This document shows positions 1 through 56,423 of a DNA stretch of 56,423 nt, one piece after another. This DNA comes from a virus. The position numbers were made by a program, and so were the translations under genes. The notes below the pieces were generated by a model. It was not told the DNA's origin, searched no databases, and saw only the letters and a program-made list of their open reading frames with translations. Numbering within the stretch: the first letter of the stretch is position 1; every line of letters starts with the position of its first letter. The stretch is taken from positions 1 through 56,423 of IMG/VR virus record IMGVR_UViG_3300024344_000016. One strand, 5' to 3'.

Positions 1-22
1 TCCGAAAAAAATCAAAATAACC

Positions 23-144
23 GTAAGTCCTTATACCCCTTGGGTTTATGGCCCCGGCCCCGGCCTCGTGGTACGTAACCCCTTACGCGACAAGCACTTA
101 CGTTGTATATGATACCTGTGCCCCTAACAGCAAACATGGGGTGA
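23..144. repeat. GTAAG/CTTAC repeat, copy A
   Basis: First of three related elements in the early region. It opens with GTAAGTCCTTAT, passes through a run of alternating GGCC and CCGG, and holds a perfect hairpin CGTAA-CCCC-TTACG at 74-87. It then has ACTTACGTTG and a CTGTGCCC stretch. Copy C (2244-2366) matches it almost end to end; copy B is shorter. It lies just beyond the last leftward early gene. Its role is unknown: origin iterons, a regulator site or an RNA structure are all possible. Confidence 0.75.
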
Positions 145-157
145 GACGCTGCCCCTG

Positions 158-274
158 TCAACTACGAGCCAGCTTCGAAGGGCTTTTCCTAACCTTCTCA
201 CGAGCCTTGAACTTTCGAACCATATTCCTTGCTGCTCTAAGGCCCTCTTGTCGCAACTGTTCTTGTGTCTTCAT
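158..274 (-). CDS. 38-residue basic early peptide
   Basis: Small gene read leftward from the ATG at 274. An AAGGA ribosome site sits 7 bases before the ATG and a near-consensus promoter (317-345) lies about 40 bases upstream, so the longer open frame reaching 544 is not the gene. The product is rich in Arg and Lys and looks helical (LRQEGLRAARNMVRKFKAR, then a KLARS tail). No family is recognised. The charge would suit binding nucleic acid or an acidic protein, but that is a guess. The stop codon overlaps a lone TTGACA and repeat copy A follows. Confidence 0.65.
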   Translation of the reverse strand: MKTQEQLRQEGLRAARNMVRKFKAREKVRKSPSKLARS

Positions 275-316
275 CTTGTTTTCCTTAGAAGTGTTGTTGT
301 TGTGTGTCATACGTGT

Positions 317-345
317 ATTATACCTGATACACCCGTCGCCGTCAA
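317..345 (-). promoter_or_regulatory. sigma70-type early promoter
   Basis: Leftward promoter with TTGACG at 345-340, a 17-base spacer and a perfect TATAAT at 322-317. It drives the 38-residue gene ending at 158. Confidence 0.8.
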
Positions 346-347
346 CC

Positions 348-608
348 CTACCACATCCCGTTCTCGCTGTGGTCGTAATATTCGTCGCCACCCATGTAGT
401 CCTGCCATTCCGTGTATTCGTCGGGTTGGCCATCGTAATCATCCTCATCCTCGCAAGTCGGTTCCTCCTGCTCCGGCACGTAGTCGTACATGAACGGCTT
501 AGATCGGCCCTCGCCAATCTGCCTTTGCGATTCCTCGCGTACATCGGCTTCGCGGATCATGTTTTCGACATCAACGATGTTGTCGCGATTTTCTGGGAAG
601 TTCGCCAT
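348..608 (-). CDS. 86-residue acidic early protein
   Basis: Leftward gene. The start chosen is the ATG at 608, preceded by AAGGA with a 7-base gap; a TTG five codons upstream overlaps that ribosome site and is less likely. The product is strongly acidic, with Asp, Glu and Tyr crowded into its second half (for example CEDEDDYDG and GGDEYYDH). No family is recognised. Small acidic early phage proteins often bind host enzymes or mimic DNA, but nothing here shows which. It is expressed from the promoter at 711-738 through a leader of about 90 bases, and ends next to the following promoter. Confidence 0.7.
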   Translation of the reverse strand: MANFPENRDNIVDVENMIREADVREESQRQIGEGRSKPFMYDYVPEQEEPTCEDEDDYDGQPDEYTEWQDYMGGDEYYDHSENGMW

Positions 609-710
609 TTCATTTTCCTTCAAAAGAGTGTTGTGTGAGTAAGATGCCCCTTTCGGGGAACCAATTCCAGCGGCGTAGTTCCAACTGGGTTGTAGCTAAC
701 TTACTCCTCC

Positions 711-738
711 ATTATAACAAGTGTCGCCCGATTGTCAA
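711..738 (-). promoter_or_regulatory. sigma70-type early promoter
   Basis: Leftward promoter: TTGACA at 738-733, a 16-base spacer and TATAAT at 716-711. It drives the 86-residue acidic gene. The leader holds a small CCCC-TTTC-GGGG hairpin at about 646-657. Confidence 0.85.
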
Positions 739-762
739 CCCCTATTCGGGATTATTTTGGAA

Positions 763-858
763 TTACTTCCAAGGGTGTCGTCGTGCATCCTGAATGCCAA
801 GCCCGAAAATCGGGACAAGAACCAAAGACACGGCGATGATGATAATGAGCGTTTCCAT
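763..858 (-). CDS. 31-residue early membrane peptide
   Basis: Leftward micro-gene from the ATG at 858, with an AAGGA site upstream and a consensus promoter at 899-927. The product is one hydrophobic helix (LIIIIAVSLVLVPIFGLGI) followed by a basic tail, so it is probably an inner-membrane peptide with its C-terminus in the cytoplasm. It shares the block VP-x2-x-LGIQDARR with the 78-residue product of 2681-2917, which marks the two as paralogues. The function is unknown. Candidates are superinfection exclusion, membrane remodelling or holin-like activity. Confidence 0.7.
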   Translation of the reverse strand: METLIIIIAVSLVLVPIFGLGIQDARRHPWK

Positions 859-898
859 TTTGTTTTTCCTTTGTGACGTTGTTGCTTTGTATGCTCCC

Positions 899-927
899 AT
901 TATACTTATATTATCGGCACCTGTCAA
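899..927 (-). promoter_or_regulatory. sigma70-type early promoter
   Basis: Leftward promoter: TTGACA at 927-922, a 17-base spacer and TATAAT at 904-899. The spacer holds TGCCGATAA, shared with other promoters of this region. It drives the 31-residue membrane peptide. Confidence 0.9.
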
Positions 928-977
928 TACCCACCTAGAGAAAAAAACAATATTTTCCAAAGTTTTTTTAAATTGTC

Positions 978-1058
978 GTAAGTCATTGCCACGTAAGGGT
1001 TTACGCCCCCGGCGGCAGCCCCGGAGCACCTAAGTCCTTATCAGGTAAGCACTTACGT
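978..1058. repeat. GTAAG/CTTAC repeat, copy B
   Basis: Shorter copy of the element at 23-144. It has GTAAGTC at its left end, a perfect hairpin CGTAA-GGGT-TTACG at 992-1005, a GC-rich centre, TAAGTCCTTAT and a perfect palindrome GTAAGCACTTAC at 1045-1056. The hairpin arms are kept while the loop differs from copy A. It lies between the end of the 33-residue gene and the promoter at 899-927. Confidence 0.7.
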
Positions 1059-1100
1059 CGATTCTACTGTCGTGCATCGGGCCATCTATAGCGTTATGGA

Positions 1101-1202
1101 TCAGCTAGGACTATCCCGCTCCACATCTTCCCGCTCTTGTTCCATCGTCCATAACAGCAGTTCATCGTCCTGCGTCTGCGGCCAGTCATGAAATTCGTCC
1201 AT
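1101..1202 (-). CDS. 33-residue acidic early peptide
   Basis: Leftward micro-gene from the ATG at 1202, with GGGAG a few bases upstream. It has no promoter of its own and follows the 105-residue gene by about 60 bases, so it is probably co-transcribed from 1619-1647. The product is acidic (QDDELLLWTMEQEREDVERD) and probably helical. No family is recognised. The call rests on the ribosome site and position only and is weaker than for the other micro-genes. Confidence 0.45.
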   Translation of the reverse strand: MDEFHDWPQTQDDELLLWTMEQEREDVERDSPS

Positions 1203-1263
1203 CACTCTCCCATCACTAGAACGCTGCACATAATAACTATAGCAGAATACAATAGGCCAATAC

Positions 1264-1581
1264 TCATGACACTACCCTAGGTATGGCGGCGATGCTGTCC
1301 TTGTCCCACTTACGAGGATAGCCCACCTCATCGCAATCGCTAGGGCAACCGCACTGAATCCAAACCTTAGCGGAATCGAGCAGCTCACCCAGTGGGGCAT
1401 ATGGCGAATAGTTGAACACCATAGCGTTACCCAGTGGGTCAATGACATAAGCGATATACTTAACAAGCATAACGTTGCCATCGGGATCAAGTTCGCTAAT
1501 CTTGTCGATAGTGAGCGAATGATCTTCAAGACCGAAGTCGTCGGAATTGAATACAGTTTTAATATCTTCGTATTTACTCAT
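1264..1581 (-). CDS. 105-residue early protein
   Basis: The largest early gene here, read leftward from the ATG at 1581 under the consensus promoter at 1619-1647. The ribosome site is weak (GAAAGAAA), unlike the AAGGA of its neighbours. The product begins MSKYEDIKTVF, is acidic in its first third, and carries CGCPSDCDEVGYP near the end, whose cysteines could form a small metal or disulphide site. No family is recognised. Confidence 0.7.
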   Translation of the reverse strand: MSKYEDIKTVFNSDDFGLEDHSLTIDKISELDPDGNVMLVKYIAYVIDPLGNAMVFNYSPYAPLGELLDSAKVWIQCGCPSDCDEVGYPRKWDKDSIAAIPRVVS

Positions 1582-1618
1582 AATGTTTCTTTCGTTTGTG
1601 TTATCTTCTTATGCTTAG

Positions 1619-1647
1619 ATTATACCATACTTATCGGCATTTGTCAA
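1619..1647 (-). promoter_or_regulatory. sigma70-type early promoter
   Basis: Leftward promoter: TTGACA at 1647-1642, a 17-base spacer containing TGCCGATAA, and TATAAT at 1624-1619. The stop codon of the preceding micro-gene (1644-1799) lies inside the TTGACA box. Confidence 0.9.
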
Positions 1648-1799
1648 GAGCAAACTTCAGTTTTTTCTGAGTTTTCCATCTCTTTGTCAATGACAACCAT
1701 TGCGTCAAGAATGGCGTTTGTGGCTACCCTTGATGCACCGGCTTCCCTAGCCTTGTACCAAACTTCCCACAATTGATCTTTGATTTCTTTTGTCTTCAT
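1644..1799 (-). CDS. 51-residue early peptide
   Basis: Leftward micro-gene from the ATG at 1799, with AAGGA 7 bases upstream and the promoter at 1825-1853 behind it. The product starts MKTKEIKDQLWEVWYKA and is predicted to be mostly helical, soluble and mixed in charge. Its opening (MKT then E or Q) is loosely like that of the 38-residue peptide at 158-274. No family is recognised. The TGA stop is embedded in the -35 box of the next promoter, which shows how tightly these cassettes are packed. Confidence 0.65.
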   Translation of the reverse strand: MKTKEIKDQLWEVWYKAREAGASRVATNAILDAMVVIDKEMENSEKTEVCS

Positions 1800-1824
1800 T
1801 TTATTTCCTTTTCGTTATGTCTTA

Positions 1825-1853
1825 AGTATACTATAATTATCGGCACTTGTCAA
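1825..1853 (-). promoter_or_regulatory. sigma70-type early promoter
   Basis: Leftward promoter: TTGACA at 1853-1848, a 17-base spacer containing TGCCGATAA, and TATACT at 1830-1825. It drives the 51-residue gene. A small inverted repeat TCAAG-N6-CTTGA overlaps the -35 box. Confidence 0.8.
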
Positions 1854-1865
1854 GGGTAAACTTGA

Positions 1866-1973
1866 CTATTTTCCTAGAATATTCCAGAAAAGAATATTAG
1901 CAAACAAAGCACCAAATGATACAATAACTGAACCGTATACGATAACCGTTGCGAGTGTTTCTAGTTGAGCCAT
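1866..1973 (-). CDS. 35-residue early membrane peptide
   Basis: Leftward micro-gene from the ATG at 1973, with AAGGA upstream and its own promoter at 2013-2041. After a short polar start (MAQLETLATV) the product is one hydrophobic helix (IVYGSVIVSFGALFANILFW) that reaches almost to the end. It is probably a single-pass membrane peptide. No family is recognised. Confidence 0.65.
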   Translation of the reverse strand: MAQLETLATVIVYGSVIVSFGALFANILFWNILGK

Positions 1974-2012
1974 TTGTTTTTTCCTTATGTTGTGTTGTCT
2001 TGTTATGCTTTA

Positions 2013-2041
2013 ATTATATTATACTTATCGACGTTTGTCAA
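2013..2041 (-). promoter_or_regulatory. sigma70-type early promoter
   Basis: Leftward promoter: TTGACA at 2041-2036, a 17-base spacer with GTCGATAA (one change from the shared GCCGATAA), and TATAAT at 2018-2013. A GGGAAT-N8-ATTCCC hairpin (2043-2062) lies just upstream. Confidence 0.9.
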
Positions 2042-2042
2042 G

Positions 2043-2062
2043 GGGAATCTTTAATAATTCCC
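2043..2062 (-). terminator. hairpin after 23-residue gene
   Basis: Perfect 6-base-pair inverted repeat GGGAAT/ATTCCC with an 8-base loop, about 10 bases beyond the stop of the gene at 2072-2143 in the leftward direction. It is not followed by a run of T in that direction, so it could be a weak terminator or an RNA-stabilising hairpin. Confidence 0.3.
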
Positions 2063-2071
2063 AAAGTTTTT

Positions 2072-2143
2072 TTAGCTATCCAATTCAACGACAGCTTTCA
2101 TAACCGCGAGGAAGACCAAAATTTTGACGATAATAAGAAGCAT
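2072..2143 (-). CDS. 23-residue early membrane peptide, copy 1
   Basis: Leftward micro-gene from the ATG at 2143, with AGGA upstream and its own promoter at 2176-2203. The product begins MLLIIVKILVFLAVMK and ends ELDS; it is one short hydrophobic helix with two lysines. It is a clear paralogue of the 23-residue product of 3020-3091: same length, same first seven residues, and the same KAVV-x-LDS end. Conservation of two copies supports real translation. The function is unknown. Confidence 0.7.
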   Translation of the reverse strand: MLLIIVKILVFLAVMKAVVELDS

Positions 2144-2175
2144 TGTTTTTCCTGTGTTGTTGTTTGTATGCCCCT

Positions 2176-2203
2176 ATTATACAAACATCGGCAGAAATGT
2201 CAA
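2176..2203 (-). promoter_or_regulatory. sigma70-type early promoter
   Basis: Leftward promoter: TTGACA at 2203-2198, a 16-base spacer containing TGCCGAT, and TATAAT at 2181-2176. Confidence 0.9.
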
Positions 2204-2243
2204 GGGGTAATTAGGGAAAAACCAGAAAATAATCGAAATAGTT

Positions 2244-2366
2244 GTAAGTCCTTATGTAGTATAGACTTACGTCCCCGGCCCCGGCCCCACAGCACGTAAC
2301 CCCTTACATAGCAAGTACTTACGTTGCATATGCTCCCTGTGCCCATAGCAGTAAACATAGGGTAGG
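2244..2366. repeat. GTAAG/CTTAC repeat, copy C
   Basis: Near full-length match to the element at 23-144. It has GTAAGTCCTTAT, the GGCCCCGGCCCC core, ACGTAACCCCTTAC, AAGTACTTACGTTG, then CTGTGCCC and a GTAAACAT stretch in the same order and spacing. An extra CTTACGT stands before the GC core. It lies between the 38-residue gene and the promoter at 2176-2203. Confidence 0.75.
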
Positions 2367-2371
2367 ACACC

Positions 2372-2396
2372 CCTGTGTGCACGTGTGTGCTACAGG
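2372..2396 (-). terminator. hairpin at end of 38-residue gene
   Basis: Inverted repeat CCTGT-gt-GCAC-GTGT-GTGC-t-ACAGG overlapping the stop codon of the gene at 2390-2506. No T run follows, so the terminator reading is tentative. Confidence 0.3.
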
Positions 2397-2506
2397 TATC
2401 CATTCACCCGTGCCCACGTGAGCATACCACTCCATCGTGCGGGAGTGATACCATCGGGGCATGTGATGCTGTAGCGGATGTAATTGGTGAAGCGTGCGAT
2501 TGTCAT
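2390..2506 (-). CDS. 38-residue early peptide
   Basis: Leftward micro-gene from the ATG at 2506, with AAGG 9 bases upstream. It is the second gene of a unit driven by 2650-2678, after the 16-residue gene. The product (MTIARFTNYIRYSITCPDG at its start, then a Trp-rich ARWSGMLTWARV segment) is basic and probably soluble. No family is recognised. Confidence 0.55.
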   Translation of the reverse strand: MTIARFTNYIRYSITCPDGITPARWSGMLTWARVNGYL

Positions 2507-2566
2507 TGTGTTACCCTTGTCGTGTTGTGCGTGTGGGACAGCGATATAGGCCCGCCAGCCCACATC

Positions 2567-2617
2567 TCAGCCATCCATGATGATGGCGAGCAGTGCGATA
2601 ATGAATGCCCATTCCAT
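2567..2617 (-). CDS. 16-residue hydrophobic peptide
   Basis: Extremely short leftward reading frame from the ATG at 2617. It has the strongest ribosome site of the region (AAAGGAG, 7 bases before the ATG) and follows the consensus promoter at 2650-2678. The product is MEWAFIIALLAIIMDG, a half-membrane hydrophobic peptide. It may be a functional micropeptide or a leader coupled to the 38-residue gene downstream. Confidence 0.5.
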   Translation of the reverse strand: MEWAFIIALLAIIMDG

Positions 2618-2649
2618 GTTGTTTCTCCTTTGTGTCCTTGTGAGTGTGT

Positions 2650-2678
2650 ATTATACCAAGTACGCCTGCCACTGTCAA
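2650..2678 (-). promoter_or_regulatory. sigma70-type early promoter
   Basis: Leftward promoter: TTGACA at 2678-2673, a 17-base spacer and TATAAT at 2655-2650. The 78-residue gene upstream ends three bases before the -35 box. It drives the 16- and 38-residue genes. Confidence 0.9.
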
Positions 2679-2680
2679 GC

Positions 2681-2917
2681 CTACCACATCCGTCGTTCAA
2701 CGCCTTCGGCCAACGCCTTACGGTGATACTCAGCCAGTGTCTTGCTTCCGCCCTTCACCGCTTTCATGTAGTCGCTATCCTTGCCGAACTGCTTATGCTT
2801 ATTGGTTGGCTTGAATGATGATCGTCGTGCGTCTTGAATCCCGAGGATGATAATCGGCACCACGATCATGGCGAGTGCGAAAGCAGCAATCAGGTTGTCG
2901 ATGGTGGTAGTTGTCAT
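2681..2917 (-). CDS. 78-residue early membrane protein
   Basis: Leftward gene from the ATG at 2917, with AAGGA upstream and a promoter at 2958-2985. Residues about 5-27 form a hydrophobic helix (IAAFALAMIVVPIIILGI), followed by QDARR and a basic soluble tail of about 45 residues with several Lys and Arg. The helix plus LGIQDARR block is shared with the 31-residue peptide at 763-858, so the shorter gene looks like this one without its tail. It is probably anchored with its tail in the cytoplasm. The function is unknown. Confidence 0.75.
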   Translation of the reverse strand: MTTTTIDNLIAAFALAMIVVPIIILGIQDARRSSFKPTNKHKQFGKDSDYMKAVKGGSKTLAEYHRKALAEGVERRMW

Positions 2918-2957
2918 TGTGTTTGTCCTTGTGTGTGTTGTTGTTTGTTATGCTCTT

Positions 2958-2985
2958 ATTATACCAACATGCTTAGAATTGTCAA
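2958..2985 (-). promoter_or_regulatory. sigma70-type early promoter
   Basis: Leftward promoter: TTGACA at 2985-2980, a 16-base spacer and TATAAT at 2963-2958. It drives the 78-residue membrane protein. Confidence 0.9.
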
Positions 2986-3019
2986 CCCCTATCGTCAACA
3001 ATTCCAAAAGTTTGTTGCA

Positions 3020-3091
3020 TTAGCTATCGAGTGCAACAACCGCCTTCAAAACTGAAAGAGTGACAATAACTTTGACGATGATGAGAAGCAT
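3020..3091 (-). CDS. 23-residue early membrane peptide, copy 2
   Basis: Leftward micro-gene from the ATG at 3091, with AAGGA upstream and the promoter at 3127-3154. The product opens MLLIIVKVIVTLSVLK and ends ALDS. It matches the 23-residue product of 2072-2143 in length, in its first seven residues and in its last residues, with conservative changes between. It is the first gene of the leftward array. Confidence 0.7.
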   Translation of the reverse strand: MLLIIVKVIVTLSVLKAVVALDS

Positions 3092-3126
3092 GTTTGTTTC
3101 CTTGTGTTGTCTCTTGTATGTCCCCC

Positions 3127-3154
3127 ATTATACATAGTATCGGCCAAACGTCAA
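3127..3154 (-). promoter_or_regulatory. sigma70-type early promoter
   Basis: Leftward promoter: TTGACG at 3154-3149, a 16-base spacer containing GGCCGATA, and TATAAT at 3132-3127. It is the first promoter of the leftward early array. Confidence 0.85.
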
Positions 3155-3393
3155 CCCCAAATTGAGACAATCCCCAAAAAAAAGACAAGTTTTTTTCGCG
3201 GGGGGTTTTCTGTTCGATCTTTGAAGCCCCTCCGCAGCCCGAAAATCGCGGGGTGGTGTAAACACAATTGGCACTCAGAATATCAAAATGTCTTACCCAA
3301 ACCGCACCGACTCGCCTCATTTCGCCGCTTTATGGCACTAAAATGTGTATAATTTATGTGCGGCACCTATAATTCACTAGAGGAGGACACAAA
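3155..3393. other. divergent intergenic region
   Basis: Gene-free gap between the leftward early array and the rightward late genes. It holds A- and T-runs, a G-run (about 3199-3207) and, near its right end, the late-type motif at 3344-3353. No gene, RNA or clear operator was recognised. Confidence 0.5.
3344..3353 (+). promoter_or_regulatory. TGTGTATA late-type motif
   Basis: TGTGTATAAT, 50 bases before the ATG of the gene at 3394. Closely similar motifs stand before six other rightward genes. No good -35 box is seen, so an extended -10 or phage-sigma promoter is proposed. Confidence 0.5.
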
Positions 3394-3645
3394 ATGTCTA
3401 AAAAAGAACACCGAGAGCGGGAAAAGCGTATGGCATCCTTTATGACCGCCAAAAGCACTGCCAAACTTAAAGAAGAGATAGACAAAGTTTTAGCTGACGA
3501 GATTCCAGATCCCGTGGCTCCTGCCTTTGATTTCAATGCCCCAAAAGTTCCCCCAGATGAAAGAGCAACCGAGTTAGATCTTATGGAACAAATGGATCGA
3601 GCAGAAAGAGCCGCAGAAGAAGATGAAAATTCCCAAAGGTATTAA
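3394..3645 (+). CDS. 83-residue protein, unknown
   Basis: First rightward gene, with a strong AGAGGAGG site before its ATG. The product is charged and mainly helical: a Lys/Arg/Glu-rich start (KKEHREREKR), a middle with several prolines (EIPDPVAPAFDFNAPKVPP) and an acidic helical end. No family is recognised. It overlaps the sigma-like gene by 23 bases, so the two are likely translated together. Confidence 0.7.
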   Translation: MSKKEHREREKRMASFMTAKSTAKLKEEIDKVLADEIPDPVAPAFDFNAPKVPPDERATELDLMEQMDRAERAAEEDENSQRY

Positions 3646-4147
3646 TGAGGGTGAAGCCGTTGAGGTTATAATGAAAATAGCAAAACGGCTCGCCCCTAAA
3701 TATGTTTTTGCTTCATATGATGTAGAAGACATACAACAGGAAGCTTTTCTTATCGGTATTGCTGGTTTAGAAAAATATGACCAGAAACGCCCCCTAGAGA
3801 ACTTCATGTACACGCACATAAATAATCGCCTGAAGACTTTTAAGCGAGATAACTATTATCGCTTGGATTATGGCACAGCCGCCCAAAAAATACAGGACAG
3901 AAAGAAAAATCTCCTTGAGCCTGTAGATATTGATGCCATATATAGTGTTTATACCAATGAACAGTCTACTAGCAACGCCCAAATACATGAAACCCTAGAA
4001 CTGATTGATAAAAAGCTCCCAGCTCATCTCCGTCGCGACTATCTTAAACTTCAATCAAACTCTCCTTTGCCCAAAGGCCGGAAGGCCATTGTCATCGAAA
4101 CTATAGAGAGAATCATTAATGGAGACGATTATGAAGAAGAAGGGTAG
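3623..4147 (+). CDS. sigma-like transcription factor
   Basis: 174 residues. Residues about 32-77 resemble sigma70 region 2, which binds core RNA polymerase and the -10 element: DVEDIQQEAFLIGIAGLEKY is followed by DQKRPLENFMYTHINNRL and a basic FKRDNYYR. The host form is DVEDLIQEG...AVEKFD...FSTYA. The rest is short and lacks an obvious region 4, as in late sigma factors such as T4 gp55. Placed at the head of the rightward genes, it may direct late transcription. It overlaps genes on both sides. A non-sigma role is possible. Confidence 0.6.
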   Translation: MKIPKGINEGEAVEVIMKIAKRLAPKYVFASYDVEDIQQEAFLIGIAGLEKYDQKRPLENFMYTHINNRLKTFKRDNYYRLDYGTAAQKIQDRKKNLLEPVDIDAIYSVYTNEQSTSNAQIHETLELIDKKLPAHLRRDYLKLQSNSPLPKGRKAIVIETIERIINGDDYEEEG

Positions 4148-4931
4148 ATTCTCCAATGAAGAGATGGAGTTTATCGAGGCGAACGCCGAGGTTCTTTCTC
4201 CAGAATCCATCGCTGAAACTCTCGACCGAGATCCAGACAGCGTCCGTGAGTGGATAGGTAGAAAAATTGGTTTCTCAGCGAAACAGAAAAAAGAAACCGC
4301 TGTAGCCAATGAACTCAAGGAGAGACCATATTACCGCGAGTTGATTCGTCAGTTCACTGCTGAAGAATTGGAGATGTTTGAATTCCACTTCAAAAAGATG
4401 TGGAGTCAGTTTAAAGACGATGTTTTTCATACAGAAGAAATGCAAATCATCGACACGATCAAGCTCGAAATTTTGATGAACCGCATTTTGAAGAGCCAAC
4501 AGGAGAACCAGACACAAATAGCTACCTATGAACGATTGGTACAAGAAGAAAAATCGGTGGACAAGGATCAACGCGACATTGACTATATTATGAATCTGGA
4601 GCGTCAGGTAGCCGTTCTGCGGGCCTCTCAGGAAACCTTATCCAAAGACTACAAAGATCTCCAAGCTCGTAAGGCGACGATGCTGAAGGATCTGAAGGGC
4701 ACCAGAGAACAACGAATCAAAGCAATCGAGGACAGCAAACAAACCTTTGCTGCACTTGTGAAACAAATAGCCACAGATGAATCATTTCGTACCCAGATAG
4801 GTATCGATATGGAAAAAATGAGACTCGCTATGGAAAATGAGAAAGAACGGTTGTCTGAATACCATACTTATCAAAACGGGGCTATCGACCAGCCCTTTCT
4901 AACACCGGAGACGAATTCCGAGCAACAATGA
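4131..4931 (+). CDS. HTH / coiled-coil protein, possible small terminase
   Basis: 266 residues from the ATG at 4131, which has GGAG 6 bases upstream; an ATG four codons earlier (4119) is possible. Residues about 5-45 form an HTH-like unit (FSNEEMEFIEANAEVLSPES, then IAETLDRDPDSVREWIGRK). The rest is helical and coiled-coil, with many Gln, Glu and Lys. A DNA-binding head plus a helical oligomer domain, in the same transcript as the large terminase, suggests the small terminase subunit, but about 3.5 kb separates them. The end overlaps the next gene by ATGA. Confidence 0.45.
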   Translation: MKKKGRFSNEEMEFIEANAEVLSPESIAETLDRDPDSVREWIGRKIGFSAKQKKETAVANELKERPYYRELIRQFTAEELEMFEFHFKKMWSQFKDDVFHTEEMQIIDTIKLEILMNRILKSQQENQTQIATYERLVQEEKSVDKDQRDIDYIMNLERQVAVLRASQETLSKDYKDLQARKATMLKDLKGTREQRIKAIEDSKQTFAALVKQIATDESFRTQIGIDMEKMRLAMENEKERLSEYHTYQNGAIDQPFLTPETNSEQQ

Positions 4932-5914
4932 ATATATTATACGGAACAACACTAGGATGGAACCCCGGTGATGAGCTTATACTCAAGGGGATAAGAAATC
5001 TGATTAATATAGATCACAATGCTATATATTATAATAGACATCCGTATGTGAATAGAGAGAGCAATCCGCAGTCCTACAGGTTTGACCTCGGTACAGAATA
5101 CATAGACCATGTAGTTTTTGCGGGGACACCAGAGTGGAACCGTGAGTGTTTAGATATGTACAGAGCTATAGCAGAGTATGACATTCCTTTTTCCTTCTTG
5201 GGGGTTGGAGGCCACACTTGTGCACAGGAGCAGGTGTATAATGCTTCTGGTCTAGGCACTTATGTTCCGGGTCTCCTAAACGAAAGAGTATACGGAAAGG
5301 CTAAGGCAAAGATTGCCAGAGACCGCTGGGCCAAGCTGGCAATACATGACAGCACCTTGGTTTGCTGTCCGTCATTTTTTGCCAATGATTGTCTAGATCT
5401 GGAGCCTAGAAGAAAGCTACGCAAGGTGGCGGTTTCTTGGCAGGATGGCTCGGTTAGTGTCTGCGGAGTACGAAACCCACTATTAGTGGAAGCTGTCACG
5501 AAATTTGCCAAGGAGCATGATCTTCCAGCAATATGTCACAGCTATGACGACTTTGTTTCGGCTTCGCATAGAGGATTAAAGGCTATTTACTCATCCCACT
5601 TCGAGGACTTTTTTGACGTATACAAAGAGTTCGATCTGATTGTCGGATTCAGGATTCACGCGGGCGGATTCGCCTCTACTCTTGGTATTCCCAGTCTCAT
5701 TATTCCACACGACGAGAGGGCAAACGCCGTTCGTCATTTTGGTTCGGTGGTCTGCAAACACCAAGACCTTGGGGATACCTTCGATCAAATAGACAACAAT
5801 TGGATACAAGAACAATCTGAGAAGATTATGGAACTCAAGAAGGAAAAGTACAACCAGTTCGTTAAATTAATTCCCCATCTCCGAAAAAGGGGAAGCAAGG
5901 AGAAGGAAAAATGA
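4928..5914 (+). CDS. polysaccharide pyruvyltransferase family protein
   Basis: 328 residues, matching the polysaccharide pyruvyltransferase family (CsaB/WcaK type), which adds a ketal-linked pyruvate from phosphoenolpyruvate to a sugar. Seen: an N-terminal GWNPGDELILKGI (family form GNxGDE), a central FSFLGVGGH, and C-terminal DLIVGFRIHAGGFASTLGIP, which fits the family R-x-HA...GxP block. The length is typical. It overlaps its neighbours by ATGA on both sides and is translationally coupled to gmd. It probably decorates a glycan of the virion or host surface. The acceptor is unknown. Confidence 0.75.
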   Translation: MNILYGTTLGWNPGDELILKGIRNLINIDHNAIYYNRHPYVNRESNPQSYRFDLGTEYIDHVVFAGTPEWNRECLDMYRAIAEYDIPFSFLGVGGHTCAQEQVYNASGLGTYVPGLLNERVYGKAKAKIARDRWAKLAIHDSTLVCCPSFFANDCLDLEPRRKLRKVAVSWQDGSVSVCGVRNPLLVEAVTKFAKEHDLPAICHSYDDFVSASHRGLKAIYSSHFEDFFDVYKEFDLIVGFRIHAGGFASTLGIPSLIIPHDERANAVRHFGSVVCKHQDLGDTFDQIDNNWIQEQSEKIMELKKEKYNQFVKLIPHLRKRGSKEKEK

Positions 5915-7047
5915 AGAAGGCTATAATTTTCGGCGTCACGGGACAAGACGGGAGCTATTTAGCAGAGTCGCTTCTGAATAAAGGATATGACGTTATAGGC
6001 GTGACCAGAAGGGTTAGCGTTAACACCCTGTCCCGTATTGAGCATATCCTGCCTAAACTTACAATCGTAGAAGGCGACATCACCGATGGTTTTAATATTA
6101 GTAAAATTATCGAGGAACACAAGCCAGACGAGGTTTACAATTTGGCCGCACAATCTCATGTCGGCACCAGCTTCAAGCAGCCAAGTCTTACTTGGGACAT
6201 CACTGCGGGGGGAGTCCTAAATATCCTAGAGGCAATCAGATATAGTCCCAGAAAAGATGAGATCAGGTTTTATCAAGCCAGTTCTAGCGAGATGTTTGGA
6301 AAAAACTACACGCTTAGTGACAAGGTGATGTTGCTCAAGGGGGACTGTGTGGTGGTTGATTCGCCAACTTCCAATACCGTGGGATTGAAAAAATATCAAG
6401 ATGAAAACACCCCCTTTATCCCACAGAGTCCGTATGGTATCGCCAAGCTCGCTGCTCACCATTTAGTTAGAAATTACAGAGAGGGCTACGGTATTCATGG
6501 TAGCTGTGGAATACTGTTTAACCACGAGAGCGAGAGAAGAGGCGAAGGGTTTGTCACTAGGAAGATAACAAAATGGATTGGTGAATTTATGTATTGGTGG
6601 CAGGGGGGAGAACACGATCCTGACCGAACAAGTGACCCAGACTTTCTCTTGATCCAAGACCAAAAATTTCCAAAGCTCAGGCTGGGCAACCTAGATGCAA
6701 GACGAGACTGGGGACACGCGGCTGATTACGTAGAAGCCATGTGGATGATGCTACAGCAATCAGAACCAGATGATTACGTGGTTGCAACCGGTGAAACAAG
6801 ATCTGTAAGAGAATTTTTAGACGCGGCGTTTTCTATAGTCGGTGTAGACGATTGGTCTAATCTGGTCGTTATTGATCCAAAATTTTACAGAGCGGCAGAG
6901 GTGGACTATCTTTTGGGCGTACCCACCAAAGCTAATAACAAACTAGGATGGGAACCTAAGATAGACTTCAAAACACTAGCAGAAAGAATGGTGATTAGCG
7001 ATGTCCACAAGGCGGGATTACAGCGACCCAGTTTACAAGCAGTTTAG
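5911..7047 (+). CDS. gmd: GDP-mannose 4,6-dehydratase
   Basis: 378 residues; an extended short-chain dehydrogenase that converts GDP-mannose to GDP-4-keto-6-deoxymannose, the precursor of GDP-fucose, GDP-rhamnose and GDP-perosamine. Seen: FGVTGQDGSYLAE (NADP-binding loop), NLAAQSHV, catalytic ASSSEMFG, SPYGIAK (Tyr and Lys of YxxxK), NHESERRGEGFVTRKI and RLGNLDARRDWGHA. Two insertions set it apart from the E. coli enzyme: about 30 residues after SEMFG and about 25 before RLGN. The ribosome site AAGGAGAAGGA is strong. The fucosyltransferase-like gene at 46720 could use a derived sugar. Confidence 0.93.
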   Translation: MKKAIIFGVTGQDGSYLAESLLNKGYDVIGVTRRVSVNTLSRIEHILPKLTIVEGDITDGFNISKIIEEHKPDEVYNLAAQSHVGTSFKQPSLTWDITAGGVLNILEAIRYSPRKDEIRFYQASSSEMFGKNYTLSDKVMLLKGDCVVVDSPTSNTVGLKKYQDENTPFIPQSPYGIAKLAAHHLVRNYREGYGIHGSCGILFNHESERRGEGFVTRKITKWIGEFMYWWQGGEHDPDRTSDPDFLLIQDQKFPKLRLGNLDARRDWGHAADYVEAMWMMLQQSEPDDYVVATGETRSVREFLDAAFSIVGVDDWSNLVVIDPKFYRAAEVDYLLGVPTKANNKLGWEPKIDFKTLAERMVISDVHKAGLQRPSLQAV

Positions 7048-7276
7048 GCGTGAAGTCCTAAAGCGGGACAAACATACGTGTCAAATGTGTAATAAGAAGG
7101 GGAAACGTGTGCGTCTTAATGTACATCACATAATAAAGTGGAGTTCTGCTAGCACCTTGCGGTATGATGTTGATAACGGCATCACCCTTTGCAGGCAGTG
7201 TCACACAGATGTCACGGGTAAGGAACCACACTATATTTCGTATTTTTCAGAAAAGGTAAGGAGAAACAAGAAATGA
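7001..7276 (+). CDS. HNH endonuclease
   Basis: 91 residues with a compact HNH nuclease fold: two zinc knuckles (CQMC near residue 26 and CRQC near residue 67) around the metal site VHHIIKW, then DNGITLCRQCH. Small free HNH proteins beside terminases are common in long-tailed phages and in studied cases assist DNA packaging or cutting. It overlaps the end of gmd by 47 bases in another frame and the next gene by ATGA. A homing endonuclease role is the alternative. Confidence 0.85.
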   Translation: MSTRRDYSDPVYKQFRREVLKRDKHTCQMCNKKGKRVRLNVHHIIKWSSASTLRYDVDNGITLCRQCHTDVTGKEPHYISYFSEKVRRNKK

Positions 7277-7641
7277 ACTTTTGGAAAGCAGAGGATTCTC
7301 AACCTCAACCAGAACGCGACTGGTATGATATTTTAGACGAGGCAATCGCCAACCTTAAACCCGGTGAGCGAGTCGATCTTGCGTGTGAAGGGGAGTGGGT
7401 AGGGCCTTTTAACTATCTCTACTCCAACAGAGGGGTTTATCGAGATCAGCATCCAGATATTACAGCGACCCTCAAGGACGATATCATCACGCTCGTTAGG
7501 GCCGGTGTTCCAGCACCGCCGCCCCCAGAGCCAGTTCCCGCACCCCCAGAGCCAGCCCCAGAGCCAGCACCGATTGACGATGCGGTTGAGCCTGATGTTG
7601 TGGACGAAGACAGCGATGATGACGCTAATCCGATTGGCTAG
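7273..7641 (+). CDS. 122-residue protein with Pro/acidic tail
   Basis: Residues 1-78 form a small domain with several Trp and Tyr residues (for example WYDILDEAIANLKPGERVDL); no family is recognised. From about residue 79 the chain becomes a disordered Ala/Pro/Glu stretch with repeated PEPAP and PPEP units and ends in a very acidic DEDSDDDAN segment. The tail would be extended and flexible, as in linkers or DNA mimics. It overlaps the HNH gene by ATGA and is followed after three bases by the ERCC4 nuclease gene. Confidence 0.6.
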   Translation: MNFWKAEDSQPQPERDWYDILDEAIANLKPGERVDLACEGEWVGPFNYLYSNRGVYRDQHPDITATLKDDIITLVRAGVPAPPPPEPVPAPPEPAPEPAPIDDAVEPDVVDEDSDDDANPIG

Positions 7642-7644
7642 CAT

Positions 7645-8181
7645 GTGAATAACTATAAGGTCATAAAGGACACGCGAGAGCAAGACGGATGGTTTTTCTC
7701 TCCATACGACAAGTGCGACGGGATGGAGATAGATACGCTTCATACCGGAGATTATACCCTCAAGGGGTTTGAAGAGGTTGTATGTGTGGAGAGGAAGGCT
7801 TCCGTTTCGGAAATCGCTATGAACCTTGGGAGAAAGAAGAAGCCGTTTCAAGAAGAGATGGAGAGGATGAAGGACTTCCAGTTTTCCTTCCTCATATGCG
7901 AGTTCGATATGGAGGACATACTCAAGTATCCAGAGGGTTCTAGAGTTCCCCACAAGGCGAGGTCAAAAGTCCGTGTCACTGGAAAGTATCTATTAAAGTG
8001 TTTAATGGAGTTTCAAATTTGGTACGATACAAAGATTATATTTTGCGGGGACAAGAATAATGCGTTTTTGGTATGCAATAGTATATTCAAGAGGCTGAAC
8101 GAACTCTTTTATACGAGAGACAAAGATGACACAATCCAAACAACCGAAGTCAAAAGCAAAGAAAATAAGTCTGCCTTCTGA
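7645..8181 (+). CDS. ERCC4-type nuclease
   Basis: 178 residues, GTG start at 7645 (an in-frame ATG is absent and the preceding stop is three bases away). The N-terminal half fits the XPF/MUS81/ERCC4 nuclease domain: IKDTREQDGW, then LHTGDYTLKGFEEVVCVERK, where the acidic residues, GDY and ERK are the family catalytic core, followed by F-x2-E-x2-RM and a strand LICEF. Such proteins cut branched or flapped DNA. There is no HhH domain, as is usual for phage and archaeal minimal forms. It may resolve DNA before packaging. The end overlaps the next gene by 56 bases. Confidence 0.8.
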   Translation: MNNYKVIKDTREQDGWFFSPYDKCDGMEIDTLHTGDYTLKGFEEVVCVERKASVSEIAMNLGRKKKPFQEEMERMKDFQFSFLICEFDMEDILKYPEGSRVPHKARSKVRVTGKYLLKCLMEFQIWYDTKIIFCGDKNNAFLVCNSIFKRLNELFYTRDKDDTIQTTEVKSKENKSAF

Positions 8182-8506
8182 TGTCTATGTACTAGGGCAC
8201 CGTTACGTCATAGAGTCTATGTCAGAGTCCTTATACAAAGAAAGAGAAGCCTATGGAGACTGTTGCAATGAGCAAAAAAGAATTCGGATATACTGCGGTG
8301 TCCACGAGTCCCTTGTAAGAGACACGTTATATCACGAGATTCTACATGCCATGTGGGCACTTTGCTATCTTGCGGGGTGCGATGAAGAAAACACAGTGGC
8401 CCGTCTAGCTACGGCTTGGATAGGATTTTTAGATGACCCACGAAATAAAAAAATTAAGCAGATAATTACGGAAGGTTTTGATGGAAAAACGGAATCAAGC
8501 CCTTGA
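8126..8506 (+). CDS. HExxH metallopeptidase-like protein
   Basis: 126 residues. A zinc-protease signature HEILH stands in RDTLYHEILHAMWALCYLAG near residue 70, followed by helices. The basic start (QSKQPKSKAKK) suggests nucleic-acid contact. Small proteins of this shape near phage terminases are common but uncharacterised; SprT-like or ImmA-like proteases share the motif. Whether it cleaves anything cannot be told. It overlaps the ERCC4 gene (56 bases) and the terminase gene (26 bases). Confidence 0.6.
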   Translation: MTQSKQPKSKAKKISLPSDVYVLGHRYVIESMSESLYKEREAYGDCCNEQKRIRIYCGVHESLVRDTLYHEILHAMWALCYLAGCDEENTVARLATAWIGFLDDPRNKKIKQIITEGFDGKTESSP

Positions 8507-10457
8507 GGATGCTTGGCTAGGCATAGAGGTAGATGAGTCGTCGCTATTTAATCCTATGGATTTTGTGATGCAAGACTCTGACAACGAAGCTCTCCTAAAA
8601 AGGCTGGCGTGGCTACTAATGCGTCCCGAATACTTCTCGTTCGCCTGTAAGTACATACTTAATATAGAACTTTCTCCATTTCAATCTTTATTGCTACACG
8701 AGCTGTGGAATAGAAAATTTCCGATGCTCATCGGTAGTCGTGGTATGGGTAAGTCCTTCATGCTTTCAGTGTACCCTCTTCTACGGGCACTATTCATGCC
8801 ACGACGACAAATCATCATTGTTGGTGCCGCTTTTCGACAATCAAAAGTCCTCTTTGAGTACATGGACACCATTTGGAAAAATGCTCCTGTGCTTAGAGAC
8901 TTATGTGCAACGAACAGCGGGCCGAGGAGAGATGTGGACAGATGTGTGATGCATATTGGTCAAAGTCGTATCACTTGTCTGCCACTCGGTGACGGCAGTA
9001 AGATCAGAGGCCAGAGAGCCAACGACATTATTGCCGACGAATTTGCCTCTATACCCAGAGACATTTTTGAAAACGTTGTCGCTGGTTTCGCTGCCGTCGC
9101 CGCCTCTCCCATTGAAAAGGTCAAACAAAAGGCTAAAGAAAAACGTGCTGAGGAACTCGGAATACCCGTTAGCAAATCCAACGAAGAAAATACTATGGAT
9201 AAGTCAAACCAAATTATTCTTTCTGGAACGGCTTATTATGACTTTAATCACTTCGCTGAATACTGGAAGAGGTATCACGCGATTGTCTCCAGTGGTGGAA
9301 ATAAAATCAAATTACAAGAAGTTTTTGGCGGCTCTGTCCCATCTGATTTTGACTGGAGAGAATACTCTGTAATACGAATGCCCGTGGAAAAGCTGCCGGA
9401 TGGCTTTATGGATAGTGGTCAGGTGGCACGAGCTAAGGCTACAGTACATTCTGGTATATATAATATGGAATACGGAGCAATCTTTACAACGGACAGTCAG
9501 GGGTTTTTTAAGAGAAGCCTGCTGGAGTCTTGCACGACATCTCCCACTTCCCCCGTTGTGCTACCCTCTGGCGAGGTGTGGTTTGAGGCTTCTTTGCATG
9601 GTGAGACACAGAAGAGATATGTGTTTGGCGTTGATCCAGCTTCTGAAGTAGACAACTTCAGCATAGTGGTTCTAGAGGTTAATTCCGATCATCGCAAGGT
9701 GGTTCACTGTTGGACGACTACAAGACAGCAGCATAAAGACAAGCTCAAGTCTAAACTTGTTGACGAAGACGATTTCTACTCTTATTGTGCCAAGAAGATT
9801 CGTCAATTGATGAAAGTGTTCCCGTGTGTGGAGATTGCGATGGACGCTCAGGGTGGTGGTATCGCCGTTATGGAGGCTCTTCACGACAAAGACAAAATAG
9901 GCGAAGGAGAGCTGCCCATATGGCCGGTTATCGAAGATAAGCCTAAAGATACCGACGATCACGCTGGACTACATATGTTGAGGATGTGTCAGTTTGCCAG
10001 AGCAGATTGGCTGGCGGAAGCAAATCATGGACTAAGAAAAGACTTTGAAGACAAAATTGTTTTGTTTCCGTACTTCGACTCCGCGAGTCTCGGTATAGCA
10101 TTAGAGGCAGACAAGGCTGGTGGGCGAAATTACGACACACTTGAAGACTGTGTTATGGAGATAGAAGAGCTTAAAGACGAGCTATCAATGATTATCATGA
10201 CACAGACAACGACGGGTAGAGAAAAGTGGGATACCCCCGAAGTCAAAACGGGGGCCGGTCGAAAAAGTAGGTTACGCAAGGACCGCTACTCCTCTTTGAT
10301 TATGGCGAATATGTCTGCCAGACTTGCCTCGATAGAGCAGGAGATGCCGGATCATGCTTTTGGTGGTTTTGCAGAACACAACGCATCCATGTTTTCCAGC
10401 GACAAGCTTTACAATGGTCCAGCTTGGTTTACGGAAAAGACGGAGAACCTATACTAA
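8481..10457 (+). CDS. terL: terminase large subunit
   Basis: 658 residues from the ATG at 8481, with GGAAGG upstream; an in-frame TTG three bases earlier is not needed. This is the DNA-packaging motor ATPase and nuclease. Walker A is GSRGMGKS near residue 85 and Walker B is DIIADEF near residue 183. The C-terminal RNase H-like nuclease has FGVDPASEVDNFSIV near residue 382 and a second acidic strand IAMDAQGGG. A Ser/Thr-rich coupling segment follows Walker B. The length is typical. The stop overlaps the next start as TAATG. Confidence 0.93.
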   Translation: MEKRNQALEDAWLGIEVDESSLFNPMDFVMQDSDNEALLKRLAWLLMRPEYFSFACKYILNIELSPFQSLLLHELWNRKFPMLIGSRGMGKSFMLSVYPLLRALFMPRRQIIIVGAAFRQSKVLFEYMDTIWKNAPVLRDLCATNSGPRRDVDRCVMHIGQSRITCLPLGDGSKIRGQRANDIIADEFASIPRDIFENVVAGFAAVAASPIEKVKQKAKEKRAEELGIPVSKSNEENTMDKSNQIILSGTAYYDFNHFAEYWKRYHAIVSSGGNKIKLQEVFGGSVPSDFDWREYSVIRMPVEKLPDGFMDSGQVARAKATVHSGIYNMEYGAIFTTDSQGFFKRSLLESCTTSPTSPVVLPSGEVWFEASLHGETQKRYVFGVDPASEVDNFSIVVLEVNSDHRKVVHCWTTTRQQHKDKLKSKLVDEDDFYSYCAKKIRQLMKVFPCVEIAMDAQGGGIAVMEALHDKDKIGEGELPIWPVIEDKPKDTDDHAGLHMLRMCQFARADWLAEANHGLRKDFEDKIVLFPYFDSASLGIALEADKAGGRNYDTLEDCVMEIEELKDELSMIIMTQTTTGREKWDTPEVKTGAGRKSRLRKDRYSSLIMANMSARLASIEQEMPDHAFGGFAEHNASMFSSDKLYNGPAWFTEKTENLY

Positions 10458-11482
10458 TGATCAAGTTTGTAGTTCCACATCAGTGGGGCGGTGTGATTTC
10501 GTCGCTGAGGAACCTCAAATCTTATCACGACGATGTGGAAGTCATTTATCTAGAAAAATTTCTTGGGAACTTCTGGCGAGACCTTGCTTTTTGGAACTCT
10601 TATTCAGAACCCTTGGTTCTTTGCGGGGGCTGGGATAGTAGATATGACGATATCATAGAGCTATGCTCCTGTCCCATTTTTTCCTATTGGCATTCTACAA
10701 TTTATCAATCCGAACTTTCGTGGGGACATGATGTCAACAACGAAGTCGTTTATCCTCGCATAAAGTTTGCTGATAATTTTGCGGTTGAATTTTCGCAACT
10801 CATACACATAAAACAACTACTTGAAGACAATAAGATTTCTGGGGTTTTTGTACCGTCAGAAAAGATGTGCAAGCCACTTGAATTTACAGACCATCTTCCC
10901 AACACATTTAACTCAGAAGAAGTAGACTTCACCCCCCGCAAGAAGGTGCCGGACTCTGCGGGGTGTTTTTGTGCATACGATCCGAGAAAAAATATTTCTA
11001 CCCAATCGCTCGGAGCAATGTCTGCTGGCAAGACTCTTTATGTGCGGAAGGGGTTTCCTACAGAGTATCAGAAAATTCTTGACTGTCTAGGAGTTAATGT
11101 GAGACATGTGGCCCTTCCCTCGTCTCACAAAAGCATGACTGAGTATTGGTCGTTTTTGAGTTCTATGGAAGTTACCCTGCAAGTTACCTCTAGCGAATCT
11201 CTTAACTACGCTGTGTTAGAAAGTATATTTTGCGGAACTCCGCCTTTATTTAGTCCAGCGTGTTCGTTGTATAAGCTCGACAAAGAGTTCGATAGCTTTT
11301 GTTGTATTGAGGATATCGATAACCCAGAGGCTATATCTCGTAAAATAAACAGAATAACAAGAAACAGCTTGAACTACGAAAGAGCCATTATGTCAGGGAA
11401 AAGAGCTGCGGAAATCTACAGCACCAAGAGCAAGCCCCTTGCAGAGAAGGCTCTTCAGAAGATTAGGACGCTTTCGACATAA
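10457..11482 (+). CDS. GT-B glycosyltransferase-like protein
   Basis: 341 residues from the ATG at 10457, which shares its A with the terminase stop (TAATG); a TTG at 10424 would overlap the terminase and is rejected. The C-terminal half resembles GT4-type glycosyltransferases: VTSSESLNYAVLESIFCGTP fits the E-x7-E donor-binding block, and the N-terminus (VVPHQWGGVISSL) has the Gly-rich acceptor-side loop. It probably transfers a sugar to a virion protein or surface glycan. Its place between terminase and portal is unusual. Donor and acceptor are unknown. Confidence 0.65.
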   Translation: MIKFVVPHQWGGVISSLRNLKSYHDDVEVIYLEKFLGNFWRDLAFWNSYSEPLVLCGGWDSRYDDIIELCSCPIFSYWHSTIYQSELSWGHDVNNEVVYPRIKFADNFAVEFSQLIHIKQLLEDNKISGVFVPSEKMCKPLEFTDHLPNTFNSEEVDFTPRKKVPDSAGCFCAYDPRKNISTQSLGAMSAGKTLYVRKGFPTEYQKILDCLGVNVRHVALPSSHKSMTEYWSFLSSMEVTLQVTSSESLNYAVLESIFCGTPPLFSPACSLYKLDKEFDSFCCIEDIDNPEAISRKINRITRNSLNYERAIMSGKRAAEIYSTKSKPLAEKALQKIRTLST

Positions 11483-11484
11483 AT

Positions 11485-11500
11485 TGCGTATATCAATACG
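11485..11500 (+). promoter_or_regulatory. TGCGTATAT late-type motif
   Basis: TGCGTATATCAATACGA, 60 bases before the portal ATG. It is one base off the TGTGTATAT form and shares GTATAT...CAATACGA with the copy at 16838. Confidence 0.4.
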
Positions 11501-11544
11501 ATCAACAATACAATTGCCAATTCTATTGAGAGGAATCAACATAA

Positions 11545-13656
11545 ATGTCAGAACAACTTTTTCAGACTTGGGCTAGTGACGCAGAGAAGGGTAAAGTTTA
11601 CGACGCAAACACTCTAGAGGGCTACGATGGTGCAGTCTATCGTTCTGAGGCTCACTATGGATCTAGACGACAAACCTATATAGACGTTGAAACAAACAGA
11701 TCAGTGCGTCCCGGTTTCAACCGTTCTGACTATGATTCCTTTCGTCCCGGTGAGGCTGTTCCCACTAAGCAAAAACGCATTATGGGAATGTGTATGAACG
11801 CCTACGACACGGTTGGTATCATCCGAAATGTTGTTGATCTAATGAGTGATTTTGCTAGTCAGGGACTTGTTCTTGTACACCCCAATAAAACGATAGAAAA
11901 ATTTTATCGCAAGTGGTTTAGTCAGGTCAATGGTGTAGATAGGTCTGAAAGATTTTTAAACTATCTATACAGAACCGGTAATGTTGTTGTAAAAAGACGA
12001 ACGGCCAAGCTAGATAAAAACAAGGAAGCGGAACTTAGGCGTGCCGCTGGTGCAGACATTCTTATTCAAAAGATGAAGGTCAAAAAGAGAGAAGTGCCGT
12101 GGGTGTATGACTTTTTGAATCCTGTTGCGATAGACGTTGTGGATCATGGAATGTTGGCCCTTGGAAAGCCTGAGTTTTACCTGAATATTTCCAAGCACAC
12201 CTACCAGTCGTTGTTAAGGACTTCCACCAACAATCAAAACGCTTTTAAAACACTGCCTAGAGACCTTCAGAAAAGAATCAACGCCGGTGATCGTAAGATT
12301 CCCTTAGATCCCGACAGCACCTTCTTTTATCACTACAAAAAAGACGACTGGCTCCTCTGGGCCAACCCGATGATATACGCCATACTTGACGACATAAACA
12401 TGTTGGAAAAAATGAAACTTGCGGATCTGGCGGCTTTAGACGGGGCGATCTCTAGCGTGAGACTATGGACGCTTGGCGACTTTGATCAAAAGATTGTGCC
12501 GACCAAGGCGGGCTTAAACAAGGTCAGAGACATCTTGGCAAGCAACGTCGGGGGAGGTACTATGGACTTGGTGTGGGGACCAGAACTTAACTTCACAGAA
12601 AGCCAGTCTCAAGTCTATAGGTTCTTAGGCTCTGAGAAGTACCAACCCGTTTTGACGAGCATTTATGCTGGTTTAGGCATTCCTCCCACACTCACTGGCA
12701 CAGCGGGGGCTAGTGGCGGCTATACAAATAATTACGTCTCTCTCAAGACTCTGATAGAAAGGCTTGAATACGGCAGAGAGGTGCTTTCACAATTCTGGCG
12801 TCAAGAGATAGAGTATGTGAGAAAGGCGATGGGCTTTAGATTCCCCGCCGAGATTCATTTTGATTCTATTGTGTTGTCTGACGAGGCCGCCCAAAAGAAT
12901 CTTCTTATCCAGCTTGCGGACAGGGATATTATATCTCAAGAGACTCTCCTTGAAAGATTCCGAGAAATTCCCGGTATCGAAAGAGTTCGTGTTCGTAGGG
13001 AGGGTCGAGAAAGAAAGAATGATACCTCGGCACCGAGAAAGGCCGGTCCATACCATAATCCTCAACATAAAGAGGATATGGTTAAGATCGGTGTTACTAA
13101 GGATGTTGTTGACACTGAGGAATACTTTGACCAGATTGACATTCCTTACAAAGAGATAGAGGAGCCTGTGGTACAAGAGGCACCTGTTGATGAGAAAGAC
13201 AACAATCGTCCCGAGCCAGTGAATGATAATGGTCGACCACCATTCTCTAAGGATGAAAAAGAAAGAAAGAAAAAGCGTGTTCTTCCACGCAGCGGAGACC
13301 CAACAACCGCGACGTTATGGGCGATACAGGCACAGACAAAGATATCCGATGTCATGACGCCGATAGCCTGTTCTCATTTTAAGAAGAAAGACGCTAGAGC
13401 CTTAAGTAAGGGAGAGGTTGACGAACTGGAATACCTGAAGCTCTGTATCTTAACCGGAATGAAACCGTTCGTTGAGGTTACACCAGATCTGGTTAAACAA
13501 ATTGTTGAACAGGGAACTAAACCCAGCAAAACATTTAATTCTGTGGTAAAGGATAGGGTTGGTGGCTTTTTATCTATCAACAAAAGAAAACCCAATACGT
13601 CTGAATTAAGACATATTTACGCTTCTGTCTATGCCGAAATATCCTGTTTTGGGTAA
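11545..13656 (+). CDS. portal protein
   Basis: 703 residues. It follows the terminase and precedes the protease, as expected for the portal, the ring of 12 subunits at the capsid vertex through which DNA passes. Recognisable features are an early helix pair (VGIIRNVVDLMSDFASQGLV), a wing region, a Gly-rich TAGASGGYTNNYVSLKTLI segment that fits the stem and crown region of portals, and a charged end. Residues about 490-580 are Pro- and Lys-rich and probably disordered, and a C-terminal domain of about 120 residues is extra compared with short portals. The SD is AGAGGA. Confidence 0.85.
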   Translation: MSEQLFQTWASDAEKGKVYDANTLEGYDGAVYRSEAHYGSRRQTYIDVETNRSVRPGFNRSDYDSFRPGEAVPTKQKRIMGMCMNAYDTVGIIRNVVDLMSDFASQGLVLVHPNKTIEKFYRKWFSQVNGVDRSERFLNYLYRTGNVVVKRRTAKLDKNKEAELRRAAGADILIQKMKVKKREVPWVYDFLNPVAIDVVDHGMLALGKPEFYLNISKHTYQSLLRTSTNNQNAFKTLPRDLQKRINAGDRKIPLDPDSTFFYHYKKDDWLLWANPMIYAILDDINMLEKMKLADLAALDGAISSVRLWTLGDFDQKIVPTKAGLNKVRDILASNVGGGTMDLVWGPELNFTESQSQVYRFLGSEKYQPVLTSIYAGLGIPPTLTGTAGASGGYTNNYVSLKTLIERLEYGREVLSQFWRQEIEYVRKAMGFRFPAEIHFDSIVLSDEAAQKNLLIQLADRDIISQETLLERFREIPGIERVRVRREGRERKNDTSAPRKAGPYHNPQHKEDMVKIGVTKDVVDTEEYFDQIDIPYKEIEEPVVQEAPVDEKDNNRPEPVNDNGRPPFSKDEKERKKKRVLPRSGDPTTATLWAIQAQTKISDVMTPIACSHFKKKDARALSKGEVDELEYLKLCILTGMKPFVEVTPDLVKQIVEQGTKPSKTFNSVVKDRVGGFLSINKRKPNTSELRHIYASVYAEISCFG

Positions 13657-13680
13657 GTTTTATCCTTCTATTTGCTTTTT

Positions 13681-13690
13681 TGTGTATTAT
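13681..13690 (+). promoter_or_regulatory. TGTGTAT late-type motif
   Basis: TGTGTATTAT after a T-run, 30 bases before the ATG at 13711. This is the closest of the set to its start codon, which would give a very short leader. Confidence 0.4.
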
Positions 13691-13710
13691 CCGTTGGAGG
13701 GGTATGTAAT

Positions 13711-15213
13711 ATGAAAATATATCAACATGAAATTAATGACGGTCTTGCTGAGGCTCTAGCAGGCAACAACACCATTGCGTGTTGTGCTGTTGCGGAGACT
13801 TACAAACCCAACAAAGAAGCTGTTGATAAACTTAAAGAAGTCTTAGCCTCTAGTAAAGATGGCGAAGAATTAGCTATTGCTGAGAATCAAGATCAGTTTG
13901 ATCTGTATTATATTAAGTCCATATTAGTGAGTACAGGCTGGAATAAAAACGATGACGTTTTTGATCCAAAAGAATTGTGGGGGGCACGAAACACGCCGGA
14001 AGATAAGCCATTTAACTTTATGCATGACGAAAAGGATATCATCGGACACATAACAGCCAACGAGGTTGTTGATTTCGATGGCAATCTTCTTCAAGAAGAT
14101 AACGATATTCCAGATCGGTTTAACATTTTAACCTCCGCTGTTATTTACACCGAGTGGTCGGACGTTGAACAAAGAGAAAGGATGCATAACATAGTAGCGG
14201 AAATAGAGGGGGGTAAATGGTTTGTTTCTATGGAATGCTTGTTCCCAGACTTTGACTATGCTTTAGCCAAAGAAAACGGAGAAACCAAGGTAGTTAAGAG
14301 AAACGAAGCATCAGCCTTTTTAACGAAACACTTAAGATCCTACGGAGGAGACGGAATTTACGAAGATTACAAAGTGGGGCGATTGTTAAGAAACTTATCG
14401 TTCTCTGGTAAAGGCTTGGTTTCAAAACCCGCTAACCCACGAAGTGTAATTTTGGAAGGAAATGATTTTTTTGATGAATCACAAGCACAGATTTTAACTT
14501 TATCTTCATCTAAGGAGAATGATATGTCTGAAAGTTATGAAAAGCAGGTCGCAGATCTGCAAAAAGAGTTAGCGGAAGCCAAAGCTGCTAGCGATGCTCT
14601 GAAGGACAAGGTGGTTGCCGAGCAACACGCTAAGTTCGACACAGAGATCAAAGAACTTGAGGCAACTATTGCAGAGCAGGCTGAAAAGATTGCCGAGCAA
14701 GCAGAAGCCAACAAGACTTTGGTTGAAACCGTTGCTACAAGAGACGAATCTCTTGCTGCAAAGGAAGAGGCTCTCGCCGGTAAGGACGAAGAGCTTACTG
14801 CTATGTACAAGAAGGAAGCCGTTATGAAGCGTCAAGCACAGCTCGAAGAGATTGGCTATGACGCAGAGGAAGCCACGGCGACTGTCGAGGAGTTTAGTTC
14901 TGTAGATGACGCAACGTTCGATAAGCTTGTTGCGGCAATGAAGAAGCGGGGCGAGAAAGAAAACCCCTTCGACAAAAAGAAAAAGGACGAAGAAGAAGAA
15001 GACGTGGCTCCCGATGCCAAGGCCGAAGAGCTTGACGAAGAGCAAGACGAAGCTGAAGCTGAAGCTGGCGAGGAAGCCTTGGCTGAAGCCGAGGAAACGG
15101 AAGAAGTTGCTATTGCTGAGGCGATGGGCGAAGATGATCCAGCAGAAAGTCTCCGTGCAGTTGCCAGCGAGTGGCTTGGGTCAGTTTTACAACATTCTAA
15201 TGACAACAAGTAA
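13711..15213 (+). CDS. prohead protease / scaffold fusion
   Basis: 500 residues from the ATG at 13711, chosen for its TTGGAGGGG site; the longer frame from 13672 lacks one. Residues 1-265 resemble the capsid maturation protease of marine T4-like and related phages: SILVSTGWNKNDDVF, then KPFNFMHDEKDIIGH (candidate catalytic His) and a later FVSMECLF segment. Residues 272-500 are a long coiled coil, then a very acidic EEEDVAPDAKAEELDEEQDE tail typical of scaffolding cores. It would cleave and then leave the prohead during maturation. An internal start for the scaffold half is likely. Confidence 0.65.
   Translation: MKIYQHEINDGLAEALAGNNTIACCAVAETYKPNKEAVDKLKEVLASSKDGEELAIAENQDQFDLYYIKSILVSTGWNKNDDVFDPKELWGARNTPEDKPFNFMHDEKDIIGHITANEVVDFDGNLLQEDNDIPDRFNILTSAVIYTEWSDVEQRERMHNIVAEIEGGKWFVSMECLFPDFDYALAKENGETKVVKRNEASAFLTKHLRSYGGDGIYEDYKVGRLLRNLSFSGKGLVSKPANPRSVILEGNDFFDESQAQILTLSSSKENDMSESYEKQVADLQKELAEAKAASDALKDKVVAEQHAKFDTEIKELEATIAEQAEKIAEQAEANKTLVETVATRDESLAAKEEALAGKDEELTAMYKKEAVMKRQAQLEEIGYDAEEATATVEEFSSVDDATFDKLVAAMKKRGEKENPFDKKKKDEEEEDVAPDAKAEELDEEQDEAEAEAGEEALAEAEETEEVAIAEAMGEDDPAESLRAVASEWLGSVLQHSNDNK
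14524..15213 (+). CDS. nested scaffold protein, internal start
   Basis: In-frame internal start inside the protease gene: ATG at 14524, codon 272, with a perfect AAGGAG site at 14512-14517 and a 6-base gap. The product would be the last 229 residues (MSESYEKQVADLQKELAEAK onward), exactly the coiled-coil scaffold without the protease. The same design is known for lambda C/Nu3 and many other phages, where the short form is the abundant scaffold. The internal site is better spaced than most starts in this genome. Confidence 0.65.
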   Translation: MSESYEKQVADLQKELAEAKAASDALKDKVVAEQHAKFDTEIKELEATIAEQAEKIAEQAEANKTLVETVATRDESLAAKEEALAGKDEELTAMYKKEAVMKRQAQLEEIGYDAEEATATVEEFSSVDDATFDKLVAAMKKRGEKENPFDKKKKDEEEEDVAPDAKAEELDEEQDEAEAEAGEEALAEAEETEEVAIAEAMGEDDPAESLRAVASEWLGSVLQHSNDNK

Positions 15214-15237
15214 CTTAAAAAACAAGGAGATTTCATA

Positions 15238-15741
15238 ATGGCTCTTAAATCAGATAGAAGTACGCTTCAAACGGACATTTCATTCTTTATGAATGAAGCT
15301 GCCACGCGAGGCGGAGTTGCGGCTCTGAGTGCGGGAGGCTCCGGTGCGTCTATGGACAACGGTGCTGCTCTCGTAGTTTATTCTGCTGCTCCTTCGGGTA
15401 AAGTCCCGATGGGTTTGTTGTTGAACGACATGGTCGATATTGACTTGACTCGTCAGCACCTGAACCAACATAAAGACGAAGTTCAGAAGGGTGGCAAGGT
15501 TACTCTTCTCACTAAGGGTTGGGTTGTTACCAACAGTATCGACGGCACTGCCGCTGCTGGTGGCTTGGCTTACTTAGGCCACTCCGGTAATATCGCTACG
15601 GCGACTTACAACGCTGGAGTTGACGGCGGAAAAGCTGAAAACCTCATTGTTGGGCGTTTTATTTCCGGTGAAGACCAGAATGGTTATGCCAAGGTCTTTA
15701 TCGATCTTCCTAATACCAATGACGCCGACGCGACTAATTAA
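15238..15741 (+). CDS. head decoration-like protein
   Basis: 167 residues, with AAGGAG 8 bases before the ATG. It sits directly before the major capsid gene and is rich in Gly, Ala and short beta strands (VPMGLLLNDMVDIDLTRQHL, then GKVTLLTKGWVV). Size, position and composition fit a capsid-stabilising decoration protein of the gpD kind. A conserved Gly/Ala-rich loop (ALSAGGSGASMDNGAAL) could be the flexible arm that binds the capsid lattice. There is no catalytic motif. Confidence 0.65.
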   Translation: MALKSDRSTLQTDISFFMNEAATRGGVAALSAGGSGASMDNGAALVVYSAAPSGKVPMGLLLNDMVDIDLTRQHLNQHKDEVQKGGKVTLLTKGWVVTNSIDGTAAAGGLAYLGHSGNIATATYNAGVDGGKAENLIVGRFISGEDQNGYAKVFIDLPNTNDADATN

Positions 15742-15764
15742 CCTCAATTAAAGGAGAAGAGATA

Positions 15765-16769
15765 ATGTCAGTAAAAGATAGACCTAGCCCTGAATTTATC
15801 GAATTGCTTAAGCGATCAGGCGATTCCGATAAATCTGTTGCTATTCAAGCCCAGCGAGAGATCGCCAAGGCACTCGAACTTCCCCTGCGGAAAGGTGTTG
15901 TGTTTGGCGATATCGTTGGTGGTATTTTTGAGGCTATGCCTCTTGAACCGGGTGCAACCCCCGAATTCCCGTTGGACCTTTTGGCTCCGGGAACTGAAAT
16001 TGATCACGTCGCATTCACCAATCCCGGCAACGGTCGTATTCCAGAACGACATGTCGAAGGTGACTACGTGATGATCAATACTTACGGCATCACAAGTGCG
16101 ATTGACTTCCTGCTTAAGTATGCTCGTGAGGCTAACTGGAATGTTGTTGCAAGAGCCATGCAGGTTCTTGAATCTTCCTTTGTGAAGAAAATCAACGACG
16201 ACGGTTGGCATACCCTTCTGGCCGCTGCTGTTGACCGTAATATCTTGGTCTACGATGCAGATGCCGCTGCTGGTCAGTTCACTAAGCGGCTGGTCAGCCT
16301 CATGAAGACCGTTATGCGTCGAAACGGCGGTGGTAACAGTGTTACTGCTCCGGGTCGCTTGACGGACCTTTACATGTCCCCAGAAGCTATCGAAGATATT
16401 CGCAACTGGGGTATTGACCAGTTGGATGAAGTGTCGCGACGTGAGATCTATGTCGCTACCGATGATGGCGGTCCTCTCACCAGAGTCTTTGGTGTCAATC
16501 TTCACGACATCTTTGAATTTGGCGACAGCCAAGAATATCAGACGTACTTCACCAGTGACCTCGGCGGCTCTCTTGAGAGCAGTGATGTTGAGCTTGTTAT
16601 TGGTCTTGATCAGGGTGCAAACGACAGTTTTGTCATGCCTGTCAAGAAGGACGTTGAGATCTTTGAAGACGAAGCTCTTCATCGCCACCAGCGACAAGGC
16701 TACTATGGATGGGCCGAGCTGGGCTTTGGTGTTCTTGACAACCGACGCATTATTGCTGGCTCGTTCTAA
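15765..16769 (+). CDS. major capsid protein
   Basis: 334 residues with a strong AAAGGAG site, following the scaffold and decoration genes. The pattern fits the HK97 fold: a helical N-terminal arm, an E-loop and P-domain region around DFLLKYAREANWNVVARAMQ (spine helix), an A-domain with RLTDLYMSPEAIEDI, and a C-terminal GYYGWAELGFGVLDNRRI strand pair that closes many capsid proteins. The codon usage is the most regular of the window, as expected for a highly expressed gene. A rho-independent terminator follows. Confidence 0.88.
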   Translation: MSVKDRPSPEFIELLKRSGDSDKSVAIQAQREIAKALELPLRKGVVFGDIVGGIFEAMPLEPGATPEFPLDLLAPGTEIDHVAFTNPGNGRIPERHVEGDYVMINTYGITSAIDFLLKYAREANWNVVARAMQVLESSFVKKINDDGWHTLLAAAVDRNILVYDADAAAGQFTKRLVSLMKTVMRRNGGGNSVTAPGRLTDLYMSPEAIEDIRNWGIDQLDEVSRREIYVATDDGGPLTRVFGVNLHDIFEFGDSQEYQTYFTSDLGGSLESSDVELVIGLDQGANDSFVMPVKKDVEIFEDEALHRHQRQGYYGWAELGFGVLDNRRIIAGSF

Positions 16770-16796
16770 GAACGGGAGTAATAATCCTAACAAGGG

Positions 16797-16830
16797 AAAA
16801 AGCCGCTTCGTAATGGGGCGGCTTTTTTTC
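16797..16830 (+). terminator. rho-independent terminator after capsid gene
   Basis: Stem AGCCGC (16801-16806) with GCGGCT (16818-16823), extended by A-T pairs from the flanking AAAA and T-run, an 11-base loop, then seven T. It lies 30 bases after the capsid stop and just before a late-type motif at 16838, so it separates two transcripts. Confidence 0.85.
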
Positions 16831-16837
16831 TTACTTT

Positions 16838-16848
16838 TGTGTATATAA
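16838..16848 (+). promoter_or_regulatory. TGTGTATA late-type motif
   Basis: TGTGTATATAA, 65 bases before the ATG at 16903 and immediately after a terminator. The downstream CAATACGA is shared with the copy before the portal gene. Confidence 0.55.
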
Positions 16849-16902
16849 CAATACGAAGACATATATTCGTGTTCATGAACAAAATTATAGGAGTACAGAA
16901 GC

Positions 16903-17322
16903 ATGACTGCAATGTCAAATTACATGGAAAACAAGCTTATTGATCATATTTTGAGAGATACCGCTTGGTCTGCCCCGTCTAATGTCTATGTTGCTTTAGT
17001 TGGGGCCTACAGTGCTGCGGACTTAGAGGCTGGAACCATCACGGGTGAACTTACTATCGGCGGCGATTCATACGCTAGAGTCAGTGTAAAAGGAAACTCA
17101 AACTGGAGTGCCGGTAGTACTAACGGTTTAACAGACAACGAAAACGATATCAGCTTTACCACAGCAACAGGCGACTGGGGCTATGTTAGCGGGTTATTTT
17201 TGTCTAACGCATCGACCGCTGGTGACGTTATTCTCTATGGGGCATTAACAACACCTAAGATTATCGAAAACGGCGACCAGTTTGTTATCGCTGCTGGTGA
17301 CTTGGACATTACCTTTGCCTAG
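16903..17322 (+). CDS. conserved virion structural protein
   Basis: 139 residues, SD TAGGAG. The product starts with a helix (MSNYMENKLIDHILRDTAW) followed by beta strands and a hydrophobic YVALVGAY segment. This kind of protein recurs in tailed phages as a small structural subunit, with the same helix-then-beta layout. Which structure it joins cannot be told. It begins the block of fibre-like genes after the capsid terminator. Confidence 0.6.
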   Translation: MTAMSNYMENKLIDHILRDTAWSAPSNVYVALVGAYSAADLEAGTITGELTIGGDSYARVSVKGNSNWSAGSTNGLTDNENDISFTTATGDWGYVSGLFLSNASTAGDVILYGALTTPKIIENGDQFVIAAGDLDITFA

Positions 17323-17340
17323 TAACTAGGAGAGCGGGTA

Positions 17341-18948
17341 ATGACTCAGTACTCATATACGAACAGCGATTGCAACGATGGTAGCTGGACGAACCCCGGT
17401 GGTGGCACCGGTGCGTTAAATGCAGATATTAGCGACACCCAACCGTTGAGTAGTGGTGCCGATAGCAACTACGTGTGGTCCGAAGAAGATGGCAGCATGT
17501 CTTCGGATGAATTGACGCTCCATCTAGACAATAACATTACCGATCCCGGTGCATCGGCCTCTAGTCACATAGTATATTTTAGATTCAAGGGGGATCAGGG
17601 TAGCGGAATGGGCTACCTTGATCTCACTGTGGCCTTGGTGCAGGGTGCGAATTGCGGCACACCCGGTTCGGGCACCATAATTGCTACCAAGACTGTCACA
17701 ACCGGTGGATCTTTTGCAGACGATTCTCTGGTTCTGAACTCGACCCAATCGGGCAACATAACGGACTACACCGATCTCCAGCTCCGTTTCACTCGTGATG
17801 CTGGCACTATGGACGAATCGGTTTATGTTTCTCAGGCGTATTTTGCGGCCCCAGCAGTTCCCAGTGCGACAGAAGATTTTCGTGTAAATGATAGGGTAAA
17901 AGAGACCACCACAAGCACTGGTACTGGCACAATCAATCTAGCTGGTGCGGCAACCGGATATCAGACCTTTGTAGCTGGCATTGGTAATGGCAATATGACG
18001 TACTATGTCATAGAGGATGCCAATAACGCTTGGGAAGTTGGTATAGGCAAGGTCACAGATGCTAGCCCCGACACCCTGTCTAGAGATAAGATTATATCCA
18101 ATAGTTCGGGAAATACAAGTGCAATCACCCTTTCCAGTGGAACGCATAATGTTTTTTGTGGCTCTCCTTCTCAAACTTCAATCGCGGACACACAGATCAA
18201 AACTGGCACCTACACAGTTACTCAAGAAGATAGCACGATATTGTGTGACTCCACTAGTGCCTTTACTGTTACGATGCCAACGGCAGCAGCCGGTTATTTA
18301 GGTCTGAAAGTCCTCATTAAAAAGGTTACCGACGACACCAATATAGTAACCATCAGTAGCAGTGGGGGTAGCGATTTTGAAGACGAGGACGCTTCTGGTG
18401 GCACAAACACCCTGAAGCTACACCTTCAGGGCGATAGCTATGAACTTATGTGTTCGAGAATATCTAGCTATGCATATCAGTGGGTAACGGTCAATAAAAA
18501 CTTGACTCCACATTCGGCTCAAATAGAACAGCGTTCAACACAGTCTATTGCCAATGTGACAACCACTACAATCGACATGACTCACACCTTGTATTCACAG
18601 GGGTGTACGGCAGACCTCACTAATAACTATATAAAAATTACGAGAAAAGGTAAATATCTGTGTGGTTGCCATCTGAGAATGCAGTCAATGACTAGTGAGA
18701 ATAAATATATAGCGGCAGACGTGCAGTACCATGACGATAGTGCGGGAACCAATCACAACAGAGGAACCGTGACAGCTAGACCGTCACATTCCGACAAGCC
18801 CGCCGTTCACATGTCGACATTATTAGACTTAGATGTTGATGATTATGTCATTGCGAGAGCCTACCACAATCACGGTAGTGCGAGAAATACCGACTCCGCA
18901 ACTGCGGACTACTCATATGCGTACCTCTTTGTACAGGAGGTTAGATAA
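17341..18948 (+). CDS. fibre / receptor-binding-like protein
   Basis: 535 residues in three parts. Residues 1-175 form a beta-rich head with Gly/Ser/Asp loops. Residues about 178-280 carry a module common in phage fibres (DFRVNDRVKETTTSTGTGT then GYQTFVAGIG, YYVIED, WEVGIGKV, DTLSRDKI and a final VFCGSPS). The C-terminal part ends in a C1q- or TNF-like jelly roll (CGCHLRMQSM, ADVQYHDD, YAYLFVQEVR). Such ends form trimers that bind receptors or glycans. The gene lies between capsid and neck genes, so it may form capsid or neck fibres. The stop overlaps the next start (TAATG). Confidence 0.65.
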   Translation: MTQYSYTNSDCNDGSWTNPGGGTGALNADISDTQPLSSGADSNYVWSEEDGSMSSDELTLHLDNNITDPGASASSHIVYFRFKGDQGSGMGYLDLTVALVQGANCGTPGSGTIIATKTVTTGGSFADDSLVLNSTQSGNITDYTDLQLRFTRDAGTMDESVYVSQAYFAAPAVPSATEDFRVNDRVKETTTSTGTGTINLAGAATGYQTFVAGIGNGNMTYYVIEDANNAWEVGIGKVTDASPDTLSRDKIISNSSGNTSAITLSSGTHNVFCGSPSQTSIADTQIKTGTYTVTQEDSTILCDSTSAFTVTMPTAAAGYLGLKVLIKKVTDDTNIVTISSSGGSDFEDEDASGGTNTLKLHLQGDSYELMCSRISSYAYQWVTVNKNLTPHSAQIEQRSTQSIANVTTTTIDMTHTLYSQGCTADLTNNYIKITRKGKYLCGCHLRMQSMTSENKYIAADVQYHDDSAGTNHNRGTVTARPSHSDKPAVHMSTLLDLDVDDYVIARAYHNHGSARNTDSATADYSYAYLFVQEVR

Positions 18949-19499
18949 TGAACTTATATGCTCAATCCAGCCTTACTGCCAGTGCTAAAGTAATCAAGCT
19001 TATTTCTAGTGTGGAGATTTCCCCAGAAAACAACCTGCCCAAAATAGTCGAACTAGCGGGAGGGGGGAGCGGGTTCTACTACAGTGGTGGATGGTTATAC
19101 GTTGAGGGTGTTTTTCAGGTGGAACTTGACAACGCTTTAACGGCTTATAATTCTGATCTAGAGGCATATGTTCTTGAGCCTCTCCGAGAGACAAAAAAAG
19201 ACGAGGTTGCCGAGGAGGCGAACAGCTATATAGAATTATCTTATCCCTCTTTTAGACGCGAGCTATTCATTGCTTTAGCCGAAGAGGCTAGAAATGATGG
19301 TCTTACGAACAGAGCCGCATATATCAATCAGCTTTTGGCGTGGGTAAAAACCGTTGTGGCACAGACTATTGTATATGGGGATGCGATAGACGCGGAAACC
19401 GATATTGACACTATAACTAATTATACTGCTGATTACAGTTCTTTTGACGCAACAAATCCTAATGTTACAATAAAAGCGGCTTTGGCAATACCAGACTAG
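18948..19499 (+). CDS. structural protein, unknown
   Basis: 183 residues, translationally coupled to the fibre gene (TAATG). The N-terminal third is beta-rich with FYYSGGWLYVEGVFQVEL; the rest is helical, with RRELFIALAEEARNDGLTNR and WVKTVVAQTIVYGDAI. Helical proteins of this size directly after a fibre gene are often fibre-assembly or attachment proteins, but no family is recognised. It lies between the fibre gene and the repeat protein. Confidence 0.55.
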   Translation: MNLYAQSSLTASAKVIKLISSVEISPENNLPKIVELAGGGSGFYYSGGWLYVEGVFQVELDNALTAYNSDLEAYVLEPLRETKKDEVAEEANSYIELSYPSFRRELFIALAEEARNDGLTNRAAYINQLLAWVKTVVAQTIVYGDAIDAETDIDTITNYTADYSSFDATNPNVTIKAALAIPD

Positions 19500-19509
19500 G
19501 GGGGCTGAC

Positions 19510-21273
19510 ATGACTTATTCGGGTGCTCCTTATAGTTCCACCCCTTATGCGGGTTCTCCTCCCACTACCGGCGGAGTGGTTAATGGTGCTGCCGCTATCA
19601 CGGCGACAGCCTCTGTAACGACTACAGGAACCCGAAGGCGATTTGGAGCCACATCTCTTTCTGCCACAGCAGCCGTTTCTGCGGCTGGTTTTAGACGACG
19701 CTTTGGTGCCACCTCCATCTCCGCCACGGCTACCGTTTCTGCAACCGCCACCAGACGGCAATTTGGAGCCACGTCCGTTTCTGCTACAGCCACGATTAGT
19801 TCGGCTGCGACGAGAAAACGTTTTGTAGCCACGTCGCTTTCTGCTACGGCGACGGTTAGTTCGGTTGCGGCGAGGAAGCGTTTTGCAGGCACGTCGCTTT
19901 CTGCTACGGCGACGGTTAGTTCGGTTGCGACGAGGAAGCGTTTTGCAGGTACGTCGCTTTCGGCCACGGCTACTGTAACTACCGCCGGAATGAGAAAGAG
20001 GTTTGGAGCGACCTCTGTGTCGGCAACAGCTACAATTACCGCTGCCGGAGCAAGAAGACGTTTCAGTGCAGCCTCTTTATCGGCCACAGCAACAGTTACA
20101 TCCGTAGGAACCCGAAGACAATTTGGTGCCTCTTCACTTTCTGCTACAGCTACAGTTTCAGTCACTGCTACCAGAAAACGGTTTGGGGCCACTTCAGTTA
20201 CTGCGACAGCCTCAATCAGTTGTGTTGCCTCTAGGAGACGGTTCGCAGCCGCGTCTATTTCAGCGACTGCTACGATGTCTACGACTGCGTATCGTAAGCG
20301 ATATGGGGCTACATCTATTTCAGCCACCGCGACGGTTTCCTCCACCGCGACCCGTAGACAGTTTGCGACCACATCCATTTCGGCCACGGCGACAGTTTCC
20401 GCAGCCGCTTTCAGGCGTCGACTTGGAGCCACTTCTGTTTCAGCCACAGCCGCAGTTACTTCTGTGGCGACTAGAAAAAGATTTGGAGACGCTTCTTTAG
20501 AAGGAACTGCCACCTTAAACGCCTCTGGAGGCACAGGAGGCGAAGTCAACGGCGTAGCTAGCTTGACCGCAACAGCTACGGTTACTGCTGTCGCGTTGCG
20601 TAGACAATTTGCCGCTACGTCTTTGAGTGCGACCGCCACTGTATCCACCACTGGAGCAAGAAAACGTTTTGCAGCGATCTCTTTATCGGCCACCGCGACG
20701 GTATCAGCCGCAGGTATGCGAAAAAGATTTGGAGCATCTTCTTTCTCGGCTACCGCTACTGTCACTACCACCGCAACACGAAAACGCTTTGGAGCAGCCT
20801 CCATTTCCGGCACCGCGACAATGTCGACCAGCGGCTCAAGAAAACGCTTTGGAGCGGCTTCCATCTCGGCAACCGCCCAAATATCTGTTTCTGGGACGGT
20901 AAAGAAACTGGGAAGTTCAGCCCTAAACGCCTCTGCAACACTATCAGCTTCAGCAAAACGTGTAAGAGGCACCGCCTCGTCGTTGTCCGCTACAGCAACC
21001 CTGACAGCCGCCGCCGTGACTGGAGGACAGGTAAACGGAGTCGCGTCATTATCCGCGTCAGCCTCTTTGGCAGCTATAGGAAAAATCAATCAATTTCCAG
21101 ATGTGGCAGAGTTTATTGTGTATATTAATAGGGATGCTGAATATACTGCAAATATCAGCAGATCATACGAAAAAACCGCAAACATCAATACGTTGTCGGG
21201 CTTTACAGCCAATATAGATACTTCGACGCCTTACGAGACAAACATAGAAACCCTTAGAGAATTCGTAGGATAA
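19510..21273 (+). CDS. 20-residue tandem-repeat protein
   Basis: 587 residues, SD run of G before the ATG. After a 25-residue start, about 25 units of exactly 20 residues follow, with the pattern xxTRKRFGATSLSATATVSx: two basic residues, Phe, then alternating Ser/Thr/Ala/Val. Three units contain GG-x-VNG-x-A in place of the basic pair and divide the array into blocks. The last 70 residues change to short NI-T repeats (TANISRSYEKTANINT). The alternation suggests a stacked beta structure, such as a beta-solenoid or fibre shaft. No family is recognised. Confidence 0.75.
   Translation: MTYSGAPYSSTPYAGSPPTTGGVVNGAAAITATASVTTTGTRRRFGATSLSATAAVSAAGFRRRFGATSISATATVSATATRRQFGATSVSATATISSAATRKRFVATSLSATATVSSVAARKRFAGTSLSATATVSSVATRKRFAGTSLSATATVTTAGMRKRFGATSVSATATITAAGARRRFSAASLSATATVTSVGTRRQFGASSLSATATVSVTATRKRFGATSVTATASISCVASRRRFAAASISATATMSTTAYRKRYGATSISATATVSSTATRRQFATTSISATATVSAAAFRRRLGATSVSATAAVTSVATRKRFGDASLEGTATLNASGGTGGEVNGVASLTATATVTAVALRRQFAATSLSATATVSTTGARKRFAAISLSATATVSAAGMRKRFGASSFSATATVTTTATRKRFGAASISGTATMSTSGSRKRFGAASISATAQISVSGTVKKLGSSALNASATLSASAKRVRGTASSLSATATLTAAAVTGGQVNGVASLSASASLAAIGKINQFPDVAEFIVYINRDAEYTANISRSYEKTANINTLSGFTANIDTSTPYETNIETLREFVG
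19585..21090. repeat. 60-base tandem repeat array
   Basis: About 25 direct units of 60 bases, in frame with the protein. Neighbouring units differ by silent and conservative changes, except the pair at about 19861 and 19921, which is nearly identical and points to recent duplication. Because the unit is a multiple of three, copy-number change keeps the frame open. Confidence 0.85.
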
Positions 21274-21277
21274 AATT

Positions 21278-21586
21278 ATGGCAGCAAATGAAATACATGT
21301 CAACGACGTTGGCACCACTTTCCAGCTAACTTTCAAGGATGATGGTTCGATTGTTGATGTCAGTTCTGCCTCTGCTGTAGAAGTACTGCTTATGGGTCCA
21401 GACGACACAGCGGTCACAAAAACCGCGACACTTGTTTCAGATGGAACAGACGGAAAAGTCAAGTATGTGACCGTATCTGGGGACATAGACACCGCCGGTA
21501 CTTGGAAAATTCAAGGCAAAGTAACCTTCGCCACTAATATATACAATAGCGATGTTCACACCTTTACCGTTTATAAAAATCTGTAG
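21278..21586 (+). CDS. BppU-like small structural protein
   Basis: 102 residues. The pattern fits the N-terminal domain of baseplate upper proteins: VNDVGTTFQLTFKDDGSIVD, then VEVLLMGPDD, DGKVKYVTV and a final AGTWKIQGKV strand pair (family form GtY...). As a free domain it is likely a small beta-sandwich connecting fibres to the virion. It lies directly after the repeat protein with a 5-base gap, which suggests the two act together. Confidence 0.6.
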   Translation: MAANEIHVNDVGTTFQLTFKDDGSIVDVSSASAVEVLLMGPDDTAVTKTATLVSDGTDGKVKYVTVSGDIDTAGTWKIQGKVTFATNIYNSDVHTFTVYKNL

Positions 21587-21609
21587 GGTGTCTTTTATAG
21601 GGGAATAAT

Positions 21610-22113
21610 ATGGCTTGGACGACAGATTTAGTCTTGATGCTAAGAACGCTGATAGGCGACCTAGACTCAACAAAATACACAGACACCAGATTACAGCAGG
21701 TGTTATCCATTGGTGCATATAATGTCAATAACGACGCACCTTTTAACAATAACTATACTATCGACGTTAACGCCTTAACTATTAGCCCCGATCCAATAAC
21801 ACAAAATGACACAGACTTCAATGTGCTAACTATTTACAAGAGTGCCTGCATCCTGCTTGGAAGTGAGGTCAAAACAGAATCCAACAACGCTATCTCTATC
21901 AAGGACGGCCCTTCTTCAATTGATCTTAGGGGCGTTAGTCAAAGCTTAGGGGTTATGTATAAAGATTTCTGTGAAAAATATGACGAGCTACTGAGAAAGT
22001 ACAACTACGAGAAAGGTAGTGGAGACGGCACACCCGCTGGGGTTGCTATACTTGGACCTTACAGCCCAGCAAGCTGGGGTGTCAGTTACAACAACAACGG
22101 TGGATACTATTAA
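21610..22113 (+). CDS. head-tail adaptor
   Basis: 167 residues; SD GGGGAA. The N-terminal half has the helical layout of head-tail adaptors (gp6/gp15 type): LMLRTLIGDLDSTKYTDTRL followed by QQVLSIGAYNV, which binds below the portal ring. The C-terminus is Gly/Ser/Tyr-rich and probably flexible. It is the first of four connector genes before the tail tube. Confidence 0.65.
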   Translation: MAWTTDLVLMLRTLIGDLDSTKYTDTRLQQVLSIGAYNVNNDAPFNNNYTIDVNALTISPDPITQNDTDFNVLTIYKSACILLGSEVKTESNNAISIKDGPSSIDLRGVSQSLGVMYKDFCEKYDELLRKYNYEKGSGDGTPAGVAILGPYSPASWGVSYNNNGGYY

Positions 22114-22144
22114 TCGCACACATTTTATTTAGGAGAGAATAGAA

Positions 22145-22594
22145 ATGGCTGTTACAGCAAAAATTAAATCAGGTAGTGGTTTCAATGAGGGGGGTGGCTA
22201 CGTAGGGGATGGTACAGGAACGTTCTCCAAAAGTCAGCTAGTTAGTGGTGGAATCAATCAAGATACAATGGCTCTTCCCGGAGATGCGGCTAAATTCCAC
22301 AACGATGCGTTAACCCTTTCAGTTAGTGTTGGTGCGACTACCGGTACACTTGTTGCCGCAGTGCCAAACCGGTCTGTCGAGGTATTGAGTTACACAATCA
22401 TTACCGATGCGGCTACTACGGTTACTTGGCAGTCTGACGGCAACGCTTTGTCTGGTGGCATGACGATTAGTTCCAATGGCGGTATTTCGTCCAACATTGG
22501 AGACACAACACTGTTCACAAATCCGGGCGAAGCTCTCAAGTTGACCAACACTGCCGGAAATGTCAATGGTCATCTTACCTATAGGATTGTATAA
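22145..22594 (+). CDS. beta-rich structural protein
   Basis: 149 residues with AGGAGAG upstream. The product is rich in Ser, Thr, Gly and Val and predicted all-beta (VEVLSYTIITDAATTVTWQS, then LKLTNTAGNVNGHLTYRIV at the end). This is like small Ig-like or decoration domains. It lies among connector genes, so it may dress the neck. No family is recognised. The stop overlaps the next start (TAATG). Confidence 0.55.
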   Translation: MAVTAKIKSGSGFNEGGGYVGDGTGTFSKSQLVSGGINQDTMALPGDAAKFHNDALTLSVSVGATTGTLVAAVPNRSVEVLSYTIITDAATTVTWQSDGNALSGGMTISSNGGISSNIGDTTLFTNPGEALKLTNTAGNVNGHLTYRIV

Positions 22595-23109
22595 TGGCAC
22601 TAAGTATCCCTAGCGGGGTGTTTAACATTTACAACGACGCTGTTGCGTTGTTTGTTAGACCAGCCACTCTGGTTTATCCAGAAAAGAAGGAGCAGTGTCC
22701 GAACTGCTACCTAGACACTATGGGTACACGCTCGCGTTCTGTTAGTATCTACAGAGCCGGTGGGCCATACCCCTTTGAAAGAGGTATGCCGTGTCCGTAC
22801 TGCAACGGCAAGGGATACAAAGCGGTGGAAGCAACCGAGGAAGTCAATCTCAGGATCTATTATGACAGAAAATCTTGGGTTCAGATTGGCGTTCCTATCA
22901 ATATACCGGATGGATCGATCCAGACAGTGTGCGATATGACGGATCTTCCAAAAATAGAAAAGTGCAAGTATATGATACCGCAGTATAATGGTATAGAGAA
23001 TTATGACCCAAATGCCAGATACGAGCGGTCTGGTGCCTCGCATCCACAGGGCTTTAAACAAAATCCTACGAAATACGCGGTTACTTTTTGGAATAGAATG
23101 AATGGCTAA
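22594..23109 (+). CDS. neck protein with zinc ribbon
   Basis: 171 residues. Two knuckles, CPNCYLD near residue 32 and CPYCNGKG near residue 67, resemble a zinc ribbon or DnaJ-type half. Around them are YRAGGPYPFERGMPCPYC and a beta-rich end. Position and size match the head-closure (stopper) protein of the neck; the zinc site probably stabilises the fold rather than catalysing a reaction. It overlaps the following gene by 8 bases. Confidence 0.65.
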   Translation: MALSIPSGVFNIYNDAVALFVRPATLVYPEKKEQCPNCYLDTMGTRSRSVSIYRAGGPYPFERGMPCPYCNGKGYKAVEATEEVNLRIYYDRKSWVQIGVPINIPDGSIQTVCDMTDLPKIEKCKYMIPQYNGIENYDPNARYERSGASHPQGFKQNPTKYAVTFWNRMNG

Positions 23110-23710
23110 GACATCACTAAACATAACGGAATCTAATGCGGTTATTCAAAAAAGAATAAACGTAGCCTTGGCTCGTCCGCTTAACAAAAAGCTGCAAGCA
23201 GCGGCCCGCAAAATAAAATCCGCAGTTTCCCCCGTCATCGAGGCGGCCCTTTTGAGCAGTCCCGAAATGTCTTCTGTGAGTAGTGGCTCTCTGAGAGCCG
23301 AGTTCGGTCTAGAGGCTGACCCGTCTTCCGAGATTGTTTCTGCAATAGTTGGCAGTCTGGATGTGGTGGTTGATCCAGTTGACCGAAACTTGAATGGTGG
23401 TGTTACCTTGGTTGTGCAACCCAAGAGCTTTGCTAACCTCTTGAGTCTTTCGTCAGCCGAACAACCAATAAACGGAGGAAGTATACCTTGGTTACGTTGG
23501 CTATTGACTGTTGGCGATTCCGTCATTATTGCTGATTTTGGTGTTGAGTTTGGGCCGCATGGTAGATCAGGGGGCGGTAGGATGTCTCCCAATTTCGCTC
23601 CCTACAAGGTGCCTAGCAGCTTTTCTGGGACAGCGGACGATAACTTTATCACAAGGGCCATAGGACGAGTATTTCCTGAAATACAATCGATCATAAGAAG
23701 GGCATTTTAA
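23102..23710 (+). CDS. tail completion / neck protein
   Basis: 202 residues. A helical start (VIQKRINVALARPLNKKLQA) and a central beta region with VGDSVIIADFGVEFGPHGRS, ending in a helix (FPEIQSIIRRAF). Order in the module (after adaptor and stopper) and size fit the tail-completion protein of long-tailed phages, which joins head and tail. The evidence is mostly positional. Confidence 0.55.
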   Translation: MAKTSLNITESNAVIQKRINVALARPLNKKLQAAARKIKSAVSPVIEAALLSSPEMSSVSSGSLRAEFGLEADPSSEIVSAIVGSLDVVVDPVDRNLNGGVTLVVQPKSFANLLSLSSAEQPINGGSIPWLRWLLTVGDSVIIADFGVEFGPHGRSGGGRMSPNFAPYKVPSSFSGTADDNFITRAIGRVFPEIQSIIRRAF

Positions 23711-23711
23711 C

Positions 23712-24683
23712 ATGGTAGGAGGATCAGACACAAAACTTCGATTGGTACCGGGCCGCGAGCCTAATGACGCCACCATTTCCGAAGTTCTGTTAGACAACTT
23801 TATCAATTTTTACGATTGGGGATTTGTGGATGCTGGTCAATTTTACACGATTAGCATTCCGCAGTCTGGTATCTATGGTGGGGATCGACATAAGTTGAGG
23901 GTGGTGGATTCTCCGAATTACACCGCTGGTCAAGTTTGGGAGGGGTATCGTCAAAACTGGGTATGGGAATCTGGTGTAGATGGAACCACAGAGCAACCAA
24001 TACAGATATCAGGAGTTTTTGTTGATAACACTTTTTACGCTACAGGAAATGTCACCAAGCCTTTCTATATAGATTACCCCAACGGTAGGGTTGTGTTTGA
24101 TTCTGCCATAACGACCACCAGTGCTGTTCACCTAGAATACAGCCACAAATGGTTACAGGTTGTTCCCGCTAAGGGTATACCTTGGTTCCAACAACTCCAA
24201 CAGAGATCCTTTAGAACTGAAGAGAATTTTCAAGTTTCTGGTTCTGGAGGATGGATGCAGTTGGGACAAACTAGGGTTCAGTTACCCGCGTTGGCGGTGG
24301 AAGTTGTTCCAGCGGTTTCGACCAAGCCCTACGCTCTGGGGGGCGGGCAGTGGGTGAACTCAGATATAGTTTTTTATGTTATGACAGAAAATCACTGGGA
24401 ATGCACAAATATCATGGATAATATTGTGCAACAAAATGATAGAAGTTTGACGCTCTTCAATCCCACCCAAGTCTCCATATCTGGTGCTTCACCCCTAAAT
24501 TATCGGAACGAGCTTCGTGAACACGCTATTCCTAGCGGTTTATACCCCAACTTGGTAAAATACCACTCTTGGGGCGAAAGAAAATGCTTTATAAATCAGT
24601 CCAGAGGTGGAAGTATCGTAGAATTGTCGTCTGATTTGTATATGGGCACCGCTAGGTGCAGCACCGAAGTTAAACCATTTTAA
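23712..24683 (+). CDS. neck or tail terminator-region protein
   Basis: 323 residues, one base after the previous gene with AGAAGGG upstream. Mostly beta with many Tyr, Trp and Gly residues (FYTISIPQSGIYGGDRHKL; FYIDYPNGRVVFDSAI). The second half has SDIVFYVMTENHWECTNIMD and a helical NDRSLTLFNPTQV segment. Its position between the completion protein and the tail tube suggests a terminator or neck role. No motif proves it. The stop codon lies in an A/T palindrome at 24672-24690. Confidence 0.5.
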   Translation: MVGGSDTKLRLVPGREPNDATISEVLLDNFINFYDWGFVDAGQFYTISIPQSGIYGGDRHKLRVVDSPNYTAGQVWEGYRQNWVWESGVDGTTEQPIQISGVFVDNTFYATGNVTKPFYIDYPNGRVVFDSAITTTSAVHLEYSHKWLQVVPAKGIPWFQQLQQRSFRTEENFQVSGSGGWMQLGQTRVQLPALAVEVVPAVSTKPYALGGGQWVNSDIVFYVMTENHWECTNIMDNIVQQNDRSLTLFNPTQVSISGASPLNYRNELREHAIPSGLYPNLVKYHSWGERKCFINQSRGGSIVELSSDLYMGTARCSTEVKPF

Positions 24684-24690
24684 ATGGTTT
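24672..24690. terminator. A/T palindrome before tail tube gene
   Basis: AAACCATTT-T-AAATGGTTT, overlapping the preceding stop and followed by T residues and a late-type motif. It could be a weak terminator or part of the promoter region. Confidence 0.3.
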
Positions 24691-24691
24691 T

Positions 24692-24704
24692 TGTGTATAT
24701 ATTA
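24692..24704 (+). promoter_or_regulatory. TGTGTATA late-type motif
   Basis: TGTGTATATATTA after a T-run, 52 bases before the ATG of the tail tube gene. Confidence 0.55.
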
Positions 24705-24743
24705 GTAGTCTTTACCAGAGGACCAAAACAAGGGAGAATATAA

Positions 24744-25745
24744 ATGGCACGTAACCAAAGAATATTCTATGCCTGCCAAGCCGTTATTATCATGCAGGAG
24801 GGGACAGATGTAGCCTCTACTGGCGTGGTCAAAGGTCTCCAGAGTGTTGGAATGAGTTCTAACTTTACTTTGGATCAGGTCTTTGAAATGGGGCAGCTAG
24901 AAATTTACGAAAACGTCGAAGATGTTGCCGATATCGAAGTAACCTTAGAAAAGGTTATCGACGGAAATAAGCTCATCTTCGATTTGGCGTCAAACGGTGC
25001 ATGTAAGACGAGTCTTGTCTCCGCATCGAAAAACAAGTGCGATGTGTACTTGGGTATTTTTGATGATGGTGTTGACAATGCTACCGGCACGCCACGTAAT
25101 GTGTGTTGGAACTCCGGTATGTATACGTCCTCTGTTTCCTATAGTTATAGTATCGACGGTAGTGCAACCGAGTCTGTTACCTTAGTTGGTAACAATAGAG
25201 CTTGGAACGCGGTGTCCTTCAACTCGACGACGGCGTCAACACGGTGGGGATCTACCGATCATACTGCTGCTTTTGACGGTACTGATGTTCCGAAGTCTGG
25301 TGTGGTTCGTCGTAACCATGTTAACGTTGCAGGATCAACACTGCCAGCTATCGTGAAGGAACAAAAGGGCGACGATGCTACCGGAATCGGTGGCGGATAT
25401 CACCTCCAGAGCTGCTCTGTTAGCACTGACATGAGTCAGGAAAACATCTTGGAACTGGGTCGATTTAGCCCGTATACAAGATATGCAACGTTCCCAATCG
25501 AAGTTACCTGTGAGTTTGAAGTTATCGCCACCTCTGGTGATCTTCAAACCGTGTCTGGTGACGGTACTAACCTGAGTAATGAATCTATTATCATTCAGGA
25601 TACTGCTGGTACTGTTCTCAACTTGGGAACCAAGAACAAGCTGTCGTCTGTTTCTTATTCCGGTGGGGATACCGGTGGTGGAAATGCTACGGTTTCTTAC
25701 TCATACAGTAACTTTAACTCACTTACGGTTAATGGTGGTAGTTAA
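24744..25745 (+). CDS. major tail tube protein
   Basis: 333 residues with AGGGAGAA upstream and its own late-type promoter motif, as expected for an abundant subunit. Mainly beta strands with helix near the start: GVVKGLQSVGMSSNFTLDQV, then LEIYENVEDVADIEVTLEKV, where the alternating strands and the V-x2-V-E-V-T-LEK pattern recur in tube proteins. C-terminal residues are Ser/Gly/Tyr-rich (VSYSYSNFNSLTVNGGS) and could decorate the tube surface. Position before the chaperone genes and tape measure supports the call. Confidence 0.7.
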   Translation: MARNQRIFYACQAVIIMQEGTDVASTGVVKGLQSVGMSSNFTLDQVFEMGQLEIYENVEDVADIEVTLEKVIDGNKLIFDLASNGACKTSLVSASKNKCDVYLGIFDDGVDNATGTPRNVCWNSGMYTSSVSYSYSIDGSATESVTLVGNNRAWNAVSFNSTTASTRWGSTDHTAAFDGTDVPKSGVVRRNHVNVAGSTLPAIVKEQKGDDATGIGGGYHLQSCSVSTDMSQENILELGRFSPYTRYATFPIEVTCEFEVIATSGDLQTVSGDGTNLSNESIIIQDTAGTVLNLGTKNKLSSVSYSGGDTGGGNATVSYSYSNFNSLTVNGGS

Positions 25746-25774
25746 TAGATATCTATTAAACTGGGATTAGGATT

Positions 25775-26836
25775 TTGGATGACATCTACTACGAAAAAGT
25801 TCTGAATAGAATAATTCAAGGTCGCCTACGCCTCCGGCTGGGCGATCTTGTTTTATTTATACACGAACCCAATAAGGACGTGGTCGAAGAGTCTTTCGAC
25901 ATATATGATGACTATTATAAGACGGCTTACTTTGACGGGGTCTATTCAGGCGACGAAATTGTGGAACTTCTTATAGAGAATGATTTATGGAGTCCGGTTG
26001 ATGACAGAAACGCTGAGAAAATGAGTGAGCAGATTGACGAGCTAAAGGTTCAGGCTTTTCAGAATTTCTATAGTAGCAAGAAACTAGCGGGAATCAAACG
26101 ACAGATTAGACACCTAGAGGAGCAGATGGGCAAGATATCGTGGAAGAAGAAGCAATTGGATCACGTATCCTGTGATGGCGTTGCTAATTTTGCACGCAGA
26201 AGTTGGATTATTGAACGTACCACAAAGCTTGCTGATGGCTCTCCATATGCTTTTGACTCGATAAACATCTCCAGTGTCATGGATATCTATAGCGACAATC
26301 AAGTCTCGTCAGGGACTTTTAGGAAAATAGCAAGATCACAACCCTTCAGAGCTATGTGGCAGTCGTCCAAAAAAAGGGGCAATGTCTTCGACAGGCCGCC
26401 CTGTGACCTCGACAACAATCAGCTTGCCCTTACGTCGTTTTCCCTAATGTACGACAGTGTTTACGAAAGCCCAGATTCCCCCGACGAGAAAGCGATAGAC
26501 GACGACGACTGCTTAGACGGATGGTTTATTGTCCAAAAAAGAAAATACGAGAAGGATAAAAAGAAAAGAGAAGTAGACGATATGATTAAAAACGAGAAGA
26601 TCAGGAATTCTGACGAAATCTTCCTCATGGCGTCTGACCAAGAGCAGGCTCAAGAAATTTACGGGCTAAACGATGACATTTCCAGATCCGTCATTAGAAA
26701 CAGAAGCCAACAAATCAAGGACGCGGACGGCGATAGGGTTATGATTCAGGAGTTACATGATGTGAAACAACAAAATCAGATGAATAGGGTACAAGCTGCC
26801 AAGACTAAAATGAGCAGCATGGGAAGGAGTAGATAA
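25775..26836 (+). CDS. tail-assembly-region protein
   Basis: 353 residues. It starts with TTG at 25775 (AGGA four bases upstream); an ATG four bases later is out of frame. It is charged and helical, with acid-rich segments (DSPDEKAIDDDDCLDGW) and a long Lys/Glu/Gln-rich helix at the end. Lying between tube and tape measure, it is a candidate tail-assembly chaperone or tail-initiation factor. No programmed frameshift was identified. The stop overlaps the next start (TAATG). Confidence 0.5.
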   Translation: MDDIYYEKVLNRIIQGRLRLRLGDLVLFIHEPNKDVVEESFDIYDDYYKTAYFDGVYSGDEIVELLIENDLWSPVDDRNAEKMSEQIDELKVQAFQNFYSSKKLAGIKRQIRHLEEQMGKISWKKKQLDHVSCDGVANFARRSWIIERTTKLADGSPYAFDSINISSVMDIYSDNQVSSGTFRKIARSQPFRAMWQSSKKRGNVFDRPPCDLDNNQLALTSFSLMYDSVYESPDSPDEKAIDDDDCLDGWFIVQKRKYEKDKKKREVDDMIKNEKIRNSDEIFLMASDQEQAQEIYGLNDDISRSVIRNRSQQIKDADGDRVMIQELHDVKQQNQMNRVQAAKTKMSSMGRSR

Positions 26837-27243
26837 TGTCAAATAGAGAGGAATATAACGCTTTTCTGCAAAAATCTTTAAACTTAAAAAACATAAGAGA
26901 GGACAGAAAGCGGGAAGTTTCTAGGGAGACGCTATTCAAGTCTGCCAAGAAGAAGATACAAACCACGATGATAGGGGCACTTTCTACCATCGAGGATAGT
27001 TTTGGGTTTTTGTGGGGGTTTAACCCAGACGATGAAGGAGACCTAACCCCAGAACAAAGACATATAAAGGATATCTATGAGGAGGCTAGGGCAAAAATAC
27101 TAGACAGGGGGAATACACAGATAAGAAACTTAGAAGCGGATTTTGCTAACTACGAAGTAAATAGAAAAAAGCACTATATTAACTTACCGGTCGTGCCTAC
27201 GCAGGACCAAAAACCCAGTTCAGGAGAAAACCATGACGGATAA
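26836..27243 (+). CDS. small tail-assembly protein
   Basis: 135 residues, coupled to the previous gene by TAATG. Helical and basic at first (REEYNAFLQKSLNLKNIRED; then RKREVSRETLF), with a central hydrophobic patch (TIEDSFGFLWGFNPDD). The small-then-large pair of genes before the tape measure resembles chaperone arrangements in other phages, but no homologue is recognised. It overlaps the next gene by 11 bases. Confidence 0.5.
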   Translation: MSNREEYNAFLQKSLNLKNIREDRKREVSRETLFKSAKKKIQTTMIGALSTIEDSFGFLWGFNPDDEGDLTPEQRHIKDIYEEARAKILDRGNTQIRNLEADFANYEVNRKKHYINLPVVPTQDQKPSSGENHDG

Positions 27244-28246
27244 AGAAAGACTTATTGAAACTAAAGACAAGGACGGCAATGATCTCAAGGTGTTACTCAA
27301 GGTTCCAACCGCACAGAACTATCGAGATTCACAGGTTGAGTATAACAAAGCCTTTAGAAAAGCACTTGATTCTGGTGCGTTGCTTCGTCAAAAACTTGGC
27401 GACTACATGGAAGAGCAGGGAATTTGGAACGATGAAAAACAGAGACAAAATGATGAATTTGTCAAGAAAATTAGCAGCAAGGAAGAGTCCCTAAAAAGGG
27501 GCGGTATTCGTCTGTCAGAAGCAAAAGAGGTTGCCCTTGAACTCAGGGTGTTGCGAGCAGACTTTAGAGACTTTCTTGCTGAAAGAAACGCCTTGGATCA
27601 GAACTCGGCAGAAGGGCAAGCGGACAACGCTAGATTCAGTGAGTTGATTCGGGTGTGTATGTTGAACCCCAATAGCAAACAGCCATACTTTCCAACCCAA
27701 GAAGATTATGATGCTGCGGCAGATCAGCCGTGGGTTGTTGAAGCTGCGGGCGAACTGGCTGGTATGATTTACGGTCTTGACCCCAATTATGACAACAAGC
27801 TCGAAGAAAACAAATTCTTGAAAGAGTTTGATTTTGTTAACGAAGATCTCCGCTTGGTCAATGATGAGGGGCACCTTGTTGACTCTGAGGGTCGTCTTAT
27901 TACCGAAGACGGCAGATATATCGCATATCATTCCGAAGAGGGGCGTGCTAATCAGGATGAAGAAGATCGTTACTTCGTGAATCGTGAAGGCGAAGAAATG
28001 ATTGAGATTACCGAGGAAGACGGTACTACGAGATGGGAAAAGGCCGATATTGGAGAAAGGTCTCCATTTTTGGATGATAACGACAAGCCAATCGAGGCTA
28101 AAGTCGAAGAAAAGCCTGAAGAGTCCGAGGAAAAGGCCGAGGAAACCGCTGAAACCGCTGAAACAACTGAGGCGGCTTCAGATGAAGAAAAGCCTAAAAG
28201 AAGGAGAAAATCTACAAAGGTAGAAACTGATAACGAAGCCTCTTAA
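27233..28246 (+). CDS. acidic tail-assembly chaperone-like protein
   Basis: 337 residues. Residues 1-200 are helical and charged; residues about 205-280 contain a short motif repeated four times (LVNDEGHLVDSEGRLITEDG, then FVNREGEEM), a beta-hairpin-like run; the last 45 residues are a Glu/Lys-rich disordered tail ending RRRKSTKVETDNEAS. Its acidic, flexible end and position directly before the tape measure fit a chaperone that coats the tape measure. The SD is AGGAGA. Confidence 0.5.
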   Translation: MTDKERLIETKDKDGNDLKVLLKVPTAQNYRDSQVEYNKAFRKALDSGALLRQKLGDYMEEQGIWNDEKQRQNDEFVKKISSKEESLKRGGIRLSEAKEVALELRVLRADFRDFLAERNALDQNSAEGQADNARFSELIRVCMLNPNSKQPYFPTQEDYDAAADQPWVVEAAGELAGMIYGLDPNYDNKLEENKFLKEFDFVNEDLRLVNDEGHLVDSEGRLITEDGRYIAYHSEEGRANQDEEDRYFVNREGEEMIEITEEDGTTRWEKADIGERSPFLDDNDKPIEAKVEEKPEESEEKAEETAETAETTEAASDEEKPKRRRKSTKVETDNEAS

Positions 28247-28247
28247 T

Positions 28248-28258
28248 TGTGTATTAAT
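28248..28258 (+). promoter_or_regulatory. TGTGTAT late-type motif
   Basis: TGTGTATTAAT, 72 bases before the tape measure ATG. Confidence 0.5.
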
Positions 28259-28319
28259 TTTAGGGAAGGTCAAGTGGGGAAGTAGTATTATTTCCCCACG
28301 CTTTTAAAAGAAGGCACCA

Positions 28320-31300
28320 ATGGCAGAGCGATTTAATTTAACGGCACAACTACAGTTGCAGGCACCTACCAATACTGCCCAAGTAGTTAATCAGATAAAC
28401 CGAGATCTCGGCAGCGTTACCATTAACGCTAACATTCAAGCCGATGCGAAGAGTCTGTCTGCCGTTAGTGGTCAGCTTAAAGCTGTAGAAAAAACAGCGA
28501 AAAGCTCATCTGCCAGCATGAGCAATCTCAATAGAAATATTGCCGAAGCTGCCCGTAGATTTAGTGTCATAACTATCGCTACGGGTAGCTTTATCGGTTT
28601 GGCAAGAGCGATTAAAAACTCCGTAGGAGCAGCCGTTGAGTTTGAGAGAGAGATGATCCGAATCTCGCAGGTTACTGGAAACAGTGTTTCTCAGCTTGAG
28701 GGTCTCGGTAAGGAAGTTACTCGACTTTCTACTTCTCTTGGGGTTGCAAATCAAAGTCTGTTGGAGACTTCTAGAATTCTGGCTCAGGCTGGTTTAAGTG
28801 CCCTCAAGACCAAGCAGGCAATGGAAGTGTTGGCTAACACAACCTTGGCACCCAGTTTCGATAACATTATCGATACCACAGAAGGTGCCATTGCCATTCT
28901 TAACCAGTTCGGTAGGGAAGCAGCCAAAACTGGTCAAGACATACAATTCCTTGAGCAAGCTTTAGATGCAATTAACAAAGTCTCCAAAACGTTCGCCGTT
29001 GAGTCAAAAGACTTAATCACGGCAGTTAGGCGTACCGGTGGCGTGTTTGAGGCCGCTGGCGGAAGTTTAAACGAGCTTATTGCTTTGTTCACATCGGTTA
29101 GACAAACAACCCGTGAGTCTGCTGAGACGATTGCCACGGGTTTCAGAACCATCTTTACGAGATTACAACGTAAAGAAACTCTTGAGGCTCTTGACCAGCT
29201 TGGTATTTCTTTATCAGACGTTAACGGTAAGTTCATTGGCCCGCTCAAGGCTATTGAAGCTTTGGCTAACGGTCTAGCTGGCCTAGATCCAAAGGACGTT
29301 AGATTCAACGAGATCGTAGAACAGCTCGGTGGGTTCCGTCAGATTGGTAAGGTTATCCCACTGATCAAGCAGTACGCTGTTGCTGAACAGGCATTGTCAG
29401 TTGCGAACAGCTCTGCGGGCGATACCGCAAAAGACGCTCGAATTGCCCAACAATCTCTGGCCGTCCAGTTCCAGAAGGTTCGGGAGCAGTTCGATGCTCT
29501 GATGCGTAAATTTGCTGACAGCGAAACCTTTAGATCGTTAGCCGGAACAGTTCTTCAGCTTGCGGAAGCCTTCCTGAAGTTTGCCGCTGCTTTGGAGCCG
29601 ATCCTTCCCATGCTTACCACCTTGGCCGCAATCAAAATAGGTAGGTCTCTTGCTCCCGGTCTAGCTGGCCTGTTTGGTGGTGGTGGTGGCGGAAAGCAGT
29701 TTGGTGGAGTTGTCTCCAAGTTCGCTAGTGGCGGATGGGTTCCGGGCACAGGGAATCGAGATACCGTTCCCGCAATGTTGACCCCCGGTGAATTCGTCAT
29801 CAAAAAGAGCAGTGCTCGAAAACTTGGTGAGGATCAGTTGTCGTCAATGAACAGATATGCGGGCGGCGGGGTTGCTAGCCACAAGGAGGGTAAGCCCTAT
29901 GTTTCATTCGCGGACCAGACCTTTTTCAAGAAAAAGGGGCAGACGTTTCAAAACTCCCCAGCGGGCAGACGTGGTGCCACAAAGTTTAACGAAAACGATG
30001 ATTTTGCATACGATCTGGATGTCGAAAATGTTGAATTACATAAAGTCTCCCCTAAGAAGCTAGAGGGTGTTCCAGCATGGAAGGAGTACACACAAGCTGC
30101 TGCATCACTTAACGATCAGGCAAGAGGTCTGGCTTTCGAGAGAGTCTTAGAGGGGCTAGGTCGAGTCAAGCTCACTGGTGGCAATTCTAGAATTGACGGA
30201 ATGGTGGGATCTCAAGTCACCGAAATCAAGAGCTTAAGGGAGGGTCTTGATGAGTCTAATCTTAACAATAAGATGCTAGGGGCTGCGGTCAATCCTCTAA
30301 GTTCCGTAGACAGAAATGTTGTTCCCAAGCTGACCAACACTCAGCTAACAGATCAAAAAAACACTGTTGACTTGGGTAGCTTGAAGGTACTCAGGGATAA
30401 GACTAAGGTTGATCTCGACAAAAAAGCCGCAAAACAGCTAGAGGAAGGCGGGGGCAAGGGGGCCGGAAACATCAAAGGGGCACAGCTTTCTCTGGGACGA
30501 GAGCGACAAAAGATGTTTGGGGGTATTATCCAGAAGTTTGCTGAGGGTGGTATTGCTAAAGCCAAAAAGGTGGGAGCCGCTATTTTAGATGCTGATACAG
30601 CTCAACCAGATGATACCGCTAAGGTTACCGTTGACGAAATCAACAAAAAGTTTCCAGCCTTTAAAAATCTTAAAAAGGGTGCAAGCCCAGTATCTCAACT
30701 TTACAAGTCTACGGATTTCTCTATTATCCGTCAGGGCTTGAGTGAATCGACTTCAAAAAACTTCCAGCAGGCACTCAATGACGGTCTAGTATCTGGTACA
30801 GATGCAGCAACAGCCGCACTAGCATCAGACTTGGGAACGGGTGCTTCTACGATAGACGAAGGCTCCAAACAGAACTTTATTAAGACGGTACGTCCAGCTA
30901 TCCGTGGCGATCTTTTTGAGGCCGCATTACTTGCCATGAATAACAAGGGGACATTTGATGACGCACTTGATCCCGGTCGTCCTTTTGATTTTCCCGGCGG
31001 ATTAAAGGGGTCGTTAAAAGATAATTGGTCTAACATGCCAAGTGCGTGGGTAGATGCGAAATCTAGTTACGAAGCTGCGGGTAGTGCCAACATGAAAGGC
31101 AAAATTGTCAAGCAGATCGTAAATGAGCTGAAGGCTCAAGGTGTCGAGGAGATGGAGACCGGCACCAAGAAAGATAAAGAGGCTAGAGCCGCTAGAGCCG
31201 CACAACAAAACGAAGCAAAGAAAAGAAACAAGGGTGGTAGCGTATGGGGCACAGATAGTGTACCATCTCTTCTTACACCGGGCGAATACGTTATCAATAA

Positions 31301-34300
31301 ATCTTCTGCCCAAAGTATTGGTTATGGTAATCTCAACAAGATGAACCAGACGGGCGTTGCCCGTTTTGCTTCTGGTGGACTGGTTGGAGTCAGTAAATTT
31401 GCAGATGGTGGTCCAGTCGGAGGCATAGACAAAAACGTAGCCAGTGTTGATTTATCTCAGTTTGCACGGGAGGCTCCTAAAGCCGCTCAGATGATGGCCC
31501 AATTTACCAAGGGTCTTGCCGATGCATATGTTGGAATGACGGCATACAAACAAGCTATTGCAGATGGGCAGACTGAAGCAGAAGCTCTGAACATGGCCTC
31601 AAGTGCCGTTGAAAAGGCTATGTACAAGGTAGAGCCAGAATATAAGGCTGCCGTAGAGTCAAATAAAAAGTTAACAGCGGAACAAGAAAAAGTCAGCAGC
31701 ACCTCGAAGCTGCTGGAGGCCGACTTGAAGCACGAATCCGCCGCGTTAAAACAAAAAGCAGCTATAGACCAAAAATATCACGCACTTAGACAACAGGGTA
31801 TTCCGGCTCTCGCTGCTAGAAAAATCGCTATCGAAGCACAGATTGAACAAGATGGTGTTTTACTACAGACAAAACAACGCTTGAACGCTGCTCTTGCTGG
31901 TCGGGCCGACGAGGCAGCCGCTGGAGGTGGGGGTGGTGCCGGTGCCGGTGCTGGCGGTGGTGGTGGCGGTATGATGAACTTGGATTTCGGCAAGATTCAG
32001 TCGGGATTAGATAAGTTTGCGACAAAAGTTGAGGGAACAGGAAATGTTCTTAGTCGTCTCGGGTCCGGTCTGATTGGTGTATCCTTTATGGCTGGCACTC
32101 TCATTCAGGGGATGGGTGGATTGAGTGACGCTCAGAAGGAGCAAGAGCAAGCTGGGTTAGCCGCTGCCGCTGCTCACGGTGCGGTTATTTTGGAGGCGGG
32201 CAGTTTTGCCATACAATTAGCTGCCGGTACAGCTAGGATACTGTCCAACTTGGCGGCCAAGGCTCAGGAGTTTCAAGCTACTCAGGCAGCCGCCGCTTCT
32301 GAACTGGAAGAGGCTGCCGCGAATGTAGCGTCGTCATCGACAGAACAAGAGGAGGCCATCGCTAACACGCTGTCCGCTACAAGCGAGCAAGGCGAAACTG
32401 TAGCCAATACAGCGTCGACAGCGTCAGAATATGCAGAGTTTGGAGCCAACGTAGCATCTTCGGCCAGCGAAATGTCGGAAGTTGTGGCAAATGCGTCTGC
32501 TGTTACTTCTGAAATGGGTGAAGTTGCTGCCAATGCGTTAGCTGTATCTTCCGAGATGACGGAAGTTGGGGCTAATTTCCAAGCTGCAATGTCGGAAATG
32601 GCAGAAGTTGGTGCAAACGCTAAGGCGGTCATAGCGGAGATGTCTGAAGTAGCCGCCAACGCAACCGCTGTGCAAGCGGAAATGGCTGAAGTGACCGCCA
32701 ACGCAGCCGCTGTGCAAGCGGAAATGGCTGAAGTGGCTGCTAATAGTGCCGCTGTGGAAGCGGAACTGGCCGAGGTTCAGGCCAACGCTCTGGCGATCCG
32801 CACCGAGTTTCAGGAGGCCGTGGCTAATGTACAGGCCGCCAGAACGGAAGATGCCGAATCCGCAATGAACGCGATGGCGGTTAAGGCTGAAGGCGAGGAG
32901 CTTATAGCTAACCAGCAGGCGGCGAGACTTGAGTATGTCGAGGCACAGGCCAATAGTATGGCGGCGAGACTTGAGTATCAGGAAGCTGGTGCTAACCAGC
33001 TCGCTGTCCAATCAGAGCAAGCAGAGGTACAAGCCAATGCACTGTCGATACAGTCTGAGGGAACCAAGCAAGCTGCGAATGCTCGCACAGTACAAGCCCT
33101 AGCTTTCCTCATGGTAGAAGCGGCAAAGGTCAATCAGTCGTTTATGCATCTGGTTGTAGCGATGGGGGCAACATGGCAGAACATGGCCGCCCTGAGTACA
33201 CATACTCGTACTGCCGCTATTGAAAGTGCGTTTCTCGCTCAGGGTCTTGGCCTTACTATTCCAGAAATTGAAGCACTCGGAATGGCGGCGGCACAGGCGT
33301 CCAGCCAGTTGCTTACAGGCGTTGGTGGTCCAGCAGCAATTGGTGCTGCCCCAGCAGCGGGAGCCGCACCCGTTGCAGGTCATATAGCTGGACCCGCTAG
33401 GATGGCCCTTCCGGCACCCGGGGCAGGAAGTGTTCTTGGAGGAGCTGGTGCTGGAGCCGCTAGTTCAGCAGAGCTAACCGCTTTTACTGCAAATCTCACA
33501 GGGGCAAATGTGGCACTGGAACAAACCACCGCTGGTCTGCTAACCTCGAATACGACCACGAATACGAAGACGGCTGCCGATGAAACCGCAGTGGCCACGA
33601 CGGCTATGCGTGTTAACGCTGATGAGTCTTTAATTGCGGCCACTGCCGGTCTTGATACTTCTCTTATTGGCACCGAAATCAGTGCAGCTCAGGCTGCGGC
33701 TGCTCAAGAGTTTTTCGCGACAGCAACGAGCAGTACTGCTGGTACTGCCGGTCTGCTTGGCGTTAACTTAGATAAAACCGCAATCTCTACGATGCTGGCT
33801 GGTACTGGTATGGAGGGTCTATCAATTTCGGCTATGGCGGCAGAACTTGGTATGAGCGAAACTGCACTAGCATCCCTACTTATGGCAAATGCCAGTACAG
33901 CGTCAGCGACAGAACTCATGGCGGCGGGTGCCGCTGCGGATCTAATGGCGGTGGCCCAAGGTGGAGCTGCTACAAACGCTGGTTTATTGGGTGTGTCGCT
34001 GGGTAGTGCTGATGCTGCGGCTACCGCTCAAGTCGCAGGATCGACCGCATTAATAGGTGCAAACGAGGCGGCTGCTATTTCTGGTGCTCAGGTTGCCGTA
34101 AGCAACGCTGGTGTAGAAGTTACCAACGCGGGACTCATAGCTTCCGGCTTGGGGGCCTCTGTAGCACAAGATGGCGTGATGATCGCCGCAAGTGGGGCGG
34201 GTACGGCTCTGGGGGCTATTGGTGTTGAAGCGGCTGCGTTAGGTCTGGGGTTGAATGGTGCGTTAATCGCTTTATTGGCTAATTCACTCGGGGTCAATGC

Positions 34301-37300
34301 AGATACGCTTGCTAAAGCGATTAATACCGTTGTAACAGAAGCTGAAACTGCGGCCAAGACGAAAGGCGTCATAGCGACATGGATGTCGACGGCGGCGGAG
34401 AAGATGAAGGCCGCCACGATGGGGATTATGATTGTTGTGATGGTAGCGGCGATTGCTGCAATGATAGCCTATATGAAGGCGATATACCAAACAACCAAAG
34501 CTGTAACAGCGTTGAAGCAGATGGTTTCTAATCTGAACGACGCTGCGGATTCAATGATTGAAAATCTTAAAGAATCTGGCACAGGTACCGAACAAGAATT
34601 CGTTGACGCAAGAAGCGGGGCTGCTGTAAAAGAATTTGAAGCCGCCTTGATCGACTCGGCTAAGTCAAGCATAGCTTGGAGTGAAGCCGCGTATGTCGGC
34701 GGCTCCAGCCTCGCGGCGGGACTCGCTGCGATTGCTGCTGCTGGTATGTTAACGTCATGGACTGGGGTTGGCCTCGCGGTAGCTGGTGTGGCAACAGCTT
34801 TATCGTTTGCTGTAACGATGCTTTACAACAGTGGAGACAGGGTAAACAAGGCTATGGGCGAAGTTATTAGTGCCCAAGAACAGCAGGCTCGGAAGATAAT
34901 GGCAATCTCTGCTCTCCAAGCTGTCACTACGTGGAGGGCCGTCAAGGCACTTCAGGGATTTGAAACTGCCCTAAAGGACGCGGAAAAAGCTGGGCTGTCT
35001 GCCGGTGAACAGCTAATAGTAATAGGCAACGAAAGTAAGGGTCTGGTCGAGGAATACGAGGCTGGCCAGCAGAGAATGGCGGCTGCGAGTACGGGGCGGG
35101 CAGATTTACAGAAAGAGTTGGAAAGTAGGGGTGTCCTTACGGCAGGGGGAACGGAGATAGAAGGGGCAGACACAACAGGTCAGGAAGAAAACCTTGCGGC
35201 CTACAAAGAGATAACTAAGCAAGAGCAAGAAGCCCGCAAAGCACAAAACGATTTGCTAAATCAAATCCTTGCTCAAGAGGCACAGGTTCGTCGAAAACTC
35301 CAAACCGCTGTTGGAGAGCTGGTATCTGACCTGTCCAAAACAGCTCCTCAGAAACTCAATAAAGTAACCAATTTTGATCAACTACTGAAAGCGGATAAAG
35401 ACTTCCAAGACCAATATAAGAAGGGTATCGAGACAGTCAATGCCGCTATTGACCTGTCATTCAAAGCCCGCATAGAGGAAGCTAAAAAACTTGGCCAAAC
35501 AACAAAGGCCGCAACTCTAGAAGCCCAGAGAGACAAACAGAAAGCCATTGCTGATGTTCAGGTTCGCAAGGCTGCGATGGAGAGGGTGCTTGCCGAACAA
35601 AAGGCCAGACAGGCGATTCTCCGTAATGAGATAGTCATGCGTGCTCAGAGAAGAGCAATAGAAGATGTAAACACCACGATGGAAGGTTTTAACAACACTC
35701 TTCTCGGAGCCACCAATACTGCCGCTGCCTTTGCTGCTATCGACCCAACGATTGCTCTCGCTCAGGGGAAGGGTCCAGACGCCGCCACGTTCGATACAGA
35801 CGCTCTGTCCGTTCCCTTTAGCCAGATCGATCCCAAGATTCTTGACAAGGCTCTGGAACAGGGTGTGTCTGGAATAACAATGGGTATTGGTTCTAATGTG
35901 CCCGGTGGTGGTGACGCTGTCGACAAGGAAATTGAAGATAGAGCCAACCGCATAAAAAAGAGGGTACAGACTGTTCATGGGCTTGTTGACGCAATTCCCG
36001 ATGCCTTGGGCAAACTTGTCACGCAACCAATGCCCATCGATACCGCTGGTGTCAAAGCTATGCAGAGTAAGCTGTTCAAAGATATAAATAAGGCTGTCGG
36101 CGGCGGCTTGACGACGGGTGGCGTAGCCAATGAGCTGGGCACCATTGTACAAGAAGGCATCAATGAGCTGATTGACAAGGGAGAGCCTATCACTATGGAG
36201 GCTATCCAAAATCTCGTTGGTGATATTGAAGGTTTCGGAGAAGAGCAACTTGAAGCGTTCAAGAGAAGTATTGAAATTCAGAATAAGTTCTTGACTGAAA
36301 TCGACAAGATCAATTCTGCGATAATTGAAGCCGAAATGAAAGTTGCGGAAGCTTTTGGAAAAGTGGCAGACACCCGCTCTCGCGTGGCAGACAGGCAAGA
36401 ATCTGCCGTTCAGGGGGGCCGTGTATCGACAACCGCCACAGATATTCGTGCCGCTAGACAAAGAAGAGAGCGTGGAAGAAGGGCCGGAGCACAGCAGAGA
36501 CTCGGTACAGATGCGTTGGCTGCGGGAGCCAGAGCTGGCGATGTGAATGCGACGACGAACGCACTCAAACAGCTTCAGGCACAAGCCAAGCAAAATGCCG
36601 ACGCAGCAAGAACCGAAACCGATGCACTGAAGAAGGCGGGACTAAATGATGCGGCAAAAAGAAATGCAGCCGCAGCAAACCGTGCAACCAAGGAATTGGA
36701 GCGGCTTGCAAACCAAAGTGCAAGGGCCGCCGATATAGAGAAGGAGCTTGCTGCCGAAAGAGCGAGCAGAAAGCAGGTCGGACAGGTAGTTGAAGATTTT
36801 GCCTTTGGCTCTGATGAGGAGCGGGTAAATATGGGGCAAGCGTTTGCAACCACGCAGCTCGCCATCAATCAGGGCGGCATACAGAATGCGACATCGGAAG
36901 AAAGAGCACAAGTTGCTTCGGTTCTGGACAAGCTGAGTGACGTGGAAAATGTTGGGGGCAGTGGTAAAACGGGTGCTGAACTTAAAGCCCAGTTTGCAAG
37001 AGACGAGGCTGTTGCTCAGGGAATAGATCCAGCAATTGCTGATGCACTTCTTAAGCCTAGCAAGTCAGAACAACAACTTCTCAAAGAACTCAACCAGCTT
37101 GGTAAAGATGAGATTGCGGCTGCGAACGCTTTGGCTGAAAACGCTAAATCTCAGGTTCAGCTTTTGGAGGATATTAGGGATGAGTTGAAGAACAACTTTG
37201 AGAGGGATATTAACCGAGGACAAAGACAGGGTACACAGGCCAGTAATGCAACACAGCAGAGAAAGCAAGACGCGAAGGTTCTCAAGGCATACAATAAAGT

Positions 37301-39659
37301 TACAAAGGCTGTAGAAAAAACGTCAAAAACAGTAGAGAATCTAGACAAGACATTAACTACTCTTCAGGCTGAGTTTGCAGCACTTACCGAAACACTCAGA
37401 CAGCTCAATGATCCAGACAGCAAAGAAGCTAAGAAAGCGAAGGAACAAGATCAGGACGAGTTCGCGGCTTCGGCTGGTGGACAGGCACTTGCCACTATAA
37501 AAGACCAAGAGCAGGAAATGCGTTTTTCTGCCAATCAGGAGGGTGAGGGGTTTGTGGATGCCACAATGATAGCAGAAGAGAGGACGAAGCGTAGAGGTGG
37601 CGAGACCATCTCGCAGGAGGAGGGACAAGCGGCAAGAGATGAGAGAGCACGGATAATGACTCCAGAAGGTGAGGGCTTCACTGAAGGTAATATGGAGCTG
37701 GCAGACATGGGTACACCAGAGATCGCTCGGGCAGTTGCGGCGAGCATGGAGGGCAGTAGGGTGGCCGCAAGATCCGCTATAGGCACAGAGGAAGAAATAG
37801 CGGCAAGTCCAGAGCTACAGAAGCAGGCAGCGGCTTTGGAAGCCCAATTCCAGAGGGCGGTTGAGTTCGTTACCCAGAGACTCACTGGTATCCAAGAAGG
37901 AACCATAGAGTCCCAGTCTGGTGTTTCCGCAGGTAGCGGAGAAATTGCATCCGGTGATTTTGCTGGTGAGTTCGCGGACGGTATGACGATGTTCAGACAG
38001 GGAGCTGAAACCATCCTGAAGGCAGCCGAAGCTAACAAGGTTGCGGAAGAAAAAAGGAAACAGGCCGAAAAGCAGGCTGCCGATACCGCCGCAGGCAAGG
38101 CTCGGGGAGGTCTTATTTACAGAGCCGCTGGTGGAAGTATCTTCCAACCAAAGGGTACAGATACAGTTCCGGCTATGTTGACGCCCGGCGAGTTCGTGAT
38201 TCGTAAATCCGCAGTTGACAGGATTGGTGTTGGTGCTCTCTCTGCATTAAATAACGGTGTTGCTTATCACGCACAGGGTGGTGTTGTGGGTCTGCCAGAA
38301 GCGGGTGCTGCTGGACACGCCTTTATGGAGACTGTTGCTCAGGGAAATAAGGGTAATATGATCAAGTCTCTTCAGGTGGGCTTTGGTATGGGTGGTGCAG
38401 ACGCAAACAAAGCGTGGAAATACTTGGTTTTCCTGTCCAAGAAAGGTAAACTTGACTCTTCAAAGCTTGCTGGCTATAAGGACTTGGACGCTTCTCTGGA
38501 TATACTAAGGGCGACCGATGCACTGGAGTCGATTGGTGCCGGTTTAGGGGCAACTATTTTCAAACCGCTACAGGTGAACGACGTATACCCACTTGCCGCA
38601 GGTGCGTGGCAACCCAAAAAGGGTCCAACCGACGAGGCCAGAAAAAAGGTCCAAACCGTTATATCTAGATCACAGGCTCGTAGAGACAAGCTTAATAAGC
38701 TGTTGACTGATCTGACGAACGTGCAGGGCACGAATAGTGCGGGGCAGTTATTTGCTGGCGAGCTGGTATTTCAGGGCGGGTTTACAGCACAAAATATGTT
38801 CGATCAAATCCTCGACATATCTACTGATGTCGGTGCCGAACTTGTCCGCGAAAGAGGTAGATATGCCAGTATGGATACACAGTTCAAGCAGGCTGGTGAG
38901 ATTGATCCGAAGGGGAAGCCCACGGTAGCGGCGGTGGCTGCATGGACAAACCTGACTGGCGGTGGTGGTTTTGGGCCAATTTCCCAAGCGGCCAATGTTC
39001 AGACAGCGGCGGAGACAGCCAAAACCGCCAGAGACAAGGCGGCTCTGAAGGAGGATGCCACAGAGGGTATGGACGCCAGAGAGAGAAGAGCTTGGGAATG
39101 GCTGAACACTGCGGGAGTTTTGACACTAGCTAAAGGTGGATCTGTAGGTAACGTTCTCGATAGTGTTCCTGCGATGCTTACGCCGGGCGAGTTTGTCATG
39201 AGTCCCGAAGCGGTTAAAAAGCATGGTGTTGGGTACATGCGTGACCTCAACAGGGGTCGTGTTCCGGGCTTCAGGAGAGGTGGACTTGTTGGCCGTGGAG
39301 TTGCTTACAGAGCTAATGGAAGTTCAGGCCCAGAGTCTGGCGGTGGTGCGGTCTTGCAGATAGATCCCAGTCTTCTTCAGGGAGTTTTAGATAATTTTAA
39401 TGCACTCTTTAGCCAAAACCTCGATAATATAGTATCAAGCTTCTCTATGGTTAGTTCGTCAATGGATAACTTGGCGACAGCACTTGGGCAGCCCATCACA
39501 ATGAATCATAACTTCTCAGGAGACATGTCACTTGCCTTTAAGATCGAGAATGCCGATCATATCAAGAAGAGCTTTGCCGAAGCGATCACCCCAACACTGA
39601 CTAAGATTATAAGCGAAGAAGTTGACAAGAAGCTTAACGACATGAAAAATAACCCATAA
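28320..39659 (+). CDS. tail tape measure protein
   Basis: 3779 residues, the length ruler of the tail. Residues 1-420 carry the usual helical tape-measure domain (FEREMIRISQVTGNSVSQLE; FRTIFTRLQ). Four TPGEF modules (VPAMLTPGEFVI-like) start near residues 481, 979, 3281 and 3615. Segments near 600-645 and 860-925 look like PD-(D/E)xK nuclease folds. Residues 1326-1591 are nineteen 14-residue helical repeats. Hydrophobic stretches near 2030-2055 and 2134-2168 may cross the host membrane during DNA entry. The end is a short coiled segment. SD AGAAGG. Confidence 0.9.
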   Translation: MAERFNLTAQLQLQAPTNTAQVVNQINRDLGSVTINANIQADAKSLSAVSGQLKAVEKTAKSSSASMSNLNRNIAEAARRFSVITIATGSFIGLARAIKNSVGAAVEFEREMIRISQVTGNSVSQLEGLGKEVTRLSTSLGVANQSLLETSRILAQAGLSALKTKQAMEVLANTTLAPSFDNIIDTTEGAIAILNQFGREAAKTGQDIQFLEQALDAINKVSKTFAVESKDLITAVRRTGGVFEAAGGSLNELIALFTSVRQTTRESAETIATGFRTIFTRLQRKETLEALDQLGISLSDVNGKFIGPLKAIEALANGLAGLDPKDVRFNEIVEQLGGFRQIGKVIPLIKQYAVAEQALSVANSSAGDTAKDARIAQQSLAVQFQKVREQFDALMRKFADSETFRSLAGTVLQLAEAFLKFAAALEPILPMLTTLAAIKIGRSLAPGLAGLFGGGGGGKQFGGVVSKFASGGWVPGTGNRDTVPAMLTPGEFVIKKSSARKLGEDQLSSMNRYAGGGVASHKEGKPYVSFADQTFFKKKGQTFQNSPAGRRGATKFNENDDFAYDLDVENVELHKVSPKKLEGVPAWKEYTQAAASLNDQARGLAFERVLEGLGRVKLTGGNSRIDGMVGSQVTEIKSLREGLDESNLNNKMLGAAVNPLSSVDRNVVPKLTNTQLTDQKNTVDLGSLKVLRDKTKVDLDKKAAKQLEEGGGKGAGNIKGAQLSLGRERQKMFGGIIQKFAEGGIAKAKKVGAAILDADTAQPDDTAKVTVDEINKKFPAFKNLKKGASPVSQLYKSTDFSIIRQGLSESTSKNFQQALNDGLVSGTDAATAALASDLGTGASTIDEGSKQNFIKTVRPAIRGDLFEAALLAMNNKGTFDDALDPGRPFDFPGGLKGSLKDNWSNMPSAWVDAKSSYEAAGSANMKGKIVKQIVNELKAQGVEEMETGTKKDKEARAARAAQQNEAKKRNKGGSVWGTDSVPSLLTPGEYVINKSSAQSIGYGNLNKMNQTGVARFASGGLVGVSKFADGGPVGGIDKNVASVDLSQFAREAPKAAQMMAQFTKGLADAYVGMTAYKQAIADGQTEAEALNMASSAVEKAMYKVEPEYKAAVESNKKLTAEQEKVSSTSKLLEADLKHESAALKQKAAIDQKYHALRQQGIPALAARKIAIEAQIEQDGVLLQTKQRLNAALAGRADEAAAGGGGGAGAGAGGGGGGMMNLDFGKIQSGLDKFATKVEGTGNVLSRLGSGLIGVSFMAGTLIQGMGGLSDAQKEQEQAGLAAAAAHGAVILEAGSFAIQLAAGTARILSNLAAKAQEFQATQAAAASELEEAAANVASSSTEQEEAIANTLSATSEQGETVANTASTASEYAEFGANVASSASEMSEVVANASAVTSEMGEVAANALAVSSEMTEVGANFQAAMSEMAEVGANAKAVIAEMSEVAANATAVQAEMAEVTANAAAVQAEMAEVAANSAAVEAELAEVQANALAIRTEFQEAVANVQAARTEDAESAMNAMAVKAEGEELIANQQAARLEYVEAQANSMAARLEYQEAGANQLAVQSEQAEVQANALSIQSEGTKQAANARTVQALAFLMVEAAKVNQSFMHLVVAMGATWQNMAALSTHTRTAAIESAFLAQGLGLTIPEIEALGMAAAQASSQLLTGVGGPAAIGAAPAAGAAPVAGHIAGPARMALPAPGAGSVLGGAGAGAASSAELTAFTANLTGANVALEQTTAGLLTSNTTTNTKTAADETAVATTAMRVNADESLIAATAGLDTSLIGTEISAAQAAAAQEFFATATSSTAGTAGLLGVNLDKTAISTMLAGTGMEGLSISAMAAELGMSETALASLLMANASTASATELMAAGAAADLMAVAQGGAATNAGLLGVSLGSADAAATAQVAGSTALIGANEAAAISGAQVAVSNAGVEVTNAGLIASGLGASVAQDGVMIAASGAGTALGAIGVEAAALGLGLNGALIALLANSLGVNADTLAKAINTVVTEAETAAKTKGVIATWMSTAAEKMKAATMGIMIVVMVAAIAAMIAYMKAIYQTTKAVTALKQMVSNLNDAADSMIENLKESGTGTEQEFVDARSGAAVKEFEAALIDSAKSSIAWSEAAYVGGSSLAAGLAAIAAAGMLTSWTGVGLAVAGVATALSFAVTMLYNSGDRVNKAMGEVISAQEQQARKIMAISALQAVTTWRAVKALQGFETALKDAEKAGLSAGEQLIVIGNESKGLVEEYEAGQQRMAAASTGRADLQKELESRGVLTAGGTEIEGADTTGQEENLAAYKEITKQEQEARKAQNDLLNQILAQEAQVRRKLQTAVGELVSDLSKTAPQKLNKVTNFDQLLKADKDFQDQYKKGIETVNAAIDLSFKARIEEAKKLGQTTKAATLEAQRDKQKAIADVQVRKAAMERVLAEQKARQAILRNEIVMRAQRRAIEDVNTTMEGFNNTLLGATNTAAAFAAIDPTIALAQGKGPDAATFDTDALSVPFSQIDPKILDKALEQGVSGITMGIGSNVPGGGDAVDKEIEDRANRIKKRVQTVHGLVDAIPDALGKLVTQPMPIDTAGVKAMQSKLFKDINKAVGGGLTTGGVANELGTIVQEGINELIDKGEPITMEAIQNLVGDIEGFGEEQLEAFKRSIEIQNKFLTEIDKINSAIIEAEMKVAEAFGKVADTRSRVADRQESAVQGGRVSTTATDIRAARQRRERGRRAGAQQRLGTDALAAGARAGDVNATTNALKQLQAQAKQNADAARTETDALKKAGLNDAAKRNAAAANRATKELERLANQSARAADIEKELAAERASRKQVGQVVEDFAFGSDEERVNMGQAFATTQLAINQGGIQNATSEERAQVASVLDKLSDVENVGGSGKTGAELKAQFARDEAVAQGIDPAIADALLKPSKSEQQLLKELNQLGKDEIAAANALAENAKSQVQLLEDIRDELKNNFERDINRGQRQGTQASNATQQRKQDAKVLKAYNKVTKAVEKTSKTVENLDKTLTTLQAEFAALTETLRQLNDPDSKEAKKAKEQDQDEFAASAGGQALATIKDQEQEMRFSANQEGEGFVDATMIAEERTKRRGGETISQEEGQAARDERARIMTPEGEGFTEGNMELADMGTPEIARAVAASMEGSRVAARSAIGTEEEIAASPELQKQAAALEAQFQRAVEFVTQRLTGIQEGTIESQSGVSAGSGEIASGDFAGEFADGMTMFRQGAETILKAAEANKVAEEKRKQAEKQAADTAAGKARGGLIYRAAGGSIFQPKGTDTVPAMLTPGEFVIRKSAVDRIGVGALSALNNGVAYHAQGGVVGLPEAGAAGHAFMETVAQGNKGNMIKSLQVGFGMGGADANKAWKYLVFLSKKGKLDSSKLAGYKDLDASLDILRATDALESIGAGLGATIFKPLQVNDVYPLAAGAWQPKKGPTDEARKKVQTVISRSQARRDKLNKLLTDLTNVQGTNSAGQLFAGELVFQGGFTAQNMFDQILDISTDVGAELVRERGRYASMDTQFKQAGEIDPKGKPTVAAVAAWTNLTGGGGFGPISQAANVQTAAETAKTARDKAALKEDATEGMDARERRAWEWLNTAGVLTLAKGGSVGNVLDSVPAMLTPGEFVMSPEAVKKHGVGYMRDLNRGRVPGFRRGGLVGRGVAYRANGSSGPESGGGAVLQIDPSLLQGVLDNFNALFSQNLDNIVSSFSMVSSSMDNLATALGQPITMNHNFSGDMSLAFKIENADHIKKSFAEAITPTLTKIISEEVDKKLNDMKNNP
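32295..33092. repeat. 14-residue repeats in tape measure
   Basis: Nineteen in-frame units of 42 bases with the pattern SEM-x-EV-x-ANA-x-AV (two heptads per unit). Units 9-11 are nearly identical at the DNA level. This looks like expansion by slippage or unequal recombination in a coiled-coil rod. Confidence 0.8.
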
Positions 39660-39668
39660 GGACGGACA

Positions 39669-40385
39669 ATGCCATTTGCAACACATACCCCATTAACGAC
39701 GCTTGTGATCACGGGAGGTCCGACCCGCACAATGCCTCTAAATGCAAAGGGTCCGACTGCATGGGATAAGACAGCCTCACTTTTTATGGCCGCTCCGCCC
39801 GAAGGACGGACAACTTTGTGGATTGGAGTGTCCCCAAATGTTCGTGCGAGTGGTGATGCGGCACTATACGTCAATGGATCATATGCAACCGATGGTAGTG
39901 ACCCCCCTGTTGGGGGTGCCTATGAGGGAAACGCTACTTTAGCAATACCCGCGACAGCCGGATTTCCAGATGACAAGAGATTCAATCTACATATCGAGTC
40001 GTATTTAATAGGGAGCGGTATAAACACGGCACCGCTTTTTCTGCCCGTTCCTGAAAAAGATCCGTATCCCACAGCAAGCACAACAGCCGATCTGGTGGTT
40101 GCTGGCGACGTTGCGTCCGCAGGCTCTGCACCGGGTACGACGACGGCCAATGCTACACTGGCTATCGAGAGCAACATCGAAAACAACGACAACGCACCAC
40201 TACATATAGAAAAAGATTTTAACACCTCTACTCACACAACATTATACATAAATAACAGGATGGGCAGCGGACACCTGCCTCTAGCAATGGAAAGCACCTA
40301 TGTGTCAAGTGACAACGCCCCACTAATTATAAGAACACCTCCTTCGGGGAATATATCATTGTACACCTCGGGTTATCTGGAGTAA
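39669..40385 (+). CDS. tail structural protein with APL repeats
   Basis: 238 residues with AAGGA upstream. The chain is built of repeated strand-turn units in which APL-x-I, TL-x-I or SLY-x alternate with Gly/Asp loops (DNAPLHIEK, HTTLYINNR, DNAPLIIRT). Such repeats are common in tail-tip or fibre proteins of marine phages. It is the first gene after the tape measure, so a distal-tail role is likely. No family is assigned. Confidence 0.55.
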   Translation: MPFATHTPLTTLVITGGPTRTMPLNAKGPTAWDKTASLFMAAPPEGRTTLWIGVSPNVRASGDAALYVNGSYATDGSDPPVGGAYEGNATLAIPATAGFPDDKRFNLHIESYLIGSGINTAPLFLPVPEKDPYPTASTTADLVVAGDVASAGSAPGTTTANATLAIESNIENNDNAPLHIEKDFNTSTHTTLYINNRMGSGHLPLAMESTYVSSDNAPLIIRTPPSGNISLYTSGYLE

Positions 40386-40388
40386 GAA

Positions 40389-41807
40389 ATGGCTATTACA
40401 TTTACACCACAAAGTGGATCAGCTCTGACTATAGGCGGTCAGTCTAGCGGTACTATATCCGGTCCCTTTCCTAATTTTTCTGTAAGTAAAGAGGTTAGAA
40501 GACAGGACGGCCTCATTCTTGGGGAAAAGTTTACTATCAATATCACCGGCGTGGCATTGATCACCAGCGGTGCGTCTCATACGACAAAAGGTGCAAGACA
40601 GGCCGCACTTATCACTATTGCGAACAACATTGTCACTGCGGCTATTGGGGCGGCAGGAACCCTACAGATAACTGGGTATGGTGGTAGCGGTAGCATGTCC
40701 TTTAGTAACTGCATACTGGTGAGTGCTGAGGCACAAGATCAGGACGAAGCTACTATGGGTACTCAGAATCAGCCCTACTCCTTTACGTTTGAAGCCACTA
40801 GTGGTGCTGGTGCCGATGTAGGAAGCGGACTTTTGGAAAGTTTTGAGGAAAGTTGGGACTCTTCGGTTCAGGAGGGGCCATATTCTTATAATGGTGGGGC
40901 TGCTTATAGGACATGGACTGTAACTCATTCTGTTAGTGCACAGGCTGTTAATCCCTACCCCGACGACAGTGCTATGGGCTGGGTTGTCGCAAAGAGTTAT
41001 GTTGATAGTAAACTTGTATCCGATCCTTTTGGCGGCGGCCTCACAGACCAAAGAAACCAGAGTGTCACTGTCGACACCGCCAGCGGACTCACGGCGTATA
41101 ACCATGTGCGTCAAAGAACACAGAACATAGCTACGGGAAGTTACAGTGTCCAAGACACTTGGGTAGGAAGTCCATATCCAGCCTCGCATACGGTTGAGTA
41201 TTCGCTGAATCTTGATGCCACTGCTGAATACAATACCGTAGATGTAAACGTGTCGGCTCAGGGGTATGAGTCGGGCGGTCCCGAATCAGGAGCCACGTCT
41301 TCCAAATACAGCAACGCACAAAACGGGTGGGGATCGATTAAAACCGCTGCCGAGAATGGTGCTACAGCTTTTTATTCGTCAGCCGGAGGCACAGGCACAC
41401 TTCGTACTATCAAACGGGCAACGTCAGAGTCTCACAACGAAACAGACGGTAGCCTGAACTACACTTGCACCTTTGATGATGCAAAGATACATTATCCGAA
41501 TGCTATTTCCGAGTCTCTAACTGTTACTTACAATAACGAGGATGCCTTAAATCAAGTTGTTGTTGTTATTCCTGTCTTGGAAAAGCCTGATGGTCCCGTC
41601 ATTCAGGATATGCAAACCACCAATGAAAAGACTGTATCCGCGTCACTTGATCTTGGTATGAATAGAGACAGCAGAACTGCTAAACCAAACGGCGATTCGT
41701 TAGTAGGTGCCTATGCTCCAGCGGGTGGATACCGAAGGTCGAGAACCGAGAGCTGGAATCCGTATAGTGGTAGCTATAACTTGTCAGTAGAATGGGTGTA
41801 CGTGTAA
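40389..41807 (+). CDS. distal tail protein, candidate
   Basis: 472 residues; GGAG just before the ATG overlaps the preceding stop. The product is almost entirely beta strands rich in Thr, Ser and Gly (for example SFSNCILVSAEAQDQDEATM), without cysteine pairs or catalytic motifs. Position two genes after the tape measure suggests the distal tail or a tube-tip protein. The next gene starts directly at the following base. Confidence 0.5.
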   Translation: MAITFTPQSGSALTIGGQSSGTISGPFPNFSVSKEVRRQDGLILGEKFTINITGVALITSGASHTTKGARQAALITIANNIVTAAIGAAGTLQITGYGGSGSMSFSNCILVSAEAQDQDEATMGTQNQPYSFTFEATSGAGADVGSGLLESFEESWDSSVQEGPYSYNGGAAYRTWTVTHSVSAQAVNPYPDDSAMGWVVAKSYVDSKLVSDPFGGGLTDQRNQSVTVDTASGLTAYNHVRQRTQNIATGSYSVQDTWVGSPYPASHTVEYSLNLDATAEYNTVDVNVSAQGYESGGPESGATSSKYSNAQNGWGSIKTAAENGATAFYSSAGGTGTLRTIKRATSESHNETDGSLNYTCTFDDAKIHYPNAISESLTVTYNNEDALNQVVVVIPVLEKPDGPVIQDMQTTNEKTVSASLDLGMNRDSRTAKPNGDSLVGAYAPAGGYRRSRTESWNPYSGSYNLSVEWVYV

Positions 41808-44369
41808 ATGACAACTCCACCAAAAATGTTTGACGCCTACGTTTCTAGCTGTTCCTCCAGTATAGGGTGGGGAGGTCAAGGCGGCTCTTTGAGCATGAAG
41901 CTTATCGAAGACCCAGATAATGGTGTAACCATCAGTCTTCCAGACTTGGGAACCCCTGTTTATTTTAAGTACGGAACTTTTTATGTCGGAGGTTTGTTTC
42001 AGAGGTTCACATACAGCGAAAGCGTTAGCGGTGGTAGGGTTTATGACATTGTTATTGAGTCTCCATCCAAACTAATGGACGGCGTTCAGTGTGTGATAGA
42101 GAACTTCATGGGAACTACTGATTACTTTCTAAGTGGTGCAAACCAAGGGTTTTTCAGTACAAACATACTTAGTACCAATCTCATCTATGGAAATATTGAG
42201 AACGTTTATAACTTGTTTGGATTTTATGAAAACCCCTACTACGGCGGGTATTTTGGGGGATCGAATTTTAATAGTTCGGGCATGGAAGTCGATGCGGCAC
42301 TGTTTGCACTTGGGACGCTTGCCCAAAGGGGATCTCCCCATCCTCTGGGGGGTCCGGTGAATATCAATGGAAACTTTATTAATGTCAATGTGGATGTTCT
42401 GTTCCAAACGGTACAGGGTATATGGAATGTTTCACAAGACGCATACAGAATCAAAGGACCATCAAAAAGTATTAATGGTTTAGTCTCTGAGATATGTGAA
42501 GCTATACAGCTAGACTATTTTTATGATATTGTGCCAGATCCTGTCACTCAGGGTGCCGATGCCACTGGCCAACTTCCTGACGGTGGCGGTGAAATAACCG
42601 ATCCTACGGTCGTGGTAAAAGTTGTCTCAAAACAAGCACAACCAACACCAGATGCGATTGAGCAATTTATAACAACTAGAAAAGCCACCGGTGATGTTAT
42701 ATCCTACAGTATGGGTAAAGAGTTCGGAGATGCGACGACTCAAAAACTTGTCTGGGGAGGTAGAAGGACTAGATATCAGGTGATTCATTCATCAATGTGC
42801 TCTCCAATCTGGGGAAAAAGTGCAGGAGGTATGTATAACACTCAGGGTCCGACAGCTCTTGTGCACTCACATCCATCAAGACAAATTACTATTAGCTTAG
42901 GCAACGATTTTAACAACGCTCCGTGGCAAGCCACCCTGTTTGAAATAAGAATGGCAATGCAGGGCAAGCAGAGCTGGGAAATTTTCAAGACTTTTGAAAC
43001 TATCGCTGGATGCGAGCCTAATGGCTATAACAACATATTCACATGCCCTTGGACCGGTGCTTTTGACGCCACTAAGGATGTTTTGAATATGCTGGCCAAT
43101 GGGGCGGGAAATGCCGCAGACACTATTCTAACAAGCAAAGAACCGGGTAGAAAACAGTATCAAAAATCAGCCAATGAATTGGGAGATAAAATCTTCGCCG
43201 CAGTATCTAATGTTTCCAACAATTATTACTGCCAACAATTTCTGGTTCCACTCGCTGGCGAGTCAACGTCTCGGGCACAAATGGAATACGTCCCTCCCGG
43301 TAGTTATGAAATAGTCAAGGCTTGGGAAATCTCGGACGCCGCTTTTCTGCAACTACCGATGGCTGCTGATATAAAATTCCGAGACGGGCAGGGAAAGCAA
43401 AAAAGCATGTGCGGATGGGGTCAGAACCCAAATTATGACTATAGTGGACTGGGTAGCGACTATGACGTTGGTTTGATGGACTTTGCAGGGACGATAGTTT
43501 CCACCAAAGGAAGCCCCGACAAGGAGCAGATGTGGGACGGATGGGGCCATTGGGTTCCCTTTAATGCTGGTGCTACGGTAAAATCTTGGGACCATATTAC
43601 GACTCCAGATTTTGGACTCAGCGTTTTGGCTTCTTACTTCTTTGGTCTCACTGTACCGCCATCGAGTTATTTCGATGCCAATTTTAACGGAGCATTGCAG
43701 TTTGCTATTCCTCCCGATAATGTGATCCCAGAAGGGTTCGGCATACCACAAGAGAGCACACGATATAACTATGGACCGTGGGTCACTTTGATACCAAGTT
43801 TTTCTCCTGAAGGCAAAGCGGAAGTTATCGCTGATGAGTCTATGCGTCCAGAGGTATTTGGTGGGTACGCTAACTTACAAGCTATAGGAGGTGTTGTTGC
43901 CACGGCGGGTGTCGCACGGATGACCGCCAACGAAAGTGGAACCTTAGAGCTAGTTGGGAAACCAGAAGGGGCGATAGGGGAAAGATTTGCTAATTCTGGT
44001 CCTTACTGCACAAATATAGACGTTAGTATCGACGCGACAGGAGGCATTAAAACATCTTACAAGTTTAATACATGGACACCAAACTTCGGCAAGCTAGCCA
44101 AGTACAATATAGACAGGATAGCAAGCATAAACAAAGCCTCTTGGAACTTTGCCAAGAAGCTGAGAGACCGAGTGGAAAAAAGACCATTCCCTAAACACAA
44201 GTTTGAAAAAATGGATCTCTCGCAAGCCAAGAGACATCAGGCCCCCAACGTGGGTGCGATTAATGGTGTGCTAGGACCGGGTAAACAGGTTAATCACAAT
44301 AAGCTTGGTGTTCAGGGTGGTGGAGCCGCTGGTAACGCAAACATGCCCGGTTTAGGAAATCTCGCATAG
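41808..44369 (+). CDS. tail tip / baseplate hub-like protein
   Basis: 853 residues. Its start (SSIGWGGQGGSLSMKLIEDP; VYFKYGTFYVGGLFQRF) fits the hub domain of tail-tip proteins, where two beta barrels form the end of the tube. A long middle has Cys-poor mixed folds, with a conserved-looking QRGSPHPLGG loop. The last 100 residues are basic (RDRVEKRPFPKHKFEKMDLS) and then Gly/Asn-rich. A host-wall hydrolase is not seen. It starts one base after the previous stop. Confidence 0.6.
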   Translation: MTTPPKMFDAYVSSCSSSIGWGGQGGSLSMKLIEDPDNGVTISLPDLGTPVYFKYGTFYVGGLFQRFTYSESVSGGRVYDIVIESPSKLMDGVQCVIENFMGTTDYFLSGANQGFFSTNILSTNLIYGNIENVYNLFGFYENPYYGGYFGGSNFNSSGMEVDAALFALGTLAQRGSPHPLGGPVNINGNFINVNVDVLFQTVQGIWNVSQDAYRIKGPSKSINGLVSEICEAIQLDYFYDIVPDPVTQGADATGQLPDGGGEITDPTVVVKVVSKQAQPTPDAIEQFITTRKATGDVISYSMGKEFGDATTQKLVWGGRRTRYQVIHSSMCSPIWGKSAGGMYNTQGPTALVHSHPSRQITISLGNDFNNAPWQATLFEIRMAMQGKQSWEIFKTFETIAGCEPNGYNNIFTCPWTGAFDATKDVLNMLANGAGNAADTILTSKEPGRKQYQKSANELGDKIFAAVSNVSNNYYCQQFLVPLAGESTSRAQMEYVPPGSYEIVKAWEISDAAFLQLPMAADIKFRDGQGKQKSMCGWGQNPNYDYSGLGSDYDVGLMDFAGTIVSTKGSPDKEQMWDGWGHWVPFNAGATVKSWDHITTPDFGLSVLASYFFGLTVPPSSYFDANFNGALQFAIPPDNVIPEGFGIPQESTRYNYGPWVTLIPSFSPEGKAEVIADESMRPEVFGGYANLQAIGGVVATAGVARMTANESGTLELVGKPEGAIGERFANSGPYCTNIDVSIDATGGIKTSYKFNTWTPNFGKLAKYNIDRIASINKASWNFAKKLRDRVEKRPFPKHKFEKMDLSQAKRHQAPNVGAINGVLGPGKQVNHNKLGVQGGGAAGNANMPGLGNLA

Positions 44370-44381
44370 AGGAACGATATT

Positions 44382-45611
44382 ATGCCAATGGACGTATCTT
44401 GTAGCTTTGGGGCAATTAGTGACTCCGCAGGTATTTATGGCGTACAGCCTCAGAATACGGCAGTCAACTCCCAAGAACAAATCTTTTCTCCGGTCTTGAT
44501 TCGCAAGGGTATAGCGTATCCGCAGCATATTGCTGCTTTCGAGTCTCCGGGTTGGACTTCCTCTGAAAGTGGCCCCTTTGGAAACAATCAAGTTGGACCC
44601 ACAAGAAACGAGTTAGATCCATATTTTTCAACGGTCTTTGGGGATGATGGCACTGAATGGATTAAAGAGTGTGACTTCCAAATGATGGTCAACGATGGGC
44701 AGCCCGTCAAAGGTTCTGCGGGGGATGAACTCAACATCAGAAAGGTTGACCGAGAGACTATCGATCAGGTTGTTGTTAATGGTTTTAGAGGCCCCCTCGT
44801 CTTATCTGGATGGGGATTTGATATTTGCGACAGACCCGTTCCCCCCAAAGCGTGGGATGAACCATTTGCGTTTGACGAAGAGGTGGTAAACGACAGGTCA
44901 AAATGGAAAACCGGCCCCGTGAATCTACAGTGGGACGACGAGAGAAAGGTGTGGCAAGGCGGCCCACAGATACTGTGTGGTGTGGCTTCGGGAGGAGTTC
45001 CGGCAGCATCCAGCCCTTGTTCACCGGCAAGTTTCACGATGAAGGTTTTTAGAAAGTCAGAGACGGGCCTTGACGCATGTGTGCTTGGGGAGACTGTTAC
45101 AGTGATAAACAGAGACCCGAGTCTTTCTCAATCCGCTGTGACGGGCATGGTTTTTGTTGTTGCCGTGAGAATCAATTACGAATGGATACCTATTTGGGTA
45201 GGATGTCCAGAAGGACCGCCGCCAGAGACTCCCCCCCCTTGTACAGATTGTACCCAGTCTGGCACGACTAATCAAGGAGGAGGATATGATCCGCCGAGCA
45301 GTCTGGCTGGTCAAGCGTCTGAGCCGGATCGATGGTTGGATCAATGTGGAAATTACCACTATTATGATCCCAGAACAGGCCGAGAATGGATGGAATCGGC
45401 ACCACCAGAAGAGTGGAGATACAAATGGTGCGAATGGAGATCACACGATGAAAACGGAAACTTTTATGCAGATGGTCCGATGTTATTCTGTACAGATCGT
45501 CAGGACGACGACACTGAAAAGAATCTTGGGCCTGCCGCTGACTCGATGTTTGATGATCCGTCTTTGAAACCCTTTGTGGACCAGAAAGATCATCCCCCCG
45601 ACTGTTCATAG
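44382..45611 (+). CDS. tail tip structural protein
   Basis: 409 residues, SD AGAGGAA. N-terminal beta-rich region (PVLIRKGIAYPQHIAAFESP). Near residue 275 a proline- and cysteine-rich stretch (PPPETPPPCTDCTQSG) links to a C-terminal domain with many Trp, Asp and Glu residues (REWMESAPPEEWRYKWCEWR). The cysteines may bind metal or form disulphides outside the cell. No family is recognised; it may contact the receptor or the hub. Confidence 0.5.
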   Translation: MPMDVSCSFGAISDSAGIYGVQPQNTAVNSQEQIFSPVLIRKGIAYPQHIAAFESPGWTSSESGPFGNNQVGPTRNELDPYFSTVFGDDGTEWIKECDFQMMVNDGQPVKGSAGDELNIRKVDRETIDQVVVNGFRGPLVLSGWGFDICDRPVPPKAWDEPFAFDEEVVNDRSKWKTGPVNLQWDDERKVWQGGPQILCGVASGGVPAASSPCSPASFTMKVFRKSETGLDACVLGETVTVINRDPSLSQSAVTGMVFVVAVRINYEWIPIWVGCPEGPPPETPPPCTDCTQSGTTNQGGGYDPPSSLAGQASEPDRWLDQCGNYHYYDPRTGREWMESAPPEEWRYKWCEWRSHDENGNFYADGPMLFCTDRQDDDTEKNLGPAADSMFDDPSLKPFVDQKDHPPDCS

Positions 45612-45660
45612 CCTTTAATCGGCAGCAAAAGCCGCAGATTTAGGCAAGAAAGTAAATAAA

Positions 45661-45676
45661 TGTGTATACTATAATA
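45661..45676 (+). promoter_or_regulatory. TGTGTATA late-type motif
   Basis: TGTGTATACTATAATA, 44 bases before the ATG at 45705. TATAAT also occurs within it. Confidence 0.5.
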
Positions 45677-45704
45677 AGAGTTTATTACCAAGGAGAACTT
45701 AAAA

Positions 45705-46697
45705 ATGGCAGAAATTAGGTTTCAATTACTAAAACAGGCGGATGGAACGCCTGCTCTGGACACGCTGTCCGGTTCTGGCTTGGCCTTTTACGGGGCTACT
45801 GCCGGTTCTTCGGTACAGATTGGAGCATATCAGGGGACGACCAGAGTAGCTAACGCTGCTGGCAGTTCCTATGAAGACGATACAAACAATATCAAGTTCA
45901 AGACTAGCGTGTTTCCTAGTGGGCAGTCGGAACTATCTATTTTGGGCAGCGACGTGGATATTGGGCTTTCTGGTATTAAGACCATGCAGGGCACGATGGG
46001 TATTGAATTTGGACATACTTCAGAAGTGAAGGTTCAAAATGTTCAATTGAGAATTTACGACAGAAGCAATGTTAATTATCCGGCTAGCGGCGTCAACACC
46101 AAGGCCGCCGAGATTATCAACTTTGATGGGAACACATGGGAAACACAGGGGGCTACTGGTGATACTTCCGACGCAGTGGGTAGCGGAGACGCTTTCTGGT
46201 GGGGAGAACCGTGGCCAGCCGAATTAGTCAGCAAAAACTATTACACCAACAGCTCATCTGTTGTCTTTTGGAACGGTAAAGACTCAGATGCTAGGGTAAA
46301 TGGAGATGCTAGATTAGATGCCGCAGCGGTTGCTGGATCTTATGATTCGGTCGGCGGTACTGGCATCATTCTTCCACTTATGGATAGTCCGGGCTCTGGT
46401 GGCGTCCAATTACAAAATGCTGAAGTTGTCAGCGGCACCGGCATGGTCTGGCCGAAGTGGTCACAATATATTACGACTTCATCAAACCAGCAGACTTATT
46501 TTGGCGGAAGCACGGCTCATAATTTTGGAGACGGCTCAGATACCACAAAAACAGATGGTGTCGCTCCTATAGACGGAACTTTTGGTGGTACAGGGGTCGA
46601 TACTCACCACACTTGGTCTATTGCATTGTCTGCATCTCCCCTATCAACCGGCTCGAAAGAGGACTATGGACTTTATGTCTCTTTAGAATATCTGTAG
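45705..46697 (+). CDS. virion structural protein, tail end
   Basis: 330 residues with AAGGAG upstream and its own late-type motif, which suggests high expression. Beta-rich, with Gly/Ser loops (IGLSGIKTMQGTMGIEFGHT; VKVQNVQLRIYDRSN) and no enzymatic motif. It ends with a strand pair (YGLYVSLEYL). It is the last structural gene of the rightward block and may be a fibre or tip subunit. No family is recognised. Confidence 0.55.
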   Translation: MAEIRFQLLKQADGTPALDTLSGSGLAFYGATAGSSVQIGAYQGTTRVANAAGSSYEDDTNNIKFKTSVFPSGQSELSILGSDVDIGLSGIKTMQGTMGIEFGHTSEVKVQNVQLRIYDRSNVNYPASGVNTKAAEIINFDGNTWETQGATGDTSDAVGSGDAFWWGEPWPAELVSKNYYTNSSSVVFWNGKDSDARVNGDARLDAAAVAGSYDSVGGTGIILPLMDSPGSGGVQLQNAEVVSGTGMVWPKWSQYITTSSNQQTYFGGSTAHNFGDGSDTTKTDGVAPIDGTFGGTGVDTHHTWSIALSASPLSTGSKEDYGLYVSLEYL

Positions 46698-46719
46698 GAA
46701 ATATCGTAGGATCTAAAGA

Positions 46720-47484
46720 GTGGGATATAAAAACTACACTATCAGAGGCAAGACTGACGGCTTTGGCTGCCAGTATAATGCCAAGCTGTCTGGACTCGCT
46801 TTTTGCTTGAATAGCGGAGGCTGGCCAACTCAGTACCGCTATATTCATACGCCCTTCGCCACCGTCTCTCATGGCTGGCGAAAGGAAGATAGGGTTGCAC
46901 AACTTAATGAGTTTATCGGAATTCCCGATAACCGTATTGGCAAAAGAATACACGTTCCCAAGAAATTTGAGACCAAGGTATTCAATGACCCCAACGCTTT
47001 CTATAATTCATCGGTACTAGATACTATTAGGGAGTATTATTGGTCCACCCCTAAGCCACAAGACTCGGAAAACGAGATAGTGGTTCACATCCGAAGGGGC
47101 GACGTTCAGCCACATAATGGGGGAGATCGTGCCAGACGCCACCTGCCTAACGTTTGGTACAATACTCAAATTCCCGATATTGTGTCTAGATACCCCTCTC
47201 ACTACAAGATAACTATCCACTCCGAGGGAGAGATGCCTGAGTTTGAGTCTATTACAGATGGCTGGCCTCAAGATATAGTAGACAGGACCGTTTTCAAGCT
47301 TGATACCTGTTTGACGACCGCTTTTCATGAAATGGTTACAGCAAAGGTGTTACTTATGAGTAAAAGTGGGTTTGCCTACACCTCTGCAATTCTCAATACC
47401 AACGATATATTTTTCGTCCGCAGCGGGGCTAGGGGACAGAAAATCCCTCTCGGTCATTGGATCAGAACTCCGTGGGGAGGGTGA
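46720..47484 (+). CDS. fucosyltransferase-like glycosyltransferase
   Basis: 254 residues, GTG start at 46720 with AGGA upstream. The segment VVHIRRGDV fits the HxRRxD motif of alpha-1,2, alpha-1,6 and O-fucosyltransferases (GT11/GT23 type), which use GDP-fucose. A further YKITIHSEGEMPEF and MVTAKVLLMSKSGFAYTSAI follow, the usual SDDxx and S-x-x-S region. The start has GFGCQYNAKLSG, like the G-x-G-NQ beginning of GT11. GDP-mannose dehydratase in the same genome could feed it. The donor is not proved. The next gene begins one base after its stop. Confidence 0.55.
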   Translation: MGYKNYTIRGKTDGFGCQYNAKLSGLAFCLNSGGWPTQYRYIHTPFATVSHGWRKEDRVAQLNEFIGIPDNRIGKRIHVPKKFETKVFNDPNAFYNSSVLDTIREYYWSTPKPQDSENEIVVHIRRGDVQPHNGGDRARRHLPNVWYNTQIPDIVSRYPSHYKITIHSEGEMPEFESITDGWPQDIVDRTVFKLDTCLTTAFHEMVTAKVLLMSKSGFAYTSAILNTNDIFFVRSGARGQKIPLGHWIRTPWGG

Positions 47485-47485
47485 T

Positions 47486-48286
47486 ATGATATTAAACAGA
47501 ATGTTAGTTGGAACAAACAGCGGAATCGGAGATTGTATCTTAATGAATGGTGCAATCCGACACCTAGCAGATATATTTGACTCTATTTCGGTCTTGGTTA
47601 TTGGTCCGCATAATACGTGTCGTCAAATTACACATATGTATAGGGATAATGATAGTATCGATGTGCTTGGCGAGCCTCCTGCACGTACTTTTTGGCAGGG
47701 CGATAAGAAGAGGCGAATTTGGGCAAGCAGGCATCCAAACTGGCATATACGAACATTCTGGTGGCCAGTAGGTAAATTCGTGTACCACGCCGTGGAATGC
47801 GGGCTTAATCCTGAAACTAATTGCTGGCCAGAGTTGTTCTACACTTATGTGCTGGGTGGCGGCGACCCCCAAACTATGGGGTATGAACGTAGATATGAAA
47901 ATTTTTATGTTGAAAGAGATTATGCTAGGGAAGACATTTTAAAAAAAAGACTTGGATTACCTGCGGATTATGCCTTTGTTGTGGATAAAGGAGAACCCAG
48001 TTCGTCTCACTTTCACATCAAACCTGAGACAAAGTTCCCCATTTTTAAGCCGCACTACAGGGCGGATCTTTTTGATGAATATACCATATTTGACTGGATG
48101 GGTGTTATAGAGGACGCAAGAGAGATCTATACAATCGACACTGGGTGGCTACATCTTATGAAGCAAATGCGACTAGATAAACCCAAGTTCTATTTCGACA
48201 AGCTACGCAGACCACTGTCTAACACCACAGAAACCAGATATCTCAATGACGACTGGGACAATGGCTGGAAAGTGATGGACATATAG
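47486..48286 (+). CDS. GT9-like glycosyltransferase, paralogue 1
   Basis: 266 residues from the ATG at 47486, with GGAGGG upstream; a much longer frame begins inside the previous gene and is rejected. It opens with NSGIGDCILMNGAIRHL, like the Gly-rich start of heptosyltransferases (GT9). Conserved blocks with the next two paralogues are CWPELFY, LPADYAFVVDKGE, TIFDWMGVI, IYTIDTGWLHLMK and YLNDDWDNGW. It probably transfers a sugar from a nucleotide donor, with the C-terminal half binding the donor. The stop overlaps the next start (TAGTG). Confidence 0.55.
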   Translation: MILNRMLVGTNSGIGDCILMNGAIRHLADIFDSISVLVIGPHNTCRQITHMYRDNDSIDVLGEPPARTFWQGDKKRRIWASRHPNWHIRTFWWPVGKFVYHAVECGLNPETNCWPELFYTYVLGGGDPQTMGYERRYENFYVERDYAREDILKKRLGLPADYAFVVDKGEPSSSHFHIKPETKFPIFKPHYRADLFDEYTIFDWMGVIEDAREIYTIDTGWLHLMKQMRLDKPKFYFDKLRRPLSNTTETRYLNDDWDNGWKVMDI

Positions 48287-49077
48287 TGAATCTTTTTCTT
48301 GCACATAATTCAGGGCTAGGCGACTATATCCTAATGAATGGTGCCGTGAGGTATTTGTCATCACTAGATGAGATAGAAAGCATCGTTTATTTGTGTCAGA
48401 GTACGCCCAATAAGTTTAGACATCTTGTTCGTATGTATGGTGGAATGGATAAGATAAGGCTCATTGAAGAGAAACAGGGAAGCGGATTCACTTCACAGAG
48501 AAGAAAAATACGCATATGGGGAAAGAGATTCTCCGATCATGAGTCAAGAGCGTTCGCTTGGAATGCAGCCTTCTGGGAGCCTTCTATGGAGATTCGGGGA
48601 TTAGATCCAAACAGAGATTGCTGGCCGGAACTTTTCTATTCTGTGCTTGGAGCACCCTACTCAGCTAGACACGAATATTTTCATATACATAGAAATCTCA
48701 AGAAGGAGGCGAGTCTCACAAGAAGTCTTAGGCTGCCTGTGGATTATGCCTTTTGCGTAGACCGAGGTGCCAGACCGAATTTCAACCTTTCGCCACCAAC
48801 CAACCTTCCAATCATCAAGCCTCACGATTATCCCGAGATTTTGCATGAGTATGATATTTTCGATTGGATGGGCGTTATCTCTGGGGCATCAATAATATAC
48901 ACAATTGATACAGCGTGGATGCACTTAATTAAATCTATGAGACTGAACGTCCCCAAGTTCTATTATCACATGCGGGGCGACTACGTCAAAAACGTATTCA
49001 CGAGCTGTTATATCAATGACAAGTACGATAATGGATGGGAAATTGTTGATAAGCATGGAGCTATTCTGTCTCAGTAG
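48286..49077 (+). CDS. GT9-like glycosyltransferase, paralogue 2
   Basis: 263 residues with a GTG start at 48286 that overlaps the previous TAG. It shares with its neighbours NSGLGDYILMNGAVRYL at the start, CWPELFYSVLG, LPVDYAFCVDRG, YDIFDWMGVI, IYTIDTAWMHLIK and YDNGWEIVDK. The spacing of the blocks is the same. The stop codon is followed with no gap by the stop codon of the convergent paralogue at 49078, so the two transcripts meet head to tail with no terminator between them. Confidence 0.55.
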   Translation: MNLFLAHNSGLGDYILMNGAVRYLSSLDEIESIVYLCQSTPNKFRHLVRMYGGMDKIRLIEEKQGSGFTSQRRKIRIWGKRFSDHESRAFAWNAAFWEPSMEIRGLDPNRDCWPELFYSVLGAPYSARHEYFHIHRNLKKEASLTRSLRLPVDYAFCVDRGARPNFNLSPPTNLPIIKPHDYPEILHEYDIFDWMGVISGASIIYTIDTAWMHLIKSMRLNVPKFYYHMRGDYVKNVFTSCYINDKYDNGWEIVDKHGAILSQ

Positions 49078-49917
49078 CTATTTCAACCAGTATCCATTTT
49101 TTAGCTGGTGCCCAGTAGCCTCCATTTTGATCCATCCGCCCTCATATTCATCATTCAAGTACTCTGTGCCATGTATCCACTTTTCTCCAGTATTTGGATC
49201 GTTCCACCAGTATTTGGGTATGTTTAGATTGAGGGTCTTGATCAAGTGAAACCAGCCCGTATCAACTACATGTAGCTCGGAAGCCCTTTCTATAACTTTG
49301 AGCCAGTCAAAGATAAGGGTCGCGTTCCAATCATAGGGTTTTCCCGACCAAAGCTGGTATTCTCTGGGATTAACGATAGGAAGCGTTGTGTCTGGGTGAC
49401 ATCTGAACGAATACTTTCTCCCCTCGTCTACCACAAAGGCGTATTTGCTAGGCAAGTTAAGAGACTCAAAGAGAGCCTCCTCTCTTTCAGCGTCCCTGTC
49501 TAGTCTATACTCGGTATGACGTTTTTCGTAAGGCACATTTTGCATAGCATAAAAAAGACGTGGCCACGAAATATTGTCTACATCAAGCCCGTGGTTGCTA
49601 ATGTTTTCTATCCAGAGATGTTCTTTGGTTATATACTTACGAGCAAAGGGTTCAAATTTAATGCGGGGGTTGTCTCGTACTATTTCCTCGTAGGATGCGT
49701 TCTGTCTAAGCATTGCCTGACGAGCACTTTTAGGATGGGGTTTAGCATATGGTATAATGCTGTCGTCGTTTCTGTATATCCACTCAACATGTCGCAGTCT
49801 CGAATCCCAACACAACAGATAAACCCTATCAAACTTTTCCGCTAAACACCTAGTCGCCCCGTTTAAAACGATGTAATCGCCTAGTCCAGTGTTGTGACAG
49901 ACCACGATACCATTCAT
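49078..49917 (-). CDS. GT9-like glycosyltransferase, paralogue 3
   Basis: 279 residues, on the opposite strand to its two relatives. It has the same blocks: NTGLGDYIVLNGATRCL, SWPRLFYAMQN, LPSKYAFVVDEGR, LIFDWLKVI, LHVVDTGWFHLIK and YLNDEYEGGW. It is longer by a short insert near the end (NDPNTGEKWIHG). It is the last gene of the leftward operon and overlaps the GT2 gene before it by ATGA. The donor is unknown. Confidence 0.55.
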   Translation of the reverse strand: MNGIVVCHNTGLGDYIVLNGATRCLAEKFDRVYLLCWDSRLRHVEWIYRNDDSIIPYAKPHPKSARQAMLRQNASYEEIVRDNPRIKFEPFARKYITKEHLWIENISNHGLDVDNISWPRLFYAMQNVPYEKRHTEYRLDRDAEREEALFESLNLPSKYAFVVDEGRKYSFRCHPDTTLPIVNPREYQLWSGKPYDWNATLIFDWLKVIERASELHVVDTGWFHLIKTLNLNIPKYWWNDPNTGEKWIHGTEYLNDEYEGGWIKMEATGHQLKNGYWLK

Positions 49918-50519
49918 GTTATATAATTGATCAACTTTAGGGGTGTATAGTATAGGGTATATTGTGAACTTTTAACAATAGACTGACAGAAGACTCCATC
50001 CTCTCCACAGGACATATCCTCTCGGTACTTGATGTCCGATAACACTTCCTTCCTTGCTGACATGTGGCCGTGACAAATTGGCAATCTTGAGGGTGCCTCT
50101 ACATTTGTAGATGGAAGCGGGTCTGTCTTTACCACTTTTTCAATATGGGTATCCTTTACAGGATCAAACTCCCGTAGACCCATGTTGTAATTATGAACAA
50201 GAGCATCTATTTCTTGTGACTGAAAGATATTTTTGATAACCTCACATTTTTGTGGGTGAATAATATCATCGACATCACAAAAACAAACAACGTCACCGGT
50301 TGCTAGTTCGCCGCCCTTGTTTCTAGCTCCCCCTGCCAGCATCCTGTTTTCAAAGTGATAGACCTTGATGGTAGGATCGGCACAGCCTAGAGACTTTAAT
50401 CCACTGGCAACTACTAGTATTTCATCCGGTTCCGTTGTTTGCATTTTGATGCAGGATAGAGAGTACTCCAAAAGATGAGCGTCTCCGTCGTAGCATGTTA
50501 TACAGAATGAGACTTTCAT
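49914..50519 (-). CDS. family 2 glycosyltransferase
   Basis: 201 residues, GT-A fold. The start (VSFCITCYDGDAHLLEYSL) and DEILVVASG fit the UDP- or GDP-binding strand of GT2 enzymes. CFCDVDDIIHP has the metal-binding DxD in the form DVDD, and MLAGGARNKGGELATGD is the usual G-ARN-G segment before it. Near the end SCGEDGVFCQSI gives the ED-x-F catalytic motif. It is short, so probably only the catalytic domain. It overlaps its neighbours (start directly at the previous stop, ATGA at the end). Confidence 0.75.
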   Translation of the reverse strand: MKVSFCITCYDGDAHLLEYSLSCIKMQTTEPDEILVVASGLKSLGCADPTIKVYHFENRMLAGGARNKGGELATGDVVCFCDVDDIIHPQKCEVIKNIFQSQEIDALVHNYNMGLREFDPVKDTHIEKVVKTDPLPSTNVEAPSRLPICHGHMSARKEVLSDIKYREDMSCGEDGVFCQSIVKSSQYTLYYTPLKLINYIT

Positions 50520-50774
50520 CTAGTCGGACAATAGGTTTTTGACCTTATTGTTAACGGCCTCCTCTGCGTCTCTCTCAGAAACTACAGTAGAGTCTCTGAC
50601 ATAGGTTTCGTGTATCAGATTTGAGATGTCGCCTCTAGCGATAGGTAGGTCTCTCGTTGGAAAATTATGCACATAACAATTAGTATGCACCTTCTCGTCC
50701 TTCCAGACACTCACGGTGACAACATATCTATCGTGTTCGTTCAGATTATCTATAGCTTCTATTCTGCTTGTCAT
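50520..50774 (-). CDS. 84-residue protein, unknown
   Basis: Leftward gene with ATG at 50774, directly after the stop of the zinc-ribbon gene. It has mixed charge, with a beta-rich centre (HDRYVVTVSVWKDEKVHTN) and a helical end. No family is recognised. It lies between the zinc-ribbon protein and a glycosyltransferase and is transcribed with them. Confidence 0.6.
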   Translation of the reverse strand: MTSRIEAIDNLNEHDRYVVTVSVWKDEKVHTNCYVHNFPTRDLPIARGDISNLIHETYVRDSTVVSERDAEEAVNNKVKNLLSD

Positions 50775-51104
50775 TTATTCGACCGCCTTGGTTTTAGGGT
50801 TCCACTTGGTCCAGCCCTTGTCTGGAAGCCATTCGCCTTCAGAATCTTTTCTTCGAGGAAATAGTCCACCACCCTTTTTGTTAACCCCAAAGGCTAGCTT
50901 TGCCCCGCAGTCTAAACATCTCAGTTCATGGTATTCATTTCCATCATTTTCGCGAACCACGAATCGGAGGTTCTCCGACCCGCACTTGCCGCAGGCTGTT
51001 TCTCCAAAAACCTCCTGAAAGGCACCCAGTTGTGCGAACAGTTCTTTTGGTGTATCAACATTGAACTCTACCGACAGCTTGCCTTCTCTGTAGACTACTT
51101 TCAT
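50775..51104 (-). CDS. zinc-ribbon protein
   Basis: 109 residues with a TGGAGG site before the ATG. Residues about 38-65 hold two knuckles (CGKCGSENLRF, then LRCLDCGAKLAFG) as in a zinc ribbon. The end (KDSEGEWLPDKGWTKWNP) is rich in Trp and Asp. Proteins of this shape are often found next to single-strand annealing or binding proteins in phages, as here. It may bind single-stranded DNA, which is an inference from the neighbour. Confidence 0.6.
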   Translation of the reverse strand: MKVVYREGKLSVEFNVDTPKELFAQLGAFQEVFGETACGKCGSENLRFVVRENDGNEYHELRCLDCGAKLAFGVNKKGGGLFPRRKDSEGEWLPDKGWTKWNPKTKAVE

Positions 51105-51106
51105 TT

Positions 51107-51874
51107 TTACCTCCAGTTGGAATCATATCCCTGCATAGACTCTGGGATATCCTTAGATTTATTTTGATACTCGTTTAACACCCCTAGCATTTTAGAGGCC
51201 GTCTTTTTACCTATATCCTTGATTGAGTCATAAGAGTCGGTTCCTGAATCAATGAACTTGAGCACATCAATATCCAGTTGTTTGCATTTTGCATCGATGA
51301 AATTGATTTGAGGTTCACTGATAGAGTCCTCTTCTTTCCACTCCCCATCCGTAGGCACTTGTACCGTTTGACGTACAATTGCCGCAACGTCCTTCTTTCT
51401 TGTAAGTTCTTCTGCCGCCAAGCATTTGACCTTTAGTGCTTTCCTTAAAGCTCGTCCCTCTGCTCGCGTGCTTGCTGTTGCCGCCGGATGGGCACAGAAT
51501 AGATCGTCTGTGTTCCCATGCCAAACGTCTGCAACGTCTGCAAAAGTCCTGTACTGTCCAGAATCCATCCAGTCAATAACAACCTCAAATACAACAGTCG
51601 CTCTACCCGGTCCATCGGGGTCGGTAGCTGGAAATACTTGGGTAGGTCGGCTACTTACTATTGTCCCTAAGACCTCTTCTGCCACACGACGAAGTCCCGC
51701 ACAAACAGGATTGCCGTCAATGAGTTCGCGGTCTTCAAATTTGCTCATCACATATTCGTTCCAATTCTCAGAACCATATGCTGGCATCAAATCCTCGCTC
51801 TCCTTAACGCCCTCCTCTTCAGCGATTCCTTCCTTGATGCTCTCAACATCAAATAAGTCCAAATCTTTTCCCAT
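51107..51874 (-). CDS. Rad52-like ssDNA-annealing protein, candidate
   Basis: 255 residues; the ATG overlaps the stop of the preceding gene (TAATG). The middle resembles phage single-strand annealing proteins: a beta-rich TVVFEVVIDWMDSGQYRTF, then PAATASTRAEGRALRKALKV, a small-residue helix found in Rad52-type DNA-binding cores. The C-terminal end (ISEPQINFIDAKCKQL; KIASKM-like helix) resembles the tail that other annealing proteins use. It would promote recombination and repair. The call is from pattern memory, not a search. Confidence 0.5.
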   Translation of the reverse strand: MGKDLDLFDVESIKEGIAEEEGVKESEDLMPAYGSENWNEYVMSKFEDRELIDGNPVCAGLRRVAEEVLGTIVSSRPTQVFPATDPDGPGRATVVFEVVIDWMDSGQYRTFADVADVWHGNTDDLFCAHPAATASTRAEGRALRKALKVKCLAAEELTRKKDVAAIVRQTVQVPTDGEWKEEDSISEPQINFIDAKCKQLDIDVLKFIDSGTDSYDSIKDIGKKTASKMLGVLNEYQNKSKDIPESMQGYDSNWR

Positions 51875-52647
51875 TATTTAATCTCCAGTTCGATAAATCT
51901 CTTGTCCTTCGGTGGAAACTTGTCCTTCACTGCTCCCACCTCGGTCGAAACCAAATCCCACAGTTTTCGCTCCACGCTTTTATTCATGTTTCTGCACAAA
52001 TATTTTACTCTAATAACGCAAAAGCCCTTAGAGATAAGTAGGCCGTTTTTTATGCTATCCATTTTGATCGTGTTCGACAATTTGTCCGCACCAAACACGG
52101 GCAAGAAATGCTGCGGCCCGTCTACCTCTATTATAGTATTGAGTTCTGGCAAAAGCAAGTCAATTTCAAAATTTCCTTCAATTAATCCTTTTTTATGCAT
52201 GACCACTTCGTAGCCAGCTTCTTCCAGTTTTTCCTTGAGAAACTTTTCTTGCTTCGATCCCTCCAGACACGCTAAACGCAATGCCCTACCAGCCTTCTCT
52301 TGCATCTCTCTCCTTTTTTCGGGAGACATGTTGTCCCACCTGTTTTTTGCAGATTTGCAAAACTTCTTTTTTTCAGCTTCGGGCATTTCTCTCCACGCCT
52401 TCTCGACACCCATGCTGATCTTGGTTTTCTCTTCTTCAGTTCGCTTCAGCCCCTTAGTTGGATGTTTGGCCCGTCCGTTCTGGATGGCTAGCGACTGAGA
52501 TTCCGATCTGCTTCTGAGGGTGTGCCCGTTTTTCTTGAGGATTCTTTCTATCTTTTTAGGATAAGTCTCAAGCTCCTTGGCTAGAGAAATTGTGCTGTGA
52601 CCCTCTGTATATTTCTTGATCACATATGATTCATCTATATTCTTCAT
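51874..52647 (-). CDS. Vsr-like homing endonuclease
   Basis: 257 residues from the ATG at 52647 (GGAGG upstream; a TTG four codons earlier overlaps the previous stop). Residues 1-100 look like HTH and NUMOD-type DNA-binding modules: YVIKKYTEGHSTISLAKELE, then HPTKGLKRTEEEKTKISMG and two basic KKFCKSAKNRWDNMSPEKRR repeats. The C-terminal 130 residues form a Vsr/DUF559-like nuclease: FEIDLLLPELNTIIEVDGPQ followed by H and later LISKGFCVIRVKY. Free-standing mobile nucleases like this spread by cutting a neighbouring allele. Confidence 0.7.
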   Translation of the reverse strand: MKNIDESYVIKKYTEGHSTISLAKELETYPKKIERILKKNGHTLRSRSESQSLAIQNGRAKHPTKGLKRTEEEKTKISMGVEKAWREMPEAEKKKFCKSAKNRWDNMSPEKRREMQEKAGRALRLACLEGSKQEKFLKEKLEEAGYEVVMHKKGLIEGNFEIDLLLPELNTIIEVDGPQHFLPVFGADKLSNTIKMDSIKNGLLISKGFCVIRVKYLCRNMNKSVERKLWDLVSTEVGAVKDKFPPKDKRFIELEIK

Positions 52648-52648
52648 C

Positions 52649-53767
52649 TTAACCTCCAAAAGTATTTATTGCGTCTACAATGTGCAATATTTCTTGGTCC
52701 TTTAAAAAAGGGTGGATGGGAAGACTCACCATTCTTTCGGCATATTCTTCCGTTCTAGTTAGTTGTGTCTCAACCCTTCTGTAGAACGGCATTTTATGTA
52801 TTGGTACTGGGTAGTGGATGCCGCATTCTACATTATTATAATCCAAATGCTTCATAAACGCATTTCTATTTTCAGAATCTTTGAGTAAAACCGGTAATAT
52901 GTGATACACCTGTAGAGTATTGTCGGTCAACATCCACGAAATTCTATCATTATTTATTTGCGATCTAATTTTATTTGCCGCGATAGATCTGGATCTATTC
53001 CACTCGTCTAGTTTCCGAAGCTTCCAATAGAGAATTATAGCCTGTATGGAATCTAGTCTGTGATTATGCCCAATGCCCTCGTGTACGTATTTTTCTACCG
53101 ATCCGTAATTTCGGAGCAGCCTACACCTTTCGGCTATCTTCTCGTTGTTTGTCACTATTATCCCAGCGTCTCCAGCGGCTCCCAAGTTCTTACCGGGATA
53201 CAGAGAGAAAGCTGACACATCACCCACGCTACCAGCAACCGTACCTCGGGGGGATTTGGCACCGTGTGCCTGAGAAGCGTCTTCCAGCAATAAACAATCG
53301 TACTTTGATGCGAGATGTCGTATTTTATCAACAGCATCGCAGCATCCATACATATGGACGGCCACCACTAGACAGCTTCCGGCTAAACGTGGCTGCGACA
53401 AGTATCGCTCAAGTTGACTGGTATCCATTTGCCCATTTTGATCTACGTCAACCGGTTCGATTAGTGCATCAGGGTACGCTTCCTTTATAGCTAGCCAAGT
53501 CGCTACGAATGTATTAGCTGGCATAAAAACCAAGGGGCACCCCTTTAATTCTAACGCTTTTGCGGCCACTTTTATAGCATCCGTTCCGTTGGAAACCCCT
53601 ATCCCATGCTGAGAGCGGCAGTATTCAGCAAAAGCTTCCTCAAACCTTTTGACTTGAGGGCCGAGTATAAATTGGGAAGTGTAGAACAGTTCTCGTATTT
53701 CTGGAACCGCCTGTTCTTCTATCTCTAGCCATTGTGCGTTGAGGTTGTTAAATTTAACCTGATTCAT
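52649..53767 (-). CDS. DegT/DnrJ-type sugar aminotransferase
   Basis: 372 residues. PLP-dependent enzyme of the DegT/DnrJ/EryC1/StrS family, which aminates a keto-sugar bound to a nucleotide. Seen: GVSNGTDAI (phosphate-binding), LEDASQAHGA at about 161-170, and SLYPGKNLGAAGDAG with the PLP lysine at 193. YPGKNLGAxGDAG resembles C3-acting enzymes such as FdtB/QdtB more than PerA. NHRLDSIQAIIL follows. The gene overlaps the oxidoreductase gene by 14 bases, so the pair probably acts in order on one sugar. SD AGGGAG. Confidence 0.85.
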   Translation of the reverse strand: MNQVKFNNLNAQWLEIEEQAVPEIRELFYTSQFILGPQVKRFEEAFAEYCRSQHGIGVSNGTDAIKVAAKALELKGCPLVFMPANTFVATWLAIKEAYPDALIEPVDVDQNGQMDTSQLERYLSQPRLAGSCLVVAVHMYGCCDAVDKIRHLASKYDCLLLEDASQAHGAKSPRGTVAGSVGDVSAFSLYPGKNLGAAGDAGIIVTNNEKIAERCRLLRNYGSVEKYVHEGIGHNHRLDSIQAIILYWKLRKLDEWNRSRSIAANKIRSQINNDRISWMLTDNTLQVYHILPVLLKDSENRNAFMKHLDYNNVECGIHYPVPIHKMPFYRRVETQLTRTEEYAERMVSLPIHPFLKDQEILHIVDAINTFGG

Positions 53768-54611
53768 ACAGACTCCCTGTTATGTGGAGGCTCAAGTCTT
53801 TTTGCTCAGGCCCCCAGTCTCCATTTAAAAAGTTGGTGATAGAACTGTGTAGCGGGGACTTTGGTTCTATCGGTATAACATCGTTTCCATAAAGGATCGT
53901 AGACGTATTGTCGTCCCAATGCAGAAAAGAATTTTCGTTTGCGTTAAACTCTAGGATATACATTCTGTTCTTCATCCCATAAGACCAGCTTGCGTTGATT
54001 TGCATACTGGTTTCTGAAAATTCAAGAACCCCCACTGTACTGTCGTCTTGGTCAGAGTTTTTGTCTCTTTTGAAGTCTAGCCACTCAGATCTCACGGGTG
54101 CTTCGTCTAATAAGTAACAACCTATTGAAACGTCATGTGAAGCTAAATCCCATCTGGCATTAACATCGGTACGAACAGGGCCGAAGTTCATCCTGTTAGC
54201 TATTATACTTTTCGGCTTTCCCAATCCTCCAATCAGGGTTTTGATTTTTTGTACCGCCGGGTTGTAAGTAAATAACCAGTCTACAAACAATCTTGAGTTA
54301 TGTTTGTCCGATATTTCATACAGCTTTTGACAATGTTTCAGATTTGTGTCTAATGGTTTTTCACAAAATACATCAATACCACGCTCTAGGAAGTGTCTGC
54401 AAACTTCGTAGTGGCTTGCCACTGGAACAATCACAAACACAGCATCGCAGGACAGCTTTCTGTAATCGCGAACCTGCCTGTATTTCTCTCCTATCTCGTG
54501 CCAGTCTACATCTCTTTGTTCGCACACGACGATATCTCTGTGTCCCAGTTCCCGTAGGTTTCTGAGGATCACCTTGCCCCAGTGTCCTAGTCCGACTATA
54601 CCTATTTTCAC
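53754..54611 (-). CDS. Gfo/Idh/MocA sugar oxidoreductase
   Basis: 285 residues from the GTG at 54611, chosen because GGAAGG lies upstream and the GTG overlaps the previous stop as GTGA; the longer frame from 54701 lies inside that gene. It begins VKIGIVGLGHWGKVILRNL (NAD-binding GxGxxG), and VFCEKPLDTN is the EKP motif that sets the nicotinamide and catalytic Lys. It probably oxidises a nucleotide sugar and, with the aminotransferase, makes a 3-amino sugar (WbpB/WbpE-like logic). The substrate is not known. Confidence 0.8.
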   Translation of the reverse strand: MKIGIVGLGHWGKVILRNLRELGHRDIVVCEQRDVDWHEIGEKYRQVRDYRKLSCDAVFVIVPVASHYEVCRHFLERGIDVFCEKPLDTNLKHCQKLYEISDKHNSRLFVDWLFTYNPAVQKIKTLIGGLGKPKSIIANRMNFGPVRTDVNARWDLASHDVSIGCYLLDEAPVRSEWLDFKRDKNSDQDDSTVGVLEFSETSMQINASWSYGMKNRMYILEFNANENSFLHWDDNTSTILYGNDVIPIEPKSPLHSSITNFLNGDWGPEQKDLSLHITGSLYESG

Positions 54612-55717
54612 TTTAAATCCTTCCCGCTTAACTCTCTTTGTCGATAATCGTATTCGGTAGCTTTTATCGCCTGATAGATATTGAAACAAACGTTTCGCCA
54701 CCTGAGAGGATTGAGGTCCATATTCCTGATGTTCTGTAGCATATGAATCCTGTAATCGTCATCTCTAATACATCTATCTAGGTCATCTTTTAATTTTATA
54801 GGGTCAGTTAAGATGCACGTTTTATAATTATGACGCTCAACAAAATCTCCGTATATATTTTCCATCAGGGGTTTTGAATTTTCTACCCAGTTTGGTTCGT
54901 GAATAACTACAGGAATGGTTCCTACGAACCAGCTCTGAAGAAATCTTAGGTTATGCAGCCATAAAGCATGATTCGGTATGATTTGAAAAGACGCATCCCT
55001 GACTTCTCGACTGAGATCTGCATATGAGATCTCAGACTTCCTGCCCCTGTGAAAAATTCTGTATTCAAATTCGGGAGAATCCTTAACTACCGCCCACGCT
55101 GCCGATAGTGCTTTTGCTCTATCGGGCCACACACCTACATGCCGAGGGCTATATGCACATATTCCTGTTTTGGTTTTTTTAAGTGGGTCAATAGGGTAGA
55201 TTCCCTCTTTTTCAAGCTTGTAGTCTATGAAATCTGTGAAGTACACACTTTGCATACCAGATATCCATTGTTCTCTGGCACATGAGTATAAGACAACAGT
55301 ACCATTCCTTCCTATCTTATCTAGAAATTTGTGATGAGCGGCACACGAGTCCCTTCCCCCAAAAACTCGACCTCTGTGTCTGTTGGGACTATACACAGGT
55401 TCGTCAAGCATGAAAACCTTATATCTGTAATTTGCGAGAAAGTCCCACTCAACACACCTTCTGTATGTTGCCAGATCTTCTGTCAATATTATTTCAGCTT
55501 CAGAGTCTAGCATGTCTCGATAGCTTCCGTCCTCTTTAGCAATATCGTATTCTCCACAAACATCGAAAAATCCAGAATCTCTAAATATATCAGGGTTGCA
55601 GCGTGAACGGCCCCACTTATTCGTTTTGTATATAACATCAACCTTAAGCTTCTTTTCAGACAACTCTGGGTTGCTATATTTTCTCTTTATTTTTTCTTCT
55701 GTAAAGACAGGAAACAT
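54608..55717 (-). CDS. glycosyltransferase-like protein
   Basis: 369 residues, ATG at 55717 with TAGGAG upstream. The C-terminal half (FQIIPNHALWLHNLRFLQSW, then FVGTIPVVIHEPNW) resembles the donor-binding part of exostosin-like GT-B enzymes (family form G-IPVV). The N-terminal half has acidic loops and several Trp and Tyr residues. It is in the sugar operon beside the oxidoreductase (GTGA overlap). GT10-type fucosyltransferases end in a related way and are an alternative. Confidence 0.5.
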   Translation of the reverse strand: MFPVFTEEKIKRKYSNPELSEKKLKVDVIYKTNKWGRSRCNPDIFRDSGFFDVCGEYDIAKEDGSYRDMLDSEAEIILTEDLATYRRCVEWDFLANYRYKVFMLDEPVYSPNRHRGRVFGGRDSCAAHHKFLDKIGRNGTVVLYSCAREQWISGMQSVYFTDFIDYKLEKEGIYPIDPLKKTKTGICAYSPRHVGVWPDRAKALSAAWAVVKDSPEFEYRIFHRGRKSEISYADLSREVRDASFQIIPNHALWLHNLRFLQSWFVGTIPVVIHEPNWVENSKPLMENIYGDFVERHNYKTCILTDPIKLKDDLDRCIRDDDYRIHMLQNIRNMDLNPLRWRNVCFNIYQAIKATEYDYRQRELSGKDLK

Positions 55718-55725
55718 ACCGACTC

Positions 55726-56423
55726 CTACACAATACCAAGAGAGGTGTTAGTCTGGGATATACTTTTGTCTTTGGTGCACACACCAACAGCCGCTCTAAT
55801 AGCATCGATATTTTCTGGAACTACGTCGCTTTCTTGATGAACAGCTTGCATATACAGTAGCTTGTTGCCCCACACACCTATGGTATCGCTCCATACGCAG
55901 ATCTCTGGCATGTCGCCTCTTGGTCTGCCTATATCTTTGGCGTATTCCATTATTTCGGCTGTTGATCTGATTCCGTCCGAATTATGAACGACCCGAACTC
56001 TAGTCGTGCTTTCAAACAGGGCGACCACATCTTCAACCCGAACCTCTGAGCGTAGGTCTGCCGCAATACTATGCATATGCATAAGGGTGGTGGGGACTGA
56101 CACAGAGGTGGTGAAAATTTCCATGTCTGTCAGGATAGTGCGAACATCTGGGCCGTGGTGAGAGGGAACTACCAAGTGTGGAACCAATGCATTAACGGGT
56201 CCATGATATATGTCCCACGGATCGGCTGCTCTTCTAATCATAGTCGCGTGTACTTTTTCTACTCCGTATGTATCATCCAAAACCGATAAGGTTCTACATA
56301 ACCCTGTCGTGTTACAGCTAACAACCCTAATAAAGTTTTCGTTAAGACAATCGTTATAATTACATTGAGCAACAAAACTCTTGCCCACCTTTGGCTTTTC
56401 TCCCCCTTGGAATATGGCCTTAA
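55726..56423 (-). CDS. gap: type II (archaeal-type) GAPDH, C-terminal part
   Basis: 231 visible residues; the frame stays open to the window edge, so the apparent GTG at 56388 is internal. It is the C-terminal two thirds of the archaeal-type glyceraldehyde-3-phosphate dehydrogenase (NAD(P) enzyme, about 335 residues). Seen: AIFQGGEKPK, then the catalytic Cys in VVSCNTTGLCRTL, the active-site His region in VPSHHGPDV, VSVPTTLMHMHS, and NSDGIRSTAEIMEYAKD with MQAVHQESDVVPENIDAIRA near the end. All catalytic residues remain. Its place in a phage sugar operon is surprising. Confidence 0.85.
   Translation of the reverse strand, partial: KAIFQGGEKPKVGKSFVAQCNYNDCLNENFIRVVSCNTTGLCRTLSVLDDTYGVEKVHATMIRRAADPWDIYHGPVNALVPHLVVPSHHGPDVRTILTDMEIFTTSVSVPTTLMHMHSIAADLRSEVRVEDVVALFESTTRVRVVHNSDGIRSTAEIMEYAKDIGRPRGDMPEICVWSDTIGVWGNKLLYMQAVHQESDVVPENIDAIRAAVGVCTKDKSISQTNTSLGIV

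Follow-up and report, generated by a model that had tools for sequence, protein, structure and literature searches.

The first 3 kb of the window, by which we mean the whole 56,423-nt stretch of DNA analysed here, from a large uncultured phage, carry a one-strand array of tiny genes that plausibly serves host takeover in the manner of SPO1 from composite early promoters, at which a sigma28-like factor may act as a second reader. Thirteen ORFs of 16–105 aa are packed into this region, and each near-consensus sigma70 promoter opens a short unit of them. The initial annotation had likened the region to an early host-takeover region. The consensus promoters, the purifying selection on the ORFs, the lineage-wide occurrence of the array, the acidic protein family and the position beside an operon with a gp55-like sigma gene all fit early timing and a function in takeover.

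The strict pattern TTGAC[AG]-N16/17-TATA[AC]T was observed ten times on the minus strand of positions 158–3200, with no match on the plus strand of these positions or in the other 53 kb of the window. Shuffling the promoter region 500 times with dinucleotides preserved yielded a mean of 0.002 matches and a maximum of 1, which confirms both the ten leftward promoters first described within 3 kb and their very high density. All coordinates run from the start of the -35 box to the end of the -10 box on the minus strand. P2985 (2985–2958), P2203 (2203–2176) and P738 (738–711) have the form TTGACA-16-TATAAT, and P2678 (2678–2650), P2041 (2041–2013), P1647 (1647–1619) and P927 (927–899) the form TTGACA-17-TATAAT. 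P1853 (1853–1825) is TTGACA-17-TATACT, P3154 (3154–3127) is TTGACG-16-TATAAT and P345 (345–317) is TTGACG-17-TATAAT. Most promoters had been thought to drive one gene after an AAGGA-containing leader of about 40 bases. Eight of the ten do so; P2678 and P1647 precede two and three ORFs, respectively. The leaders measure 25–42 nt and bear AAGGA/AGGA-type sites, except for the 102-nt leader of P738 and the weak ribosome site of P1647 (AAAGAAA). The proposal that stop codons lie inside the next -35 box holds for a single case, the TGA of the 51-aa gene within the TTGACA at 1647, and the stops before P2678 and P345 are located 2 nt upstream of the box.

From P3154 to P345, the first ORFs encode 23, 78, 16, 23, 35, 51, 105, 31, 86 and 38 aa, all on the minus strand, and five of them are single-membrane-span peptides. 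Two of these, the 23-aa peptides at 3020..3091 (MLLIIVKVIVTLSVLKAVVALDS; relatives in L104 and L154; pN/pS 0.38) and 2072..2143 (pN/pS 0.29–0.32), are paralogues. The others are the 16-aa peptide at 2567..2617 (MEWAFIIALLAIIMDG, with MNWFLIIAIIAIIIDG as its relative in L343), the 35-aa peptide at 1866..1973 (conserved in L104, L106, L123 and L223; pN/pS 0.13–0.29) and the 31-aa peptide at 763..858 (90% identical in L104; pN/pS 0.25). The 31-aa peptide is related to the 78-aa ORF (2681..2917), which has an N-terminal membrane span. The second ORF of the P2678 unit (38 aa, 2390..2506) has relatives at six loci, and the 51-aa ORF (1644..1799) shows a pN/pS of 0.25. The P1647 unit comprises a conserved 105-aa ORF (1264..1581; 74–76% identity in L093, L104, L154, L160 and L223), a hydrophobic 21-aa ORF (1202..1267; relative in L150) whose start overlaps the end of the former, and a 33-aa ORF (1101..1202) whose start overlaps the stop of the 21-aa ORF. 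The 86-aa ORF (348..608) is very acidic, with a net charge of about -21, and belongs to the largest of the micro-gene families (38 members at 33 loci). No relative was found for the 33-aa ORF or for the basic 38-aa ORF at 158..274. The comparison with related phages that the initial annotation had called for identified relatives of 11 of the 13 ORFs, including the 16-aa one, in other uncultured phages. Because of these relatives and the pN/pS values of ~0.13–0.38 between phages, which indicate purifying selection, the tiny ORFs are, judged by their sequences, real genes. Searches of eight array ORFs returned no Pfam family, tblastn returned no match to the 105-aa ORF, and positions 1–6000 have no near DNA match in the phage collection. 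Conservation, rather than a length cut-off, thus identifies phage genes of 16–35 codons as real, and the simple promoter signature offers a route to takeover genes in uncultured phages.

Structured RNAs and repeat elements, together with the second promoter module described below, add to the initial annotation. The P738 leader contains a structured RNA (637..710, minus strand) that is 94–99% identical in L094, L123 and L223 and belongs to no Rfam family; in L123 and L223, it is not followed by an acidic-type gene. An intergenic element occurs in three copies (2225..2368, 979..1059 and 4..147; no strand assigned), in which GTAAGNNCTTAC-type palindromes 52 bp apart flank a GC-rich centre. The Rfam search of positions 1–5000 gave no match, and in L343, L150, L088 and L113 its matches were limited to tRNAs, a tmRNA below the cut-off and weak hits. 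When folded, the repeats and leader RNAs are not clearly more stable than shuffled sequences, and therefore we do not assign a terminator to either.

Many promoters of this type contain a second rigid module, T-N-A-A-G / N15-16 / G-N-CGATA, whose two boxes keep together while their position against the sigma70 boxes varies. Of the ten window promoters, six score for it. The module is full in P2041 (TAAAG-N16-GTCGATA, 2026–2053), P1853 (TCAAG-N16-GCCGATA, 1838–1865) and P1647 (TGAAG-N16-GCCGATA, 1632–1659), partial in P3154 (GCCGATA), P2203 and P927, and absent from P2985, P2678, P738 and P345. Where CGAT lies 4–9 nt after TTGACA, the TNAA box shifts with it nucleotide for nucleotide in every promoter group. 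This co-movement was observed in 81 of 188 non-redundant promoters, compared with 30.7 (sd 4.2) under the null. At loci picked by terminase only, TNAAG and NCGATA are spaced by 15 or 16 nt 62 times, with 0–10 cases at every other distance. A chance origin of the motif is ruled out by these two counts. The box consensus across 59 + 363 promoters is T.AAG and GCCGATA. Many bacterial genomes, chiefly of Clostridia, contain the composite pattern as well; the fixed TNAAG box is absent there, and these genomes are therefore handled as unrelated. The exceptions are L215, L223 and L305, each with several full modules.

These properties bear on a rival explanation, in which the array consists of ordinary strong early promoters, most of the short frames are leaders or noise, and recent duplication has left the spacer motif behind. 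Duplication within the window is clear for some promoters and for two micro-genes, which agrees with this explanation. However, the motif persists when redundancy is reduced at 70%, its position is independent of that of the sigma70 boxes, and the short frames are under purifying selection between phages. The explanation is already largely refuted, and we regard it as very improbable.

The letters of both boxes are those of the E. coli sigma28 (FliA) consensus, TAAAGTTT-n11-GCCGATAA (PMC2859248), with a TAAAG-type -35 and a GCCGATA-type -10. The spacing differs: n11 after TAAAGTTT corresponds to 14 nt between TAAAG and GCCGATA, whereas the second module has 15 or 16 and hardly ever 14. The module overlaps the sigma70 core in 305 of 328 cases, compared with 10% of random positions, and is either upstream-shifted by +8 to +12 or downstream-shifted by -8/-9. 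Apparent stand-alone modules mostly proved to be a second geometry, with TATAAT immediately upstream of CGATA, and true stand-alone modules are near background.

This arrangement would also suit an operator, at which a DNA-binding regulator of the phage or host covers the core and thereby silences, or gates, all of the array simultaneously. We consider this possible but somewhat doubtful. The overlap in several phases on both sides is as in steric occlusion, and the scarcity of stand-alone modules speaks against a sigma site, which as an independent promoter class should sometimes occur alone. For some sites with the second geometry (e.g., L329, TATAATGACGATAAAGGAG), use as a promoter would place the start at or beyond the ribosome site, which would then be lost. 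The spacing 1–2 bp off the FliA optimum and the four window promoters that lack the module also weigh against a sigma reader. Conversely, the site is asymmetric, its two parts are spaced much as in a sigma promoter, all of its consensus letters agree with the sigma28 boxes, it lacks the dyad or direct repeat usual at the sites of dimeric repressors, and no candidate repressor was found. As an operator, the site would amount to a lineage-wide switch on early transcription.

A sigma factor as reader is consistent with the sigma genes of the lineage. The array diverges from a rightward operon with a gp55-like sigma gene (3623..4147, plus strand), in which region 2 is present and region 4 was not found (G000). 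A putative late promoter of this operon, TGTGTATA (3344..3351, plus strand), recurs at 5698 in G001 and 25969 in G002. It is a motif without a -35 box before late genes and a candidate for the gp55-like sigma; the T4 late motif TATAAATA showed no link to late genes. Since the gp55-like sigma has a candidate motif of its own, the second module is left for another sigma. Relatives encode a small sigma of 157–159 aa, FliA/WhiG-like, with best matches to FliA/WhiG and SigB/F/G models and to WhiG/FliA structures. The SigB/F/G models match equally well, which weakens the case for a FliA-like reader. In G001 and G002 it scores 33–43 bits, below the curated FliA_WhiG cut-off (TIGR02479, 189.6 bits); it is kin to FliA/WhiG through sigma regions 2 and 4 and not a member of the family. 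It was found in most near-full-length records and is missing from the window, which is a fragment. The 120-kb record G018 yielded no such gene despite having the composite promoter.

The one-strand array recurs across a phage lineage of about 140–150 kb, in which genes turn over rapidly and the promoter design stays; the collection searched holds no close isolate. An all-minus array likewise lies upstream of the terminase in L005, L028, L054, L077 and L078. The sigma28 consensus of E. coli is conserved in other bacterial phyla as well. Recognition of the second site by the host's flagellar sigma28, by which early genes would be transcribed in motile and non-motile host states alike, would explain why the site is constant among records with a terminase identity of only 50%. 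This is unlikely given the spacing 1–2 bp above the sigma28 optimum. Terminase searches in the orders of the two contig-bearing bins also gave no further genome: in the order of the L223 bin, one of 250 genomes matched, namely that bin, and in the order of the L215 bin, none of 142. Host assignment through these bins was thus unsuccessful.

In the composite-promoter model, the host's own sigma70 polymerase would transcribe each tiny gene, pair or trio immediately after entry, and the products, many of which are membrane peptides with a single span and one of which is a very acidic protein, would be made in quantity and alter the host. The second site would be a sigma28-family-like promoter whose spacer is longer by one or two bases, interleaved with many of the early promoters, and most likely read by a sigma28-like factor, for which the small sigma of the relatives is the best candidate. 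Polymerase would then be re-directed at the early promoters later in infection, with transcription either renewed or displaced. If the phage's own sigma reads the second site, control of the same early genes would pass from the host to the phage at a single site. More tentatively, a widespread lineage may use a phage FliA-like sigma to read a promoter interleaved with that of host sigma70 at many takeover genes, so that ~50 bp would serve two holoenzymes in turn; the output would be arrays of conserved 16–35-aa membrane peptides together with small structured RNAs. The conserved two-site design brought to light here is open to direct in vitro tests.

The host takeover module of the Bacillus phage SPO1 comprises 26 mostly small early genes in a 12.4-kb terminal region, with strong promoters and ribosome sites and the acidic DNA mimic Gp44 (PMC6873191, PMC8208478). 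The array resembles it in its cluster of small genes, strong host-sigma promoters and AAGGA-type ribosome sites. It differs in having a promoter for nearly every unit, genes down to 16 aa, many membrane-span peptides, a sigma28-like second site and structured RNAs between units. No sequence relation to the SPO1 takeover genes was found; the array probably works like a takeover module, a likeness that we claim for function and not for descent. Small early genes on host sigma70 promoters are shared with T4, as are a gp55-like sigma without region 4, a late motif without a -35 box, and, in G001, RIIA and class I ribonucleotide reductase. In contrast to T4, the late motif is TGTGTATA rather than TATAAATA, the portal has no match among isolates, the DNA polymerase is of another family, relatives encode a second, FliA-like small sigma, and composite early promoters occur. 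Flagellar sigma28 (FliA/SigD/WhiG) promoters share the letters of both boxes but not the spacing, and the second site is nearly always interleaved with a sigma70 core and precedes phage rather than motility genes. In the phiEco32 and 7-11 phages, some genes are served by a host sigma promoter as well as a phage sigma promoter (PMC4331800). Those two promoters occupy separate sites before middle genes, whereas here the two sites are interleaved at many early promoters.

Ten promoters, each with at most one mismatch to TTGACA-N16/17-TATAAT, were found on the minus strand of the window between positions 3154 and 158. The strict pattern averages 0.002 occurrences in shuffled copies of this region, and neither the plus strand nor the remaining 53 kb contains it; the window is a single IMG/VR contig of 56,423 bases and represents a fragment. 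The dense leftward promoter array described in the initial annotation is thus borne out. In nine of the ten units the promoter lies 25–42 nt from the ATG, and the first ORF after each promoter has a purine-rich ribosome site and 16–105 codons. Most promoters had been proposed to drive one gene; two units carry additional ORFs, one of 38 aa in the first and two of 21 and 33 aa in the second, giving 13 ORFs in total. A stop codon within the next -35 box occurs only in the 51-aa gene, at P1647 (promoters are named by the -35 start).

Many spacers contain CGAT. When the promoters were aligned on this element, T at -23, A at -21/-20 and mostly G at -19 were observed in all groups, both when the distance from TTGACA to the downstream CGAT is 4 nt and when it is 9 nt. 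After reduction to 70% identity, a TNAA box tracks CGAT in 81 of 188 promoters, versus 30.7 (sd 4.2) with permuted offsets. In loci selected irrespective of the motif, 62 cases have a spacing of 15 or 16 between TNAAG and [GA]NCGATA, against 0–10 cases at each other distance from 8 to 25. This second module overlaps the sigma70 core in 305 of 328 instances and prefers certain phases, with CGAT 12, 10–11 or 8 nt upstream of TATAAT or directly after it; two recognition sites are thus interleaved in the promoters. Of the window promoters, P2041, P1853 and P1647 carry the full module and P3154, P2203 and P927 a partial one; the other four lack it.

The second module has the same letters as the sigma28 promoter consensus, TAAAGTTT-n11-GCCGATAA (PMC2859248), with one or two additional bases between the boxes. 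Reading by a sigma factor is a plausible, still tentative, explanation. The module could instead be an operator, a somewhat less likely reading that two observations favour: stand-alone modules are near-absent, and in some cases a start set by the module would lose the ribosome site. The window's own sigma gene, at 3623–4147 (plus strand), encodes region 2 only, like T4 gp55. TGTGTATA, a motif that lacks a -35 box and may be a late promoter, precedes plus-strand genes at 3344, 16838, 21117, 24692 and 45661 and recurs at matching sites in two larger phage records, G001 (5698, 13007, 18382, 25737 and 44453) and G002, and would be the natural partner of this gp55-like sigma. Elimination would then leave the 157–159-aa sigma of relatives, which has regions 2 and 4, as the leading candidate to read the second module. 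Among subfamily models, this sigma comes closest to FliA/WhiG and SigB/F/G, and among structures to WhiG. Most near-full-length records contain it; the two most distant gave weak matches, and G018 none.

Relatives of the window ORFs were sought in loci collected via the terminase and via promoter patterns. Conservation across related phages, the check proposed initially, holds for 11 of 13 ORFs: 10 of 12 tblastn queries, including the 16-aa peptide MEWAFIIALLAIIMDG (relative MNWFLIIAIIAIIIDG in L343, E = 0.013), and the second 23-aa copy, left out of these queries, which is related to an L104 peptide. Codon comparisons gave pN/pS of 0.13–0.38, with short individual pairs and concordant families. 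By these comparisons, the short frames are genuine genes. A single hydrophobic span makes up each of five first ORFs (23, 16, 23, 35 and 31 aa), and the 31-aa ORF is resembled by the 78-aa ORF. The minus-strand array of G015 (L343 3980–5600) contains more membrane micro-peptides, namely MNTLFLVALAAIIYEGLLGG, MGFSGYLGLLIVLAFVLGDFD and close copies, and long hairpins separate its units. The largest micro-gene family (38 members across 33 loci) is a very acidic protein (window 348–608, net charge about -21); its charge resembles that of the SPO1 DNA mimic Gp44 (PMC8208478), which is only a lead.

The acidic-protein gene has as its leader a structured RNA (window 637–710, minus strand) of 70–80 nt that is 94–99% identical between phages (L123 13212–13289; L223 5874–5951; L094 2396–2476); the window copy has no Rfam match. 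In L223 and L123 no acidic-protein gene follows. A second RNA (L223 5956–6055; 96–99% identical in L094, L119, L123 and L320) lies directly after the first in L094, L123 and L223. A small motif, P1-n-AAGCU-P2-7-nt loop-P2'-YCG-P1', is sited before or among micro-genes (L343 5717, 3639 and 2950, minus strand; L150 5681; L088 5903; L170 1131; L165 9054, plus strand). Both stems show compensatory changes (GGGU/ACCC, GGGC/GCCC, GCGG/CCGC; CCCC/GGGG, CCUC/GAGG), and reversed sequence gave no match. Repeats lie between micro-gene units (window 4–147, 979–1059 and 2225–2368), with GTAAGNNCTTAC-like palindromes 52 bp apart that flank a GC-rich centre; related elements are present in many array loci. 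A phage-encoded tmRNA was observed at L325 10501–10842 (minus strand; G001); the tag predicted for G001 is VEENFALAA. In L088, a tmRNA match at 6509–6591 fell below the cut-off.

Terminase relatives are numerous among viral contigs (77–90% identity over best segments), and the one-strand-only array recurs in those with enough upstream sequence. The genome scale of the lineage is set by G001, at 138.5 kb, and G002, at 148.3 kb; G002 carries a terminal direct repeat of 127 bases. No isolate in the phage collection is close: terminase matches there are at best <30% identical, and neither the portal nor the 105-aa ORF gave a match. Some bacterial metagenome bins include contigs of this phage type (L223, VFHP01000007, SAR202-labelled; L215, PAAR01000005, Micavibrio-labelled; L305), possibly host hints or mis-binning, between which searching related bins did not decide. 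Window 52649–56388 (minus strand) encodes a DegT-type aminotransferase, a Gfo/Idh oxidoreductase and a GAPDH C-terminal-domain protein, probably auxiliary sugar or surface genes.

In composite-promoter records with terminases only 50–65% identical, the promoter design is kept while the micro-genes turn over. The micro-gene array was correctly observed in the initial annotation, and its interpretation as an early host-takeover region is, at the sequence level, well supported. For the interleaved second site, no description was found in the literature searched, a limited library; the array otherwise has the architecture of an SPO1-like takeover region, a layout that is already known.

What the first reader, a model, noticed from the sequence alone, without database searches (positions are those of the whole stretch)
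30106..31100. Nuclease-like segments inside the tape measure
Residues about 600-645 have E, then RIDGMVG, then TEIKS: a PD-(D/E)xK-type core. Residues about 860-925 have FEAALL, FDFPGG and WVDAKSS, a second core of the same kind. Each follows a TPGEF module. If active, DNA-cutting domains would travel into the new host with the tail, aiding entry or attacking host DNA.
Basis: partly seen in the sequence, partly recalled or inferred. Interest (0 to 1): 0.68.

Follow-up and report, generated by a model that had tools for sequence, protein, structure and literature searches.

The report
Swappable nuclease slot in tape-measure protein
The giant tail-ruler protein of this marine virus carries two DNA-cutting-type domains in a fixed slot that related viruses fill with constantly exchanged but almost always nuclease-like cassettes, which suggests that the tail delivers a swappable enzyme along with the viral DNA.

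Summary
The motifs are real. The 3,779-aa tape-measure protein (TMP) holds E607/D626/E635-x-K637 and E867/D890/D912-x-K914. Alone they prove little: a loose version is common in shuffled sequence. Relatives decide it. I collected about 150 related TMP loci. The segment lies between two TPGEF modules, in a slot that every closed relative fills (121 of 121, at least 174 aa). In 87 aligned segment-2 domains (identity to the window mostly 12-36%), the six most conserved columns are G, E, D, D/E, K, K; 79 keep E-[DE]-[DE]-x-K. The segment-1 family keeps E and D in 14 of 14. Of 99 unique closed slots, 91 carry a PD-(D/E)xK-like domain. Other TMPs carry a staphylococcal nuclease in the same slot.

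Cargo is exchanged cleanly: two contigs share 10,123 bp at 99.9% up to the slot, then have BLAST-unrelated cargo, then resume at the second module. Host entry, DNA target and activity are inferred. Nearest precedent: Tme, a TMP-like injection-system effector with an EndA-type nuclease.

The parts
28320..39659 (+). Tape-measure protein gene, 3,779 aa
   Evidence: ORF; N-terminal match to PHROG tape-measure families, best 4.2e-24
29706..29870 (+). TPGEF module 1 (aa 463-517), 5' boundary of the cargo slot
   Evidence: conserved in relatives and the point where homology breaks in cargo exchanges
29931..30455 (+). Segment 1: PD-(D/E)xK-like domain (aa 538-712); E607, D626, E635-x-K637, K651
   Evidence: alignment A6, 14 sequences: E 14/14, D 14/14, trailing K at least 90%
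30507..30551 (+). Degenerate half-module QKMFGGIIQKFAEGG (aa 730-744) between the two tandem domains
   Evidence: sequence shows directly; same kind of joint in tandem slots of L095, L102, L107
30570..31154 (+). Segment 2: PD-(D/E)xK-like domain with its N-terminal lead (aa 751-945); G863, E867, D890, D912-x-K914, K928
   Evidence: HMM family, 87 aligned domains with conserved catalytic set; AlphaFold model of aa 792-954, pLDDT 79.4
31233..31349 (+). TPGEY module 2 (aa 972-1010), 3' boundary of the cargo slot
   Evidence: homology resumes here in cargo exchanges
34404..34496 (+). Strongly hydrophobic, membrane-spanning-like stretch of the TMP (aa 2029-2059)
   Evidence: Kyte-Doolittle scan
34764..34832 (+). 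Second hydrophobic stretch of the TMP (aa 2149-2171)
   Evidence: Kyte-Doolittle scan
38106..39269 (+). TPGEF modules 3 and 4 (aa 3288 and 3621) bounding a second, C-terminal slot of about 330 aa, cargo unidentified here
   Evidence: no Pfam hit

Best explanation
Residues ~538-945 of the tape-measure protein are two tandem PD-(D/E)xK-like nuclease domains sitting in a cargo slot bounded by TPGEF modules. SHOWN: the slot is a fixed position in a large group of mostly marine phage TMPs, always filled and nearly always with a nuclease-like domain (several PD-(D/E)xK-like subfamilies, sometimes a staphylococcal nuclease); the catalytic-type residues are the best-conserved columns; and the cargo is replaced as a unit between otherwise near-identical phages, with breakpoints at the modules. 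INFERRED: the domain is packed in the tail lumen as part of the TMP, leaves with the TMP at infection ahead of or with the genome, refolds in the envelope or cytoplasm, and cuts DNA there, most likely DNA of the host or of resident or rival elements, early in infection. Rapid exchange of cargo around a constant catalytic core suggests an arms race with host or rival factors that recognise or inhibit the cargo.
For: Catalytic set conserved while everything else drifts. An unrelated nuclease fold sits in the same slot: L157 gives NCBIfam EcnA 1.1e-5 and NucI 2.1e-4 and tblastn hits, most of them to annotated phage nucleases (best 2e-6); L012 is 43% identical to it; all four such cassettes keep D-G-D, R, D and E. 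Of 99 unique closed slots, 91 carry a PD-(D/E)xK-like domain and 3 an SNase-like one; no empty slot in 121. Clean cargo exchange at module boundaries. The domain was not found outside TMPs in the loci searched. The AlphaFold model has E in a helix, D at a strand, D-A-K in a strand and K in the next helix. Precedents: Tme, a TMP-related effector with nuclease activity (PMC11126660); association of the lambda TMP with inner-membrane entry proteins (PMC13190303).
Against: No match to a curated nuclease family or solved structure for either segment. No Foldseek or VIA match for the segment-2 model. The hhalign comparison of the two segment families gives only 16.7% probability, although E = 0.0015. 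Some relatives have lost the Lys (L070, L100, L134, L146, L147; L082 and L089 in the segment-1 type). No experimental evidence of activity or delivery, and no cultured phage found with the domain.
Confidence: 0.72

Rival explanations
1. The slot nuclease acts on the phage's own DNA: it trims or processes the genome end that abuts the TMP in the tail, or resolves damage during injection, rather than attacking the host.
For: The TMP lies in the tail lumen next to the DNA end (established knowledge). The slot is always filled, as expected of a structural or assembly need.
Against: An own-DNA function should be conserved, not swapped between BLAST-unrelated sequences in phages sharing 10 kb at 99.9% identity. 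Different nuclease folds substitute for each other.
Confidence: 0.1
2. The nuclease is a homing-type selfish element: it cuts cargo-less or differently loaded TMP alleles and spreads by recombination through the conserved modules.
For: Fixed insertion site with conserved flanks and frequent replacement. PD-(D/E)xK homing enzymes exist (own knowledge).
Against: No empty allele among 121 closed slots. All cassettes are in frame, with no sign of protein splicing. The cassettes are extremely diverse and include SNases and metallopeptidase-like domains.
Confidence: 0.07
3. The domains keep a nuclease-like fold but serve only as DNA-binding or structural filler of the tape.
For: No activity data. 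A minority of relatives lost the catalytic Lys.
Against: The acidic/Lys set is the best-conserved feature, and SNase catalytic-type residues are kept in the replacement cassettes.
Confidence: 0.08
4. The motif is a chance arrangement in a low-constraint region and no nuclease is present.
For: The loose motif is common in shuffled sequence. No database or fold match.
Against: Conservation across 87 and 14 sequences, and a recognisable SNase in the same slot.
Confidence: 0.03

Closest known systems
Tme, tape-measure-related effector of the Streptomyces davawensis contractile injection system (PMC11126660)
   Same: TMP-like carrier fused to an endonuclease domain and loaded into a phage-tail-like tube
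   Different: Bacterial injection system, not a virion; EndA-type nuclease at the C terminus; carries DUF4157; no swap slot between TPGEF modules described
Sle1-type TMP-related effectors with variable functional domains (PMC13277306)
   Same: TMP-like carrier with exchangeable functional domain
   Different: C-terminal domains of other function in actinobacterial injection systems; here the variable part is internal, at the end of the conserved N-terminal TMP region, and nearly always nuclease-like
TMPs with muralytic domains such as SPbeta YomI (annotated transglycosylase / TMP) and mycobacteriophage TMPs (own knowledge)
   Same: Tape measure carrying an enzyme that helps entry; distant N-terminal homology to YomI (about 23% identity)
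   Different: Cell-wall enzymes rather than nucleases; no hypervariable cargo slot known to me
PD-(D/E)xK nuclease superfamily
   Same: E ... D ... (D/E)-x-K, and a trailing K, conserved
   Different: No significant match to any Pfam, NCBIfam or PDB member; fold not confirmed by structural search
SNIPE, host nuclease acting at genome injection (PMC13190303)
   Same: A nuclease associated with the TMP at the site of genome entry
   Different: SNIPE is a host defence protein that associates with the TMP; here the phage TMP itself carries the nuclease
Polymorphic toxin systems
   Same: Constant delivery part, exchanged catalytic cargo
   Different: No clearly co-exchanged immunity gene within the compared flanks (about 10 kb upstream in L036/L037; about 7 kb downstream in L041/L051)

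Membership tests
PD-(D/E)xK nuclease superfamily | Conserved acidic residue, then D, then (D/E)-x-K | tested here: met
   79/87 segment-2 domains; E and D 14/14 in the segment-1 family
PD-(D/E)xK nuclease superfamily | alpha-beta-beta-beta-alpha-beta core fold | tested here: inconclusive
PD-(D/E)xK nuclease superfamily | Significant match to a known member family | tested here: not met
   No Pfam, NCBIfam or PDB match; only a sub-threshold NOV_C match for relative cassette L022 (E 0.11)
PD-(D/E)xK nuclease superfamily | Metal-dependent nucleic-acid cleavage | not testable with these tools
   needs a biochemical assay
Tail tape-measure protein | Very long tail gene with N-terminal similarity to known TMPs, in the structural gene cluster | tested here: met
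   3,779 aa; PHROG TMP families 4e-24 to 8e-11; terminase, portal and major head protein upstream
Staphylococcal nuclease (cargo of relatives, not of the window) | DGD...R...D..E plus K-Y/F-G-R catalytic set and family match | tested here: met
   L157: NCBIfam EcnA 1.1e-5, Pfam SNase 0.009 (below its cut-off), tblastn 2e-6 with most hits annotated as nucleases; DGD/R/D/E kept in 4/4; the K-Y/F-G-R stretch kept in L157 and L012 only
Polymorphic toxin / effector-immunity system | Cognate immunity gene exchanged with the cargo | tested here: not met
   L036/L037 99.9% identical over 10.1 kb up to the slot; L041/L051 differ upstream by one 103-aa ORF about 4 kb away and keep about 91% identity over 7.1 kb downstream; flanks beyond these were not compared
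Homing endonuclease | Empty (cargo-less) alleles exist | tested here: not met
   0 of 121 closed slots shorter than 174 aa
TMP-derived injection-system effectors (Tme type) | DUF4157 core domain | tested here: not met
   No DUF4157 hit in a Pfam scan of the whole protein

The most novel reading that the evidence does not exclude
A large group of marine tailed phages uses the tape measure as a programmable injected weapon: a slot between two TPGEF modules that is always loaded, usually with a nuclease, and is exchanged as a cassette by recombination at the modules without a linked immunity gene, so that infection begins with protein delivery of a fast-evolving DNase.
Probability: 0.5. Interest if true: 0.87.

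Novelty: new variant of a known kind. Interest (0 to 1): 0.76.

Why it matters
TMPs are among the largest and least understood phage proteins, and a recent survey could not confirm genuine recent domain mosaicism in them (PMC10684548). Here the exchange is shown at DNA level with breakpoints at defined modules. If the domains are active and delivered, the tail brings an enzyme with the genome, which would be a route for host takeover or phage-phage conflict and a natural template for protein delivery by tails. It also gives a concrete site, sequence boundaries and catalytic residues for testing the old question of whether TMPs enter the cell and act there.

Tried and rejected
Direct searches for the window segments found no relative in IMG/VR and only the TPGEF module in cultured phages, so I moved to the conserved N-terminal TMP region. 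Pfam, PHROGs, NCBIfam and PDB-sequence searches with the segments and family profiles gave no nuclease match; scattered weak hits (peroxidase, AsnRS, one Rad52 and similar) were rejected as chance. Foldseek and VIA gave nothing. An alignment of both segments together put segment-1-only relatives onto segment 2 and was not used for folding. The iterated segment-1 profile drifted into the segment-2 family; I did not use it as proof that the two are homologous. One Pfam call, which failed, held a mistyped sequence; it was discarded and redone with locus references. A first slot extraction picked the wrong module and was corrected. Homing endonuclease and polymorphic-toxin filings were considered and not adopted (empty alleles absent; no clear co-exchanged immunity gene). 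The SNase profile A5 found no PDB relative, nor did L157 alone, so the SNase call rests and the catalytic residues.

Full report
WHAT IS IN THE WINDOW. The window is a 56,423-base virus record of a tailed phage, with terminase, portal and major-head-protein matches upstream and a 3,779-aa tape-measure protein (TMP) at 28320-39659. The two cores lie in tandem between TPGEF (aa 488) and TPGEY (aa 986); only the first directly follows a full module, and the second is preceded by a degenerate half-module (aa 730-744). The loose E-D-(D/E)xK pattern is frequent by chance (39 in the real TMP, 29.5 on average in shuffles); a stricter version occurs only at these two places (0.30 expected, P of two or more 0.053). 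The motif alone therefore proves little.

RELATIVES. In these TMPs the region after the N-terminal domain is a slot between two TPGEF-type modules. All 121 closed slots hold at least 174 aa.

CARGO. An HMM grown from segment 2 reached 54 sequences (53 relatives plus the window) and 87 domains in the enlarged set. Identity to the window is mostly 12-36%, yet the six lowest-entropy columns are G863, E867, D890, K928, K914 and D/E912; 79 of 87 domains keep E-[DE]-[DE]-x-K. The segment-1 family (alignment A6, 14 members) keeps E607 and D626 in all and K651 in at least 90%; [DE]-x-K is kept in most, two members (L126, L150) have Arg and two (L082, L089) have lost it. Of 99 unique closed slots, 91 carry a PD-(D/E)xK-like domain (segment-1, segment-2 or a third, motif-only type), 3 an SNase-like domain, 1 an HExxH peptidase-like domain and 4 none of these; two of those four (L022, L088) show another E...GMDF...IEAK arrangement. 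Several slots are tandem like the window's.

INDEPENDENT SUPPORT FROM ANOTHER FOLD. In L157, L012/L013, L087 and L090 the slot holds a cassette with staphylococcal-nuclease residues (DGD, R, D, E; alignment A5). L157 matches NCBIfam EcnA (1.1e-5) and NucI (2.1e-4) along the domain, and hits phage proteins most of which are annotated as nucleases or endonucleases (best 2e-6). The Pfam SNase match is below its cut-off, and L087 and L090 rest on residues alone. A second, unrelated nuclease family in the same slot is hard to explain unless the slot is for nucleases.

EXCHANGE. TMP N-termini that are nearly identical carry cargo without BLAST similarity: L036/L037 (100% N-terminal identity), L041/L051 (98.4%), and across fold classes L012 (SNase) with L018 (PD-(D/E)xK-like; 82.6%). 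At DNA level L036 and L037 share 10,123 bp at 99.9%, lose similarity at the slot start and regain it at the second module; L035/L037, L041/L051, L118/L123, L110/L154 and L012/L018 break in the same way. No neighbouring gene was clearly exchanged with the cargo in the compared flanks; the one difference is a 103-aa ORF present in L041 and absent in L051 about 4 kb upstream, next to a tail-protein gene. The coverage downstream of the slot is short in several pairs.

STRUCTURE. No sequence match to a known nuclease was found for either segment. Superfamily membership is therefore probable, not proven.

MECHANISM. Shown: position, conservation, replacement by another nuclease fold, and cassette exchange. 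Inferred: delivery with the TMP, refolding after ejection, and cutting of host or rival DNA. The inference draws on established roles of TMPs in genome entry, on association of the lambda TMP with inner-membrane entry proteins (PMC13190303), and on Tme, a TMP-related injection-system effector whose endonuclease domain is active (PMC11126660). The TMP has two strongly hydrophobic stretches, as expected of a membrane-inserting TMP. Fast exchange around a constant catalytic core suggests conflict, but what drives it was not tested.

NOVELTY. None of the papers listed or read in six library searches was seen to describe nuclease domains in phage TMPs or a cargo slot bounded by TPGEF modules; only a few were opened and the library is open-access only, so this is not proof of absence. 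The TPGEF module itself is widespread in cultured phages, mostly in genes annotated as TMPs (1,051 records). The finding extends known TMP-enzyme fusions and Tme-like effectors to a swappable, nuclease-dominated slot inside virion TMPs: a new variant of a known kind.

Noticed in passing
L064, L159, L160 (first slot); L030 C-terminal slot: HExxH metallopeptidase-like cargo (LAHELGHAVD and similar; SprT-like / DUF6782 below cut-off) in the same kind of TMP slot.
   Followed up: partly
L148:13136-14170: After two nuclease-like domains the slot continues with a P-loop (GPSGSGKTT) and a DVDRTL HAD-like stretch, reminiscent of an end-healing kinase-phosphatase; L051:11945-12457 has a similar HAD-like stretch.
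   Followed up: partly
L039:11309-11971: An extra upstream slot with an acetyltransferase-looking sequence (GGGGRALYDAAMQQATKQGGSLVSD); no Pfam hit.
   Followed up: partly
L076 (TMP of at least 4,120 aa): Long segment after a module contains a stretch that looks like a protein-kinase/HipA-type fold (VVKPTIDAKTALAEVRATQIAREV).
   Followed up: no
window:38181-39180: A second slot between TPGEF modules 3 and 4 near the TMP C terminus; in relatives its content is also highly variable and mostly unidentified.
   Followed up: partly
MN698243.1 (Pelagibacter phage HTVC104P), gene gp81 between portal and capsid: A TPGEF-type module near the C terminus of a gene that is not annotated as the tape measure, perhaps an internal head protein.
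   Followed up: no
window about 32280-33000: The TMP has a run of imperfect repeats (AEMAEVxANAxAV), coiled-coil-like, inside the tape region.
   Followed up: no
window:52649-53767 (-): Aminotransferase (phrog_3139, 3.9e-36) in a block of minus-strand genes at 49-56 kb, possibly sugar-modification genes.
   Followed up: no

Follow-up and report, generated by a model that had tools for sequence, protein, structure and literature searches.

The window, as we call the whole stretch of DNA analysed, comes from IMG/VR, where it is a virus record 56,423 bases long; it ends in a gene which by family is a type II (archaeal-type) glyceraldehyde-3-phosphate dehydrogenase (GAPDH), with enzyme activity predicted. 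The minus-strand ORF at 55726-56421 stays open from its stop codon at 55726 up to the window edge, confirming the intact frame of the original prediction, and encodes the C-terminal 231 residues of the enzyme, the 5′ end being truncated at the contig end. The assignment to the archaeal form, also made originally, was upheld by the scores of the fragment alone, which exceeded the cut-offs of both NF003251 (type II GAPDH; E 9.6e-96, 320.8 bits, cut-off 185) and TIGR01546 (GAPDH-II_archae; E 4.1e-94, 315.5 bits, curated cut-off 232.9), and by its PDB matches, which were the archaeal GAPDHs 1cf2, 2czc, 1b7g and 2yyy (E 2e-74 to 9e-64); PF02800 matched as well (E 1.1e-25). Relative to the Methanothermus fervidus enzyme, the fragment covers roughly residues 104-335, with the catalytic Cys at fragment residue 36 (M. 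fervidus C140; codon 56314-56316) and the catalytic His at fragment residue 115 (M. fervidus H219; codon 56077-56079). The claim that all catalytic and binding blocks are present held for these two residues and for the RR, PSHHGPD and HQES blocks, all found in the fragment, but not for the loop that selects the cofactor or the GYGTIGKR dinucleotide motif, since the approximately 103 N-terminal residues that contain them fall past the contig end in this copy; an exact search of IMG/VR found no contig overlapping this end of the window.

GAPDH is followed on the minus strand by a protein of unassigned family (54608-55717, 369 aa), the start codon of which lies 8 bases past the GAPDH stop and for which no match was obtained in Pfam, NCBIfam, PHROG or PADLOC. 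Next on that strand come a Gfo/Idh/MocA oxidoreductase (53754-54701; PF01408, E 1.4e-15), a DegT/DnrJ/EryC1 sugar aminotransferase (52649-53767; PF01041, E 8.8e-82) with relatives in contigs G002 and G011, and three conserved phage genes (51874-52659, 51107-51874 and 50775-51104; gene clusters 33-35). A role of the GAPDH neighbours in anti-phage defence found no PADLOC match. The region 49078-55717 makes up the second surface-sugar group of the window (aminotransferase, Gfo/Idh/MocA, glycosyltransferase), the other being located at 4928-7047 with a pyruvyl transferase and a GDP-mannose dehydratase, and three adjacent paralogous proteins of 263-306 aa, one of them in opposite orientation, are encoded at 47366-49917.

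The plus strand of the window encodes a 174-aa sigma-70 region 2 protein (3623-4147; PF04542, E 5.3e-07, above cut-off; PHROG sigma factor match, E 2.7e-4) with 39% identity to the copy in G011, a terminase large subunit (8478-10457; phrog_2, E 7.8e-23) with 64-65% identity to those of G011, G004 and L019, a portal protein (11545-13656; phrog_2739, E 7.5e-07), a major capsid protein (15765-16769; phrog_2522, E 3.3e-05) that is a distant relative of gp27 of Bacillus phage G (20.7% identity), and a tail tape measure protein of 3779 aa (28320-39659; phrog_4211, E 4.2e-24). The position of GAPDH at the extreme edge of this contig could mean that it is a host fragment or an assembly chimera, or else a decaying passenger gene. 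However, the nearby window genes are phage genes, and those at 50775-52659, a few kb from GAPDH, recur in the GAPDH-bearing contigs G001, G002, G007 and G011; moreover, GAPDH is internal to phage DNA in many contigs of up to 174 kb. In the largest of these, G011, which has 24 gene families in common with the window, terminase and portal among them, the gene is found at 47.5 kb and is flanked on either side by phage genes; phage genes likewise flank it in G003, G004 and other contigs. The end of the window, which had been named as possibly non-phage DNA, is thus phage, and with the purifying selection described below the reading as a chimera or passenger becomes extremely improbable.

Two scans of IMG/VR yielded relatives of the gene in 21 contigs beyond the window; the first gave 19 viral relatives with 68-79% identity to the window fragment, and the second, run with a full-length viral query, gave relatives down to 61%. 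All except one (20/21) are full-length and unbroken, the exception, L014, being truncated by its contig end. The N-terminal dinucleotide-binding half bearing GYGTIGKR was found in 20 of the 21, so that the 5′ half, a break in which had been considered to count against the gene, is intact in the relatives, while that of the window copy lies off the contig. In the alignment, Cys140, His219 and RR were unchanged in 22/22 viral copies. Pairwise Nei-Gojobori estimates (own script), restricted to pairs with dS below 1.5, gave dN/dS values of 0.05-0.18, and the viral GAPDH is under purifying selection. An AlphaFold model of the G002 copy (pLDDT 91.3) had as its best PDB matches the type II GAPDHs 2czc, 1cf2, 1b7g and 2yyy (TM 0.93-0.95), as against a TM of about 0.7-0.77 with type I GAPDH structures; as modelled for this relative, the fold is type II rather than type I. 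Based on the dN/dS values and the G002 model, the viral GAPDH is a folded and selected enzyme whose phosphorylating activity is predicted.

The best 80 GTDB genome matches listed were all archaeal, the first two dozen being Woesearchaeota/Nanoarchaeota with about 53-62% identity, the nearest cellular enzymes among the matches listed, followed by other archaea at about 50%. In the maximum-likelihood tree the viral GAPDHs formed a single clade (support 100/97) within a supported virus plus DPANN clade (100/97), and five bacterial plasmid GAPDHs formed a distant clade of their own (100/100). The phylogeny that the original prediction had proposed as a check thus places the viral clade within or beside DPANN and apart from the bacterial plasmid clade. 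An AU test of a strict origin inside DPANN gave p 0.077, which does not separate within from beside DPANN, and strict nesting of the viral clade within DPANN is not claimed. As judged from the sequences, these results showed that the viral enzymes are one clade with DPANN (Woesearchaeota) affinity, and a closer relative, bacterial or archaeal, may exist beyond the matches listed. Phages would have received the gene from a DPANN archaeon, or from a relative not yet sampled, and it would subsequently have spread among them.

The earlier statement that this form is rare in bacteria needs a qualifier, as 37 bacterial plasmid records matched type II GAPDH, the five treed being a separate clade. The plasmid enzymes (Meiothermus, Rhodococcus, Acidovorax, Methylophaga, Pontibacter) resemble the viral ones in residing in mobile DNA of bacteria but differ in their clade, in their identity to the viral enzymes of about 39-44%, in having NQA where the others have HQES, and in an Asp at position 33. 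These plasmid GAPDHs (L167-L171, from several phyla) are often near glgP, pfkA or AarF/UbiB-like genes and appear as a separate mobile subfamily. A scan with the plasmid subtype found none in viral contigs, and among 50,697 GenBank phage records a single one matched, an unverified 4 kb fragment that groups in the bacterial plasmid clade. This record, L172 (MT839732.1), is a human faecal ‘Bacteriophage sp.’ whose GAPDH nests among the plasmid enzymes, and it may not be phage DNA. That bacteria do hold such enzymes raises an alternative, in which a type II GAPDH like that of Woesearchaeota was present in a bacterial host, the transfer across domains took place in that bacterium and the phage acquired the gene there. 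The GTDB evidence, consisting of the best 80 matches listed, does not exhaust bacterial chromosomes and leaves room for such a donor, yet all of these matches are archaeal and the sampled bacterial copies, five in the tree, are separate and distant; we regard a bacterial intermediate as possible, if unlikely.

With respect to the host, genes for RecA, DnaB, a Toprim (DnaG-like) primase, PhoH and ribonucleotide reductase occur in the related contigs. DNA Pol III alpha was found in G001, G002, G007 and G011 with a model that matches 10 bacterial control genomes and 0 archaeal ones, and PCNA was absent from 14/14 contigs with a model that matches four archaeal controls. The terminase matches were nearly all phages of bacteria, plus two haloarchaeal virus records. 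Because of the sigma-70-like gene together with Pol III alpha, DnaB, primase and RecA, and without PCNA, the phage host looks to be a bacterium on gene content, and the phage of bacterial type originally proposed is borne out by these genes. The bacterial promoters that had been cited for it fared less well, with 27 promoter-like sites in 44-56 kb against 20.4 ± 5.4 in shuffles, an excess that does not clearly surpass chance. An archaeal virus was considered and rejected, as PCNA was absent and replication and transcription genes of bacterial type were found in place of archaeal ones. The closest cellular enzymes among the matches listed being from Woesearchaeota, the phages might still infect DPANN archaea and GAPDH be the host's own gene; this is contradicted by the bacterial-type sigma-70-like and replication genes, by the lack of PCNA in the 14 contigs and by the terminase matches, and also by the patchy occurrence of the enzyme, which was above cut-off in just 21/194 genomes of the DPANN phylum, making a DPANN host very improbable. 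No tRNA genes that might serve as a host clue were found in the window. DUF1501 genes lie near GAPDH in several contigs (L114:16201-17451, G011, G213 and others), with up to three in one contig, and are absent from the window; their best plasmid match was the planctomycete Singulisphaera (30.6%, E 7e-45), and DUF1501 of G001 had no match among the 50,697 GenBank phage records. As DUF1501 also occurs outside planctomycetes, a Planctomycetota host is only a lead.

The surroundings of GAPDH differ among the phages. It adjoins PhoH and a RecA/DnaB block in G001, G007, G008 and L007, lies between a GDP-mannose-dehydratase-like gene and an HNH/terminase block in G003 and G004, comes after a glyoxalase-like gene in G011, belongs to yet another gene cluster in G006, G010 and L006, and heads a run of sugar genes in the window. 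In L111 (IMGVR_UViG_3300008216_004368, 1-5026), GAPDH is convergent with a T4-type Gp23 major capsid gene and also adjoins a Peptidase_S77 prohead protease gene, and no genes besides GAPDH were found in common with the other GAPDH contigs. The L111 capsid shares 76.6% identity with its closest GenBank relative, the capsid of LR756511, a 595 kb uncultured phage in which type II GAPDH was not found. The tree joins L111 in a pair with G010, which belongs to the wider phage group of the window since it shares genes with G011. Because the L111 copy thus sits in an otherwise unrelated phage, GAPDH is, on sequence grounds, a gene that has moved between phage lineages, two of which carry it. A scan with G001 and G011 as positive controls detected no GAPDH in 28 close phage relatives, chosen for the nearest terminases and including contigs of 95, 138 and 148 kb; these are fragments, and single absences among them are uncertain. 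As the scan did not detect the gene in these 28 contigs, GAPDH looks accessory, and it looks to behave as a phage accessory metabolic gene with a predicted metabolic effect.

Some of the neighbouring genes are worth recording. Directly upstream of GAPDH, in two otherwise different contexts, there are one or two short genes (~115 and ~67 aa) whose products have hydrophobic stretches (L115:368-715; homologues in G003, G004, G005, G007, G008, L004, L007 and L008), as if moved together with it. A TnpB/Cas12f-like protein (PF07282; L126:4087-5355) is encoded ~2 kb upstream of GAPDH in G011, and the glyoxalase-like gene of this contig (L126:6916-7422) is immediately upstream. Relatives of the latter are within about 10 kb of GAPDH in G006, G010, G013 and L006, a possible tie to triose-phosphate/methylglyoxal chemistry.

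We then considered the cofactor and metabolic role of the viral enzyme. Many archaeal type II GAPDHs use NADP, and Lys33 of these enzymes presumably contacts the adenosine 2′-phosphate of NADP. The loop past the second strand is (S/T/A)KT(R/K)P in most of the archaeal type II GAPDHs. The viral cofactor loop is mostly TAN(T/S)YNY and that of Woesearchaeota mostly TAH(S/T)YNY; Ala or Gly takes the place of Lys33 in every viral copy readable there, and the residue is likewise non-Lys in Woesearchaeota. The two groups differ at position 34, which is mostly His in the Woesearchaeota/Nanoarchaeota GAPDHs and Asn in the viruses. In both Woesearchaeota genomes examined, the cellular gene adjoins upper-glycolysis genes, following phosphofructokinase and a class II aldolase in L028 and a class I aldolase in L082. 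Because Lys33 is missing and the Woesearchaeota copies lie beside upper-glycolysis genes, a NAD-linked glycolytic enzyme is favoured over NADPH supply, as read from one loop and gene context. The original prediction had suggested NADPH for sugar synthesis, and an enzyme running in the reducing direction or NADP-linked, providing NADPH for surface-sugar or nucleotide synthesis, would suit the same-strand sugar-nucleotide genes after GAPDH in the window and the NADP use of many archaeal relatives. Such a supply is weakened by the absence of Lys33 from all readable viral copies, by the setting of the Woesearchaeota genes and by the fact that the sugar-gene run downstream is found in the window only, the neighbours elsewhere being PhoH, HNH, glyoxalase-like or capsid genes, so that the pairing is not conserved; we judge it improbable.

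Neither PGK nor TIM was found in 14 phage contigs, and no other glycolysis enzymes were found alongside the viral GAPDH. Since PGK and TIM are both lacking from these contigs, the viral GAPDH would have to join the glycolysis of the host on its own. During infection, the NAD-linked enzyme would oxidise glyceraldehyde-3-phosphate to 1,3-bisphosphoglycerate with NAD+, working beside the host's own GAPDH or replacing it, and would keep lower glycolysis going to provide ATP, NADH and 3-phosphoglycerate-derived precursors, with a flux that may be independent of whatever controls the host enzyme, an escape from host control that the original prediction had also raised as a possibility.

Compared with the archaeal type II GAPDHs of known structure (1cf2, M. 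fervidus; 2czc, Pyrococcus horikoshii; 1b7g, Sulfolobus solfataricus), the viral enzymes are alike in family, fold, Cys/His, paired Arg and length, but they are borne by bacteriophages, have the loop TAN(T/S)YNY where the archaeal enzymes have SKTRPDF, and carry Ser, not Ala, at M. fervidus position 210 (21/22 copies). Cyanophages carry the central-carbon accessory genes cp12, talC, zwf and gnd, which likewise change how carbon moves through the central metabolism of the host; those genes target the Calvin cycle and the pentose phosphate pathway, and cp12 inhibits host GAPDH (PMC10452541), whereas here the phage brings its own. GAPDH is also encoded by giant viruses of eukaryotes (Mimiviridae, Phycodnaviridae), there partly as PGK fusions (PMC9270025), in contrast to the stand-alone type II enzyme in bacteriophages described here. 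No paper on type II GAPDH in bacteriophages was found in the open-access literature; the enzyme family itself is known, and what appears new within that literature is that it occurs in bacteriophages, together with the origin and spread described here.

Taken together, the finding is real and well supported: uncultured, tailed phages of bacteria carry, as an accessory gene, a type II GAPDH of the archaeal, DPANN-like kind. The explanation as a whole, a DPANN-derived phage accessory type II GAPDH with a NAD-linked glycolytic role in a bacterial host, we consider reasonably probable. The usual view is that a phage obtains its metabolic genes from its own bacterial host; here, by contrast, the nearest cellular relatives among the matches listed belong to another domain and the enzyme is a central one, and phage lineages whose capsids differ have come to share the gene by transfer. 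The data suggest that a central metabolic gene crossed from archaea into viruses of bacteria, and they would offer a concrete case of archaea-to-phage gene flow, possibly via DPANN cells living near the phage hosts, in which a host enzyme is supplemented by the phage with a distant homologue that may escape host control. A bolder form of this idea, which we hold with considerable doubt, is that phages took GAPDH directly from DPANN and spread it among unrelated phage lineages because the archaeal-type enzyme escapes the controls on the host type I GAPDH; if true, the phages would possess a central glycolytic bypass that regulation does not affect, gained across domains.
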